A DNA stretch of 64,000 bases from contig NC_080577.1 in the NCBI RefSeq assembly GCF_029962835.1, forward strand, positions 3,720,001 to 3,784,000, read 5' to 3'. The notes beneath the pieces were generated by a model. It searched no databases and was not told where the DNA came from. It saw only the letters and a list, made by a program, of their open reading frames with translations. Positions within the stretch are counted from its first letter, which is position 1, and the number at the start of each line of letters is the position of its first letter. Source of the stretch: Magnolia sinica. Lineage: Eukaryota; Streptophyta; Magnoliopsida; Magnoliales; Magnoliaceae. Both the position numbers and the translations under genes were made by a program. This document shows, in pieces, positions 1 to 64,000 of this stretch.

Positions 1-393
1 ATAGGGCAACTGCCACGGAGCCTGATCCTCCAATCTAGTCGATTAACATGGACCAACAATGATGTAGTCTGTCATATCAACCGTTTGGATCGTTGAACCA
101 ACGCTCATCTTGTTATAACTCAACAGAAACAGTAAGGTTGTATGATAGTCATACATCCATTTTTAAACGAAAGTTACGGTACTTTGGTAGAAGAACTTTG
201 TACTCCGGCGGAGTGTGATGGTTGATACACCGACGCTAAGAAATTGCAATCATGGTCATGGGTCGACTAACTTGAGCTGCATGGTGTAAACTTAACAAAC
301 TGACAACATGAAAGTGATAACCGGTGTAAATTCAACGAATAAATGCCCATCAATCAAAGGTTAAGATAAGCAGATCAATCTGAATTTTTGGAA
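1..393. other. intergenic, no gene seen
   Basis: There is no plausible exon or RNA gene. Around 190-215 lies the word TACTCCGGCGGAGTGTGAT, an imperfect small palindrome that recurs near 620, 880, 1840 and 21340 (see findings). The 17 bases at 377-393 are the left target-site duplication of the SINE that follows. Confidence 0.5.
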
Positions 394-523
394 TCGGGTC
401 CTTACTCTTGCTCGGGTGGTAGACTCTCAGGAGTTTCAACTCCCGGTCAAGGGTCAGAGTACCCATAGGTCGTGAAATTCCATTAGCGTGAGTGTGTGGG
501 GTGTGTGTGCGTGTGAAAAAAAA
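394..523 (+). mobile_element. tRNA-derived SINE, family 1, full-length copy
   Basis: The copy has an A-box-like GGTGGTAGACTC, a degenerate B box (GGGTCAGAGTACC, where better copies read GGTTCGAGTA), a GT-rich tail (GTGTGTGGGGTGTGTGTG) and a terminal poly-A run. It is flanked by a near-perfect target duplication, AATCTGAATTTTTGGAA at 377-393 and AATCTGAATTTTGGAA at 524-539. That length and the A tail indicate LINE-mediated insertion. Other copies of the family lie near 5464, 9684, 32242, 39716 and 52309. Confidence 0.85.
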
Positions 524-539
524 AATCTGAATTTTGGAA

Positions 540-930
540 CAGAATCTTATCTAGTGGTTCACGCACTTTGAACGGTTTAATTGAATTAGGTGTGTTTCAA
601 GTTTATGATCCTGAGTATGAAACCATCACTCTGCCCGAGTATCAAATAGACCCCAAATTCCTGAGACTACCGTTACTGGCTGGTCGTTGAGACTATCAAT
701 ATTTTTAGTGGAGAAATACTGACATTTGAGGACAATGTAGTCTTGTTTCCAACCATATAACAAGCAAACAGCCCCAAACAGTAGTGGAAATTTGAATAGA
801 ATCCTCTAGTCCCCACATGCTGGTTGGTGCGTCTTTAAATAAGAATATATGCTTGCATACGAACACTCGACCAGAGAAAAACTTTGATACTCTGGTGGAG
901 CATGATACACGTACAGTTAGAAATTACTTG
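540..930. other. intergenic, no gene seen
   Basis: Two copies of the ACTCTGCC/GAGTAT word face each other at about 618-640 and 880-905. They may be the ends of a small decayed inverted-repeat element. Open frames are short and unrelated to any family I know. Confidence 0.35.
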
Positions 931-1506
931 GGGTCGTTTGGCACCATGGATTTGGGGGATTTCAAACCCCCTGTTGGTTTGGCACCATGGGCGGGTGTGT
1001 TTGAAATCTAAGGTGAGACCTTGGATTACATCTAAAATTATTTTTATAGTTGCATATGTAACATGTGTATCACTAGACTATTAATCTATTGGACACATGG
1101 CTCACTATGTCCAAAAATAATTAGATTAGCAATTGCATCACGATAATTACTTTAATGCGATGATCAACATTATCCATGTAAACCAACGGTTAAAAATTGT
1201 TGGTTAGTCATTTGGACGTGATCCTGTGCTTGTGGCCCATCCTAGACTTGGAATTTCATCATTTTTTAGTAAAGTATATATTTCAGCAGGTTTATTACAA
1301 TCATTGTGTCAAAAATTACATAAGTTCACTAATTAAAGATATTAAAGTTGATTTAGTAATTAAATTCAAACCCTTGCATATATACTATAAATAGCTACTT
1401 TTGGATTAAAGTTGATTCTTAATTTAGGGTGCCAAACACAACAAGAGAATTTCAAATAAGGGGATTCCGAATGGGGGGTTTCAAATCCATGCTCCCAAAC
1501 CGGCCC
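931..1506. mobile_element. AT-rich MITE with GGGTCGTTTGG-type terminal inverted repeats
   Basis: The left end reads GGGTCGTTTGGCACCATGG and the right end, reverse-complemented, reads GGGCCGGTTTGGGAGCATGG. Both are followed by GGATTTG and a C-rich stretch. The AT-rich interior (AAGTATATATTTCA, then TTATTACAATCAT) is shared with elements near 31240-31685 and 62380-62950, which makes a dispersed family. No target duplication is obvious, so the superfamily is not assigned. Confidence 0.6.
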
Positions 1507-3900
1507 TCACAATTTGCAAACATGGAATACAAGTAATTTAATTTAAACAATCCAATGTATGGGTCCCAGTTTAGATGCGTCATGAACCAAAAATTACACT
1601 TATTTAATTATATAACAGTTGGATTGGTGGACATTCATCAGACGGTTAAAAATGAAAAATATACCATTGTCTTATTCAGAAAACAAGTTTCAATGAACCG
1701 GAAGTTAGAATTGTTCAACTCAATTTGATACTGTTACAATAAGTCAAGGGATAGTAGCTTCTATGATTTAGTCAGTTTAATTTGAGTTAGTGTATGACAC
1801 TTGTACAATTTCAAAGCAGCTGCATATCAAGTGTTATACTCTGCCAGAGTATAAAATAACTTCCCGCTCGACCACCTACCCCCACAGCTTGCAGTGCCAT
1901 ATAATTCGAGATCTTGCTGCATAGAAAGCGAAAGTTCCATACGGCTGGCAATGCTAGAATGTATGGGCCATTGCAAAGGGTAGTTCCACCAACCGCAGAG
2001 GACCCATCACTAACTGTCCCAGTGGTCCCTACCTCGTGCCCACACATGCAGTAACCGCTTAGGTTGCAAGCACATTTCAATCCAGAGCGTCGGTGTGACG
2101 TCAGTACAGATCTAGCAGGCTGGCAGCTTTTCACCTACTCAATTCACGTGGCCACCAGATCCAGGCTTTCCATTTCTACCTCCGCATCCATGACATTCAT
2201 TCAAATTGTGTTTTTTTATGGATTTTTCTCGAACTTAGATTGGATAATTCTAATAGTCTACTGTTTGGTAATTAAGTAATAAATTCTGAAATTTGAATTA
2301 AATAAGTGGGTTTTCATTCACAAGCTGTTTAGCGTGGTAGATTTTAAAATAAGAACATCGCATTGTTGGTAGAAACTCATGAAAATAGAAATCTTGATGG
2401 GTTCAAATACCCAACATCTAGCAAGAGTGCCAAATGACGTTGCCGATGGGCCCATCAATGTAGTTTTTTATTTTTCAATTCACCTAATTTTAATAATTGC
2501 CGGCATTTGAATATTCATTATTTTATTAGAGGTTAGTTAATTTATGAAATGTCAAGATGAGTCAAACGAGGATTAGGTTGAGTCTTCAAATCTACCCAAC
2601 TCAGTTTAATGTCGAGTCTGAGTTTTGGAGTACTTAACATATGCTCATATACGATGCATAAGATAAGTGGCTTTGATGGAACCCATGATCATAATCATGG
2701 AATAGGCCACACCATAGAAAATGTCGGAGACCGCGTGATCCTCCCCAAAAGTTTTCATGTCCTCACTGTCTTATATTGTGTTATTGATGCAAGGGAGGAC
2801 ATGATGAGGTTATTGCCGTTTTCCTCCATCGCTAAACACCTTGAATCTACGAGAAATCAGAAAAGTTGCTAAGGAATTTTGATTGATTAATAATTGACAC
2901 TTCTACATGTGTCCCCGTTACACTATGAATAAAGAAAACAAACTAAACAAAAATTCATAATTGTCAAAAATAACAAAAACCTAACTCTAATAAAAATTCT
3001 AGTTATAGTAAAACCTTTCTACTAATTTCTAAAAGTAAAAATTTCAAATAAAATTTGCTAAAAGAGTCCTAGTATAATTATAAATTATTTCTAAAGAAAA
3101 GTAAATATAAAAGTCCAAAAATAAGAAAGTATTATAAAAACTAAAATTACTAAAACTACTATTTTCTTATTAAATTTTCGTTTTTGAGCTGAAATTATAC
3201 ATTTTATGGCGAAATAGACAAACGGTCAGCTCACCTTGGATGGCCTGATAAAGTAAAGATTGATAGGTGCATCATGTAACGATACCTAAATCAAAAGTTA
3301 TAACTAATTTATTATTCACCTCCTTTTGTTCAAACCATGCTAGAAATGTATTTGTGCACCTCTTACATCATTTATTCACCTGAGCGTTGGATCTAAATCA
3401 TTTTTAAACTCGCATCTTAAAATAAGTTACAAAACAGATAAATAGCATAGAGAAAACATATATCATGGTGAGTCCTGTAGATTGTGGACCTCGTGGCGCC
3501 ACAAGGATATCCTTATAGCAGGCAATCGCTTTGCAGAGCGTGAGGGTTAATGGCACGTGAGTTAATGGGTTAGAGTTACGGGCTAGGGGTTGGTTGGGTT
3601 AGCATCCAATGTGTACGGATGTATTCTAAAAAATTTACTTAAATACACCAACTAATTAAGTAATTAATGACGTTGGGAACTTTTTCACTAACGGTGTAAA
3701 AGTTGGGCTTTTATCTAGAAATGCCAGAAAGATAGGCACTTATTTTGAATTACACCAAATGACAGGAACTTATATGACAAAACCTACTTTTTACATTGGA
3801 TATTGATGGCTGGACCCACCTCTCTCAAATCATCCACCCACGTGGCCCAGCAAGTGTTCACTTTCGTGGTCGGCGGGCAATAAGACCGAGACCTTTTTAC
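1507..3900. other. intergenic, AT-rich, no gene seen
   Basis: Both strands were read for exons and none was convincing. The stretch 2880-3200 is very A-rich. The ACTCTGCCAGAGTATAAAA word occurs at about 1840. The longest frames here (107, 87 and 71 residues) have no recognisable domain and unbiased composition, so they are treated as chance. Confidence 0.4.
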
Positions 3901-3937
3901 AACTGCACGGTTTGGGTGGATCCGGATACCTAACTGT

Positions 3938-4370
3938 AGGGCCCACTAGATGTATGTGACTTACATTCATACTATCCATCCATCTTGAAAGCTCATTTTA
4001 AGGCATGATTATAATAATGAAGCAGATCTAAATCTTTGGTGGACCATATACCATAGGAAACAATAGTGATTAAATCCCCAACATTAAAATCTTCATGGGG
4101 CCACCGAAATGTTTATTTGATATTCAACCTGTTGATAAGGTCACAAAGTCCTGGATGAAGAGACCACACAAATATGAGCTTGATCCAAAACTTTTGTGAG
4201 AAGTTTTTAATGGTTGATTACCACTGTTTCTGTATTTTGGCCCACTTGAGATTTGGATCAGCTTCATTTTTGAGACCATCCTCTCAAATGAGTTTTCAAA
4301 GTGGATAGACGGACGGTGTGGATATAAGGCACAAACATCACGGTGGGCGCCACGGTCGCCCCCTTTACGA
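3938..4370. mobile_element. fold-back (GGGCCC family) element, full copy
   Basis: The left half runs GTAGGGCCCACTAGATGTATGTG, then a CCATCCATC box, AGGCATGAT, AATGAAGCAGATC and GTGGACCATA. The right half is its inverted complement: GGCCCACTTGAGATTTGGATC, CATTTTTGAGACCATCC, GGACGGTGTGGATATAAG and CACGGTGGGCGCC. No coding sequence is visible. The whole unit can fold into one long imperfect hairpin and is the commonest repeat of the window. Confidence 0.75.
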
Positions 4371-4715
4371 CAGGTAAATTTGAGTGGGGCGGCCGATCCG
4401 AAGATAAATTAAGTATAAACGAGAATTTAATGCTAGTCAGTGGGTATTTGTTACTGCAATAGTAGATAAGACAGTAGAATGTGGTAGATCCATCTCCCCA
4501 TAGAAGAGGTGTCAGGAGTATTTATCAATCTGGACGGTCCACTAGCGCGCCCCATTATGCATATTTTCATATTAGAAAATCATTGCACTCGCTTTTATTC
4601 ACTTCGTTCAATGAATCTGACCGGGTGACCAGGACCGTTCAATTCACGTGTGCTTTGAACCTTCGTGGAAGCGGATTGCACGCTGACACTGCCATTAGCT
4701 GCTGAACGGTGCACT

Positions 4716-4995
4716 GTGGGCCCTACATCATATGATGTATGTGATTTATCCACGCCGTTCATCCATTTTGGATCATTATTTTAGGCCATGATCCCAAAAA
4801 TGAAGCAGATTCAAATCTCAGAAGCATTACACCACAAGAAAATAGTGGTGATTGAACGGTCACCATTAAAAACTCGCTACGGCCACCATAATGTTTATTT
4901 GTCATCCAACCTGTTGATTAGGTCACACAGACCTAGATGAACGGAAAACACATGTATCACCTTGATCCAAAACTTTTGTAGCACTCGCAGAGATT
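4716..4995. mobile_element. fold-back (GGGCCC family) element, left half plus centre
   Basis: It opens with GTGGGCCCTACATCATATGATG, then CCACGCCGTTCATCCATTTTG and AAAAATGAAGCAGATTC, and reaches the central CCAACCTGTTGATTAGGTCAC that sits at the middle of full copies. The mirror-image right half is missing, so this is a truncated copy. Confidence 0.65.
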
Positions 4996-5463
4996 ATATG
5001 CATCGGGCACACATTTTTGGTGATCAAGACCATTGATCTCGTGGGCAACCACGTGGACGAGATTATGAGCCAAGAATACATAGTGATCAGGCAAATCTGA
5101 CCATCCATTTCCTGTGGGTTTTTTTAATTTCTAGTGGATGTGGACCGTTCTTCAGAACTTGGTGGGAACTGATCACATGGCTACCGCAGTCCACTCCCCT
5201 AGCTGGCTAGACCAATGACCCAATCCCTAACCACACGACAACCCTCAACGCTCACCCGCTAGGTCCCACCACCAGTTCTAGAGAAAAGCTCTCACTTGTC
5301 AAAGATCTTCCCCGTTCACACAAGGATGAGTTCGAAATAACAATAGTTTTAAAACTGGGTGGGTCGACTCTAAACTCGGTAGAGTCAATTCGACTCAACG
5401 AGATTAGGAGCATCTCTCTCATAAACTCGCTGAAGAGCCTGACTCTCTCTAGACTCAACAAGA

Positions 5464-5607
5464 TCATAACTCTTGCTCCGTGGTAGACTCCTAGGAGTTT
5501 CAACACCCAGTCAAGGGTTCGAGTATCCATAGGTGGTGAACTTTCACTATGGTGTGAACGTGTGGTGGTGTGAGTGCGTGCATTAAAATAAAATAAAATA
5601 AAATAAA
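5464..5607 (+). mobile_element. tRNA-derived SINE, family 1
   Basis: The A box is GTGGTAGACTC and the B box is GGGTTCGAGTATCC, followed by ATAGGTGGTGAA, a GT-rich tail, and an unusual (TAAAA)n/(AAAAT)n tail at about 5584-5607. I could not define a clear target duplication. An antisense frame of 92 residues across the copy is a shadow. Confidence 0.75.
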
Positions 5608-6146
5608 GACCAAAAGACCCGTTCAGTCATCTAGATTCAACTTGGCATAACTCAACAGAGTTACTTGCCCAGTACACTGCGTAAAAATCTTGTAGTCTTT
5701 TGTACTTAATTTTTTGAAATTATGCCTCACTTTCCTTGGATTTCTCAATATCCCAAATTCGGTGGAATATGATTAATTCCATTATTGCTTTAGCTACATT
5801 CCCTTCAAGTTCAAGTCTAGTTATTGAATACTTGGACTCAGATCCAATTAATCTAGGTATCTGTTAGGTGCCCATCAAGTCTTTGGATCTAGGTTTTTAG
5901 TTAAGGAGAAACAAGAGAATTTATATTGTTAGGCCTAACCGATGGATGCACTAGACCACGTGTGTGCCACTTTGATAGGTGTATGGTGTGTAAATGTGCT
6001 CACTTATATGTGCGGCATATAAAAACCTTATATAATTGTACTATAAAAAGAAAACTAAGGAGTGAATCTGACCCGAACCCAACTAGACCAATTTGTAATT
6101 GGCTCCATGAGGCAAGCCTCGAACCAAACCCAATTTCTTAACGGCT

Positions 6147-6244
6147 CCAAAAGATTACCCTTGAAATCGGGCTGTGTCCATCAGGTACTTGCAGACCAAA
6201 AGATTACCCTTGAAATCGGGCTGTGTCCATCAGGTACTTGCAGA
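6147..6244. repeat. two exact tandem copies of a 49-bp unit
   Basis: The unit beginning CCAAAAGATTACCCTTGAAA is present at 6147-6195 and again at 6196-6244 with no difference. An exact duplication in decayed surroundings means it is recent. It lies in non-coding sequence. Confidence 0.9.
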
Positions 6245-6774
6245 CCCAATTGCTCCTCTTTTGAATGTTTTCATATTTTAAGCACTTCTAAGAAATTTAA
6301 AATTTTCTAACTCATCTATATACTGTAAATTTGAGTATTAAAATATTAAATTGAGTCTATTAAAAACTCCATCGAGTCTTTGAGTTGACCTGACCCAGTA
6401 GTCATCAAGTGAGTTGAGTTTTCAAGTTTTTGAACCATGGAAACAACAGTGGAGATTTCGAAACATTCGAAAATTCGGATGAATTGCCTAATCCTTAGCC
6501 CCGCTTCCCATTTATGATAAAGGATCGGTAGGATGTTTGGAATAAAGGAAGTTTAGGGCCGTTGATCTTTAAAAATCCTTGATACGAGTTTTAAATAAAG
6601 ACATAATTCTGTAGTTTGGACACATGGAACAGGTCCCTGGAAGTTAAGATGTTGTGCTTGGCTAATACCTTTTATGAGGTCTTTTTAAGGTGCGTTTCAT
6701 CACCATTTCGTGTTAGTTAGCATTCCATGAAGAATGACTTTCTCACAAGGTGTCATCCAATTTATAATTGGAGC

Positions 6775-7755
6775 CTATTTGGATTTGTAAAAAGCATGGG
6801 CACAGAAATAGTGTTTCTTTCATGAAATTATAAGAAATGAAACAGTTTTCTTTGTTTGTTTCACAAGATTTTTCAAGAAAACTTGCACCTATTTTCTAAT
6901 TTTTTGTTTGGCTGAAAAAAATATTCTTGAAAAAGAAATTTCCTAATAGTCAGTGGCATATATTAAATTAACACAATTAGCATGCATATGACATTAGAGA
7001 ATGAACAGCTACACATATTGCAAACACAACATATGTGGGGCACTTGAAGTTGAATTGTAATGCATGTGAGGTGCTAGAACTTGTATAGTGGCACATCCGG
7101 TATAAAAGATGTATTGACACATTTGATATGTGAGCACTTAAAGTTAAATTGGCACACATGCACATATACCATATATCGAGTAATTGAAGATAGACAAAGG
7201 CACATGTGTCACATTGGCATGTAAGGTGCAAAGAATGCGAATAGAAAGATTCTTCTATGTGAAATAACAATGTTGTCATTTTTGTTGTCCAGGATGCATG
7301 AAATAACAATGTTGTCATTTTCGTTGTCCACGATGCATTTGATGCATGCACATGACATTGTGATAATATTGTCTAAATCATGTAACTTGTAATGACAATG
7401 TCTATCTTCATATCATTATGGAGATTAGAGTTACATGACATCGTAGTAGCATTGTCCAAATGAACACATTGGTAAATGCAGTACATGTGAGACTAATGAA
7501 TATGGATAGTGGTACATTTGGGTTTAACTTTTGAAAACTTAATTTTTTTTTATTATTAAAAAAAAATGCCATTTTTCATGGTAGAAGCAGAAAAATTAAA
7601 TTATTGAATTTAAAAAAAATAAAATAAAATGGAAACGAAAGAGATTTCACAAAGAGCAAAAAGTTAGTTTTATGAAAAATAGTGTTTTCTTTAATTTTAT
7701 GAATATTACTGTTATCTTTAATTTCCTTTTCATGAATCTAAAAGGCTCTTAAGAC
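6775..7755. mobile_element. possible decayed TIR element of about 1 kb
   Basis: The left end reads GGAGCCTATTTGGATTTGTA and then GAAATAGTGTTTCTTTCATG. The reverse complement of the right end reads AGAGCCTTTTAGATTCATGA and then GAAAACACTATTTTTCATAA. The interior is rich in ACATG/CATGT words and holds a 39-bp tandem duplication. No protein is encoded; the superfamily is unknown. Confidence 0.4.
7260..7337. repeat. 39-bp tandem duplication
   Basis: The unit TGAAATAACAATGTTGTCAT followed by TT(T/C)GTTGTCCA(G/C)GATGCA occurs at 7260-7298 and 7299-7337 with only two differences. Confidence 0.85.
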
Positions 7756-8271
7756 AAATATTAATTTCTCAATCCCTTCAAAATCACTGAGATTGAACTA
7801 TCCAAACCATCCAAGGTCATCAAATGTGATGACCTGTATTAAATATATTATAAAGAAGGTACACTCATTGATCTAAGCCATCCATCAAGCATATCACCTT
7901 TGATTTCTCATCTACTTCAAAAAAGCATTTTTATTTTATTATTCTAACTACCTGCTTGATGGCTATAAAACTGAACGATTGATTATAAAAATAAAATAAA
8001 ATTCCATAACTAATTTGGACTATTCCTTTTATTAGGCCAACCTTTGATTGCCACCCCTCTTAAAAAACACTTATATTGGATTATTAATGTTTACTATGCA
8101 ACTTAAACCATTGTCATTGTATTTTTCTCCATTACTATAGGGAGAGGCCATACATGCTTAAATCTTTCTACAATGCATATAAAAACATAATATTCCATGC
8201 ACATTTATCCCATGTGTCAAATATTCTACATGTTTGGTCACCATGTTTAAGTACCCATCTATACCACATAC

Positions 8272-8418
8272 ACCACCGATCTTTAAGTGCTTACTACGTG
8301 TCATATGCGTCATTTCGTGTGCGATGGACCATATCACGTACATCACCATCGATCTTTTAAGTGCTTACTATGTGTCACGTGTCATTCCATGTGCAATGGC
8401 CCATAATTCCACATCTCT
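8272..8418. repeat. tandem duplication, period about 73 bp
   Basis: ACCACCGATCTTTAAGTGCTTACTA near 8272 is repeated as ACCATCGATCTTTTAAGTGC near 8345. Each copy is followed by a GTGTCA/GTGCGATGG-CCATA segment. The small frames on either strand across it are chance. Confidence 0.7.
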
Positions 8419-8996
8419 TTATTTTAAAGTATTTGCAAACAGTGTACAGCTATTCCAACATTCCATGTGCAAGATAGCATGTGCAGTATGCAACTCTGTG
8501 AGCATCCAAACGCCCCTAAAATCTAAGTATAAAATAGTTGGAGCATATGACATTACAACCGTAGATTACACTCACTTCCACTAATAGAATATACGTCTAC
8601 ACTTACCTTGATTAATCACCAATTTCCATTTCCATAGGCTTTTTATTTTTTCTATTAGACAACCAATCAGGGCCGTCCATTCATTAGGTAGATCACAGGT
8701 TGATAGATACATCTAACACATACATAATACGAATGAATGGTTATGAATAATATGATGATTGGGACCTTATATATGCACATGGCCCATCAGCCTCAATTTA
8801 CAAGGTTGGCCCCACTAAATGAATGGACTGGATTTCGTATAGATGTGGCCCATCAGCCTTAATCTCTATATGAGAATAGCCTTGAAGCTTTCAAAAACCA
8901 GCAGAAGATAAAAAGCACGAGAAAGATGCGCATGTGCTTCACAGTCTACTTAAATATTATTCTTGGCGTAACGAGTAAATGAAAATTATTGAAGGG

Positions 8997-9415
8997 AATA
9001 ATGCAAGGAACCCATATTTCTTCTATTTAAAGGACTCTAATAGGTGGGCCATCAAAATCATGTACCTCTTTGTTCCCAAAATTTGGAGATTCTCTATTCC
9101 TTTTTAGAGGGAACTGATCCACCGTCCATTTTTCATGTCTTGGTGCTATGTTCCCATAGACATGGAACATGTGTGGACCATCGATTTAAAGGAAATCATT
9201 TAATGCAATAATGCAAAGAACCCATGCTCTTCTATTTGAAGTGCTCAAATAAGTGGGCCATCACATCAAAATCATGGCAGCCTTTGTTTCGAAACTTTGG
9301 AGATTCTCTATGGCTTTCTTTAGAGGAGAACCTGATTCACCGTTCATTTTTGTGCGTCTATATCATGTACCAACAGATGTAGTACATGTGTATGATGGTC
9401 GGCTCCACCATTTAT
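8997..9415. repeat. diverged tandem duplication, period about 210 bp
   Basis: AATAATGCAAGGAACCCAT at 8997 recurs as AATAATGCAAAGAACCCAT at 9207. In each copy it is followed by GTGGGCCATCA, TTTGGAGATTCTCTAT, AGAGG and a CACCGT(C)CATTTTT box. No coding potential was seen. Confidence 0.75.
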
Positions 9416-9644
9416 TGGTACTGATATAAAAATGTACTTTGATTGAGCTGTTGTCTTTCGGTGTCTATTTGAGTGCCTCATGGGGTAGAGCATTTGGACT
9501 GGACAAACCATAGTTTAAGAAATTGGATGAGTCAAATCAATTCAACCAGGTTTCAACAAGATTGGAGAAAACAATATCAGTGACGATCCTATACTCTTCA
9601 TCTCCATCCGGCCCCAACTTTCATATATCTAATTGATCCATGCA

Positions 9645-9646
<2 letters not shown>

Positions 9647-9678
<32 letters not shown>
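9647..9678. repeat. (CT)n microsatellite
   Basis: An uninterrupted CT run adjoins the 3' end of an inverted SINE, where its A tail would be expected. Confidence 0.9.
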
Positions 9679-9683
9679 ACAGA

Positions 9684-9797
9684 AGCGCACACACCCCCAC
9701 ACACTCAAGCCCTAGTGGGATTTCACCACCTACGAAAGCTCAAACCCTTGGTCTGGGTGTTGAAACTCCTAAGAGTCTACCGTCGAAGAAAGAGTAA
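9684..9797 (-). mobile_element. tRNA-derived SINE, family 1, minus strand
   Basis: Read on the minus strand it has TAGACTCTTAGGAGTTTCAA, a decayed B box, GGTGGTGAAATCCCACTAGG and a GTGTGTGGGGGTGTGTG tail. Its 5' end abuts a second-family SINE at 9810, giving a two-SINE cluster. The 81-residue plus-strand frame across it is a shadow. Confidence 0.75.
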
Positions 9798-9809
9798 GGA
9801 TCCATGCAT

Positions 9810-9960
9810 TTTTCTAGTTTTTTTGGTTAGCTTATTAGTACATCCCACTGTCAGATCACACTTCACTGTTAGCCACCCCCTCTAGGGATCGATACCAAGA
9901 CCTTAGTGTTGAAATGAGGTATCTTCCACTTAGTCTACCATTTGAGCTATGGATCAGGGT
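9810..9960 (-). mobile_element. tRNA-derived SINE, family 2, minus strand
   Basis: On the minus strand it shows an A box TAGCTCAAATGGTAGACT, a B box GGTATCGATCCC, then GGGGGTGGCTAACAGTGAAG and a short A-rich end. It is flanked by the 12-bp duplication GGATCCATGCAT at 9798-9809 and 9961-9972. A second copy, truncated at the 5' end, lies at 34831-34950. Confidence 0.8.
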
Positions 9961-10201
9961 GGATCCATGCATCTTAATGTGCATGAATATACATACATGT
10001 AAGTATTAAGAAAAATGTACAAGTGGCACAGATGTAAGCCAAGTCAAACCATTCAGATTGCTGGGTCCACCGTAGATGGCTTTAAACCAAGTTTTACATT
10101 AAAAAGGATGGTTAATTAAAGCTTATCAGGGTTGTGATAGGTGCAATGCTCATGAAAGTGAGGAAGAGAAAAATAGAAAAGGAGAGACCAAGGGAAATGT
10201 G

Positions 10202-10203
<2 letters not shown>

Positions 10204-10272
<69 letters not shown>
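10204..10272. repeat. (AT)n microsatellite, left flank of an insertion
   Basis: About 69 bp of pure AT dinucleotides end at TAGGGAAACG. Together with the run at 10608-10676 it brackets a 335-bp unit. The YIYIYI open frames are artefacts of this run. Confidence 0.95.
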
Positions 10273-10275
<3 letters not shown>

Positions 10276-10604
10276 AAACGCTCAAATACTTAAATATTAC
10301 TAACTTTTTTGGGAACCCATCATATGATGTGGATAAAAAATCAGGCCAGTTCGATCATCAGTCGTACCTCATAGGTGGAATCGTCCAAGTTTTACTGATT
10401 GATCTAAAACTTTTATGAGAAAAATGAAAGTAACATTTCCTCCCTTGATTTGCATTTCTCTTTGCTATGGCCCACAAGAATATTAGATCAGTAAAAATTT
10501 TTCTTTTTCATATAATTGGTTTTTGGGATTCCGCATCACATGGACGTTGATTTGACACCCATGACGTGTGCAGAGGTGCACAGGAAAGATAGACATAGGC
10601 TTGA

Positions 10605-10607
<3 letters not shown>
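10273..10607. mobile_element. short element sitting between two (AT)n arrays
   Basis: The sequence starts GGGAAACGCTCAAATAC and ends CTTGATCTA, with long AT microsatellites on both sides. The interior has diverged words of the fold-back family (GGCCCACAAGAATATTAGATC, CATGACGTGTG). MITEs that target or amplify TA microsatellites are known in grasses; assignment to that type is inference. Confidence 0.5.

Positions 10608-10676
<69 letters not shown>
10608..10676. repeat. (AT)n microsatellite, right flank of an insertion
   Basis: Almost the same length as the run at 10204-10272. This fits either insertion into a TA array or outgrowth of TA target duplications. Confidence 0.95.
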
Positions 10677-10677
<1 letters not shown>

Positions 10678-10779
10678 GAACCTAAAAATCAAGTAAATCC
10701 CATGCCACATGAAACATTGGAGATTGATGGAGGGTGATAGAACTTATGCATTAGGATGCTATGTATGCTTATACTTTAT

Positions 10780-11090
10780 CTGATTGGTAATAACTCTATG
10801 AATGATTTGGATTGCACATAAACATCATGGTCAGCTCCAGGAAGCTTTCAATGGTGGACATTTTCTTTCCAACTGTTTTGTTTGGTGTGGCCCATCTAAG
10901 TTTTGGATCTGCCTGATTTTTAGATTCTTACCCTATTGTGGTCTTTCAAAACAATGGAACAGAGTGGATTTGTCACGGACATCTCTGTGGGCCCTACACA
11001 ACCCCAGACACAGGTATATCTCCGTGGTGCCCAGGATCACGGATCACTGGAAATCGGTTTTGGACAGAAATACCGTCCGATTGAAGGGTA
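10780..11090. mobile_element. fold-back (GGGCCC family) element, right half
   Basis: It contains AACATCATGGTCAGCTCCAGG, a TTCAATGGTGGACATTTTC centre, GTGTGGCCCATCTAAGTTTTG, GATCTGCCTGATTTTTAGA and GTGGGCCCTACAC, in right-half order. Two antiparallel open frames of about 70-97 residues here are chance. Confidence 0.6.
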
Positions 11091-11754
11091 TCTGACCCAT
11101 CACATTTTCCTTTCTCAAGTAAAATGTTTAAGCCACTATCTCTAACTAATTGCAGGGGTAAATTAATCAGCCAAACCTGTTCTTGTTATACATGGTAGAG
11201 ATAGAGATATGAAACTAGTTCTTACTATCCGTTGATCAGATGGTTGGATCATCCACGTGGGGAACCGATCAGTGGCCACCTAGAGCAACTCAAACAAAGT
11301 ACACTTTCCATCCGTTGATTTGAGGGTTGGATTCTCCACTAGTATGATTTTATCCCCCACTTTGGTAGTGTGCATTTGCATCCACAACATGTGAGATACT
11401 CCTAGCTTCATACGTGTCACCTGGCCAGTACATTGAAAATCTGAAATATTGAAATATAGTGGTCATTTACCACAGGTGGGCCACACCTTTGATAGACCTC
11501 GGTTAAGTATCTTTTAATCACATGGTAAATTGAAGATGTGGACACAATCTTTTTTTTTTTAAAGATCTTTAAAAAAAAAAAGAAAAAAAATTATTAGGGA
11601 AAGCTAAGATGCAACCTTCTCTATTTAATTAAGAATTATTTGTTGTCTCTTCATCGATGTTTTTAAATTAATATAAGGACTCTTTATATCATTATATATA
11701 TATATATAAAGTGACTTATGCTATGCTGAGATTTGGTAAATCTACAAGCATGTG

Positions 11755-12010
11755 GGAGTCCTGCCATCTGCAGGCACGCACATATGCTAATGTGGAATAG
11801 ATACGTAAGATCAGAGCCTTCCATCAAGTGAGCTAAGCTATTTAGATCTCCTGCCTTTACAATCAGTCCATTTCACAATTCAGGCAGACCACAACATACA
11901 AAAGAAATGGATTACTGAGAAATAAAAAAAATATATTTCAACCATGAGTTTACCTTGAATGTTATGGCCCACCTACTTTTGAGATGGATGATCTAGTCAT
12001 TGCTTTAAAC
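11755..12010. repeat. dispersed repeat (CAGGCACGCACAT / GGCCCACCTA family)
   Basis: The order CCTGCCATCTGCAGGCACGC, ATGTGGAATAGAT, CCTTCCATCAAG, TTAGATCTCCTGCC, CCATTTCACA and GGCCCACCTACTTTTGAGATG matches sequence near 14650-14880, 17940-18180 and 41883-42110. It is non-coding. The last copy suggests these are arms of a TIR transposon. Confidence 0.55.
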
Positions 12011-12975
12011 CAAATGAAAGGTTCAGATCTTGAACATGTCTCCATATCCACATGTGCATGGAATTTAGCAGATCTCTGCTATGTTATTAGAAATATTTTT
12101 TAATTAATGCAATTTACGTTTGGACTTCAAAGATGGTGTCAGATGCATTGTTATTACTTGAATATAAAAATTACAACCCTACACTTACGGGACAAAATAG
12201 AGTATGCTGTGTCAGACGAACTCCTCTTTTAGGTACTCAGATCCTAAGAAAAGATCCTGCTTTGGACTTGACCTACCATCCAATACACAACCTTCATGTG
12301 AAACATTTGACTAGATGGCCCACCATAAGCACGTGGGGGCTTAAATTGGTTGGTAAAACATGTAGCATTTTAAGAAACACATACATTAATTGACACATGT
12401 GGCACATATGAGAGGATTAAAAATTGATGGTTGCATATGTGACAAATGCTATTACTTAAATATGAATGGTCGCACATGTAAACCAGTTGGCACAAGTGCA
12501 TACATGTGCCCAAAAAATTATATTCTTGAAAGTATCATAGTTCAAGACTTTTGAGCATGTATGGTCTACATAGGCTTTTAAGGAAAGAGTCAGTAGACTG
12601 TGGAGGTGAATCAAATCTGTCAAAAATAATCCCTAACAGTCATTATTCAATCGGGTTATATGTGAATTGAATTTGTCTACCTAACCAAACCAGCTCCGAT
12701 GGCACATAGAGAATGAAGCTTGAATCAAATTTTATCCATTACCTGTACATGTTTGCCTCAACTTTCTTTTTGTGTGCGAAAGGGTACTTTACAAACTATG
12801 TTCATGTTGTGATGCCGAAAAAGCATGAAATAATAATGAAGAAGATCATGGTCTTTCTCAAATCTCAAGTGATAAAGGCCTTGAATTTAGAAGATAGGTT
12901 CTTAAACCTATAAGAACAAAAGAGAGAAATAATTCGAATATTTTTACTAAATAATAATCTAAAAGTGTTCGATTT

Positions 12976-12992
12976 TATATATATATATATAT
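12976..12992. repeat. short (AT)n, left flank of a TIR element
   Basis: The AT run ends directly at the start of the inverted-repeat element 12993-13542. Confidence 0.8.
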
Positions 12993-13540
12993 GAGAAAAT
13001 GTACTATGCACTCGACCTCACAATAAGCACCCGTGAGGTCGAGCTGTGTGGGCCCCACCGTGATGCGTGTTGACCATCAACACCGTGCATTTGATGGGTC
13101 CCCTCTAAATTATGGGATATCCCAAAAATCAGCCGTATAAAGGAACTCATGTGGGCCATACCATCTAAAATCATGTGAAGACACCGTTAAAACATATAAA
13201 AGTACTTGGTGGGGCCCACATGAGTTTTTAATGCTGCTGAAACTTGGTCTGAACCCTCGTTCAAGTGGGACACACATAATGGATGGGCTGGATTTGCAAA
13301 CCACATCTCGGTGGGCCCAAAAAACTGATTATGAATGTTTTAATGGTGCACGGCCCCTCCCCACTTCTGTATATGGTGTGGCCCACACGAGTCACGGATT
13401 GACTTGATTTTTGAGACCTAGGCCCACGATGGAATAATGCATCTGACTGATGGGGTAGATGTTTGAAACGTATCACGGGGGGGCGCACACAGCTCGACCT
13501 CATGGGATGGACTCGTGAGGTCGAGCGTACAGTACCTTTT

Positions 13541-13542
<2 letters not shown>
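12993..13542. mobile_element. TIR element with a hairpin inside each terminal repeat
   Basis: The outer ends are GAGAAAATGTACTATGCACT and, reverse-complemented, GGGAAAAGGTACTGTACGCT. Both continue with CTCGACCTCA. Inside each arm the 10-mer CTCGACCTCA is answered within about 25 bp by its exact complement TGAGGTCGAG, so each arm folds on its own. The arms continue into GTGGGCCCCACCGTGATGCG-type sequence, linking the element to the fold-back family. It lies between two (AT)n arrays. No transposase is encoded; two antisense frames (64 and 80 residues) are shadows. Confidence 0.8.

Positions 13543-13575
<33 letters not shown>
13543..13575. repeat. (AT)n, right flank of a TIR element
   Basis: A TA array follows the right terminal repeat directly, mirroring the left flank. 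Confidence 0.9.
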
Positions 13576-13579
<4 letters not shown>

Positions 13580-14305
13580 TAAATTTTAATTTGAAATTAT
13601 ACAAAATGACAAAAAAAATCTTATAAAAGATTAAATTTGTTTAAAGATAGAAATCCCTGATAAACTTTACCATAGCATTCTTGACATTATTATCAGCAAT
13701 TTCTAAAAATTACATAAATCCTAAAACTATAAAAATAAAGAGATACGAAGAAAATAAATATTTTTTTAAATGATTGATTTTTCTTAAAATCACAATTTTA
13801 AATATTAAGATGAGCTTTTCTTATAAAACAGACATCCATGACCTACCATACAAGTTAGTTGACTCCAAAATCACTATTATATAAAGATTGATAGGTTATG
13901 CACTTCATAACGATGATCAAATCAAAAGTTATGTTTGATTTACAGTTAACACTTCAAATGATAATTTCTCCATATCCAGAATTTTATTTTATTTTTTCGA
14001 ACCAGACATGCCTGGAATTCGATTACATCATACCCTACTTAGAACCAGGTTCGATTCCGACGGATTACTTCCACTTATGTTTGGGTTTCTTTTGATTTAG
14101 TTGTACTAAAAATACATTTATAGCATGTCCAACATCATATTGTCAATGCAAGATAGCATTAGCAGTACATTGCTTTGCTTGCACATAAACATTTACATTA
14201 CAAACATAACTATGAGTTGACTAATACCCAGTAGCACCGGATCTCCTAACTTAGGAAGGTCCAGTTAATGCATCCCCAACTCAACTCAATATTGAATGAG
14301 TCAAC
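13576..14305. other. intergenic, AT-rich, no gene seen
   Basis: An A+T-rich stretch with only short chance frames and no recognised repeat family. Confidence 0.4.
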
Positions 14306-17183
14306 GTCACCAGGCATTTTAACCATGATTGACTCGTCTCAACGATTGCGGCTTATGGCAACAACAGCAGTGTCGGCTTGCATGGCATCATGCAACAACA
14401 TCTGAGTCTCTATCTACCCTAATCCATTTGCACATATTTAAAAAGGCAAAACAGCTCCACTCCAAGGAAATTTGATTTTAAAAACAGATCAACCGAGTCA
14501 GTTCAAAATCTGGTTGAATTGACCCAATTCCAGATGGTTTGCAACCTCAAGTACATTTGAGTCTAACACATCCGGAATAACTGATTTATAGTTGGAAATA
14601 TTTTAACTCAAATATGTTAATCTAGAAGTTTTCTAAGCCCACACGTCTGTTGAAGCCCTGGCCATCCACATACAGGCATACGTGTCAACATGGCACGTGT
14701 GCATGATCAGATCTTTTTCCCTTAGATGGGGTATATTATCTTATATCTTTGGGTCTAAAAATTAGGCTACTTCACTCATCAGGATTCAGGTGGGCCAGAG
14801 CATAAAAGACAAATGAATGGATAGAAACAATAATTTATTTAAATCAACAGCTTATTTTTCTATGTTGTGGCCCACCAAGAGGGGTGAAATATACTGACTT
14901 TTGAAGCAAAAGATTTAATCATAGAGCCAAACCATAGATTAAAGGAGACCATGAGCGTCCAATTATGCCACGTAGGATGATTTGGACAGGTCATGTCAGA
15001 TCTTCTAATATTTCTATCAATGACTATGATGTCTCTTATAAGCATTGCTCTCCTCCAAGGGCTGAAGTCCAAATAGCCAGAAGATGACAAAAGGGTAATC
15101 TTCTCAAATTTCTCCATGTACCACTAGACAGTGATTTCCATCATTGAAATTTGTATTTTGGAAAAGGTGAGATGGGACAGGAGCCACATGTGATTTATCT
15201 TTTCACACCATCCATTTACTTGTCCCTGCTACAGGTGGAAATTGGTCTTAAATACACATATATCATCCAATTCTAGCCATTTGATCAATGACCTTTCAAG
15301 CAATGGCAGGAAGCAAGATTTTAATGGTCCACAATTAGTATGAGAGTGTGAAGAAAGTAATTCTTTTGATGTTTTAAACCTACCACAATCAGTTAGAAGG
15401 TCAAATGCATTGGACAGTTCTACATTAATAAATCACCTGGCCACATGTACTCTGGAGAGATGGTTCTATCATATTCCGGTTCTCCGGACTGCCGGAAATT
15501 ACTTTGCCCACCAAAGGAGAGAAAATGAGTGCTTGTTATTTTTTTAAACCTTTTCTTCCATTCGTAGGTGAGGGATTGAGACTAGAAGCTTACTTATATA
15601 ATAATATTGAAATGGTCATATCCAACTAGTTGGATGAAAAGTTATCATTCAACTAAGGGATAAGATCTAATTTTTTACCTTTCATGTAAAATCCAATCTT
15701 TCTACCAGTTAAAATTAAATAAAATTTAATTCATGTCACTCATCAGGTTGGCCACAACATAAAAACAACATATAGTTGTTGATGTAATAAAATAATACTG
15801 GTGTAGCCTACATGATGGATGCATCAAGCTGATTTTTGCATGAGTAGATCCTCATGTGGTGGCCCCAACTTTTTGGATGGATAGGATGTTGCTCAAATAC
15901 GACAAGATGGAAATTTTATGCTCATTGGTTGGACAGCATATTAACTGTCCAACCAGTTGGAAATGTGCGTCTCTGATAATAATAATTACTTATTCCACAC
16001 GCATATGCACGTGTAACACGACAATGACATGTAGCCGACAAAGCTGTACAATATCTATTTAATTTTGGCACTAATGCATTTAATCAGCTAAGGGAAGATG
16101 GTGAAATTGGAATGCCGTGGAGCCATGCATGGGACACATGGTCAAGTGACTCATCAGTCTAGATTACCATTTAGCAGCTTATAAAAACTTACACTTATCA
16201 AAGAATCATCCAATGGGTCTTATAATTGATGGTAAGGGTGCAATTCAAGTGGTGTGCAGCAATGCACCAAGAGAAATCTAGATCGTCTGAAAATTTCAGA
16301 TCAATAGATCTGATACCATGATAATTTTTAGAATTGAAGAAATTTTAATTGTTTTTTCTATATTAATCTTCACACAAAATTAAATTTAAATAAAGAACTT
16401 ACGTGTGTAATAAGAAAATCTTACAATGAAATTTAATTAGAACCAATTTTAATTAAAATATTTTTATACATGGCTAATTATAAATATGAGGAACAAAGTT
16501 AATACTATACATGACAAATGTACAACTAATGACATCTAAAATAATATTATGATTAGGTTATGTTGAGGGTTAACCTGATCTAAACCCAATCCATCCGCAA
16601 TAATATCTGACCCCAACTCGACCCAACCCAAATTCCAACCTGAGATGCCCAAACTATGTTACTTAGTACATAGCCCAAAACTAACTAGACCCAATCCAAA
16701 TACATGTAATTATTCCCAACCTAACCTAAATTTTCTAATCAACCCAAACCCAATTTGATTTCAAATTGGGTTGGAGTTATCCAAATTTAGCTAGATCTGA
16801 AGACCCTAATAAAAAGACTTGACCTCAGGTTGAGTCAGTCAGGTTTGATTCAACCAAACCCAAGTTACAATAATTGATGGACCCCTATAATGAAATGGGC
16901 CTTAATTTTGGGGTATCTCATCATTATTATGAGATTACTTGATGAGTGGGTTAGATGGCATACACATGACACAATAGACGTTGCACATTCAGTAGGATAA
17001 ATTTACATAGTATATGCAATTGAATAGGTATTCCATGCTATTGAATAACTATTCATAAATTCTATTAGCAGTTGAATAAAAATTATCTAATAATTAATCT
17101 CATCCTACAACTTTGTAGAGTCTCCGCATTCGAATAATTAATAGAATTGTAATTAATAAAGGGATGAGCATCTACATTAACCT
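14306..17183. repeat. segmental direct duplication, copy 1
   Basis: From CACCAGGCATTTTAACCATG to CAACTTTGTAGAGTCTCCGC and the following GAATTGTAATTAATAAAG, this block is collinear with 17611-19973. Diagnostic shared words are CTCCACTCCAAGGAAATTTG, CAGATGGTTTGCAACCTC, CAACATGGCACGTGTGCATG and ATGGTCATATCCAACT. Copy 1 holds about 330 bp near 16230-16555 that copy 2 lacks. The block looks non-coding: the best frames in the two copies do not correspond. It contains the dispersed CAGGCATACGTG repeat and a degenerate CCCAA/GGGTT-rich stretch (16560-16870). Confidence 0.8.
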
Positions 17184-17340
17184 TAAGAGTCCATTTGATT
17201 TTACTAAGGACCAATTCCTTAGTAAATACCTTATAAATGCATAATAATTATTTCAATACCTATTCATGGCATCCTTCCCTATGCTTGATTTGGCCGCCTA
17301 CCATTTAGACATTGAAAATAAGAACGCCCGCAAAATATTT

Positions 17341-17610
17341 GTAAGCCCACTGTTATGCATGTAGCTTATCTACACCGTTCATCTGTTATGCCAGCTGAAT
17401 TTATAGCATAAACCAAAATAATGTAGGTCCAAATCTCAAGTGGACCACGCTACAGGAAAAAGTGAACCGAACACTTACTGTTAAAAATTTCTTGGGACCA
17501 CTTTCTTTTGGTGTGGGCCACTTGAATGTTGGATCTATCTCATTTTTCTTCTCATGCCTCAAAATGTTGTAGTAAAATGAATGAATGGAACAAATATATC
17601 ATATAAATCA
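17341..17610. mobile_element. fold-back (GGGCCC family) element, compact copy
   Basis: Left half: GTAAGCCCACTGTTATGCATG, CACCGTTCATCTG, AGGTCCAAATCTCAAGTGG. Right half: GTGTGGGCCACTTGAATGTTG, GATCTATCTCATTTTTC. It lies between the two copies of the segmental duplication, so it may mark the junction. Confidence 0.65.
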
Positions 17611-19973
17611 CCAGGCCTTTTAACTATGATTTTCTCTCAAGGATTGCATCACACAACGACAACATTGTGTCGGCATGCATCACATCATGCAACATCGAGT
17701 CTCCAACTACCCTAACCTACTTGCACGTATAAAAAGGGCAAATGGATAGTTCCACTCCAAGGAAATTTGATTTTAAAAACAGATGAACCGGATCAGTTCA
17801 AAATCCAGTTGAGGTGACCCAAGTCCAGATGGTTTGCAACCTCCAGAACATTACAGTCCAACATATCCAGAGTAACTGATTTATAGCTGGAAATATTTCA
17901 ACTCAGATATATTAAGTATTAACCTAGAGGTTTCCTAACCCCACACGTATGTTGGAGCCTTGGCAATCCACATGCAGGCATACGTGTCAACATGGCACGT
18001 GTGCATGATCAGATTTTTTCCCCCTTGTATGGGGTACAATGTCTTAGATCTTCAGGTCTAAAAATTAGGCTGCTTCACTCAGGACTCAGCTGGGGCAGAG
18101 CATAAAAAATAAATGGACGGATGGAAAAATAAAATATTTAAATCAGCTCCTTTTTGTATGTTGTGGCCCACTAGATGAGTGAAATATATTGACTTTTGAA
18201 GCAGAAGATTAATCATAGAGCCAAACTATAGATTAATGGAGACTATGAGTGTCCAATCATGCCACGTAGGATGATTTGGACATATCATGTCAGATCTTCT
18301 AATGTTTCTATCAATGACTGTGATTTATCTTATCTTGTAAGCATTGCTCTCCCAAGTGCTGAAGTCCAAATAGCTAAGAAATGACAACATGGTAATCTTG
18401 TCTGAAATTTGCATTGTGGAAAAGGGGAGATGGGCCACATGTGATTTATCTTTTTGCACCATCCATCTAATTTTCCCTTATATAGATGGAAATTGGTCCA
18501 AAATACACATATATCATGTGATTCTAGCCATTTGATCAATGGCCTTTCAATCAATGGTAGGAAGCAATATTTTAATGGTCCACAATTAATATAAGAGCAT
18601 GAAGAAAAGATACTTGGAATTGTCAAATAGGCTTGATGTTTTAAACATACCACGGACAGTTCTGCATTAATAAATCACCTGGCAACATGTACTCTGGAGA
18701 GATGGTAATATCATATTCCGGTTCTCCGGCCAGGCCAGAAACCTCACCCACCAAAAGAGAGGAGTGTTTGTTGTGTTTTTTTACCTTTTTCTTCTATTGG
18801 TAGGTAAGGGATTGAGACTAAAATTATAGTTATATAATAATATTGAAATGGTCATATCCAACTGGTTGATGATAAGTTATCAATCAACTAGGGGTAAGTT
18901 CCAATTCTTTCATGTTCATGTGAAATCCGATCTTTTACCTAGTGAAAAAATCAACCTGTTCCACTCATCAGGTGGGCCCCAAAATTTTAAAAAATAAATA
19001 AAAGGATAGTCATTGATATAATAAAACAATACTAGTGTGGCCTACATGATGGTTGCATTAAGCTGATTTTTGCATAAAGAGATCCTCATGGTGGCCCAAT
19101 CTTTTTTGGATGGATAGGATGTTGCCCAAGCATGACAAGATGAAAATTATATGCTCATTGGTTGGATAGCCTGCATATTAGCTGTCCAACCAGTTGGACA
19201 TGGGCATATGCATCTCTCATAATAATAATTATTTATTCCACACACACACACATGGTCAAGTGATTCATCAATCTAGACTATCCATTTAATGGTTTTATGA
19301 TTGATAAATGCAATGTTTTAAAATTTATCAAATAAATCATCTAAGAGCCCTATAATTGATGGTAGGGGTTAACTCAGGCAGGTTGGGTCATGTTGAGAGT
19401 CACCCCTAATTCAGATCTAGCCTCAAGAGGATCTGACACCTGACCTGACCCAACCCAAATTCTAACATGAGGTGCCCAAACTGAATTCCTTAATACTCAA
19501 CCCCAAACCAACCCAGCTAACCCAAATACATGTAATCATTCCCAACATAAATTTACTTAACTCAAAAGAATTATCCAAATCTAGCTGAATCTGAGGACCC
19601 TAACAACATGACCTGACCTCAAGTAGGGTCAGTTGGATTTAGTTGACTTAAACCCAAGTTGCAGTAATTGATGGACCTCAAGTTAGGTTGGTCAGGTTCA
19701 GTTAAGATCACTTGATGAGTAGGTTAGATGACATACATATAATACAATGAATGCCGCCTAATGCCGCCTATTCAATAAAATAAACTTACACATAATCAAA
19801 TAACCCTTGTATGCAATTGAATACGTATTCCATGCAATTTAATAACTATAACTTCTATACGCTGCTGAATAAAAATAATATAATAATCTCATTCTACAAC
19901 TCTGTAGAGTCTCCGCATTCCAATAATTAATTGAATTGTAATTAATAAAGGATGTGGCATCTATATTCACAGC
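17611..19973. repeat. segmental direct duplication, copy 2
   Basis: Collinear with 14306-17183 but shorter. It begins ATCACCAGGCCTTTTAACTATG and ends near TTAATTGAATTGTAATTAATAAAGG. Many single-base differences and small indels show the duplication is old. The 107-residue minus-strand frame inside it has no counterpart in copy 1 and is not considered a gene. Confidence 0.8.
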
Positions 19974-20430
19974 TTAATTGATTTTTGCATGCGCCCATTT
20001 CATCTCCTCAAAAACTTCAAATTGAATGGGTTTGTTTGGCTGCACCAAATATCATTTCACACGCACAAAGAGAGAGGTAAAATAGGCATATCAATGAGAG
20101 TTGGTGAGGAAATAGCATTAAATAGCATAAAAAAGTACATTGTCATGCAATGAAAAAGTCTAGCCCTATGTTTGACGGTCCACCAAACACTAGAAGTCAC
20201 AAAGATTCAGAATTCTCAATTCGTCGTGTAATAACTGTTCAATGGCCATCATTCATCTGTTTACAGAGTGGAATACACAGAGATTCTGGTCCCGAAAAAC
20301 CAGATAAATGGAGAGCCGCTGATTAATGGACATTTGATTACTGAATTTGACAGTTAGATATTAACCATCCATTAGATGTTACTCACTTGGCTTTAGTTAG
20401 AGGATCAAAGGCTTTTGGCCGAAGTTAGGT
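19974..20430. other. intergenic, no gene seen
   Basis: No exon-like sequence and no clearly bounded repeat was recognised. Confidence 0.35.
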
Positions 20431-20439
20431 CCAAACGGG

Positions 20440-20828
20440 CTCACCTCAATGTTTGTATTGTAAATCCACGCCGTCCATACGATTTTCCAGATAGTGCATG
20501 GTCTCAAAAATGAGGCAGATCCAGACTAAACAGTAGGGATTGAATTCCTGCCATTAAAAATTTGTTGGGGACTATTGGATCAAGATGCAATTCGTGATTT
20601 CCCTTTATCTAGGTCTTTGTGACCTTACCAACGGTGTGGATGGAAAATAAACATTAATGGGCCCTAGGAATACTTCAACGGTGGACATTCAATCACCACT
20701 GTTTTCCTATAGTGTGGTCCAATGAGAGTTGGATCTGCCTCGTTTTTTAGACCATCTTTTAAAATGATCCAACAAAAAGGATGGACCAAGGGGATATAAA
20801 ACACATACATCAAGGTGGGCCCCACGGC
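20440..20828. mobile_element. fold-back (GGGCCC family) element, full copy
   Basis: Both halves are visible. Left: AAATCCACGCCGTCCATACG, CTCAAAAATGAGGCAGATCC. Centre: AACATTAATGGGCCCTAGG. Right: GTGTGGTCCAATGAGAGTTG, GATCTGCCTCGTTTTTTAG, CATCAAGGTGGGCCCCACGG. Non-coding. Confidence 0.75.
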
Positions 20829-21916
20829 CAGGGCCTCACCCACTAAGCTGGTACCTCTGCCTCACGTAATCCGCCACCTGGTAAAATCACCTGACTCATG
20901 TCCCAACCTAGTGAATTTCCCGAATCACGAGGCTCGGTCCCTTCCGAACCTAGAGTCCTCAGGCGGCTCCTCCGCATATAACGGCTGCCTATCTCATATC
21001 GAAGCTTAAAATAAGAGCATGCCTTGAAAGCTCCGGTAGCTGTAATAACATAGAAAATGTATTATTTAAATCACAAACCTACAAGAAAATGTATTATTTA
21101 AATCGCACTAGCTGTACTTGAACTTTCAATACGACTATTTAATTTCTGCAAACTTATTACATTTATAGGTGCTCTGATCCGTGAAAAGGGTGGTTCACCC
21201 ATGATGATCACATGGTACGAAAATCAACCCAATGGTATGATTCAGTGTAATGGTGTGGCCCACCCAATAATTTTAATTTGAATTACTTGAATGCTACTTT
21301 AGTAATTCCTCACCAGTAAATGCCTGCGTATCATTCATCACACTCTGCCCGAGTATGAAAGATTTCCTCTGTAACAAACTAAAAATCAACCACATGTCTG
21401 CTTGCCTTGTCATTGATAGTTGTGGGCTCATGAAGAGATATAAAATAATAAGCACAGCTGCAAAATATAATAATAAAAGCAACAGTAATAAAAACAACAA
21501 TTACTACTATTATTACTAATTTACTATTATTATAACAACAACAGAGCAGCAACAACAATAATGTTTCTATTAATATAGAATGCTAATCGATCTTGAGCAT
21601 TTCTTTCATTATATTTATGTTTTCCAGTATAGTAAAACACTTAATAAAAGGCATTTCAAGAACTTCCAAATGTGATTGATGTTCTTTTGGATGGCTTAGA
21701 TTTTAACCATAAAACCTACTTTATATATTACCCGCAAAACCAGCTAATTCTGTCTTTCTAAAGTCTATCGTAGATTTTCTTTATCAAATTACTCTCTTGC
21801 TTCCTCTTTCCATGTGCATTGCATGTGCCACATTTTTTTTTATAAGAGATGACAAGAGTTTTGATAAGCCCACATGGCATGTAAAAGTTCGCTAATGTAC
21901 ACGCCACAACTATATG
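20829..21916. other. intergenic, no gene seen
   Basis: The stretch 20830-21005 is more GC-rich and gives a 64-residue frame, which I do not recognise and which lies directly against the fold-back element. Near 21340 the CACTCTGCCCGAGTATGAAA word recurs. The stretch 21470-21560 is rich in AAC/AAT trinucleotides. Confidence 0.35.
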
Positions 21917-22579
21917 CGATGTAGAGCAGGTCGCGGACACTTTTATGCTCAAGATGGAATAGAGAAGGCCCGATTAGAGGCAGAAGTCATCAAGATTGTC
22001 AGAACCTTAAAACAGACATATCTCGCAACCCAGAATGAGTTACTCGATGTACCATATGTGATTTTGGGGTATGACGAGCTACTTTAGCCAACCTATGTCG
22101 GGTTGCTCATGCCGAATTTGCGAGATTCCGTCATATCGACGGCCGAATTCCATGTTTAGTTCTATTTTTACTATAAATAGTAAGTTTTAGTTTGATTATA
22201 ACTCTTCATCCATTGGGCTTTAGGAGTTATGTCCAACATGAAAAGTGCTTAGAATAATTAGGAGAATAGTGTGGTTAAGCCACATAGGACACTTACTATA
22301 AAAGTAAATTTACTATTTATAGAAAGTTACGAATTTTATAGAGTTTTAATTATAGTTTGTTTCTGATTTCTCTCTTATTGCTTGGTATCCCTATTTAAAG
22401 GGTTGTGAACTCATTTATTTCAATCAATTAATTAAATTATAAATTTCTTTATAATTTTATTGCTTTTTCCTCATGGATTCGAGAAGTCTCTGTGAGGAGT
22501 CCGAATAAATTTCATGGATTAGAAGTAGTTATCCTTGAGGAAGGCGGTGATCGACCTCATCACGTTCATCCCTGCGTCA
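21917..22579 (+). repeat. 5' LTR of the gypsy element
   Basis: It begins CGATGTAGAGC (TG mutated to CG; the solo copy near 28301 shows the intact TGATGTAGAGC) and ends CATCCCTGCGTCA. Internal landmarks are AAATAGTAAGTTTTAGTTTG and the CTATTTAAAGGGTTGTGAAC box, a likely TATA-like promoter region. Confidence 0.88.
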
Positions 22580-23973
22580 ATTGGTATCAAAATGAGGATT
22601 TCTCTCGGGCTGATAATAAACAACGAAGGTATGAGCTAAAATCCTGTGAACGGTAATCCAGGGATTCGTTATCTTTTAGAAAGAATTGGAGCTTTCCACC
22701 GGAAGAGTCAATTAATCATACAAGGGCTGCAGACAACCCTCAATCGTATTGCGAATGCTCTAATTCCGCCCCGAACTCGAAACGATGCTTAACCGCCCGT
22801 GGTCCCTGTACAACACAATCCCGATTTCTGCAGAGCACCATCAGATTATAGAAAATTACAAGCCACTGCTTTGATCGTGAGGAATCCATTATACATGCCA
22901 AAGGTAGAAATATATTTATAATAAGACAACATCTTTCAAACAAGGTGCACTGTAAGTCAAAAAGTCTATAATGTAATCATCGATGTCAGAAGTAGTGAGA
23001 ATCTCGTATCGAAAATAATGGTAGCAAAACTGCAACTGAAAACAGAAAAACATTCATCTCCGTACATGGTTGGATGGATCAAGGAGGTTAACAAAACAGA
23101 GGTAACCAAATAATACACAATCTCATTTTCAATTACTAAAAATTATAAAGATCAAGTACTTTGTGGCATAGTCAGCATGAAAGTTTGTCATATGTTACTT
23201 GGTCGACCATAGTAAAATAATATTGATGCTATTACTACACATAGAGGTCAGGATAAAGTATTTAAATCTACTAAAGACAGTAGAAAGATTGACCTTCTCG
23301 CTATGGAAACAGAGAACTAACCAAAGACTTCTAAAGTTGAGAAACAACCTCTCACAACTGAACAAGCCTTTGTTAAACAATATGAGGAAACAAAAGATAT
23401 ATATGCATTAGTTGAAAAGAAAGAATATATGAAGCCTGTGAACATCCTAAGGGATTTGAAACCAGTCTTATAGGAGTTCAAGGCGATTGTGCTCAAAAGA
23501 TTCACTAATAAATTGTCTCCCATACGAGATATACAAGGCCACATTGATCTCGTCTCAGGGGAAAGTTTGCCTAATTGCCTATGTTATCAGAAGGAATGTG
23601 AGATCTTGAAAGCAGAAGTGAAGGAACTGATCCATACTAGCTAAGTCAATGAGAGTATGAGTACGCATATTGTGTCAACCCAAGAGCTTAATGTCAAATA
23701 CAAGAAAATGGCTAATAAACATCGGCATCAAAAGTTATCTTAAAATCATGAACCAAGTTCCTTAAGTAACTCGAGGATGAGCTTTTCCCAAGCGGAAAGG
23801 TCTGATGTAGAACATGTCACAAATACATTCCTAGCATGGTTAGACCAAAAGAAGGTGGACCATAAATTGATCATAACTTTTGATCTGGGTACCATTACAG
23901 TGCACTAGGCCGAGTATCATGAATCGAAGCAGCACGAGAACTCGAGGACGAGTTCTTTTGAAGTGGAGGGGAC

Positions 23974-24656
23974 TGGTGTAAAGCGGGTCGCGGATACTTT
24001 CATGCCCAAGATGGATTAAAGAAGGCCAGATCAAAAGTAGAAGTCATCAATATCGTCAGAACCTTAAAACAGGCATATCTCACAAACTAAAATGAGTTAC
24101 TCGATGTACTATATATGATTTTGGGGTAGGACGAGGTACTTTAGCCAACCAACCCAACCTAGTTGGGTTACCCACGCCAAAGTTTCAACATTCCATCATA
24201 TTAATGGCCGAATTCCATGTTAAGTTCCATTTTTACTATAAATAGTAAGTTTTAGTTTGATTATAACTCTTCATTCGTTAGGCCTTAGGAGTTCTCTCCA
24301 ACATGAAAAGTACTTAGAATAATTAGGAGAATAACGAGGTTAAGCCACATAGGACACTTACTATAAGAGTAAATTTACTATTTATAGTAAGTTACCAATT
24401 TTATGGAGCTTTAGTTATAGTTTGTTTCTGATTTCTCTCTTATTGCTTGGTATCCCTATTTAAAGGGTTGTGAACTCGTTTATTTCAATCAATCAATCAA
24501 ATTATGAATTTGTTTAGAAATTTATTTCTATTTTTATTGCCTTTTCCTTGTGGATTCGAGAAGTCTCTGTGAGGAATCCAGAGAAGCTTCGTAGATTCAA
24601 AGTAGTTATCCTTGAGGAAGATGGTGATCGACCTCATCATGTTCATCCCTGCGTCA
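23974..24656 (+). repeat. 3' LTR of the gypsy element
   Basis: It begins TGGTGTAAAGCGGGTCGCGG immediately after the purine tract and ends CATCCCTGCGTCA. It differs from the 5' LTR at many positions, so the insertion is not recent. Confidence 0.88.
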
Positions 24657-24904
24657 ATTTGCCAGTGTGGCAGATTTGTGAAATATCTAAGCCATCCATT
24701 ACAAGGATATCACTATGTAGATTCATTATCTCGGGAAGTAGGTTGGTTCACTAGCTCGGTGAGCTACTTATTCTAACACATCCACCATTACAATCTATAT
24801 GATTGTTTCGGTGGATCTCACCATAAATGAACTGATGTCCCAAATGACAAAAGACTGGATAATTACATACAATCTTCATATTTTAAGGCATTTGGGCCAT
24901 CCAT

Positions 24905-26410
24905 TATATCGGATATTGAATATGGATCGTTCATCATATGGAGCCCACCTTTGATCCAAACCTTCAAAGTGGGTTATTATCATGTAAGGCCCATCTTGAA
25001 TGTAAACCATTCATCATTAGGGGCCCACCTTGATGTAGGTCATCCATCATGTGGGGCTCACCATCAATGCTAATTATCCTTCAATGTCCACTACCCATCA
25101 CCCATCATGTGGAGTCCACATTTGATGTGTCCATAGTGTAATTCCTACATTCAAATTGGATTGTCTATCATGTAGGGCGCAACTTTTGTGGATCATCCAT
25201 CATGTAGCCCACTTCGGATATGGGTCATCCATCATGAGAGACCTTGGATGTGGACTATCCAATAGGTGGGGCCCACTTGATGTGGATCATCCATTACAAG
25301 GGGCCACACTTTGATGTGGGCCATCCATCATGTGAAGCCCACTCCGTCCATTATGTGGGCCCACCTTGATGTGGACCATTCATTGTGTGGGGCCCCACCT
25401 TTAAATATGGGTCATCCATCATGTGGGCCCACCTCTAATGTCAACCGACCATCATGTGGGCCCACCTTCAATGACCATCATCTATCATGTGGGTCCCACT
25501 TTTGATGTTGACCACCCATCAAATGGGGTCCACTTGATGTTGATGTTCCATCATAGTGGGCCACACTTTAATACTTGCCATCCATAATGTGGGCCCCCTT
25601 TTGATGTGAACCGTTCATTATGTGGGCCCACCTTGATGTGGACCATACATCATATGGGGCCCCATGTTCAATCTGCATCATTCATCATGTGGGCCCATCT
25701 TTGATATCCACCATCCATCATCTGGGTCTCACTTTCAATGACCATCATCCATCATGTGGGTCCCACCCTTCAAATGGGGTCCACTTGATATGGATGTTCT
25801 GTCATGCTATGCCACACTTTGATGCATGCCATCCATCATGTGGGTCCCCCTTTAATGTGAGCCATTCATTATGTATGCCCAACTTGATGTGGAGCATATA
25901 TCATGTGAGGCCCCACATTCAATATGAATCGTTCATCATGAGGAACCCACCTTTGATGTCCACCATATCATGTGGGTCCCACCTTTATGTGGATCATCTA
26001 TCATGTGGGGCCCACTTGATGTGAATAGTCCACCATGCAGGGCCACATTTTGATCCGAGCCATCCATTATGTGGGACCCACCTTTGATGTCTAACATCCA
26101 TTATATAGGTTCTACCTTTGTTGTTGACCGTCCATCATGTGAGGCCCAACCTTCAATATGGATCATTCATCATCTGGGCCCACCTTTAATGTCAACCTTC
26201 CATCGTGTGGTCCCCACATTTAATGTCTACCATCCATCATATGGGTCCCACCTTTGATGTGGATCATCCATCATATAGTGCCGCACTTTGATGTGGGACA
26301 TCCTTCATGTGGGGCTCACCTTTGATGTGATTGTGCATTATGTGGGCCCATCTTTGATGTTGATCATTCATCATGTGGGCCCCACCTTCAATATGGGTCA
26401 TTCATCATGT
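24905..26410. repeat. minisatellite, unit about 33 bp, roughly 45 degenerate copies
   Basis: The region is an unbroken run of CATCCATCATGTGGGCCCAC followed by CTTTGATGTGGAC-like units, 32-35 bp each, with many substitutions and a self-complementary GTGGGCCCAC core. The Cys/His-rich open frames of 62-134 residues inside it are simply translations of the repeat. The words resemble the ends of the fold-back family. Confidence 0.92.
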
Positions 26411-27597
26411 CAGCTTATCTCATAGAATTGTGAAGATAAGAGGAGTAAAATGAGAATTAATTGAAAAGCTTGAAGATAAATTTGTCCAAAAATTAATTTA
26501 AAATGTCAACCACTTAAGTTAAATAAGTTCTTTTTTAAAAAAATAACCTATCCTCAAAGTATAAAATCGAAGCTTATTTGCTACTTTCTAAATAAATAAA
26601 CATCTTAATTATACTTTTACCAAATAGTTTAAAAGCTTTTTTTTTAATAAACTCTTATTTATAAAAATGCCAAACACCCCCTTAAAGTACCTCGAAACAT
26701 TTCTCCACGTGTAGCTCATAGGCTCTATCTCTCAGCATATTGCGCGCACTCGTCTCTATAATCAGCCTCTCTCTAGCCCACACCCTTTCACTACCAATGA
26801 TCTCTTCCATCCTCTCTCTAAATGCATCACATGCCAACCTTAATTAGATAATGTTTCACACAACCTGGTAGTTACTTTTTTGACAATAGAAAATGGAGAT
26901 CAATGTCCACTTGCTTTATACAATATAAAATAAATAAGGCCATTGATTAGTCAAATGACCCCTCTGATATGGCTACAGCCAAAATTAGATTTTCAAATCT
27001 AACTCCGCCAATGTGGCACTTTTTCATGAGTTGGGTGGGTCCAGTCAAATATGTTTTGTGGTATAGAGAACATGCCTATCCAGGTGGACCACAAAACGCA
27101 TGTATAATGAACGTGCATTTCTGAAGTTATTCCATGCACATGTGTCCCACCTGATTTTGGCTACGGCCAATATACTTTGACACTCCAAACCAACTGCGTG
27201 GATGCATCGGTAGGTGGGGGAGAGCCGGATCGGCGAATGAAAAATGGTACTCTATCGAGCAGCATTCTCATTTATTTAGTTATATATATAATACACACCA
27301 CTAACGCTAGCCATTAGAAAAACATGTGTTGGTTAACGCTAATCTAGGCACGAAGATCTCGAAAAAGTTGGACGGTCCACTTAGATTTTTATTTATTTAT
27401 TTATTTATTTATTTTTATTTTTTTCCCATTTTGAGATTGGGCAGAGAAAAATCTAATTGAGAAAGCTTACAAACTAACAAAAGGAACTAAAGGCCCCACA
27501 ATGACGACGACTATGAATCGGCTTGCAACCTATGTGTAGTTCCTACACATTTCCTTAATTTAAAATCTATCTCTTTATATGTTTTTTTTGTTCTTTA
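26411..27597. other. intergenic, no gene seen
   Basis: 26411-26690 has features of a decayed MITE (AATAAGTT...AACTTATTT words and a terminal CCAAACACCCCCTTA). 26930-27180 contains GGCTACAGCCAAAATTAG and GATTTTGGCTACGGCC in inverted arrangement, perhaps another small element. 27390-27420 is (TTTA)n. No exon recognised. Confidence 0.35.
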
Positions 27598-28301
27598 TGA
27601 TGCAGGGATGAACGTGATGAGGATAACTACTCCGAATCTACGGAGCTTCTCTAGACTCCTCATAGAGACTTCTCGAATCCACGGAGAAAGAAAGCAGAAA
27701 ATAGAAATAAATTCTAAAAAATTTAAAATTGATTAATTGATTAATAAAAACGAGTTCACAACCCTTTAAATAGGGGTACCAAGCAATAAGAAAGAAATTA
27801 GAATCAAACTACAAATCAAACACCCAGAATCCACGACTAACTATAAATACTAAACTTACTATTTATAGACGGTCATAATGTCTACTAGTGCGCAAGGTTT
27901 TCGGCCAAAAATAGTAAGTGTCCTATTTGGCTTCACCAAACCGTTCTCCTGTTTATTCTAAGCTCTTTTCACGTTGGGCACAACTCCTAAAGCTCGACGG
28001 ATGAAGAGTTATAATCAAACTAAAACTTACTATTTATAGTAAAAACAAAATTAAAAGAGGGAAACGACCGTCGATCCAGGGGTTTTTCGCAATTCCGAGC
28101 TGTGTAACCCGGCGTAGCAGGGTTGGTTGGCTTCAGTAGCTCGTTCTACCCCCAAAATCATATATTTTAAGTCAGATAACTCATTCCGGATTGCAAGATA
28201 CGCCTGATTTAAAGTTCGATGGTCTGGATCACTTCTGTCGTCGACCAGGCCTTTTCTGATCCATCTTGGTCATGTAACTGTCTGCGACCCGCTCTACATC
28301 A
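27598..28301 (-). mobile_element. solo LTR of the same gypsy family, minus strand
   Basis: On the minus strand it starts TGATGTAGAGCGGGTCGCAG and ends CATCCCTGCATCA, matching the LTRs at 21917 and 23974 along its length. It has a perfect 5-bp target duplication, CTTTA at 27593-27597 and 28302-28306, and no internal region. This is the usual product of unequal recombination between LTRs. Confidence 0.92.
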
Positions 28302-28956
28302 CTTTACATGCAATTGGTTGGAAGTGGACCACACTAGACTAATTGAATGATTTGGAAGTGGCCCCACAAAGACAAGCCCACATGAAACAGTGACTTCATG
28401 ATGCAAAATAAAATGGGAAGAGTCTTTTGGAGTATGGAAGAGCTCTTGTTTCAATCATTCTACAATACCACTGTTTCAAACCACATTACTTCGGCAATGC
28501 TACTGCATCAGAGACTCGAATCCACTTTCACTTGCTAAGGGCCCATCTGGGAGTTTCTTTTTTCTTCTTCTTCTTCTTCTTTTTCTTTTTATTTATTTAT
28601 TTATTAGCTATGACTTGGATTGCGCGCCTAAAATCAGTTCTTATGTCACTTTTGATTTGTAGTTGGAAAGGTAGAAAAATTGGAACTTTGTCTGATGCAG
28701 TTCCCATTTCCTACGCTACCCAACTGCACATCAGTCGGTTCCACCTGAAATAGGTTGGATGACCCATTGGATCATTCGACCTGATCCGTTGATGAACAGA
28801 TCTGATAATGAAACTGGACCCATTGGGTCGGGTGTGAGTCCAAAACACCGTTGTAGTTATAAAATGTGCTAGGTCTAAAACCTCTCAAAGACCCGAGAAC
28901 TATTGGCTCCATGTTCATATACGAAATTCATAAAACCAACTTTGAAATTGCTTCAG
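28302..28956. other. intergenic, no gene seen
   Basis: A polypyrimidine run with (TTC)n and (TTTA)n lies at 28556-28605. The 108-residue plus frame crossing it owes its length to this low-complexity tract. Confidence 0.35.
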
Positions 28957-29064
28957 GGTGTGTTTGGTTTCACGAAATTTTATGAAATATTGTGAAATTT
29001 TGCACCAAATTAGATTGATTGATAGTGAAATTTTATGATAGTCGTGCAACCAAATGCACCCTTT
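28957..29064. mobile_element. small MITE, about 108 bp
   Basis: The left end AGGGTGTGTTTGGTTTCACG and the reverse-complemented right end AAGGGTGCATTTGGTTGCAC are near-identical, and GAAATTTTATGA words occur in both arms. No coding capacity. Confidence 0.65.
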
Positions 29065-29103
29065 AATCAAGGTAACAAAAGCTATTAATTAAAATTTAGA
29101 GGT

Positions 29104-30498
29104 TGTTGATAGAGTGCATTTAATATGGTGTTCGGTCAACTAAGGAATTCTTGGGTCGACCAAAGCACACTATGATGCTCCTGGTCAACCAAGATGTGTT
29201 TCGGTAGATCGAAAAACTCTGTTAATGTCTCAATCGATCGAAGGTGCTACTAAGTAGAATGAATAGGTGTGTAGCTTTGTTTCTAATTTTATATGAGGGT
29301 TATATAAACTAGGTTAATATGGAATTAGGATGCATGAGCATGAAACGAGCTTAACACATTTTCAAAAATTTTAAAGAAAAAGCTAAGTTTTCCCATCTGT
29401 AAGTTATTTAATCTCTTGTAACTTTTTTATCATAGTGGATTATTATATCATGGTTTTTTCCCACTATGATTTTTCCAAATAAAATTCGTGTGTTCTATAT
29501 GGTTGCTTAAAATTTCATTTTCTTATTGCGATATGTGACTCCGTCTGAAGTTGTTTCTGCACGAGACAGGTCATATTAAGACTTGTTGCGTCCCCAACAA
29601 GTGGTATTAGAGCAAACGTTGGGTATCGAAGCTTCAATTTGTAATTGTTATTTTCACAACTAAAGTAGAATATATGGTAATGATGGAAACATTTAAGAAA
29701 GTAGTTTAGTTGAAAGGAATAATGAATAAGTTGAGGTTTTAGAAGAAAACCGGCCATGTGTATTGTAATAGTGAATGCGCAATCAATTTGGCAAAGAGCT
29801 TGGTATAACATTTTGGGACTAAACACTTTGATGTTTGTTGGCATTTTATCTAGAAAATACTAAAGAAATATAGTATTACTCTTGAGAAAATTCAAACCAA
29901 TATTAAAAATCCGACAAACATGCTTATGAAAGTGGTTTCTGCAAAAAAGTTCAAGTTTTGTTTAACTTTTATCAACTTGGCAAAGAAGAAATGTAGACAG
30001 AGTACGTATGAGAAGCGATGATAATGATGTTACTATGAAAGAGAGTAGAGATTGTGATAGCAACTTAGAATAATGAATCTAAAGGATTAAAGTTGCAATA
30101 GAGATTATTAATAAAGTGCCTTTAATCTAGTGTGGTGATGTTTGGTCGACCAAGATTTATTTCGGTTGATTGATAGACTCTGTTAATATCTTGGTTGATC
30201 GAAAGTGCGACCAAGTAGAATGCATAAGTGTGCCCCTTTGTTTCTAATTATGTATGGAGTCATATAAACTAAGTTAATACCTGATTAGGGTGACTGAGAA
30301 CCAAATGAGCTTAGCATGTTTTTAAGGGTTTTAAGAGAGAAGCTAAGGTTTCTCATCTAGAAGTTGTTTCATCTCTTGTAATTTTTTGGTATATTATAGT
30401 GGATTGTTTTCAGGGGTTTTCCTATTACATTGTGTGATTCCACCTAAGATTGCTTCTGCGTTAGACAAGTTATATTATAGCTCATTGCATCTTCAACA
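29104..30498 (+). mobile_element. copia-type LTR retrotransposon reduced to LTRs and the RNase H end
   Basis: The 5' LTR (29104-29599, TGTTGATAGAG to CCCCAACA) is followed by a primer-binding site TGGTATTAGAGC (29602-29613). The 3' LTR (30106-30498) shares long blocks with it, such as GTTTCTAATT, ATATAAACTA and ATCTCTTGTAA. The roughly 500-bp interior translates, with stops, to VYCNSECAINLAKS, then NPTNMLMKVVSAKKF. This is the C-terminal end of a copia RNase H and the conserved segment after it. Gag, protease, integrase and RT are deleted. Flanks GAGGT/AAAGT are possible degraded target duplications. Confidence 0.8.
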
Positions 30499-31242
30499 AA
30501 AGTCTCCAAAGAAAACGTGCCGTCGAGCGCTTAACTTTTAATAAGTGTACATTCAATGAAAAACTAGAAATTAGACCAACCCAACTTAGACATGACCAAA
30601 ATTTAATTTTATCTGGATCCGCTAAATCGAGACACGACCGAAACCTACCCAAACTCGATAATTTGAACCTGGACCCCACCCAAGTACTATTGGAGTGTAC
30701 CAGTTGGGGCTGAAATCTGCATTGATATGTTTCCACCACAGGAAAAAGAAAGAAACACAGTAATAATAAGAACCATTGCCAGTAAGAGGTACATCCAAAC
30801 GGGTCCAAAAAGACCCATCACTGTCAGTCAGCGTTGTTGATGGTTGCTGCCATTGTAAGCAACATTGAATGGATGTCTGGACCAAATGGGTTTGATAGAG
30901 CACAGTGCCCCCACAATGGAACCAGAGTACTCCGTTTTCAAGCTGCTTGAATCTTAGATGATGATCTAAACCATTCATTTTCTCCAAGCTACTTGAATCT
31001 TAGACAATGATCTAAACCATTCATATTCTCCTTGCTACCTCGCAGAAGCTATGATCTTATAATCATGCTTCGTTGATGTTCCAACCTTTTGACTCTTGGT
31101 TTTGGATATGAGCCATTCACAATTAATTTTTAAATGTTCCAAATTCATCTTCATACACAATCATCCTTGCACTAAATATTTCTTTGGCACCATTTGGCTG
31201 ATGATAAACAGTTGTAGGCAGTGGTAAATAAATGCGCATAAG
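30499..31242. other. intergenic, contains a 46-bp tandem duplication
   Basis: AAGCTGCTTGAATCTTAGATG at 30940 and AAGCTACTTGAATCTTAGACA at 30986 head two 46-bp units. Overlapping minus-strand frames of 108 and 121 residues (30482-30987) show no domain I know; each lacks support from the other, so they are not called genes. Confidence 0.4.
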
Positions 31243-31685
31243 AAAAGGGTCATTTGGATTATGTAAATTATAGTAATTACAACCAGTGTGAAACAATTTA
31301 TTGTAAAATCGTGTGAATTAGAATCCTCTCAAAAGATTAAAAATCTAATGAAAATGGTAAAAACAGCTGAATTTTTTTAAAGTTGACCCATTTTATGGGC
31401 CCTAGGCTCAATTATATTTTTATTTTACTAAAAAGTATATATTTCAAGAGGCTTATTATAATTATTACATCAAATGTCACTTATACTAACTAGGAGTATT
31501 AAAATTGATTTACTTAATGCATTCCAATTATAGGCATTCAAGCACAATTTTTGAATTTTAATGTTTTCTAATTACGGGCATCCAAACACAACTAAAATTT
31601 TCAATTCGCATCAATTTCATTTACCATATAATTTGGATTCCAGAGTATTTCAATTACAAGCATTTAAATGTACCCTTAAATGGCA
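31243..31685. mobile_element. AT-rich MITE related to 931-1506
   Basis: The left end reads GGGTCATTTGGATTATGTAA and the reverse-complemented right end AAGGGTACATTTAAATGCTT. The interior shares AAGTATATATTTCA and TTATTATAATTATTACATCA with the element at 931-1506. Confidence 0.55.
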
Positions 31686-32241
31686 TGTGTGGCATAGAAT
31701 CTAAAACATAAATAGTTCAGATCATTATCTAAGGTATCAAAACCCAAATATCTTATCATGTCCTTCCATGCACACCATTTGTAGGTGGTCTACTCTATTT
31801 AATTCCCGAGTAGGTAGGCTAGTGCTTTATAGAACACAAGGGGTTCCGTACCCACGGTGGGTCCAACTCGACACAACAAATTACAACAGTGGAGGAACTG
31901 CAACGTTAGGTGCTTCCCCGAACCTTCTAAAAGAGGACCATAAGGGTTGTTGCTTACATCACTTGATTTGGTCAGTTGAATGTGGACACTTTTAATCAGG
32001 GCCGGTCAAAGAAGCCATACTTCTAATTTATCATTTTAGAAATGAACGGATGTATGTTGATGTTACAGCCAATTTTTTACTTCCGACATGTCACATTTGT
32101 GGAATATCTAATCCATGCAAAAGGTGGACCGCACCATGATGATCAGCTGATATGAAAATCAAGCAAATCCACTCATTGAGTAGGCCATCTAATACAATGA
32201 GTCATACCGTTGGTTGTCCATTTTATGATGATGTTTAGTTT
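31686..32241. other. intergenic, no gene seen
   Basis: No exon or bounded repeat was recognised. The last 17 bases (32225-32241) are the SINE target duplication. Confidence 0.4.
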
Positions 32242-32382
32242 AGGATCCTTACTCTTGCTCCGGTGGTGGACTCTCGGGAGTTTCAACACCCGGTCCAGTG
32301 TTTGAGTATCCATATGTGGTGAAATCCCACTACGGCGTGAGTGTGTGGGGGTGTGTGTGTGCGTGTGTAAAAAAAATAAAAA
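32242..32382 (+). mobile_element. tRNA-derived SINE, family 1, full length
   Basis: It opens AGGATCCTTACTCTTGCTCC, has GGTGGTGGACTC in the A-box position, a decayed B box, GGTGGTGAAATCCCACTACG, GTGTGTGGGGGTGTGTGTGT and an A-rich tail. It is flanked by ATGATGATGTTTAGTTT (32225-32241) and ATGATAATGTTTAGTTT (32383-32399), a target duplication with one difference. Confidence 0.9.
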
Positions 32383-32399
32383 ATGATAATGTTTAGTTT

Positions 32400-32890
32400 C
32401 ACTCAATGAGTGGAATGGTTTTTCTTTTAAGGTGATGATTAGATTTTCTATACTCGTGACATGTTGGGAAAAAAGAATGAATGCATCTCTAATTCCCTAT
32501 CTTCAAATAATTATTAAGGGAAAGTTACAAAACATTCCAATTTATGGTTTTGTTTAAGGGGTTAACCTATAGCCAATCTGAACCATTTATTCACTAAGAA
32601 AAAGCTAAGGTACAAAAATCAAACGATCGAATTACTCTTGACCATTTTAGGATCAATTTATTTACTAGTCATAAACAACTAAAATAATTAAATTAAAGTG
32701 TTATTTTAGAATCATAAGAAACACAAAATAGGATCTATTAAATAATGATTAGACTTATTTTATTTCTCTAGTTAGCTGTAAATGTATGTAAAATAAAGTA
32801 AATGAGTAATTATTACAAATATTAACTTTTTGATGAAGACTCTAAATATATGCCGTATTCCTTCTTTGAAAAGGATAGATATCCATTCAT
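32400..32890. other. intergenic, AT-rich, no gene seen
   Basis: Nothing beyond chance frames. Confidence 0.4.
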
Positions 32891-32894
32891 GGTC

Positions 32895-33175
32895 CCCATT
32901 ATGATATTGGTAACATATCCACACCGTGCATCTATTTTACCAGAACATTTTAGAAAAGAAAATAAAAAATGAGGCAGATCTGAAGCTCCGTGGCCCACAC
33001 CATAGGAAATCGTGGTTGTAAAAAGCTTTTAACAGCAGGTTTTCAATCCACTTTTTTGTGTGGCGTGGTCCATTTGACCTTTTGATTTGTCTCAATTTTT
33101 AGCTCATCCTATAAAATCAGCCTGCAAAACAGATGGACGGTATGGATAAGCCACATACATTAAAGTTAGCCCCAC
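32895..33175. mobile_element. fold-back (GGGCCC family) element, compact copy
   Basis: Left: ATATCCACACCGTGCATC, AAAAATGAGGCAGATCTG. Right: GCGTGGTCCATTTGACC, GATTTGTCTCAATTTTTAGC, GATGGACGGTATGGATAAG. Only the outer parts of the two halves are kept. Confidence 0.7.
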
Positions 33176-33371
33176 ACAAAATTCACACATTCCCCTATTT
33201 TAGTCTTCAAAAAGTAACCTAGTCAATGTCAGCATTGAAATGTGAATGAAAATTAACTTAGGAAGTAGTTATCATCCATTTACCCTCACCTGACACGATT
33301 TGTAAACCATGGCTTGCTCTTACTTACATAAATGGTTTAAATTGATAATAAGTTACCTTGCTAGTCATTAA

Positions 33372-33783
33372 GGACCGTTTACCCGGTCAGATTGGATGGG
33401 ATTGGATGTTATTGGAAGGGATTGGAAGTTAAATCCCAGGATTGGCCGGCGTGCCAAATAGAGTCGGTGATCTGATCCCAATCCCATGGGTCTTAAGACA
33501 ATCCACTGACAACGCCATCATTACCTTTAAATCCCATCCAGTCCACCCTAATCCGCTCAAATTTGCCAGGGACATGTTTGGTTCGAGGGATTGAAAGGAA
33601 TGGGAAGGTTTAATCCCGGGATTGGCCCGGCATGCCAAACAGACTGGATATAGCAATCCAGGGACATAGCAATCCCATGGATCTCAAGACAATCCACTGA
33701 CAACACCATCGTTACCTAGAAATCCATGCCATCCACCCTAATACCATTCAATCCCTTCCAATCCACCTCGCCAAACGGGCCCC
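33372..33783. mobile_element. MITE with GGCCCGTTTGG ends and an internal near-repeat
   Basis: The reverse-complemented right end is GGGCCCGTTTGGCGAGGTGG; the left end is GGACCGTTTACCCGGTCAGA. Inside, CAATCCACTGACAACGCCATC near 33500 recurs as CAATCCACTGACAACACCATC near 33690, so the element carries a duplicated block. An inverted copy with the same duplicated arrangement lies at 60913-61270. Confidence 0.7.
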
Positions 33784-34174
33784 AAAAAGATTCGAGGACG
33801 TTGTTAATATCCTTTAAAATCCTTGAAAGGTGGGACCCTAATAAAACTTTTTTAAGCCCTTTTCAGAATAGGGGTACAATGGCTATTCTTTCCGGTCCTA
33901 AAATCGAACGGTCGGATTGCACATCAAATCATTGGTGCTAGAGTGACCACTCATAACACTAGATTTTTCTATTTTAAATTGGCAGGTTAAGATTCATCTC
34001 GATGAATGATATATATGTTACAGCTACTTCAAACATTGGAGCCAAGCCCACGTGCGTCTACAAGCCCACGTGTGTCTACAAGCCACCTAACCCATCTCTG
34101 ACACACATGTGACCCAATCATATCCTGCCACAGCAGGAACCACCGTGATATTTGGTTCCCGTATCCCAAGCCCA

Positions 34175-34812
34175 CGTGCCTGTACGAGGAAAGCGGATTG
34201 GCTGGTGTACCTCACATCAGCTACATAGCTGCTGTATTTACAGCCATCAAGTTTTGTGGGTCTGATCAAGAGGTATGTGTTATATCCAAACCTTCCAACC
34301 ATTTTACGAGCTAGTCCTTAGGCTTGAGACAAAACATAAGATATATCTAACCATCAATTGATCCACACTGAAAAAAACAGTGGGAGATTGAATGTCTACC
34401 ATTGAAATCCTTTTTCGGGTCGCAGAAGTATTGGATCAATACAAAATTTATTTTTCCTCTTCATTTGACCTTATGAACAAATTGGATGGAAAATAAACAT
34501 TATAGGGCCCTATAATTTTTAAACAATGAAAATCATTATCTCCAATGCTATTTGTGACGTGGTGCATATGATCTTTGGATATGATTCATTTTTTGGATGA
34601 TGCTCTAGAATTATCTCTAAAAATAGATGAAAGGTGTAGATATAATAAATACATCACTATGAGGCCCATCTAACTTTGATCTCCCTTGAGCCGTTCATAC
34701 AATTCGGATCTCGAGGAGCGTCAGTGCTGGCCTTTGCACGACACATACCTACAGCAGCTATATAGCTGGTGTGTGAGGTGCACCAGCCAATCTGCTTCCG
34801 TACATGCCACAT
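34175..34812. mobile_element. fold-back element with long distinct terminal repeats
   Basis: The left end GCGGATTGGCTGGTGTACCT, then CATAGCTGCTGTA, is mirrored at the right end (reverse complement GCAGATTGGCTGGTGCACCT, then TATAGCTGCTGTA). Between them is a diverged fold-back core (GGAAAATAAACATTATAGGG, GGTGTAGATATAATAAATAC). It is one of the longest copies here. Confidence 0.7.
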
Positions 34813-34830
34813 AATGCACACGCAGCTAGG

Positions 34831-34950
34831 ATTTTATTTTTTTTGTTAGCTTGTTAGTACACCCACCGTAAGTTCGTCCTTCACTGTTAGCCACCCCCCT
34901 TCAGGGAATCGATACCAAAATCTCAAAGTTGAAACGAGGTATCTTTCGCG
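34831..34950 (-). mobile_element. tRNA-derived SINE, family 2, 5'-truncated
   Basis: On the minus strand: GAAAGATACCTCGTTTCAAC, B box GGTATCGATTCCC, GGGGGGTGGCTAACAGTGAAG, A-rich end. The A box is missing. Short flanking repeats AGCTAGG occur at 34824-34830 and about 34952-34958. Confidence 0.65.
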
Positions 34951-34959
34951 TAGCTAGGT

Positions 34960-36145
34960 ATGTCGCGTGGCACACAGCCGCAATATCCAAGCAATCCGTC
35001 AAAAGGTCACCATTAGATTCTCTGCCCAAAATTTAGATCGGGCCAGTAAGTCAAGTGGCACATCTACTGTATTTACCACTTCTATCTTTCTGCAATAGCC
35101 TCTTCACAGTGAGGTCCACATGATCAGTGGCTTGGATATTTCACCAGTGTGCCATGTTGGCATATGTGATAACATGTGCATTAGCTGCATGTTCATGGGC
35201 CTAATAAAGCTCCATATTAATATTATTAATTTATTTAAAAATAAGAGTTAAATAAGAAACCGGATCCTCTTTTTATCACAATCAGATAAATTTTATGCTT
35301 TTTGCATCGTCCATGTCATTATCGTCATTACTACTGCATTAGATTGTGGCAAGCAAAAGATCCGGATTCATTGAATAAATACTCATCCGAGTTTTTAACT
35401 AAGGCCTAGATAAAGATGCATGTCTCAACGCCATTGGTTTAATGTAGAAGTAATCCAAACCGTTGATATGATTGGACACACTTTGAACGGCCTCTACACA
35501 AAAGATCACTCAAATTAGAAGATCCTAACCTTGAATGTATTTTGATGCATTGGAGCTTCCATTGTAGCGGATTTTAGCCTTTTAGATGCATGGACCATCT
35601 TGATCACAGATCCGTGGGTCCCAGTTGTAGAAATTATAAATCCGAGGTAACTGTGAAACCCTAGTGCGGACCTTTGTAAAGTCAACAAGTGTACTTCCGA
35701 CCGCCGCGTCACACTTGCGTAAAGGGCAGCAGCCCCTTCTACCGTGCGAGCTCCGCGGTTTTATTTGACTCGCTTACGTGGCGAGTTTTATGCTCGATAT
35801 TCCATGTAAGGAACTTCTCCGGCCATATGAATCCATTTCCTTACCATTATTTGGTGATCCACGCTGTTAATATGACGTGGCCCACCATGGATGGAATATA
35901 TCTCAGAAATTTCCTCGTTGCATCATCATATCCATCCAATCTATGACTTCTTTTATCATTAGTGTTTTTTTTTTTCCATAAACATTTATCCAAATGTCAG
36001 AATCCTCTAATCTGGAGAGCTCTTAGGTTTCACAATGGATCAACGGTTAGGATCTCCAGACGATGGCTCTATGTACAAACTGTTTCTTCGGTCCCCCCTA
36101 ATTCCACGTATACAGACTTGATACTTCCTTCGGAGCGTGAATAGT
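34960..36145. other. intergenic, no gene seen
   Basis: A short GC-richer patch (35690-35800) has no recognisable protein. The open frames on either strand between 35515 and 36144 are small and unsupported. Confidence 0.35.
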
Positions 36146-36345
36146 GAACTCGGATTGGGTAGTGACCCCTCCACTACCCAAGTCGGTGGTGGAAAAGCTC
36201 TGTGGGACCCAAAATGATGTATGTGTTTTATCCACTCCGTCCATTCATTTTTGCAACTCATTTTATGTCATGAGCCCAAAATTGAGGCAAATCCAAAGGT
36301 CTAGTGAACCACACCACACCTACCATTGAAAACTTATTGGGGGCA
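36146..36345. mobile_element. fold-back (GGGCCC family) left half with terminal hairpin
   Basis: The end carries GGGTAGTG-ACCCCTC-CACTACCC, an exact 8-bp hairpin, then AAGTCGGTGGTGGAAAAGC, GTGGGACCCAAAATGATGTATG, CCACTCCGTCCATTCATTTTTG. The same terminal arrangement occurs at 60395. The right half is missing. Confidence 0.7.
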
Positions 36346-36779
36346 CATCTGGTCCTTGTAGTATCTCATATTTTATTCTTCCATGTTTAATTCATTCGAT
36401 GAAAAGCCCCTTCTCTTGCAAAAAAAGAATAAAAGATGTGAATGGAAAAGTCGCCTTTTCGATCACTGAGGAGTTTCTCTACTCTTTCCCGGTCCAAAAG
36501 GACATGGGGTCATGCTTGTCCCCTTCAAGAAAAAACAATATCAAACTCGTCGCATCCATATACGTTGATTGGATGGCTGTAGTTTTACAAACACTGCACA
36601 TGTCATTCAGATGGCTCACCTACGTCGACATAAGAAACTCCTCTACCATTCGATTTTTCACTGACCCAACTCAGTTGGTTTGGAGGATGCGCATGGTTGG
36701 TGCTTTCCCTACGGATTACATGCATTCAATAGATGAAGAGACTGAGCGGGTCTAAGAATCTATGCCATATACAAATGTT

Positions 36780-37265
36780 TCTCATTCTTCACGTCTACTT
36801 TATTTTTGTGCACATACCTTAAAATGACGTGGGAGAAGGGATGGATGGCGTGCATAAACAAATATATCATGGTGGGCCCCGCAAGGGATAGATTGCGTCC
36901 CGCCGGTCTCTAGCCACGAACGGGCAGTTCTGCGGGTGGGCCCACCATGATGTATTTGTTTATCCACGCCATTCATCAGTGTCTTAGATCATTTTAAAGT
37001 ATGTGCACAAAAATGAAGCAAATCCAATACCCAAGCTTGGGTCGCATTAAATGCAAGAGTCATACGTGGTGTGGTCCACCCAAGTGTGGTCCACTTAAGT
37101 GTTAGATTTATCTCATTTTTATGCTCATACCTTAAAATGATCCGAGAGAAGAGATGGATAGCTTGAATAAATAGATACATCATAGTAGGCCCGCCCACAA
37201 AATTGCCCTTCTGTGGCTAAGAGACCTGCAGAGGTAGGACGCAATCCGCATCCCTTTGCAAGCTA
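36780..37265. mobile_element. fold-back element copies, half (36780-36890) plus full (36890-37265)
   Basis: The full copy has ends GGGATAGATTGCGTCCCGCC and, reverse-complemented, GGGATGCGGATTGCGTCCTAC. The arms continue with GTCTCTAGCCACGAACGGGC, GGGTGGGCCCACCATGATG, TATTTGTTTATCCACGCC and their mirror images. The leading half (CTTAAAATGACGTGGGAGAAG to CATGGTGGGCCCCGC) is a right arm that shares the boundary. A related truncated arm occurs at 60610-60860. Confidence 0.72.
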
Positions 37266-37309
37266 GACCTCAAATGGAAGTGCATTTCATTTATTCCACT
37301 TATAAGGAG

Positions 37310-37606
37310 TTTGGATGGTAGGTTACTTAAGATGAGCTCTTTGTCCCTCAACTAATTTATCTTAGTTTCTAGTTATTAAGCAGATAAATATATTTAGTAA
37401 ATAACATACTTATCTCTATTCTTCTGTTTCGTCTCTCTTAATGCCTATATTCATCAACTTATGAGAAGCTAAAAAAAATTCACTGAATTTTAAGTAAAAA
37501 AGTTACTTATCACTAATTATAAACTAAACTTAATTATCTAAAATAAGTAACTTATCTACTAATGTAAGTAGAAAAGGTAACTTATTTAGCGGTATCCAAA
37601 CGGGCC
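37310..37606. mobile_element. AT-rich MITE
   Basis: The left end is GGAGTTTGGATGGTAGGTTACTTA and the reverse-complemented right end is GGGCCCGTTTGGATACCGCT followed by AAATAAGTTACC. The arms share AAGTTAC/GTTACTT words. No coding capacity. Confidence 0.55.
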
Positions 37607-37899
37607 CTAAAACTCCACCCTTTTAGAAAAATCTCCACATCCCTCTTATAAGAGGAAAAATCCAAATGGGGCTCTAATTCTTCACATGAGAAGGAATCAG
37701 GTCAACCTTGGGTCTATTTATGTGTCTGGCCATAATACTGCTAGCCCGACCTGACCCAATGCTTATCACGACATCCAAACGATCCAAACTCACTCCTTGA
37801 ATGGTTATTATTATGTGTGGCCCATTTTAAAGATCACGCTTAGACAAAGTGCAGTTTTTCATGAAAATGTTAAATGGTAAATGGTCGGAGTAGCTGTTT

Positions 37900-37901
<2 letters not shown>

Positions 37902-37967
<66 letters not shown>
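37902..37967. repeat. (AT)n microsatellite
   Basis: About 66 bp of pure AT dinucleotides. Unlike the runs at 10.2 and 13.5 kb it has no partner array nearby. Confidence 0.95.
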
Positions 37968-37970
<3 letters not shown>

Positions 37971-39715
37971 TTTCCATGTTTGGTAAAACTTTGGAAATGT
38001 AAATTTAATTCCACAGTTACGTTTTTAAACAAACACAATCTAATTCTATTTATGTAGAAATTCATTTGAGTATTCTCTTCCGATCCAAATTCCAAACACA
38101 TAAACAGAAAAGGCGTAAGTAACATGAGGAATCCACATTGACAAGAGTGGTTAGTGCAACTCAGACAAGATTGAACATGTTGAAATGAACGTGTCATACC
38201 AACATGGCCACATTCGAATGAACGGCTCACATCAACATGACCACGTAAAGGTGTGATTCCATGTGAAGCATTCCATTTCTGAGTTAATTAGTATGATTTC
38301 TCTTGTGATTTATGCATGATTTTGGTTCTTCCATGCGTGAATTCCACTCCCAAAACTGTTTTTTTTTTTTTTCTTTCTTCGGGGGTCAGTTGCAAATGAT
38401 TTTTAGTTATGCGTGTGTTCAGCTGCGTACCAAAATATCATAAAATTTTATGATATTTGGTGCAGCCAAACACTACCATAAATCTTTTGGTTTGGTTATA
38501 GGTCGTTCATCATGTGGACCTCACTCTTAACATCCACTGGCCCAAAAAAATCATATGGTCATTTTCGTTTTTTGAGTTGTTCAAACTCCAAGTGGTTAGT
38601 CCCACGTCCTTGGGAGGTTACTAAAAATGAAAGAATTAAAAATAAAAATGACGAGAACCAGGGAGAGGTTTGTCACGCAGGCAACAGTTTGTCCTGACTT
38701 TCTCTTAGCTCTTTTTATAAGATTTAGACGCTTATGTAGTAGGTTGATTATTAATTAGTTGAAGGATCATCTCCAAGTGGTAGATGGGCGTTGGACGACT
38801 ATCAACAAATCGGGCAGAATCAGCTTGAGCCCTGCTCATTTAAATTTCGGGCCTGAGCCAGAGAGCTATTCCCTGGCCCAAGGGCTTGCAAGTTACACCT
38901 AGGACCAGTCCATTGCGGAGGTAAACATCACCTAGACTGATGCTATTTCCCCTCTTCCCCACCTACATGCACACAAGCCCACTAGAGTAGATAACGTTTT
39001 CAGTTCAAGCCCAGGGCCTTAAATGAAGTCCAATCCCAACCCATGGGACTGAAAATTAAACTATGCCCAGCCCATGGCAGGCTTGGCCAGAGAACCCATG
39101 CAACTGCCCAGCCCATTGACAGCCTCGAGTTGAAAGGGATGAATGGTGAGGCTTAAGAGTCCTTTTATATCTGATTAGGACTATCAACGGGCTGAGCTTG
39201 CCCCAGGCCAAAAAGGTCTGTTAAACCCCAGCCGCAAAGTATTATAACCTGGGCTGAGCGTGGCCCGGTAACAAGACAGGCCAAGATAAACAGTCCTGCG
39301 CCCTTTTTGGGTTTCAAGGGCATTACCGTCAAATATCATGCATGATGGGCATACCTGATGAACAGCCCAGATCTTGCACACAAAATAATGGGTGGCCAGG
39401 CTTCGGGCTTGAACCATGCATGATAATCACAGGCCATGCTCGGACCTATTTGTTGTGGCCCATCAGAGCCCAACCCAAGCGGGCTCGGTCGGGTTGGCCA
39501 GGTGGATATATGTTAAGATTTTCGTTATTACATTAGTCTATTATATTTTTAATACACGTCTTATTTTGTGTGTGTGTGTGTAGTTATTTATCGTAAATGA
39601 GTTCATTTTTTCTAAACAAACAAGCTAAAATATAAGACAAATATTTCTTTAAAAGCCGTGTTGTGTAGCATGCAATCTACTTGGGAGAGAGAAATCTGGC
39701 GTATCTTGTTAGCTT
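37968..39715. other. intergenic; includes a GCCC/GGGC-rich decayed repeat
   Basis: 38420-38480 has a small inverted repeat around CATAAAATTTTATGATATTTGG with CAGCCAAACA ends. 38810-39510 is rich in GCCCAGCCCATGG, GGCCCAAGGGC and GGGCTCGGTCGGG words typical of decayed hAT-type MITEs. No exon seen. Confidence 0.4.
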
Positions 39716-39836
39716 CCTTTTTTTTTTTTCACACGCACACACACACACCCCACAGACTCACGCTGGTGGAATTTTACCACCTATGGGTACTCGAACCCTT
39801 GACCGGGAGTTGAACTCCTGAGAGTCTACCACCTAT
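39716..39836 (-). mobile_element. tRNA-derived SINE, family 1, minus strand
   Basis: On the minus strand: GGTGGTAGACTCTCAGGAG, B box GGGTTCGAGTACCC (the best-preserved of the family), GTGTGTGTGTGTGCGTGTG and a poly-A tail. It has a perfect 17-bp target duplication GCGTATCTTGTTAGCTT at 39699-39715 and 39837-39853. The first 15-20 bases of the full-length family are missing. Confidence 0.92.
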
Positions 39837-39954
39837 GCGTATCTTGTTAGCTTGAGTCATCGGAAATGACATGGACCAATGAAACCCGACGGCATTGGAA
39901 TTTCTCGTGCCTTCTACGCAGACGATCCGCACTCAATTATAATTTATAAGGAAT

Positions 39955-40175
39955 TTATATATCGATCGGGTTCAAGTTGGGTCGGGCAACCTGAGGCCCC
40001 AACCCAAACTCGACCCAAGTTTTATTGGGTTGCTGTTTGTATAGCCCAAGCCCGAGACTGAACCCGATACATCGTGCCCAAGCCCAACCCAATGTCGGGT
40101 CGGGCGCAAGTCGGCCCAAGCCCAACCCAATGTTGGGTCGGTCGGGTTGAACCCGCCCGACTTTCAGCCCTAATA
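39955..40175. mobile_element. hAT-like MITE rich in CGGGTCGGG / CCCAACCC
   Basis: GGGTCGGGCAACC, CCCAAGCCCAACCCAATGTC and GGTCGGTCGGGTTGAACCC lead to the terminal TTTCAGCCCTA. A CAGCCCTA/TAGGGCTG end with CGGG-rich subterminal words is typical of a hAT MITE type common in plants; the left end is not resolved. Confidence 0.5.
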
Positions 40176-41105
40176 GTAGACTTAGTAGTAATGCAATAAA
40201 ATGATTTCGACCCTATCTCTGATTATGGTTGCACACTTGAATTGAATTGTAATAATTCAATTCAATCAAGAGGAAGTGAGAACATGGTTTTACAACCATT
40301 CAACTTGTCCGAGTTGACTCAGTCAGATCCGATCCGGTTCAATTCAATAACTAGGGTGAGTCACGAATTGGCTCGAGACCAGATGAGGAGGTCCGTGTTA
40401 CCAAGTCCTCTTAATCATTAGTGAGAAAATTAGTGATGTCTAAAGGAAGCCCATCAAGTCCACCTTAACAAATAAGGTAACTGTAATTTGGAGCCTGTAC
40501 CTTAGTTGCAGCATTCATCCATTTCACCTGACATTATTGCTTCAAACATCAGATATGCACTTCCAATTCGAAATCTTACTGGAGTTGTGATTTTTCCCTC
40601 CGTTGATTTTTTTTTTCTTTCTTTTGGGATGGGTTACCATTTTGTAAGCAAAGAAAAATAATCGTTTGTAACCCTTATTTGATGAATCTTAAGATTAATC
40701 GTACTTGCAAAGATTTTATGGAAGTCTAGCTTTCTATATAGATGTGTCTTTTAATACTGGGAGATATTTTGTTCTTTATCGAGAAATGGCTGTTATTTTT
40801 TAGGCAATTGATCAGATGGCTTGATCATCCCATCAATGTCAAATTTCTTTATAAGTAGTGCAGTGCATGTTAGATGGATGCAAATTGCTAATAATTAGAG
40901 ATTACAAGTGATTCTTATAATTCTGATATGTCCCATTGATGATGTGCCATGTGCGCTCGTCAAATGTAAATCTTTTATATATATATATATAAAGCCTTTG
41001 TATTATAAAACTACCCACTTGTCTTAATGTTGATGCGCATGCCAAGTGTTTGATAAAATACAAGTTAACTATTGTTACTGTTTTTCATTATGTGAGCAAT
41101 TGAAA
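40176..41105. other. intergenic, no gene seen
   Basis: Only simple-sequence patches, for example (AT)n at 40977-40991, and chance frames. Confidence 0.4.
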
Positions 41106-41109
41106 ATGC

Positions 41110-41300
41110 ACTTTGTATATGAGAAAATGCCGCATAGGCTCGAACTGGCACAAGCTGCTGACTGAACTGAGTTGCGCCGGTCAGTTAGGCTCAAGGACCG
41201 AGCCCAGCCTAGTTCAAGCCGGGGTTAGCTACTAGCTGGGCCGAGCCGAGCTGTGCCAGCTCAACCCTGTTCGACTCGTGTACAGCTCTAGCCTATGAGA
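41110..41300. mobile_element. hAT-like MITE rich in GAGCC / GGCTC
   Basis: GGCTCGAACTGGCACAAGC, GGGCCGAGCCGAGCTGTGCC and GACTCGTGTACAGCTCTAGCC. The last word, reverse-complemented, is the TAGAGCTGTACACGAG-type end of a common plant hAT MITE type. The boundaries are approximate. Confidence 0.45.
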
Positions 41301-41309
41301 GCATCGGAC

Positions 41310-41790
41310 GTGGATTAGCTGCTGAAGTGCCCATCACCAAGTTCTGTAGGCCCCACCATGATGTATGTATTGTATCCGCACCGTCTATCCATTTGTAGAG
41401 ATCATTTTAGTGCATGAGCGAAAGAATGAGTCATCCAAAGCTCGAGTGGACCCCACCACAAAACATAGGGGAGAATAATGCCGACCATTGAAACCTTCCT
41501 AGGGTCCCCCGTGATGTTTATTTGAAATCCAACCTGTTCATAAGTTAACACAGACATGAATGAAGGTAAAACACAAATATCAGCTTGATCAAAAAACTTC
41601 TATGGCCCCTAAAAGCTTTTAATGGTAGGCATTCAAGCTCCGCTGTTTTCTGTGGTGGCGTCCACTCGAGCTTTGGATGTGTCTCATTCTTTGGCTCATG
41701 TCTTAAAATGATCTCTCCAAATGGATAGACAGTGCGGATAAAACACATGCATCATGGTAGGGCCTACCGAACTTGGTGACATCACTTCAG
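41310..41790. mobile_element. fold-back (GGGCCC family) element, full copy
   Basis: The best-preserved complete palindrome of the window. Left: CTGAAGTG, ATCACCAAGTTCTGTAGGCC, CCACCATGATGTATG, GAATGAGTCATCCAAAGCTC. Right mirror: GAGCTTTGGATGTGTCTCATTC, CATCATGGTAGGGCCTACCG, AACTTGGTGACATCACTTCAG. The centre has CCAACCTGTTCATAAG. The 67-residue minus frame across it is an artefact. Confidence 0.8.
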
Positions 41791-41882
41791 TACCCAATCT
41801 CGCTACTCAACCTGCCAGTAGCTTATCCGGAGTCCGAGAGCATCAGATAATTTCTCACATTTATTTTAAAATAATGTGTGGG

Positions 41883-42345
41883 CAAGGAGCCCTGCCATAT
41901 ACACGCAGCACACATGCCAATATGGAACATGTGCTTGATCATATCTTTCCATCAGGTGGGCTGCACCATTCAGATCTTCTGGCCTCAAAATCAGGCCATT
42001 TCACAGCATATGTGGACCATAACACAATCAAATTGACTGTGGGCAAAAAAAAAAAAAAAAACAGTTTTAACCATCAATCTACTTTGTACATGGTGGCCCA
42101 CCTAAGGAGTGAAACAGCCTCGTCGTTCCCAGGCAGGAACTGCTCCTTTCCTTGAGCTCCCTCTTGAGTTCCTCTTAGGCGTTGATCTCACAACGGCCCT
42201 TGAGCAGGTCCTCATATTGCATCCGCCACCACAGATTTTGCAGCAGAAGATCTAAGCATCATCTTCATTAGATGGAAAACTCACATCTATCATGCACGTT
42301 CCATATTGGCCCATATGAATGCAGGTGGATAGGCCGAGATACACA
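41883..42345. mobile_element. TIR element carrying a GC-richer insert, possibly a captured gene fragment
   Basis: The left arm CCTGCCATATACACGCAGC, GCCAATATGGAACATGTGC, CTTTCCATCAG is mirrored by the right arm (reverse complement CCTGCATTCATATG, GCCAATATGGAACGTGCATG, GTTTTCCATCTAATG). Between the arms, 42117-42257 differs in base composition. On the minus strand it gives an open stretch ending WWRMQYEDLLKGRCEINA, one stop, then EELKRELKERSSS. I do not recognise the source protein. The left arm belongs to the dispersed family at 11755, 14650 and 17940. Confidence 0.5.
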
Positions 42346-42354
42346 AAGAATTAG

Positions 42355-42715
42355 CTCATCTCATTTTATAATAGTCTAATAATAATTCTTCCAGGAAATA
42401 AAAAAATAAAAAAATAAAAATCACCACTTTATGGAATAAGATTTGGAAAAATTGCAATTCAATACCATAAAATACAGTGGCCTTCAAAATCACCACTTTA
42501 AGGAACTCTCTGACACCAGCTTTGTTGAAGAACAAAAGGCCGAACTCAACCACAATAACACCCTCAGCTCGTACCAAAAAAAAGGAAAGGAAGAAGAATG
42601 ACAGTTATACTAAAAGAACTTGAGAATTCCATACAGGTCCAAAGCTTCAACAACAAGAAATAAAACTCAAAAAAAAAAAAAAAAAAAAAACCCACATTCA
42701 TGGACCAGTGCCATT
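42355..42715 (-). other. likely 3' UTR and downstream region of SFT2
   Basis: A non-coding stretch beyond the stop with a long T run (gene strand) at about 42669-42690. Minus-strand frames of 73 and 82 residues here read through low-complexity sequence and overlap the last exon. No poly-A site was fixed. Confidence 0.4.
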
Positions 42716-42794
42716 TTATATCTCTGTGTCGCCACAACTTACAATCAGTTGGGAAACCATTCTGCGAGCAAAAGGAATGTAACTTAAACTGTAC
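42716..42794 (-). CDS. SFT2: SFT2 exon 6 (stop codon)
   Basis: 79 bp from acceptor CCTATTTCAG to TAA; it completes the Trp codon and encodes YSLSYIPFARRMVSQLIVSC and GDTEI. The YIPFARRMVS block is the most diagnostic part of the family. A run of about 22 T's on the gene strand follows within 50 bp, in the likely 3' UTR. Confidence 0.94.
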
Positions 42795-43667
42795 CTGAAA
42801 TAGGTCGAACATATTGCAAGCGGTCGTTGAGATGTGTCAGGTTCAGTGCTATTTGATGAATAAAAGAAGGTGAAGAAGAAACGTTTAAATTTATTGGCAT
42901 GTTTGGTTGATGGGGAATTCATTACATTGTTTTAATACTTTCCTGAGGAATAATAGAATTGGCTTAGTGTTTCTTGGGGAATGATTAAATTTTGTTTGGT
43001 TGATACACCAGTTTTCTAGGAAAACCTGGGGAAAGTCTAGAATTCTGTTTTTTAGTTCCCTCCTGGTTTTTCATTCCCCGGCTAAAAGCTGGGGCAAATT
43101 ATTTGAAGAAAAGCTATGGAATGGAATTCTTGAGGAATGTAGAAACTGACCAAAAGGTGTGAATCAAACTTGTTTTCTCAAACAGGGAATTGGTTAAACA
43201 CGTTTGGGATTTGGATTGAATCTCCAACTCAACGTAAGTTGTGAGAGCATTTGAATTTAATATTCATAATAGTATAGAGAACTTCAGTTACAGATGGGAT
43301 TGGTTTCCTATCTTAACGGAAACAAATCAAAAGACAAGAAAGGATAACTACAATTTTGAATACAGGATGATAGATCACAGATCACACGTAAAACAGTTGG
43401 AGATCAAGACTATCTTTTCACTGCTTCTTGTGAGAAAGACGTGGCGAGGGCCGAGGGGTGAGGAGCCCGAATATTATTTTTTATTTTTTTGGAGCGGCAA
43501 CAAAACACGCCCATATTTATCTCACAGGATAACAAAGTAGCAGTTCTCTGTCAAAATTCTAACAACCTTTACAATTAAACTCCACTTGACTGAAAGGGTG
43601 AGCCAAGACGACAAACAGGTGAACAGAAGGTTGGCTGAGTGCATCTCAAGTCCTGAAGTTATTCAAA

Positions 43668-43698
<31 letters not shown>

Positions 43699-46600
43699 CA
43701 TTTTTGAAGTGAGAGTTATCAAAGATGAAGCAAATGGTATGACAGATACAGTATCTCCCAAAGGTAGCCGAATGAGTAGGTGTTAGATTACCCAATAGGA
43801 GGTAAGGTATTATATTACGATTACACAAGGAAAATGGTGTTTTATGTTTGGAACATCAATGGTGCACATGGATGACATGCCTTGCAGTAAACTAAGCTGT
43901 TGATCAGACCATTCCATAATATAGTCCATAAGATTATCCTAGCCATCCAGTGAAATGGACAGTTGCAAACATCTTTGACATTCACAGGGTACCAAATCAG
44001 ATGGTTAGCATCATCTGAAGGCAAGACAACTTGGGCATATCCCCCATCCACAACGGAACCCACCACATGAATATTTGGACTACTAGAAAGGTTAGTCCCA
44101 TATGCAGTTTGGTTGGTCCCAAAACAAGCTCAGTTGAGCATATCTATATGTCCTCATATGGGATAGGCTAGAAACCCCACCAACATTACTTCATAGATTT
44201 TACAACGATGGAATCAGCATAGAAATATGCATGGGGAAAGTAGACTTACCAAATAAGGGCACAGATCTCAATTATAATTGCAAGTATCGTTAAGATCTTG
44301 TTATGAAACTGCATGACAGTTAGACAAGTAAAGATAAAATTCCCGCAAAAGAAATTTAAAAAAAAAAAAATTGCAAAAATGGTTCCCATAGATTGTTTGC
44401 AGAAAGACTCACACATAGAGCGCAAACAAGAGCAAGAACGACACTCCCGATGTAAATGGACGTTGCATAAATTCGGACAGGATCAAACATCATTCTTACT
44501 TGCCGTGCTAGCCCGATAACAAAGGCTGTGCTGCCACACATAGGTCCAAGTTTAGCCACTGAAATACAAGAGATGGAATTGAATTCAAAAATGCCCCAGG
44601 CAGCACAGAAAATACTTCCAACCCAATGAAACTCTAAAATGAAAAGCAACAGAGGATGAACATTTCCCGTATCTGATACACAGATACAGCATTTTAAGGC
44701 ACATTTGCAGCTTTTACAGTTAAATAAGGAACTAGGGGACACGGATACAATACAATGCATTACCTATTCTGAAGTATATGGATATCATTGAGAGAAATCC
44801 ATTCAGAGTTTGCAACTGAAGGCCTGTTTGGGTGAGAGCCCTCTATCATTCGAAATGGAATACTGCCATACACCTGGCACTGTCTAAAAAAGAGACCCCA
44901 AGCTATTTTCCAAGATTATGAGTTGGTGCAGACAGTCTTTGCATGCCAATCCGTGATCCACACACACAGCAAAAGCTGTAACATTACATCTATCCATTCT
45001 TCATGTGGGCCATAGTGATGGGAGAATGGGTTTTTCATGAGGTGCTGACAGGTTTTTTCATGTATATTGGGCAACAACAAGGAAAAATAGGTTCTGGGTG
45101 TCACCCAAACAGGCCCTAAGTGCTTGTTTGGATGTTTCAAGGTTGGCAAGGCTCTTGTGGGTTTTTAGGGTGGCATGGCAAACAGAACACATATTAAGTG
45201 GGCTTTCTATTTTTCCATTTTTCAACCTTTGGAAGCCAGGAACAGCAAAATGCATCATTTCTTGATGAGAAAAGGCAAAAGAATAAAGAAAAAAAAAAAA
45301 AGTGTCTGTGCGCCATGCGGTGATTCTTGGTGTTAAAACAGTTCAAATAAATAGTTGGTTACCAAGCAAGAACAGTTAAATTGGAAATATGAAATGCCTT
45401 AATTGAACAGGCCTACCTTCCAATCGCCAATAGGTTTCCAAAGCTGAATATTATAGCAAATTTCACAGGTCGGGCAAAAGCAACCAATGACTGCAAAAAA
45501 GGGGATCGTAGATTATATATTCCCATTCAGAACTGTGGAAACAATAACATACTCTCACATCTAAAAACAATTTCATTATATCCATTACATAACGATAGCC
45601 AACATCAGATCTAGCAGAAAGAGTGGGGACCCGACCGCCCATATCTTAATAGGGCTGCAACTTCGGTTCATGTCAACTCAAACCCAACTGACCAAACCTA
45701 AGTTCGGATCGGGTTGCCAGGCTCCTCAGGTCGGGTTAGGGTTGGAAAACTCCAACCCGATTTGAAATCGAGTTCGCTTCGGGTTGAGCAAATTTGATTC
45801 AGGTTGGGTTGGGAATAATCACATGTATTTGAGTCAAGTCTGATCAGGTCAGGTCGGTTTACGGTTAAGTATAGAGGATTTTAATAAGGCTAAGATTACA
45901 AATTGGCAGCCCATATGTGAGACAGAGGTGAACATGTGTCCTACTAGAACAAGTGCACCATGTATGGTATCGTGCAACAGTTGTTATAAAAAGGCAACTC
46001 AATTTATATAGTTCCTAACGTGAAGCTTTTTGCTCTTCACGTGTAATTTTCATGCATTCTCTTTTTTCCTGCATTATCTTTTTTTGTATTTGGTTATAAC
46101 CGCTATTCTGCAATTAATCAATTGTACATTGTAACTGCTATTCTTGGATACACAGTCTATAAATACAATTCTTTTCTTCTCTGCTCTCATGTTGTGAGCA
46201 ATGTTTTAAATATCGTTATCGCGTAATGTATTGAACCCTTGGGATACGGATAAATATCGGTTATTGCATGGGATATATCGGTTGTATCGCATAATGTATC
46301 GTTGTTGTTGGGAAACATAGGAACATTGAGAATTTGGTTGAATGTTTCAATGAAACTTCATGGATTGTTGTAAAAGACATCAATACACACTTAGAAATAA
46401 AACCATTACAAAAATAGTGCACATAATAGGGGTTTTATTTTTATGAGGTCCTAATATATGTGCTTTTCAACTGAACTGATGCAAGTATATTCATGTAATT
46501 TATAAACATAAGAAGACATGTATGGAAACACAATCAGTACATTCAAAAGCAAAAGAACAATCACTAGATCATGTTACATACATGTTTCATTTTGTGTTTG

Positions 46601-49600
46601 GATACAAAGATTACAACTGTTTTGTAAGAAATTGAGAAATTTTGTTTTTTTTTTTTTCTTCTCAATTTTCCACAACTTGACCCATCTCCCCCAAATCTCG
46701 AAATCGAAGTTCCAATCCATAATTTTTCATGGAAAACATGAAGAATCATACATTTGTAACCATTTGACACTGGTTTAATGTGATTTACAACAAAAACGTG
46801 GATCAAAATTTGAAAATGCTCACTGGATTGAATAGGTGAGATATATTGGCACTGTCTATGCATTTCGTATCGCACGGGCAGGATACAAGATATATCATGA
46901 GATATATCGGCTGGTATCGTCGATATTTAAAACACTGGTTGTGAGAGCTAGAGTAAACAAATATCTTTTTCAATCTCTTTATTTTCAAATTAAGGTATCA
47001 GAGCCTTCAACGGGAAGAGCCCTTTGAAGATTAAGAATTCTAAGAAGGAGAAGACACCCAGATTGGTAGAAGTTTGTCCTCTTGCACTGCCATCAAAGTC
47101 CAGCCTAGAGATCTCGTTGCCCATTTTGGTAGAAGACGGTTCATCCTTTTCGCTCGACTCTAATGGCTTCATTGATGGTGAATGTGATTTACCCATGCCA
47201 CTCTTCTTCTGACAATGTTTCAAATCATGTTTCTATGAAGCTATCATCTTCAAATTTTCTCTTATGGAAGATGTAGGTATCTCTCTTCTTGAAAGTGAAG
47301 ATATGATGGGGTTCATTGATAGAGAATATGACATTGCCAGAGCGCATGTTGGAATTACCCATGCCACTCTTCTTCTGACAATGTTTCAAATCATGTTTCT
47401 ACGAAGCTATCATCTTCCAATTTTCTCTTATGGAAGATGTAGGTATCTCTCTTCTTGAAAGTGAAGATATGATGGGGTTCATTGATAGAGAATATGACAT
47501 TGCCAGAGCGCATGTTGGAATTACCCATGCCACTCTTCTTCTGCCAAAGTTTCAAATCATGTTTCTACGAAGCTATCATCTTCCAATTTTCTCTTATGGA
47601 AGATGTAGGTATCTCTCTTCTTGAAAGTGCAGATATGATGGGGTTTATTGATAGACAAAATGCAATTGCCAGAGCCCATGTTGGAATTACCCATGCCACT
47701 CTTCTTCTGACAATATTTCAAATCATGTTTCTACGAAGCTATCAACTTCCAATTTTCTCTTATGGAAGATATAGGTATCTCTCTTCTTGAAAGTGAGATA
47801 TGGGGCTCATTGATAGAGAATATGACACTGCCAGAGCGCATGTTGGAATCCTCTAAATGATGAAGTTCAGTTAATGCTCAGCACACGGCCTGGAAGAAAT
47901 CAGATCATAAAGTTAAAGCCTACATCGCCAGTACCCTGTCTTATGAAGCCCTGGGGCTTGTGATTGGTTTAGAGTCGGCTGGGGATGTTTGGAGAACCCT
48001 GGAGAAAACCTATGCAGATGATTCTCAAGCAAGAGAAATTCAACTCACACAGCAACTGCAACCTCTTAAAAAGGGTGATTCTCCCTTATCTGACTATATC
48101 AATAAATTTAGAAGTATCAGTGATGATCTTGCCGCAATTGGACACCCTGTTATTGACAAGAACAAGGTATTTTGGCTTCTACAAGGACTAGGTCCAAGAT
48201 ATGAAAATGTTACAACAACAATGATGAAACCACCAGTATGCAGTTATGCTGAAATTATTCCCTTATTGCAAAGCTATGAAATTCGAACTCAGGCCCATGA
48301 AGCATCTGTTTTTTTCCCAATCAAATTACAGCCTTTATTGGTCTACAACATGGTCAGGGAAATAACATAAACCGCGACAATAATAGAAACAACACAAGGA
48401 ATTGGCAACAGTAAAATCAACAAATCTGGCAACAGGCAACAGTTTAATACGACTGGAAGGAATTTTTTTCAGGCTAGTTAAAATGGCTAGCAGGGACCAA
48501 ATAGAGAGCAGTAGGGCCGTCTTCCAACTGATCCCACTGGTGACCATCCAGGTCAACAAGGCCCACAACAACAGCAGTTTGTTTAGAATGCAGAAAAGTG
48601 TCAGATCTGTGGAAGAGAATCACCCAGCATTAGAAGGTTGGTATTGTTTTGATAATTCGCATCAACCTGATTCAGTGCCTCAAGCCAAAGTTACTAATCC
48701 TCAAGACACCAAGTGACTCAGCAGCTTCATCTCGTATGACATGAAATGCAAGCAAATTGACTAACCTTCCTCCTTATTCTGGGAATGATAGTGTTGAAAT
48801 TGTTGATGGTATTCAGTTGGCTATCTCTCATGTTGGGAATGCTCGGATTAATGTTGGAAAAAGTAATTTCTATATCCCTAACGTTTTGCTTGTCCTAGAG
48901 AGCAAAAAGAACTTACTCTTGGTTAGTCAATTTACTGGGGATTTTCCATGTGTTTGAATTCTCATATGATGGTTTTTTTTTTTAATCGAGGAAAATGCAA
49001 CACGAAGGATACTGGAAAAGGGGCTAAAAAAGGAGGAATTTATTCTCTTGCAGATGATGATGGTAAATTAACGTTTTTTCAGTCAGAAACAGGACCACTT
49101 CTGAAGTAGTTTGGCATCAACATTTAGGATACCTCTAATCAAGTGTTATTTAGTTTTTTTTTTTTTCAAAGAACTTCATTAGTATTAATGCATGGAATAA
49201 AGAAGCTCTATGTGCAATCGTTGTCAGATGGGAAAGGAATGCAAACTTCCTTTTAGTAATGTCAATAAAATTTCTTGAGCCTTTATTCAAAATTCACTCT
49301 GATTTATGGGGTCATGCTCCTGTTTGTCTAAAAATAAAAATAAAAAATTTGCCTACTATGTGGTGTTTGTTGATGATTACACAAGGTTCTCATGGATTTA
49401 TCCTTTAAGAGAAAGTTAGAATTTTTTTCTCTATCTTCCTGAATTTCAAAATTTTGTTGAAAAAAGATTGTAAAGGAAAATTAAAATTTTCCAAAGTGAT
49501 AAGGGGGTGAGTTTTCTAGTAATGATTTTTTTGGAAAATCAAGAAATTGTTCATCAAGTCTCATACCATGCAACACCTAAACAAAATGGAATTGCAGAAA

Positions 49601-52600
49601 CAAAACATAGAGTTATTTTTGAACTTGGCTTCACAATGATGTTTCAGTGCAGTGCTCCAACGAAATATTAGGTTGAAGCTTTCCACACTGTTGTTTATCT
49701 GATAAATCATGTACCCTCAATGCAATTGGATATGAAATCTCCATATCAACTACTATTTTGATGGATGGCAGATTATTCTTCTCTTAGAGTTTTTAGTTCT
49801 CGGTATTTTTCTTTATTAAAAAATTATGCTACGAATAAATTCAGCCCTAAGTCATTGGCATGTGTTTTCTTGGGATATATAGTCTTCAACAGAAAGAATC
49901 CAACTGTCTAAATCCTCAAGAAAGTTTACATATCCAAGCATGTGGTTTTTGATGAAAATATTTTTTCCCTCACTAATAGACTACTAAATAGTGTATAGGT
50001 TCATGGGGAGTTTACAACCAATGCCGATAGAACCGGTCCTTGTGACATGGGCATTGACTCTAGTGTCACACCCCAAAATTCGGCACCAAGTACCATTGTT
50101 GTCAAATGCGATTGCATATGTGCATAATGTAGATCGAATCGCATATCCCATGATGGCATATGTGATCCTGGCAAGTATGCCATGGCATACTTTTATATGC
50201 GACCAATATGTGATCGCATATGCGAGTATATGCGATCACATATAGCCAAAGTGGAAGCAAATTTTTTTTTTTTTTATTTTTTTTCAATTTGGAGAGCTTT
50301 TGCCTATAAATAGGCACTCATATCCCCTCCATTTTCACTATTCTTTACTCCAAAGCTCCAAATCTCTTACTCTCTCTCTTACTCTAATCTCTCTATAATT
50401 ATTTCAAGTATGTTTATTTTTTGTATTTTATAAGTTGTGCTTGCTTTTTGTAAATTAAGCTGTAAGTTATAACTTGTAAGTTGTTTCAAGTTATCCATTT
50501 ATGAGTAGAATTTCTTTGTTTGAAGTTTATAATAATTAGTTCTCTTTTAATGTAGCTTGATTGTTTTGTCAAAATTTATATAATACAATATAAGTAATTA
50601 AATATATAACTTAATGAAACACTCAAACTATAATGAAATAAGTAAAATAACCAAATCCAATCATGTGTACTAATCAGGCAAGTTTTTCCTTTTTTTTTTA
50701 GAATTTTTTCATTTTTTTTCCTTTTTTTCCTTTTTTATTATTTTATAAAAAATATGCCATGGCATATGCGATTTGACAACATTGCCAAGTACCAAGTCCC
50801 CGGTCCCAAGTTCCAGGATGTGAGGTAAATGAATCACACAATATTCTTGTTCAACATTCCCATCAAACCAATCTCAAGAAATATAATAAGAACTTCAATC
50901 ACATCAACTATTAAAGGAAATTAACTCATGTAGCAAATAATTACAAGGTCCATAATCACAATTAAAGTAAGAGATCCAAAACCATAAACAAGGTCCCACT
51001 AATCACTAAGCCCGGGTCTTATTACAAAGCCTTTCCTACTAAACAATCATTTTAAAACAAAATCTCAATATAATTGGTTCATTCTTCAAGATAATCTTCC
51101 TTCTCGTGGCAATCATATACATTGCATGTATATACACGAATCTATATCACGCAGTTACATATCTGAGGCAATCATATACATTCTCACATCTAAAAGAATT
51201 ATGATATGATGAGAATTCACTTTACTAGATTTTTAAGAAAAAAATCATCAAATGCTTTAGAAATAAAACTATCTAGCATACAGTGTAGATTCATAATGTA
51301 TACACATACAGTAATGGAATCCGGATGAAATCCCATTCTATCACGGCAAGCTAGATAGTTTTATTTCTAAAGCATTTGATGATTTTTGTCTTAAAAATCG
51401 AGCAAGGTGAATATTCACCCATTGTAACATGATTATTTTAGATGTGAGAATGTACATGATTGCCTAAGATATATAACTGTCAAGGTGTAACAAATCGGTT
51501 ACGTATCAGCCGTTACGGGAGCCGTAATGGCCGTTACGCCCCATAACGGCTGTTACTGCCCGTAACGGTCATAAACAGCTAGTTTTTTTCTCTGTCTTTT
51601 TAAGTTGCAATTTTTCTCATTTTTTGGCAATTTTCTCTTCCAAATTCTTTCATAAACTATTCTATTGCAAATTCTGACCACTTTTACCTTGAATTTGAGA
51701 TTCAAAACAAGTTATTTCAAGGATTTAGTTGAATCAAAGCCCCATAAGCCATTTTCCGAAAAATCTTCAAAAAAAGGTATTTATACCTTCTTCTTTTCTA
51801 AATCTCTGTTGTTGTGGTTGAATATGATGCGTTACTCAAACTAGAACAGATAAATATACATTTTACAAATTATGCAACTGACTTTCTTTTTTTATATATA
51901 TTTATAATATTTTCGGTCAATTTTTAAAATTTAGCAAACACCTACACATGTGAGATATTTTGACATTAAATTCATTTTAATATATCTATCATTGGTATTA
52001 AATAGTTAGAAAATTAAATCTATGAGTTTTGCAGTCAATTCAGACTATTAGGTTCATAAACTCATCAAACCACCCAATACAACTTTCTCAACAAAGAGTG
52101 GACGGTTACACCACCATGAACACGTTCAAATTTACAAATAAATGCATATTTGGAATATTTAGAATTTTCTGGATTTGATGGATATTTGTTCAGATTTTTT
52201 TAGAACAAAAAATTTTCTGACCGTTACAGGAGGCGTATCAGCTGTTATGAGTTCGTAATGGCCAATACGGCCCATAACCGTATCGATAACGATGGGCACC
52301 ATTACCGCAGTTGCTCCGGTGGTAGACTCTCAGGAGTTTCAACACCCAGTCAAGGGTTCGAGTATCCATAGGTGGTGAAATCCCATTACGGCGTGAGTGT
52401 GTGGGGGTGTGTGCTTGTGTAAAAAAAAAAAAAGTGTGTGATATAGATTCGTGCATAAACATGCAATAGATAGAATCTTGGGAAAACATTGGATTACCCT
52501 TTATGCCTAAATGACCTTATGTGATCTTTTGGAACCTGAAATTTGGGTCATAGGTTCGGTCAGCAACTAAGTCAATAGATTCCACCCAAATTCCATCATT

Positions 52601-55600
52601 ACATGTCTATACACCTCAAATCTACATTGTATGCTAGATAGTCTTATTTCTAAAGCATTTGATGATTCTTGTCTTAAAAATCCAGCAAGATGAATACTCA
52701 TTGTTTCATGATTCCTTTGGATGTGAGAATGTATATGATTGCCCAAGATCTAGAACGGTGTGATATGGATTCGTGTATATACATGCAATGGATAGAATCT
52801 TGGGAATACTTTGGATTTTCTTTGATTCTTGAATAACCTTATGTAATCTTCTAAAACCCGAAATCTTAGTTATGGGTTTGGTCAGCAACTAAGTCAATAA
52901 TATAATGGGATTTCACCTGAATTCCATCATTACATGTCTATACACCTCAAATCTACATTGTATGCTAGATAGTTTTATTTCTAAAACATTTGATGATTTT
53001 TGTAAAAAAAAACCGACAAGGTGTAATATTCATTGTATGATGTTTCCTTTAGATTTACGGCCAAAAAAATGTGTGAATTTATATACGGGAAAGTCTACTT
53101 TTATATATATGTAAAAACGGGAAATTCGACTTTTATATATATGTAAAAACATGTTCACAAATGTGATGTTGGAAAGTATGTACGTCTTGTATAGTAGTTT
53201 AAAAGATTACTTTGAATAATATGGTGGGATTTGTTACATTCGTAATGGTGGCATGTCTATGATTAGTAATATACGCTCATGGAAGAGTGATTGAGGAGAA
53301 TTCTATGTTTAGAAAGTTTCACCAACGTCATTTTTTGGAAAAGTTTTGGGAGAAAACCCGATCATGGGTTCCGAGGACACCAGCAAATAGTAGGGCGTAC
53401 ACCATCTCTCGAGTTACAAATCCCAAAAGCAAAATAGGAGGGCTTTTAAGAGCCTTAGGTTGAAACGGCCTCAAAACCCAATTAAATCCTCTTGGCCCAG
53501 GTGTAAGGTGAGAGTGTGTCACTCACAAAGGAACGGCAGGTAGATTTTGTATGATTAAGCTTATCATGTCCCTCACTATGATCCACGTGGATGAGCATGA
53601 TGAGAACTGCAAGAGGCCACAACTGGAACTGGTGTTGTATTGTGAAAGTTTTCACCTACCAATGATAAAAAGGCCCTAGTGTCACCGATGACTCGTACAG
53701 GTGAGTGATAGTGCATCCCCTGTGCATTGCATCATGCATCTTAGTGTAATTTAGGTCTATGAATCATATTGGAAATGAGATTTTAGTTTATCTTGTAATT
53801 ATTCATGACTTTAATCTCTTATGTTAATCGTCTCAAATACATTATATGTTAGAAAACCTGCCTTATTTGAAACCTACCTTAGTTGAAACGTGCCTTATTT
53901 AGAAACCCGCCTTATTTGAAAATTATTATTTTTGAATCATTGTCATTTTTAGTATACATTTTAGCATCATTGTATATGAATGCTTACCATTTTTAGACAT
54001 CTGCTATGTTTGGAAACTATGTTATTTTTGTCAAGTACTTATTTTGAAAATTAGATGGGATCCTCCTCTCTAAGCTTCACATTTCACCCATGTTTTGGAC
54101 ATTTTCGTCACAGGAATCGGCGTGGAGGATAGTAGCCATGAGAAGGAAGATTTTCTTGAAGGATGAACCGGTTATATTAAGATTTTGTTTTAGAATGATT
54201 GATTAGTAGGAAAGGCTTTGTAATAATACCCAAGTGATGGGTCTAGTGATTAGTAGGACCTTATTTATAGTTTTGGATCTCTTACTTTAAGTGTGATTGT
54301 AGACCTTGTAATTACTACATGAGTTAATTTCCCTAATAGTTTATGTGATTGAAGTTCTTATTATATTTCTTAAGATTGGTTTGATGGGAATCTAGAACGA
54401 GGTGTCCCCCATGCACAAGGGGCTTGTCATACTCTGAAGTAGCAGATTTTGCTAGCTTGTTGGGGCGCCTTCAGCCAATGTTGGAAATATCGATATCGCG
54501 TTACATATCGCATCCTTGGAATACCAATATGTATCAGTTATTGCACGGGATATATCGTTTGTATCGAGTAATTTATCACACTTTTTGGGAAACATTGGGG
54601 AAATGGTTGATTTTTTCAATGAAACTTCAGGGATTGTTTAAAAAAACCCCTTAATACACACTTTTAAATCATAACATTTCAAAAAATAAGTGCACATAAT
54701 AGGTTTCCATTGTATAGGGTCCTAAGTTATGCGTTGTTTAACTAAACTAATGCAATTATATTCAAATTGAATGTATAACATTTAGAGTGTATGTGATTAT
54801 TATTCCATCAAATACTCCTAAATACTTTGAAATTAGTCTCGATTGACAAATGGTTGAAGGGAAATTTCAAAAAAAAAAATAATAACAAATATTTTTATTA
54901 ATTTTTAATTAAAAATTATTTTTATTTTCTGAAAGTTGACAAGGACTTAACAAATCAATATATCAGCCCTCGTACATGCTTGATTTCATGTTTGGAATGC
55001 AACATTGCAAGCAATTTGAGAGAAATTGGGGAATTTTCCAATCTGCCCCAAATTTTCCCAAATCGGACCACTTACACTCATATTTCGAAATTAGTGTGTA
55101 TGTGATGATCATTTCATCAAATACTTTGAAAGTAGTCTCAATTGGCAGCTGGTTGAAGGAAATTTTCAAAGAAAAAAAAAACATGGAGAACATGAAGAAC
55201 CAATGGATATCGATATCAAAGCTCCAACCCCATGATTTTTCATACAAAACATGAAGAGCCAATGGATTCATAACTATTTGACACTGATTTAAGATAATTT
55301 CAACAAAAGAAAAAAGGAATGAAAAAGTCTCCTCCTCATGGCTGGGGGGCAAAAAGCATATGGGGATGACAATCACAAATATTTTCCTTCTTTGAATGTC
55401 GAATGTGGCATCTATCGATCACTTATTGCTCCATTGTCCCTTTGCTAATCATCTTTGGATCCAGATTCTGCATTTATTCAATGAGGTGTGATCAATGCCC
55501 TAGTCAGTTCCGCAACTAATTTGGGTGTGGCATGGCCCTCAATTGAAAAAGAACCTCTTAATATTGTGGCATTTGTGTTTGAATATCTGGGGGGAATGGA

Positions 55601-58600
55601 ACGCTTGATGCTTTAACGGCAAAACTAAATCTCCGGAAGAACTTTATTGGAAGATTAAGAGTGTCGTGTTGGAATGGGCTCATGATCTACATCATCTGGA
55701 CCTTAATGTATCTCACCCCATTTTGGGCTTGTAATTCTTAGTTGACTTGTATTTTTGCTGCTTGGCAATTGCCAGGCTTCTGTTTCAATAATATTATTCA
55801 TAACTCTTCAAAGAGAGAGAGAATATTGTGTAATTCTTTACCTCACACCCTGGAACTCGAGACCGGGGACCTGGTACTCGGTGCTGAATTTTCGGGTGTG
55901 ACATCCAGTGCCAATGTTAACACCATCACCATCCCTGAGTTGATCCCTCAGTCAGCCAACCAATCACAGGATGCCACCACACCCGCTTTAGGTGTTAATG
56001 TCAACACCCATTTATACCCACACATTGCTGAAGATAACTTGTCAATTGATGCTGTTGATGCTACTACACCTGTCAAGACACATGGTCCTGCTCCAACAAA
56101 TCATCTCTCTTTCTGTTGAACCTGAGCAACAATTCCTCATCATCTGAATAGGTGGATCAAGCAGCAGCCACTACTAACACACCTACCTCTAATCAAGACG
56201 CCATTGCCACCTCATCAAATGGTGATGATCAAGCATCTGCCGAAACACATCGGGTTGTCCAAGAAGCATCCTCTCATCCATACCGCACAAGATCAAAATC
56301 CAGAGTTGTCAAACAATTGATTCATCCTTCCATGTCTATTGTAGCATCATCCATTCCATCTACACTACTACACCTAAGTATATCAAATCCTTGGCACACC
56401 CAGGATGGTTTAAAGCAATGCACGAAAAAAATTTAAATATGCATGCTAATCAAACATGGGTTCTTGTACCACGTACTCCAAAGATGAATGTTGTTGGCTG
56501 CAGATGGGTCTACAAGTCTAAACTTAATCTGGATGGAAACTTAGAGAGATTAAAAGCCAAATTTGTTGCTAAGGGTTACAAGCATATTGTTGTCATTAAT
56601 TTTTACAAGCCAAACTTTTAGCCCAGTAGTCAAACCAAGTACAATTTGAATTGTTCTTACTGATGTTGTTGTTGTCTCTAGATGGGAGGTTAAACAACTA
56701 GATGTGAAAATTGCATTTTTACATGCTTTCTTGAAAGAACCAGTCTTTATGGAGCAGCCACTCAGATTCGTAGATACTAATTATCCTACACATGTCTATC
56801 AACTAAAATGTGCTCTGCATGGGCTTAAATAAGCTACTAGGGCATGGTTTGACAGATTAAGCATTTGCTCTCTTTGGTTTTTTTTTTTTTTGGTACCTTG
56901 CAGACTCATGCTTTCCGTTTCCCGTTCATCTCATGGTCCCACTCTGCCACTTTTATATGTTGATGATATTTTAGTTACCAGATATTCTACTACTTATTTG
57001 GAATGGTTTGTTGCTCAACTTGGCCGAGAGTTTGCTATGAAGGATCTTGGTCAACTGCATATTTTTGGGGGATTGATGTCTCCTACTTTGATGGTGGTAT
57101 GTTTCTTTCACAAACAAAATATGCCAAAGATCTTCTTGATTGTGAGCATATGAATGGAGCTCGTACTTTTTCTACTCCTATGGCTCTCAAACAGGAATTC
57201 TCCTCTAATGATGAGTTATTTTCTGATCCTACACTATTATAGTTCAGGTCCTACAATATTTGACTATGACCAGGCCAGATTTGTCATATTCAGTCAATAC
57301 AGTTTATCAACATATGGAAAAGCCTATCGTTGGCATTTTCAAGCTGTAAAAAGAATTTTGCGATATTTTGGCTGACACAGTTGATCTAGCTTTTCAGATT
57401 CTCTCTCATTCTACACTGAATCTCTATGCCTTTTCTGATGCCAACTGGGCAGGATGTCCATCTACAAGAAGATCCGCCCACCGGTTTTTGCACTTTTCTT
57501 GTAGCAAATTTAATCTCCCATGTGCTAAGAAACAACCCACTGTATCTTGGTCCATTGCAAAAGCTGAGTTAAGGTCTATGGCTTCTACAGCTACAGAATT
57601 GACTTTGCTAGGTTTTATTCTTCAAGATATCAGCATTTATCTTCATCAGCCTCCTATATTATTCTGTGATAATATGAGTGCTTTATACGTGTTTCTAAAA
57701 TCAATTTTTCATGCCAGAACAAAGCACATCAATTTAGACTATCACTTTGTTCGTGAGAAGGTGGCACTTGGTTTACCAGTTACAAGATTTGTTAACTCAG
57801 CTTAACAGCTAGCAGATGTTTTTAGCAAACCTCTCTCCAGGGATGTCTTTTGTTCCATCATGGTCAAACTTCACTTGTGCTCCTAGTCAAATTTAAGGGG
57901 GAGCAATAAGGCTAAGATTACAAATCGACAGCCCAGACATGAGACAGAGGAGCACGTGTCCTACTAGAACACGTCCACTGCGTATGGTTACATGCAACGG
58001 TTGTCATGGAAAGGCAACTCAATTTAGATGGTTACTAACATGGAGCTTTCTTGCTCTTCACGTGTAATTTTCGTGTATTATCTTTTTTCTTTTTTCTTTT
58101 TTGAGTCTTCTTGAGGTTTGGTGGGGCTTAGGTCGACCGTTAACCTGACCCAACTCGATGTCAGACAGATTGTGTTTCAATATTCAGGTCTCTGGTTCAA
58201 GCCAGCTTACCTATCAAAAAAAATCAGATCCAATAGGGAAAAAAAAAATGTAATGCAACTCCCAACTGCTGGAAAGCTGAAATATATGATATGGATTTAG
58301 AAATTCAATTTGCCCAAATCTGGATTCTGGGAGTACATTTAAAAAGAAAATCTTGAAGTACATAAACAAGTAGACAAGATTTGGTACCAAAAAGGTTCAT
58401 AAACTCACTCATAAAAACAAACATTCATCCCTCAATAGATCTAATCCCAAATTTGTGTGATTAGAAGACGTGAATCCTTCAGTCATTTGCTGATATTGAT
58501 TAAAAATTGGAACAGATATAAAAATCGACCTGATGACACTAAAATGAGAATTCAACAAATCTTCTATTTGACCATGTGGGATAATAGGAATACGACTAGC

Positions 58601-60313
58601 AACGGTAGTTACATCTTTCACAGTGCATAAAAGAACATATTAACATCATTCTGTTTCTATCTAAATAAAATCATCTTAGTGAACTGAACTGAACCTCGAT
58701 GGAACTAAGCATGAAAGATAAGAATGTTTTGTACTCACAACAAAAAACTAAGAGATCACTATCTTGAGTTATAGTTGCAGACTTTGAGTAAAGAAACATG
58801 AAGAAGATGAAATTTCCGCAAATAACATCATTCTAAACCAGCTTCAGCCAGTCAAGGCAGAAATCAAACATCAACAAACCATAAAAGGCTGTGTTTGGAT
58901 GCAACAAGTGAATCGAATTGAGAACATTCTATTCTATAAAGAGAAAATGGAAAATTTATTTCCAAGTATTCATAATGGGAGAGTAGCCCTCAATTGTAGT
59001 TGCATTGTTTTCAAGTCCAACTTGGAAATAATGGAATTGTTGTTTGGGCATTGACCCTCAATATAAGTGCTAGAAAAGGAAATCACAATTTGGTTATTTC
59101 CACTTCCTTATATTGATGATGGCAATTCTATTCAATGGTCCATCCAAACACACTAAAACATTGCTCAGCTTCGAGACTAAAATTATACACTTCGCAAGCC
59201 CATCAATCTGAAATCACAGAAACAATGAAATCTTGAGAGACCCGGACAATCAAAGTGGGGGCCGTGACAGTCCATATTGATGGCTAGACATCTTTTCAGT
59301 TACAGCTGAATTCGACTGTCTGTTTTGTAGATCATTGTTTGGACAGGGAAAAAAAATGCTGCAAATAAGATCCTTTCTAAATCAGCAAGAACAGATCCAA
59401 GCATCCATGATCAAAGTCAAGTAGCATTCATCTACATGAAGAGGAATTCCACAACAATATGGCAGAGTATGACGGATCATACAGATGGCACATGATTGAC
59501 ACATGCATCAATCTACACCGTCCAAATTGTGTCGCCACAATGGACGCTCCACAACCCAAAAAATCACAAAAATCAGAGAACCCAGACCATTTAATCAGTA
59601 ACCATCAAATGGACGGAAAGAAAATCAGCCAACGGTCTAGATCAACTGTCAAAAGTTGATTGAATGAACAGTTATGTCCGTCCGTCTGACCATGGGTAAT
59701 GTCTGGATCGAATGCACATCTACCACGTGTATGGTGGAAGCATGCACGAGTACAATCCACCGTACTCTGCTCTCTTTTATTCTTTTTTCTTTTTTCTTTT
59801 TTTGGGAGGGGGGAGTAAGAAAAGAGGGTGTAAATGTCAGTTCCATTTTTCTACTTCAGTTACTTGAATTGAATAGTTCCCTTTTACTTGAATTGAGCAC
59901 TCCACTTTCTTACTACTCTAATAACAATAGTAGAAAGAAAGGGGAAGTATGCATTAAATATATAAAATTAAAAAAAATAAAAATTAAAATTAAAAAAAAA
60001 GGAAGGTTGTAAATATCAATTTCATGAAAGTAGATTTCATTCATACCAGTAGCATACAAAGAAAAGCAGCGACCAAACACCCCCCAAATCCATACAATCT
60101 CTGTTCAAAAAGAAACAAAACAGAAGCATGAGAAGATCGAAACCGCCACGAATAGAAGAAAAAGAGAACCCAGATGGCAGATTCTGAAGATGTTTCGAGG
60201 ATGGTTTGGACCTGCAATGGGGACAGAGGACAGTAGCAGTTGGATTCGTCCAAGAAGGGGTCTTGTTGTTCTTCTTCTTCCTCTGCTCTCAGGAGAGAAG
60301 TGATGCTCTTCAT
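42716..60313 (-). CDS. SFT2: SFT2/Got1-type Golgi vesicle-transport membrane protein, six exons
   Basis: Complement of join(42716..42794, 44250..44308, 44413..44530, 45417..45490, 60047..60100, 60212..60313): 486 bp, 161 residues plus stop. Every intron is GT-AG and every junction keeps the frame. The protein has an acidic cytosolic N-terminus (residues 1-34, RAEEEEEQQDPFLDE), then four membrane segments at about 36-58, 62-84, 96-116 and 119-142. Landmarks are SPLQRLYGF, RPVKFA (59-64), GSTAF, MMFDPVR (90-96) and YSLSYIPFARRM (137-148). Order, spacing and length fit the Got1/Sft2 family (about 160 residues). Yeast Sft2 is a Golgi membrane protein that acts with the SNARE Sed5 in vesicle fusion; the plant role is inferred by family. 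Intron sizes are 111, 14,556, 886, 104 and 1,455 bp. Intron 2 contains a whole nested copia retrotransposon, antisense to the gene. No inactivating change was seen in the exons. Confidence 0.93.
43670..43700. repeat. (CTT)n microsatellite in SFT2 intron 5
   Basis: About ten CTT/TTC triplets. They generate a poly-Glu frame on the minus strand that is not a gene. Confidence 0.9.
44250..44308 (-). CDS. SFT2: SFT2 exon 5
   Basis: 59 bp from acceptor GTCATGCAG to donor GTAAGT; it encodes FHNKILTILAIIIEICALI and the first two bases of a Trp codon. Fourth membrane segment. Confidence 0.92.
44413..44530 (-). CDS. SFT2: SFT2 exon 4
   Basis: 118 bp from acceptor TGTGTGGCAG to donor GTGAGT; it encodes (S)TAFVIGLARQVRMMFDPVR and the third membrane segment IYATSIYIGSVVLALVCALC. 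The MMFDPVR loop is a strong family marker. Confidence 0.93.
44821..45116. mobile_element. MITE with GGCCTGTTTGGGTGA ends in SFT2 intron 3
   Basis: The left end GGCCTGTTTGGGTGAGAGCC and the right end (reverse complement AGGGCCTGTTTGGGTGACAC) share 15 exact bases. At 296 bp without coding capacity it is a typical MITE. The superfamily is unresolved because the flanks do not show a clean duplication. Confidence 0.75.
45417..45490 (-). CDS. SFT2: SFT2 exon 3
   Basis: 74 bp from acceptor CTTTTTTGCAG to donor GTAGGC; it encodes SLVAFARPVKFAIIFSFG and NLLAIG plus two bases of the next codon. It completes segment 1 and starts segment 2. Exons 1 and 2 lie on the far side of the retrotransposon. Confidence 0.92.
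45650..45884. mobile_element. hAT-like MITE fragment abutting the copia element
   Basis: It starts TAGGGCTGCAACTTCGGTTC and continues with CGGATCGGGTTGCC, GGTCGGGTTAGGGTTGG and CAGGTCAGGTCGG. This is the CGGGTT-rich hAT MITE type also seen at 39955. The copia 5' LTR starts at its right edge, so the copia may have inserted into it. Confidence 0.5.
45885..46989 (+). repeat. 5' LTR of the copia element, split by a hAT MITE
   Basis: 45885-46198 and 46946-46989 are LTR. The first part matches 57906-58090: GGCTAAGATTACAAATTGGC, TGTCCTACTAGAACA, AAGGCAACTCAATTTA and CTCTTCACGTGTAATTTTC. TCTATAAATACAATTCTTTTC near 46157 is a likely TATA box. The rest is the inserted MITE. Confidence 0.85.
46199..46937. 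mobile_element. hAT-type MITE (ATATCG family), 739 bp
   Basis: Ends CAATGTTTTAAATATCG and, reverse-complemented, CAGTGTTTTAAATATCGACG. A perfect 8-bp target duplication GTTGTGAG lies at 46191-46198 and 46938-46945, as expected for hAT. Many self-complementary ATATCG/CGATAT words cluster near both ends. A truncated relative lies at 54476-55310. Confidence 0.93.
46990..47190 (+). other. copia primer-binding site and leader
   Basis: GGTATCAGAGCC near 46995 is complementary to the 3' end of initiator tRNA-Met, which is common in plant copia. The leader that follows contains a short open frame (47024-47212) ending at the first 166-bp repeat. Confidence 0.75.
47191..47855 (+). repeat. 166-bp tandem repeat, about four copies, at the gag start
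   Basis: The unit CATGCCACTCTTCTTCTGAC ... ATGGAAGATGTAGGTATC ... GAATATGACATTGCCAGAGC recurs with starts at ATGGAAGATGTAGG 47264, 47430 and 47596. A fourth, shorter unit begins near 47762. Copies are 95% alike or better. Because 166 is not a multiple of three, each copy shifts the reading frame, which is why near-identical 64-residue frames begin at 47264 and 47430. The array therefore breaks any gag frame crossing it. Confidence 0.92.
47870..48370 (+). pseudogene. copia gag (UBN2-type) relic
   Basis: After a frameshift, KKSDHKVKAYIASTLSYEAL leads into VWRTLEKTYADDSQ, QLTQQLQPLKKGDSPLSDYI and FRSISDDLAAIGHPV, a typical UBN2 gag capsid-like domain of a copia polyprotein. A run of 136 codons is still open. 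No full polyprotein remains. Confidence 0.85.
48400..48960 (+). pseudogene. copia zinc-knuckle and protease/pre-integrase relic
   Basis: VRSVEENHPALEGWYCFDNS near 48600-48660 resembles a CCHC knuckle (C-x2-C-x4-H-x4-C) with three Cys lost (to S, S and G). VEIVDGIQLAISHVGNARI and YIPNVLLVLESKKNLLLVSQ (48790-48940) match the protease-to-GAG_pre-integrase link of copia. Frames are broken. Confidence 0.75.
49080..49985 (+). pseudogene. copia integrase relic
   Basis: Recognisable in several frames: SEVVWHQHLGYL (about 49097), FKIHSDLWGHAPV (49289), YYVVFVDDYTRFSWIYPLRE (about 49355), HATPKQNGIAETKHRVI (about 49567), YLINHVPSMQLDMKSPYQLL (about 49697) and KFSPKSLACVFLGYI (about 49838). D-D-E core surroundings are partly kept. 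At least six frame changes or stops occur. Confidence 0.85.
50094..50784. mobile_element. hAT-type MITE (CATATGCG family), 691 bp
   Basis: Ends CATTGTTGTCAAATGCGATT and, reverse-complemented, CAATGTTGTCAAATCGCATA; perfect 8-bp target duplication CCAAGTAC at 50086-50093 and 50785-50792. The terminal 150 bp on the left are packed with self-complementary GCATATGC/TATGCGATC words. The middle is T-rich. No coding capacity. Confidence 0.94.
51481..52308. mobile_element. hAT-like MITE (CCGTTACG family)
   Basis: The left end GGTTACGTATCAGCCGTTAC, GGGAGCCGTAATGGCCGTTAC, CCCATAACGGCTGTTAC is mirrored at the right (CCGTTACAGGAGGCGTATC, GTAATGGCCAATACGGCCC, ATAACCGTATCGATAACG). It interrupts a sequence whose intact form is seen at 52730-52770, so the inserted block (with the following SINE) spans about 51481-52433. 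The exact target duplication is obscured by the SINE. Confidence 0.7.
52309..52433 (+). mobile_element. tRNA-derived SINE, family 1
   Basis: TTGCTCCGGTGGTAGACTCTC, B box GGGTTCGAGTATCC, GGTGGTGAAATCCCATTACG, GTGTGTGGGGGTGTGTGC and a poly-A tail. It sits at the right end of the CCGTTACG element, so it is the deepest insertion at this point (fourth level counting intron, copia, inverted-arm element). Confidence 0.85.
52434..53050. repeat. about 331-bp tandem repeat inside the inverted-arm element
   Basis: TCTACATTGTATGCTAGATAG occurs at 52621 and 52952, and GTGATATAGATTCGTG with CATGCAATAGATAGAATC before the first corresponds to GTGATATGGATTCGTG with CATGCAATGGATAGAATC before the second. A further copy at 51350-51480 is interrupted by the CCGTTACG element, and an inverted one lies at 51110-51300, so the interior is itself a palindrome plus tandem units. 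Confidence 0.8.
54476..55310. mobile_element. truncated hAT-type element of the ATATCG family
   Basis: CAATGTTGGAAATATCGATATCGCG, then GGGATATATCG, TTTTGGGAAACATTGG and CAATGAAACTTCAGGG parallel 46199-46937. The right terminal repeat is missing; the match ends near 55310 where a LINE fragment follows. Both strands give frames of 92-137 residues without any domain. Confidence 0.75.
55395..55740 (+). pseudogene. LINE (L1-type) 3' ORF2 fragment, zf-RVT region
   Basis: IDHLLLHCPFANHLWIQIL near 55410-55470, then, after a frame change, SVPQLIWVWHGPQLKKN, IWGEWNA, and ELYWKIKSVVLEWAHDLHHL. This is the reverse-transcriptase-associated zinc-binding segment at the end of plant L1 ORF2. About 110 codons remain, with frameshifts. 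It lies inside the right arm of the 5.8-kb element. Confidence 0.8.
55904..56390 (+). pseudogene. copia integrase-RT linker relic
   Basis: Ser/Thr/Ala/Gln-rich frames (SANQSQDATTPAL, DAIATSSNGDDQASAETHRV, ending HPYRTRSKSRVVK) are the low-complexity linker between integrase and RT in copia polyproteins. SHPYRTRSK is a common marker just before the RT. The linker resumes directly after the 5.8-kb insertion. Confidence 0.7.
56391..57375 (+). pseudogene. copia reverse transcriptase relic
   Basis: NQTWVLVPRTPKMNVVGCRWVY, KAKFVAKGYKH (56391-56610), then in other frames VKQLDVKIAFLHAFLKEPVF (about 56690-56750) and YQLKCALHGLK. LLYVDDILVT near 56955-56985 keeps the YVDD active-site motif. A T-rich expansion (56878-56892) splits the domain. 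AYRWHFQAVKRILRYFG (57320-57372) ends it. Multiple frameshifts. Confidence 0.88.
57376..57890 (+). pseudogene. copia RNase H relic
   Basis: FSDANWAGCPSTRRSAHRFL, AKKQPTVSWSIAKAELRSMA, PPILFCDNMSALYV, ARTKHINLDYHFVREKVA, then a stop and QLADVFSKPLS. All core RNase H blocks of copia are present in one frame of 145 codons. This is the best-preserved domain. Confidence 0.9.
57906..58105 (+). repeat. 3' LTR of the copia element, truncated
   Basis: ATAAGGCTAAGATTACAAATC, GTCCTACTAGAACACG, AAGGCAACTCAATTTAGATG and CTCTTCACGTGTAATTTTCG match the 5' LTR. The similarity is lost after the ATTATCTTTTTTC region, so about 180-200 bp remain. Confidence 0.8.
58106..58886. other. SFT2 intron 2, remainder, nothing recognised
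   Basis: Single-copy-looking intron sequence; small frames only. Confidence 0.35.
58887..59153. mobile_element. MITE in SFT2 intron 2
   Basis: Left end GGCTGTGTTTGGATGCAAC and reverse-complemented right end GTGTGTTTGGATGGACC. TAAAA flanks both sides (58882-58886 and 59154-59158). ATTCTAT/ATAGAAT words mirror each other inside. 267 bp, non-coding. TAA-containing flanks would suit PIF/Harbinger, but this is not certain. Confidence 0.65.
59154..60046. other. SFT2 intron 2, 5' part
   Basis: Intron sequence directly downstream of exon 2 (minus strand), with A/T-rich low-complexity stretches at 59776-59805 and 59965-60002. Frames of 65-112 residues here are chance. Confidence 0.4.
60047..60100 (-). 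CDS. SFT2: SFT2 exon 2
   Basis: 18 codons from acceptor TTTTTGAACAG to donor GTATGA; it encodes RLYGFGGCLVAAFLCMLL, most of membrane segment 1. Phase 0 at both ends. It is followed by the 14.6-kb intron. Confidence 0.92.
60212..60313 (-). CDS. SFT2: SFT2 exon 1 (start codon)
   Basis: ATG at 60313-60311 with A at -3; 34 codons ending CCATTGCAG before donor GTCCAA; phase 0. It encodes the acidic N-terminal tail. An out-of-frame upstream ATG at 60360 opens a 16-codon frame whose TGA overlaps this ATG. Confidence 0.9.
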
Positions 60314-60390
60314 GCTCCTGTATGGCTTGGATCGAAGAGATGCGGCTCTGTAATTTTCATTCCATGGATTCGGGGAGAGAGAAAAGGAGA
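60314..60390 (-). promoter_or_regulatory. SFT2 5' leader with two upstream ATGs
   Basis: On the minus strand ATGGAATGA at 60365 is a two-codon upstream frame. ATGAAAATTACAG at 60360 opens a 16-codon frame whose TGA shares bases with the main start (ATGA). Whether the transcript includes them is unknown. A fold-back element begins within about 80 bp, so little native promoter remains next to the gene. Confidence 0.45.
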
Positions 60391-60600
60391 CTCAGACTGG
60401 GTAGTATCCCTCCACCACCCAAGTCGGTGGTGGAAAGGCTCTGTGCGCCCCACCATGATTTCTGTGTTTTATCCACGCCGTCCATACATTTTTCCATCTC
60501 ATTTTAGGCTATTAGCCCAAAAATGAGGCAGAAACAGTGGTTAAGTGGACCGCACCACAGGAAATAGTGGGTATTGAATGCCTACCGTTGAAAACTTCTT
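60391..60600. mobile_element. fold-back (GGGCCC family) left half at the SFT2 promoter
   Basis: CTGGGTAGTATCCCTCCACC, CCACCACCCAAGTCGGTGGTGG (an inner hairpin), GCTCTGTGCGCCCCACCATG, CCACGCCGTCCATACATTTTTC, AAAAATGAGGCAGAAAC and GTGGACCGCACCACAGG, in left-arm order. The outer end faces the SFT2 start codon. Confidence 0.75.
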
Positions 60601-60860
60601 GTGAGTGTACTGAGACGTACTACCCCGCCCGTCTGTAGCCACGAACGTGCAGTCATGTGGGCGGTCCCACGGTGATGTATTTGTTTATCCACGCCGTCCT
60701 ATGCCGTCTCTCGTATCATTTTAAGGCATGGGTTTTTGAGACAGATCTAACGCTCAAGTGAAAATATTCCCATTTAATATTTACTGTTTTCCTGCGCAAA
60801 CTTAAGATTTAGATATATGCTTCAATTTGGGCTCACGATGGACATGCGATAAAACACACT
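60601..60860. mobile_element. fold-back family arm, second type, truncated
   Basis: CTACCCCGCCCGTCTGTAGCC, ACGAACGTGCAGTCATGTGGG, CACGGTGATGTATTTGTTTATCC and ACGCCGTCC match the arm at 36890-36980. It joins the previous half without a gap. Confidence 0.65.
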
Positions 60861-60912
60861 CTATATTGGGGCTCATCAAAGGAGCAGATTGGCCTCACTC
60901 AACACAACAACG

Positions 60913-61270
60913 GCCCGTTTGGCCGGGTGGATTGGAAGGGATTGAATGGTATTAGGGTGGATGGCATGGATTTCAAGGTAACGATGGTGTTGTCAGTGGA
61001 TTGTCTTAAGATCCATGGGATTACTATATCGAGTCTGTTTGGCACGCCCAGCCAATCTTGAGATTAAACCTTCCCATCCCTTCGAACCAAACATGTCCCA
61101 GGCAAGTTTGAACAGATTAGGGTTGATTGGATGAGATTTAAAGGTAATGATGGTGTTGTCAGTGGATTGTCTTAAGATCCATGGGATTGCTATATCCGGG
61201 ATGATCACCCCGCCCTGTTTGGCATGCTTGGCCAATCTCGGGATTTAACTTCCAATCCCTTCCAATACCT
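60913..61270. mobile_element. MITE with GGCCCGTTTGG end, inverted relative to 33372-33783
   Basis: It starts GGCCCGTTTGGCCGGGTGGAT and contains GATGGTGTTGTCAGTGGATTG twice (about 60982 and 61149), the same internal duplication as the copy at 33372. The right end is GGCCAATCTCGGGATTTAAC followed by CTTCCAATCCCTTCC. Confidence 0.7.
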
Positions 61271-61399
61271 TCCTATCCCCCAGCCACATGGGCTGGAAGG
61301 CCCTAATGTGGTGATGTTTGATTGGGCCATGTGTTGCCTTCAGAGATGGAGCCATCAATACGCAACTTACACATAGCTACGCTGCATCCTTAACCACAG

Positions 61400-61810
61400 G
61401 ACCACTATAATATATGTACCTTATATACATGCCTTCCATCCAAATATACAGCTCATTTTAAGGTAGGATCTCAAAAAATGAAATAAATTGATATCTTATG
61501 TGGACCATGGTCTAGGAAACAGTAGTCATTGAACGCCCCATGGTTGGAAACTTCTCGAGGTCCATCCGAGTGTTTATTAGCATCCAACTTGCGGATTAAG
61601 TAATAAAGACTTGAACCAGGGGATCACAAAAATATCCCATCCAAAAAGTTTTAATGGGCGGGAATTCAATCACTAGTGCTTTTTGTGGTGTGGTCGACTC
61701 GAGATTTGAATTTGCAACGTTTGAGCTACTGACCTCAAATTAGTTTGCGAAAAAGGTGGATAACTTGGATATGAGATAAATATATCACAGTGGCCCTGCA
61801 GTCAGGGATC
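61400..61810. mobile_element. fold-back (GGGCCC family) element, full but diverged
   Basis: CTTATATACATGCC, CATCCAAATATACAGC, TGGACCATGGTCTAGG, centre CATCCAACTTGCGGATTAAG, GTGGTGTGGTCGACTCGAG, CACAGTGGCCCTGC. Both arms can be followed. Confidence 0.6.
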
Positions 61811-61894
61811 CATCCAAGTTAGACCAAAGCATGTGTTGAAAGTGGTTTAGTTGAATAGTTTAAATGATTACGCAGACCTAATCAAACATTGTCA

Positions 61895-62335
61895 CATCCG
61901 GGCTGCTCTTCCGAACTTGGATTGTGCAATGTAGCAGACTGCGCCAGCAATGTGCTACTGGAAAAGCTCCATAGGCAACACCATACTGCATGTGTTTTGA
62001 TCCTCAAGGATCGTCAATTGTCTGAGTTATTTTTGGGCTATAGGCAAGGAGGCAAATCCAAATCTCAGTGAACCACACCACAAGAAACAGTGGTGACTAA
62101 ACACCCACCATTCAAAACTTTCTAAGGCCCAATGTAATGTTTATTTGTCATCCATCTAATTGATTAGGTCACGTGAACCTAAAAGGATTGAAAAACGTAT
62201 ATACCAACCCGATCCAAAACCTTTGTAGCCCCTAAGGAGTTTTAACAGTAAGTGTTCAGTTACTTTTTTTCTTTTTTGTGGTATGGTCCACTCAATACTT
62301 CGATCCACCTCATTTTTTTATACAAGCGATGGAAC
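61895..62335. mobile_element. fold-back (GGGCCC family) element, diverged
   Basis: GGAAAAGCTCCATAGGCAACAC, GGCAAATCCAAATCTCAGTG, CCACACCACAAGAAACAGTGG, centre CATCCATCTAATTGATTAGG, GTGGTATGGTCCACTCAATAC, CGATCCACCTCATTTTTT. The outer right end is missing. Confidence 0.6.
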
Positions 62336-62379
62336 TTGCTGATAAAAGGTTGATAAATGATAGTTTAATGTGGTGTATC

Positions 62380-62950
62380 GGAGTGTATTGGGAATCCAGA
62401 AATTGTTTGGCAAATTGTTTGCGAGGTATTTAAAATACATGGTTTCTCCATGTTTTTTAATCTCTTTCTTTAGCCGTGATATGGAACTTCACTCACTTTT
62501 CTCTTAATTTTAAAGATATTATAGTTGCATGTATAACAAAATGTGTTGTTAAGCTCTTAATCCATTGTACGTATATCATGTTAATGATATTCAAAATAAT
62601 TAAATTATCAATTACATCACTAAAATTACATCATTAGAGTGATCTGATCAATCCAACACAATAACCATGTAAATGACCAGTTAAAAATATTAGTTAGTCA
62701 CTTATTTGTGATTGAATTTCATCTTTTTTACCAAAGTATATATTTAAATTGATTTTTAACAATCATTCAATCAAACAAAATAATATTTTTAAATGCATTA
62801 AACTTAATCTACTAATTAAAATATTCAAACTTTAAAATTTAAATGCATTTCTATTTTTGAAAATAATTGCATTGCCATATAAACAGCCAAATATAACCCA
62901 GAGTTAATTCAAATTAGAGTATTCAAAATACAAGTTCTTGTAATTCTCAT
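62380..62950. mobile_element. AT-rich MITE-like sequence related to 931-1506 and 31243-31685
   Basis: It shares AAAGTATATATTTAAATTG and the TTAATCTACTAATTAAAATATT block with those elements, and has AGAAATTGTTTGG / CCAAATATAACCC ends. Boundaries are approximate. Confidence 0.45.
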
Positions 62951-62984
62951 ATGACTGGCGTGAACGAGGGGAAAACGATGATTA

Positions 62985-63175
62985 GCTTAATGTAAAACCT
63001 TTGCAGCCCGAGAAGTTTTAAGTGGTGGGAGTTCAATCACTACTGTGTGGTCTACCCAAGATTCTGCTTCATTTTGAGGCCATGCCCGAAAATGAGCTGG
63101 CAGTACTGATGGACGGCGTGGATGTACAAAACATACTTTAAGGTGGGCCCCACGGTCTGGGCCGCACCCACGTGG
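62985..63175. mobile_element. fold-back (GGGCCC family) right half upstream of LTO1
   Basis: AACCTTTGCAGCCCGAGAAG, GTGTGGTCTACCCAAGATTC, GGACGGCGTGGATGTAC, TTAAGGTGGGCCCCACGG: right-arm order, ending about 350 bp before the LTO1 start. The minus-strand 94-residue frame across it is a shadow. Confidence 0.7.
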
Positions 63176-63526
63176 CTGGATCCCGGTCGCACTTAATTCG
63201 GTCCGCCAAGATCGTCGCCCGAAGCCACTCCTCTGCCAACCCGCTTCCGAAGGTACCCCCTCCGTACACACCGGCTCTCCGCCTCTCCTCTCTCGTCAAT
63301 GGAGATTTGGCCGTTGATCAATGCATAGGCGGCGAATTGAAACGTTAAGATTTTCTTATATTAGGTATCTTTTGGGTGGAACTCAGCAACCAACGGTCTG
63401 GATTGGATTACCGAGAGGCCCCCGATTATCAGATCAGAAACCGGTGTGTACTGCGGAAAGACAGACGCAGGTCGCGTATCATTTCACTCCTCTGTCCACC
63501 TTCTCACGCTTATCTCTCTCACGACC
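63176..63526 (+). promoter_or_regulatory. LTO1 upstream region
   Basis: GC content rises next to the gene. CCCACGTGG at 63169-63177 contains a CACGTG G-box core. Pyrimidine-rich CTCTCCGCCTCTCCTCTCTCG at about 63275 and CTTATCTCTCTCACG just before the ATG are typical of plant 5' leaders. No TATA box was fixed. Confidence 0.4.
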
Positions 63527-63970
63527 ATGGCATCTCCTTCTCTAAACACTAGGAATCTCGAAGACATCTTCGATTCGTCTCTCAAGCTTGAAGAAACTCA
63601 CTGCGACGACGGTTTCAGAGACGGATTCAACGACGGCCTGATCTCCGGAAAACATGAAGGAAGAGAGGTGGGCCTGAAGCTAGGGTTTGAAGTCGGAGAG
63701 GAGGTAGGATTTTACCAAGGTTGCATCGACGTATGGAATTCGATCCTCCGCATCGAACCGAGCAGCTTCTCGTCAAGGGTTCAGAAGAACATGAAGCAAA
63801 TGGAGGAATTGCTGGAAAAATACCCTATCTTGGATCCGGAAGATGAGAATGTTCAGGAAATCATGGATGGTTTGAGGTCGAAATTCCGAGCGATTTCGGC
63901 GACGCTCTCCGTGCGATTTGAGTACGACGGGTATCCAAAAGTGTCTGATGATAAGGATATTGGATTTTGA
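63527..63970 (+). CDS. LTO1: LTO1/ORAOV1-type Yae1-domain protein, complete single exon
   Basis: 147 residues, MASPSLNTRNLEDIF to DDKDIGF, stop TGA. ATG at 63527 was chosen because its context ACCATGGC is strong and the protein then starts like its family; an in-frame ATG at 63446 would add 27 leader-like residues. Residues 29-65 form the deca-GX3 motif: glycines at 29, 33, 37, 41, 45, 49, 53, 57, 61 and 65. It is followed by YQGCIDVWN and a helical C-terminal half. In yeast and human, Lto1 pairs with Yae1 to bring the ABC protein ABCE1 (Rli1) to the cytosolic iron-sulfur assembly targeting complex, supporting ribosome recycling. The plant role is inferred. Length fits the family (about 140-165). 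The C-terminus ends in Phe, whereas yeast Lto1 ends in Trp. The gene is divergent from SFT2. Confidence 0.93.
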   Translation: MASPSLNTRNLEDIFDSSLKLEETHCDDGFRDGFNDGLISGKHEGREVGLKLGFEVGEEVGFYQGCIDVWNSILRIEPSSFSSRVQKNMKQMEELLEKYPILDPEDENVQEIMDGLRSKFRAISATLSVRFEYDGYPKVSDDKDIGF

Positions 63971-64000
63971 GAGGATTTGATTTTGGTTCTTTTACTTAAT

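Follow-up and report, generated by a model that had tools for sequence, protein, structure and literature searches.

Got1/Sft2-like proteins, a family with about four hydrophobic membrane segments, are located in the Golgi and have a role in vesicle traffic. The closest described parallels to the gene structure considered here come from plant genome papers, the available portions of which report that long introns are widespread among Chloranthales and magnoliids, arising in Chloranthus largely from LTR elements (PMC8626473), and that introns of Magnolia biondii average about 2,774 bp while their median is 525 bp, implying some exceptionally long introns (PMC7917104). The accessible text of the Magnolia sinica genome paper likewise gives a mean gene length of 11,297 bp. 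A further parallel is found in Arabidopsis RPP7, for which the available part of the relevant paper describes a copia element, COPIA-R7, in the first intron and the suppression of a proximal poly(A) site by EDM2 at H3K9me2 (PMC7529245). A literature search on SFT2 in plants turned up, in the accessible parts of the sources, nothing on the structure of the gene described below.

We analyzed a stretch of 64,000 nucleotides of Magnolia sinica DNA (C5:3720001-3784000; hereafter the window), in which a gene with six coding exons can be recognized on the minus strand, reading from 60313 to 42716 (Table 1). The exons join into 486 nt, i.e. 161 codons and a TAA stop, and are separated by introns of 111, 14,556, 886, 104 and 1,455 bp, all five of which have GT-AG borders. 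The spliced product matches the Pfam Got1 family (PF04178) with an E-value of 1.7e-32 and 112.7 bits (curated cut-off 24.6), spanning positions 1-110 of the 110 in the profile, and shows no visible difference from this family. In a 19-residue hydropathy scan it displays three stretches, the last of which (residues 95-145, 51 long) has room for two helices. We tentatively take the gene to belong to the Sft2 rather than the Got1 subgroup, both of which are pooled in Pfam. Solved structures contained no sequence match to the product up to E 1, and searches for its relatives gave 19 pattern matches in viral contigs and 163 in prokaryote genomes, none of which was confirmed. A first-pass annotation of this DNA had proposed just such an in-frame, six-exon model with GT-AG borders, encoding a 161-residue Got1/Sft2 protein, and this proved right to the base, with the PF04178 match covering the whole profile. 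Its estimate that exons 2 and 3 lie 14,556 bp apart, about 23% of the window, agrees with our measurement of 22.7% (in a gene with a total length of 17.6 kb), and the exons are indeed free of stops and frameshifts, the reading frame and all 20 splice dinucleotide bases being kept.

Table 1. Features of the SFT2-like gene and of the elements within its introns (window coordinates)
Feature	Position	Strand	Remarks
SFT2-like coding exon 1	60212..60313	-	102 nt, ATG start; 100% over residues 1-34 (genome-wide protein search)
Coding exon 2	60047..60100	-	54 nt; donor GTATGA; paralogue exon 2 is 54 nt
Intron 2	45491..60046	-	14,556 bp, GT-AG, phase 0; paralogue intron 2 is 1,742 bp
Coding exon 3	45417..45490	-	74 nt; paralogue exon 3 is 74 nt
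Coding exon 4	44413..44530	-	118 nt; paralogue 118 nt
Coding exon 5	44250..44308	-	59 nt; paralogue 59 nt
Coding exon 6	42716..42794	-	79 nt, TAA end; paralogue 79 nt
Ty1/copia retrotransposon, old, broken, antisense to gene (span including nested insertions)	45883..58102	+	LTR-like pair, gag_2, Pol_BBD, RVT_2
Left LTR-like end	45883..46084	+	83% to right copy
166-bp unit, four tandem copies, just upstream of gag	47189..47849		
Copia gag remnant	47864..48367	+	gag_2 PF14223, E 5.4e-24
Pol_BBD	48745..48954	+	E 3.7e-5, below curated cut-off
Second insertion, 5,840 bp (40% of intron 2)	50064..55903		inverted terminal sequences TGTCACACCC...
Small inverted-repeat insertion, in left arm of the 50064-55903 insertion	50096..50784		
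RVT_2 (PF07727) remnant, piece 1	56229..56618	+	E 2.5e-5, short of curated cut-off
RVT_2 (PF07727) remnant, piece 2	56650..56829	+	E 1.7e-10, sole piece above curated cut-off
RVT_2 (PF07727) remnant, piece 3	56833..57150	+	E 2.3e-5, short of curated cut-off
Open frame at expected RNase H place	57350..57802	+	no Pfam match; labelled by position and motif
Right LTR-like end	57905..58102	+	purine-rich tract just before; looks truncated
MITE-like inverted-repeat element in intron 3	44821..45115		

The genome (1,838,573,281 bases in 127 contigs) contains a second copy with which this model can be compared. A genome-wide protein search yielded ten candidates, all of which were scored: six are the exons of this locus itself, with one match each, in order and on a single contig, three belong to a paralogue on C4, and the tenth, on C2, matches weakly (E 2.4). 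The paralogue model, built from 29.7 kb around the C4 match, has exons of 111, 54, 74, 118, 59 and 79 nt and introns of 4,912, 1,742, 803, 86 and 1,543 bp (five of five GT-AG), and joins without an internal stop into a product with 96 of 161 aligned residues identical to those of the SFT2 gene here. Its exon 1, and with it intron 1, was placed by means of a weak hit (E 0.021, 35% identity), the candidate exon having an ATG start and an in-frame end at a CAG/GT border. Genome searches flagged stops at C4, namely two TAA in the Got1-profile search and one TAA in the protein search, because the six-frame match overruns the exon ends into the introns. Exons 2-6 are equal in length in the two copies, whereas intron 2 of the present gene has 8.4 times the length of its counterpart in the paralogue, and the two versions of this intron have only short matches in common, 73 bp at most. 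Intron 1, if the paralogue's exon 1 is right, differs the opposite way, being 111 bp here against 4,912 bp on C4.

The identical lengths of exons 2-6, together with the short intron 2 of the paralogue, argue that the junction across the 14.6 kb is not a chance join; it is the predicted exon 2/3 junction common to both copies. This bears on whether the two exon groups belong to one gene at all, since an assembly join or a rearrangement might have set exons 1-2 beside unrelated transposon sequence, and the 14.6-kb gap is repeat-rich, the kind of region where assemblies can err. However, exons 2-6 recur with the same order, phases and lengths in a paralogue whose intron 2 is short, six of the ten genome-wide protein matches are the locus's own exons, in order on one contig, and the window is without any N, all of which renders such an artifact extremely improbable. 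The first-pass annotation had held that an intact second SFT2 copy elsewhere, combined with lack of expression from this locus, would speak against its proposal; the first half of this is what we find, in the form of the intact-looking copy on C4.

More distant members of the family are also present: Got1-profile matches in the genome number ten, with six on C9 (84.65-85.58 Mb), two on C10 (7.63 Mb) and single ones on C4 and at the present locus. Four of the C9 matches are first-part matches within 0.92 Mb (84.65-85.57 Mb), which we take to be a different, longer SFT2-like type, probably forming a tandem cluster. We also weighed, and rejected, the existence of an intronless retrogene elsewhere, as no contiguous Got1 match in the genome exceeded 44.7 bits (17 of 17 candidates scored), versus 112.7 for the spliced product.

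On its upstream side the SFT2 gene is closely followed by a dispersed repeat (60374-60559) that starts 61 bp from the start codon and is 81% identical to 36132-36318, with partial copies at 41343-41498 and 4711-4874; hence, the promoter or the 5' leader overlaps a repeat. Another stretch, 60912-61279, matches 33398-33781 at 82%. About 3 kb away, and head to head with the SFT2 gene, a plus-strand frame (63365-63970) matches Yae1_N (PF09811, E 2.5e-10) and presumably represents an LTO1/Yae1-like gene. As no convincing LTO1/Yae1 homologue was detected in the 29.7 kb around the C4 paralogue (best E 4.2), we claim no synteny. Stop-to-stop frames of 110 aa or longer number 22 in the window; 17 of them were searched against Pfam, the others being 41742-42152, 44359-44763, 59668-60009, 60044-60391 and 60188-60523. 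Relevant matches were obtained for three of seven frames (gag, RVT_2 and Yae1_N), and none of ten further frames matched at E 0.01. No RNA family was found in the window at its gathering score.

The first-pass annotation had also described an antisense copia element with insertions of its own in intron 2, and this is borne out by gag, Pol_BBD and RVT_2 matches on the strand opposite to the gene and by the nested elements. A copia-type gag is followed by the reverse transcriptase in order on the plus strand (PF14223, PF07727), and a direct repeat pair of about 200 bp, 83% identical, constitutes the LTR-like ends. The reverse transcriptase survives as three pieces in two frames, i.e. the element is broken. 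Of ten smaller pieces of the copia region sent to Pfam three matched at E 1, and the other pieces tried, including the expected integrase and RNase H stretches, had no match; we assume the places of these two regions from motifs and position. Full LTR borders and a target duplication of the copia element were looked for and not found. The accompanying statement that the gap is mostly a copia element holds for the span, which takes up 12,207 bp or 84% of intron 2, but not for copia sequence proper, which amounts to at most 6,367 bp (44%) once the insertion splitting it is subtracted and is lowered further by the 166-bp tandem array and another repeat.

The insertion at 50064-55903 splits the copia element between the integrase and reverse transcriptase regions and is flanked by TCTAG and TCCAG, resembling a 5-bp duplication with four of five bases alike. 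One repeat is common to 46199-46795 and 54476-55308, and a member of a repeat family of about 120 bp lies at 52311-52433; this family recurs at five other places in the window, near 400, 5470, 9690, 32250 and 39720 (79-90% alike). Repeats also mark the rest of the window: there is a degenerate tandem array at 24988-26410 whose units measure about 33, 67 and 136 bp (GGGCCCACCTTGATGTGGACCATCCATCATG-like), a repeat of about 680 bp present in direct (21920-22582 and 23977-24659, 86%) and inverted (27620-28301, 72%) orientation, and a duplication in direct orientation that is about 1.7 kb long (14307-16003 and 17608-19246, 79%), beside which another pair of stretches also matches (16553-17186 and 19383-19977, 68%). 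In intron 2, splice-like words were counted against 60 Markov sequences (GGTAAG 2 versus 2.1, AGGTATG 0 versus 0.8), and acceptor-like words number 4 versus 1.5 in the Markov sequences, though the true acceptor may be one of the four; we attach no conclusion to these counts.

With regard to copy number, a genome search with the LTR, which skips very common words, returned two candidates, both from its own pair, and a search with gag, in which 150 of 6,866 candidates were scored, gave a next best match by score of 50% identity and a highest listed identity of 54%. Given that the LTR matches its own pair only and that the gag neighbors among those scored are at most 54% identical, the copia copy in intron 2 looks isolated in the genome. 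The two LTRs have diverged by a K2P distance of 0.167 over 184 sites, which would place the insertion at 12 or 6 million years with the faster substitution rates of 7e-9 and 1.3e-8, respectively, and at about 55 million years with a rate of 1.51e-9, giving a full range of 6-55 million years. The last of these rates is, according to the available portions of the Liriodendron and Chloranthus genome papers, the one used there (Chloranthus: PMC8626473), and the LTR divergence peaks given in the same portions, 0.05 for Liriodendron and 0.03 for Chloranthus, are both smaller than the value obtained here.

For exons 2-6 of the paralogue pair we obtained a pn of 0.20 and a ps of 0.72, at which synonymous sites are saturated, with a bootstrap range for pn/ps of 0.20-0.40 (1,000 bootstraps). 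Judged by this sequence comparison, the pair shows long-standing constraint, most of which would predate the copia insertion. For the time since then, drift was simulated with the exons decaying at the LTR rate from the insertion onwards (4,000 runs per rate). At the full LTR rate 24% of the runs had no stop, 1.5% had neither stop nor frameshift, and 0.3% additionally had all 20 splice bases unchanged; the frame and all splice bases survived in 4.9% of the runs at half this rate and in 22% at a quarter of it. Because mutation is expected to proceed faster in methylated transposons than in exons, and because the simulation takes its indel rate from two gaps, it is not proof and is only suggestive of continued constraint since the insertion.

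These results also allow us to weigh whether the locus is turning into a pseudogene, with transcripts stopping in the intron, the C4 paralogue doing the job, and the frame still intact since too little time has passed. Retention of intron 2, or read-through into it, would give a product of only 53 residues, an intact-looking paralogue does exist, and the intact frame and splice bases are matched by chance in the 22% of quarter-rate runs mentioned above. On the other hand, the divergence of the LTRs, compared with the Liriodendron peak in the available text, indicates that the insertion is not recent, the frame and all 20 splice bases have nevertheless been kept, and the saturation of synonymous sites suggests that the paralogues split long ago and are not freshly redundant duplicates. 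We hence regard decay of the gene as distinctly unlikely.

The Arabidopsis precedent raises another scenario, in which heterochromatin on the intronic copia would regulate the gene via premature polyadenylation, the mode of control that EDM2 exerts at RPP7 and IBM1. The silenced element might then tune full-length SFT2 against the 53-residue product through an RPP7-like switch that would be absent from the short-intron C4 paralogue, and a housekeeping trafficking gene would thereby possess an RPP7-like epigenetic switch. Intron 2 does hold a long decayed element, and AATAAA is not depleted on its sense strand (19 versus a mean of 15.4 in 60 Markov sequences; 11 on the antisense strand), yet this count is near the chance value and the sequence lends such a switch no support. 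The RPP7 case, as described in the available part of its source, is comparable in having a copia element within an intron of a protein-coding gene, but RPP7 is an immune receptor, whereas the present gene is by family a trafficking gene with a decayed element; moreover, the RPP7 transcript ends in the 5' LTR of its element (PMC7529245), which would imply a sense orientation, while the element here is antisense. We consider this form of regulation highly unlikely at the SFT2 locus.

Our preferred reading, to which we give a probability of roughly 0.86, is that the locus is a conserved and ordinary member of the Got1/Sft2 family whose intron 2 was swollen by an old antisense copia element, and which is transcribed through and spliced normally. 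Intron 2 would have been enlarged about eight-fold relative to the paralogue, mainly through the Ty1/copia insertion, with the copia element probably taking further insertions later. Most likely, RNA polymerase passes through the decayed elements during transcription and normal GT-AG splicing then removes the whole intron, such that the protein would be unaffected. In its swollen intron and conserved coding exons the gene resembles the long introns of Chloranthales and magnoliids, with LTR elements named as the major contributor in Chloranthus; the partner in our comparison (14,556 versus 1,742 bp, with exons 2-6 identical in length) is a paralogue, whereas orthologues were used there, and as far as the available text extends there is otherwise no difference of substance (PMC8626473). 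With long transposon-bearing introns common in the lineage and a mean gene length of 11,297 bp in M. sinica, there is nothing out of the ordinary in a gene of 17.6 kb that has a single intron filled by transposons. The unusualness implied by the first-pass annotation is thus at odds with the long introns reported, in the accessible portions of the sources, for Chloranthales and magnoliids and for Magnolia biondii (PMC8626473, PMC7917104): the gene is genuine without being exceptional, and is one more example of a magnoliid-type long intron. Nor do our results support the description of the gene as hidden or likely to escape gene finders, or the suggestion that splicing efficiency or heterochromatin inside the intron matters for its expression. 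The gene offers a well-bounded instance of a heavy transposon burden being tolerated by a plant gene that has stayed conserved, and alters no general picture; the C4 paralogue, with the same exon layout, could act as an in-genome control for studies of intron length versus expression.
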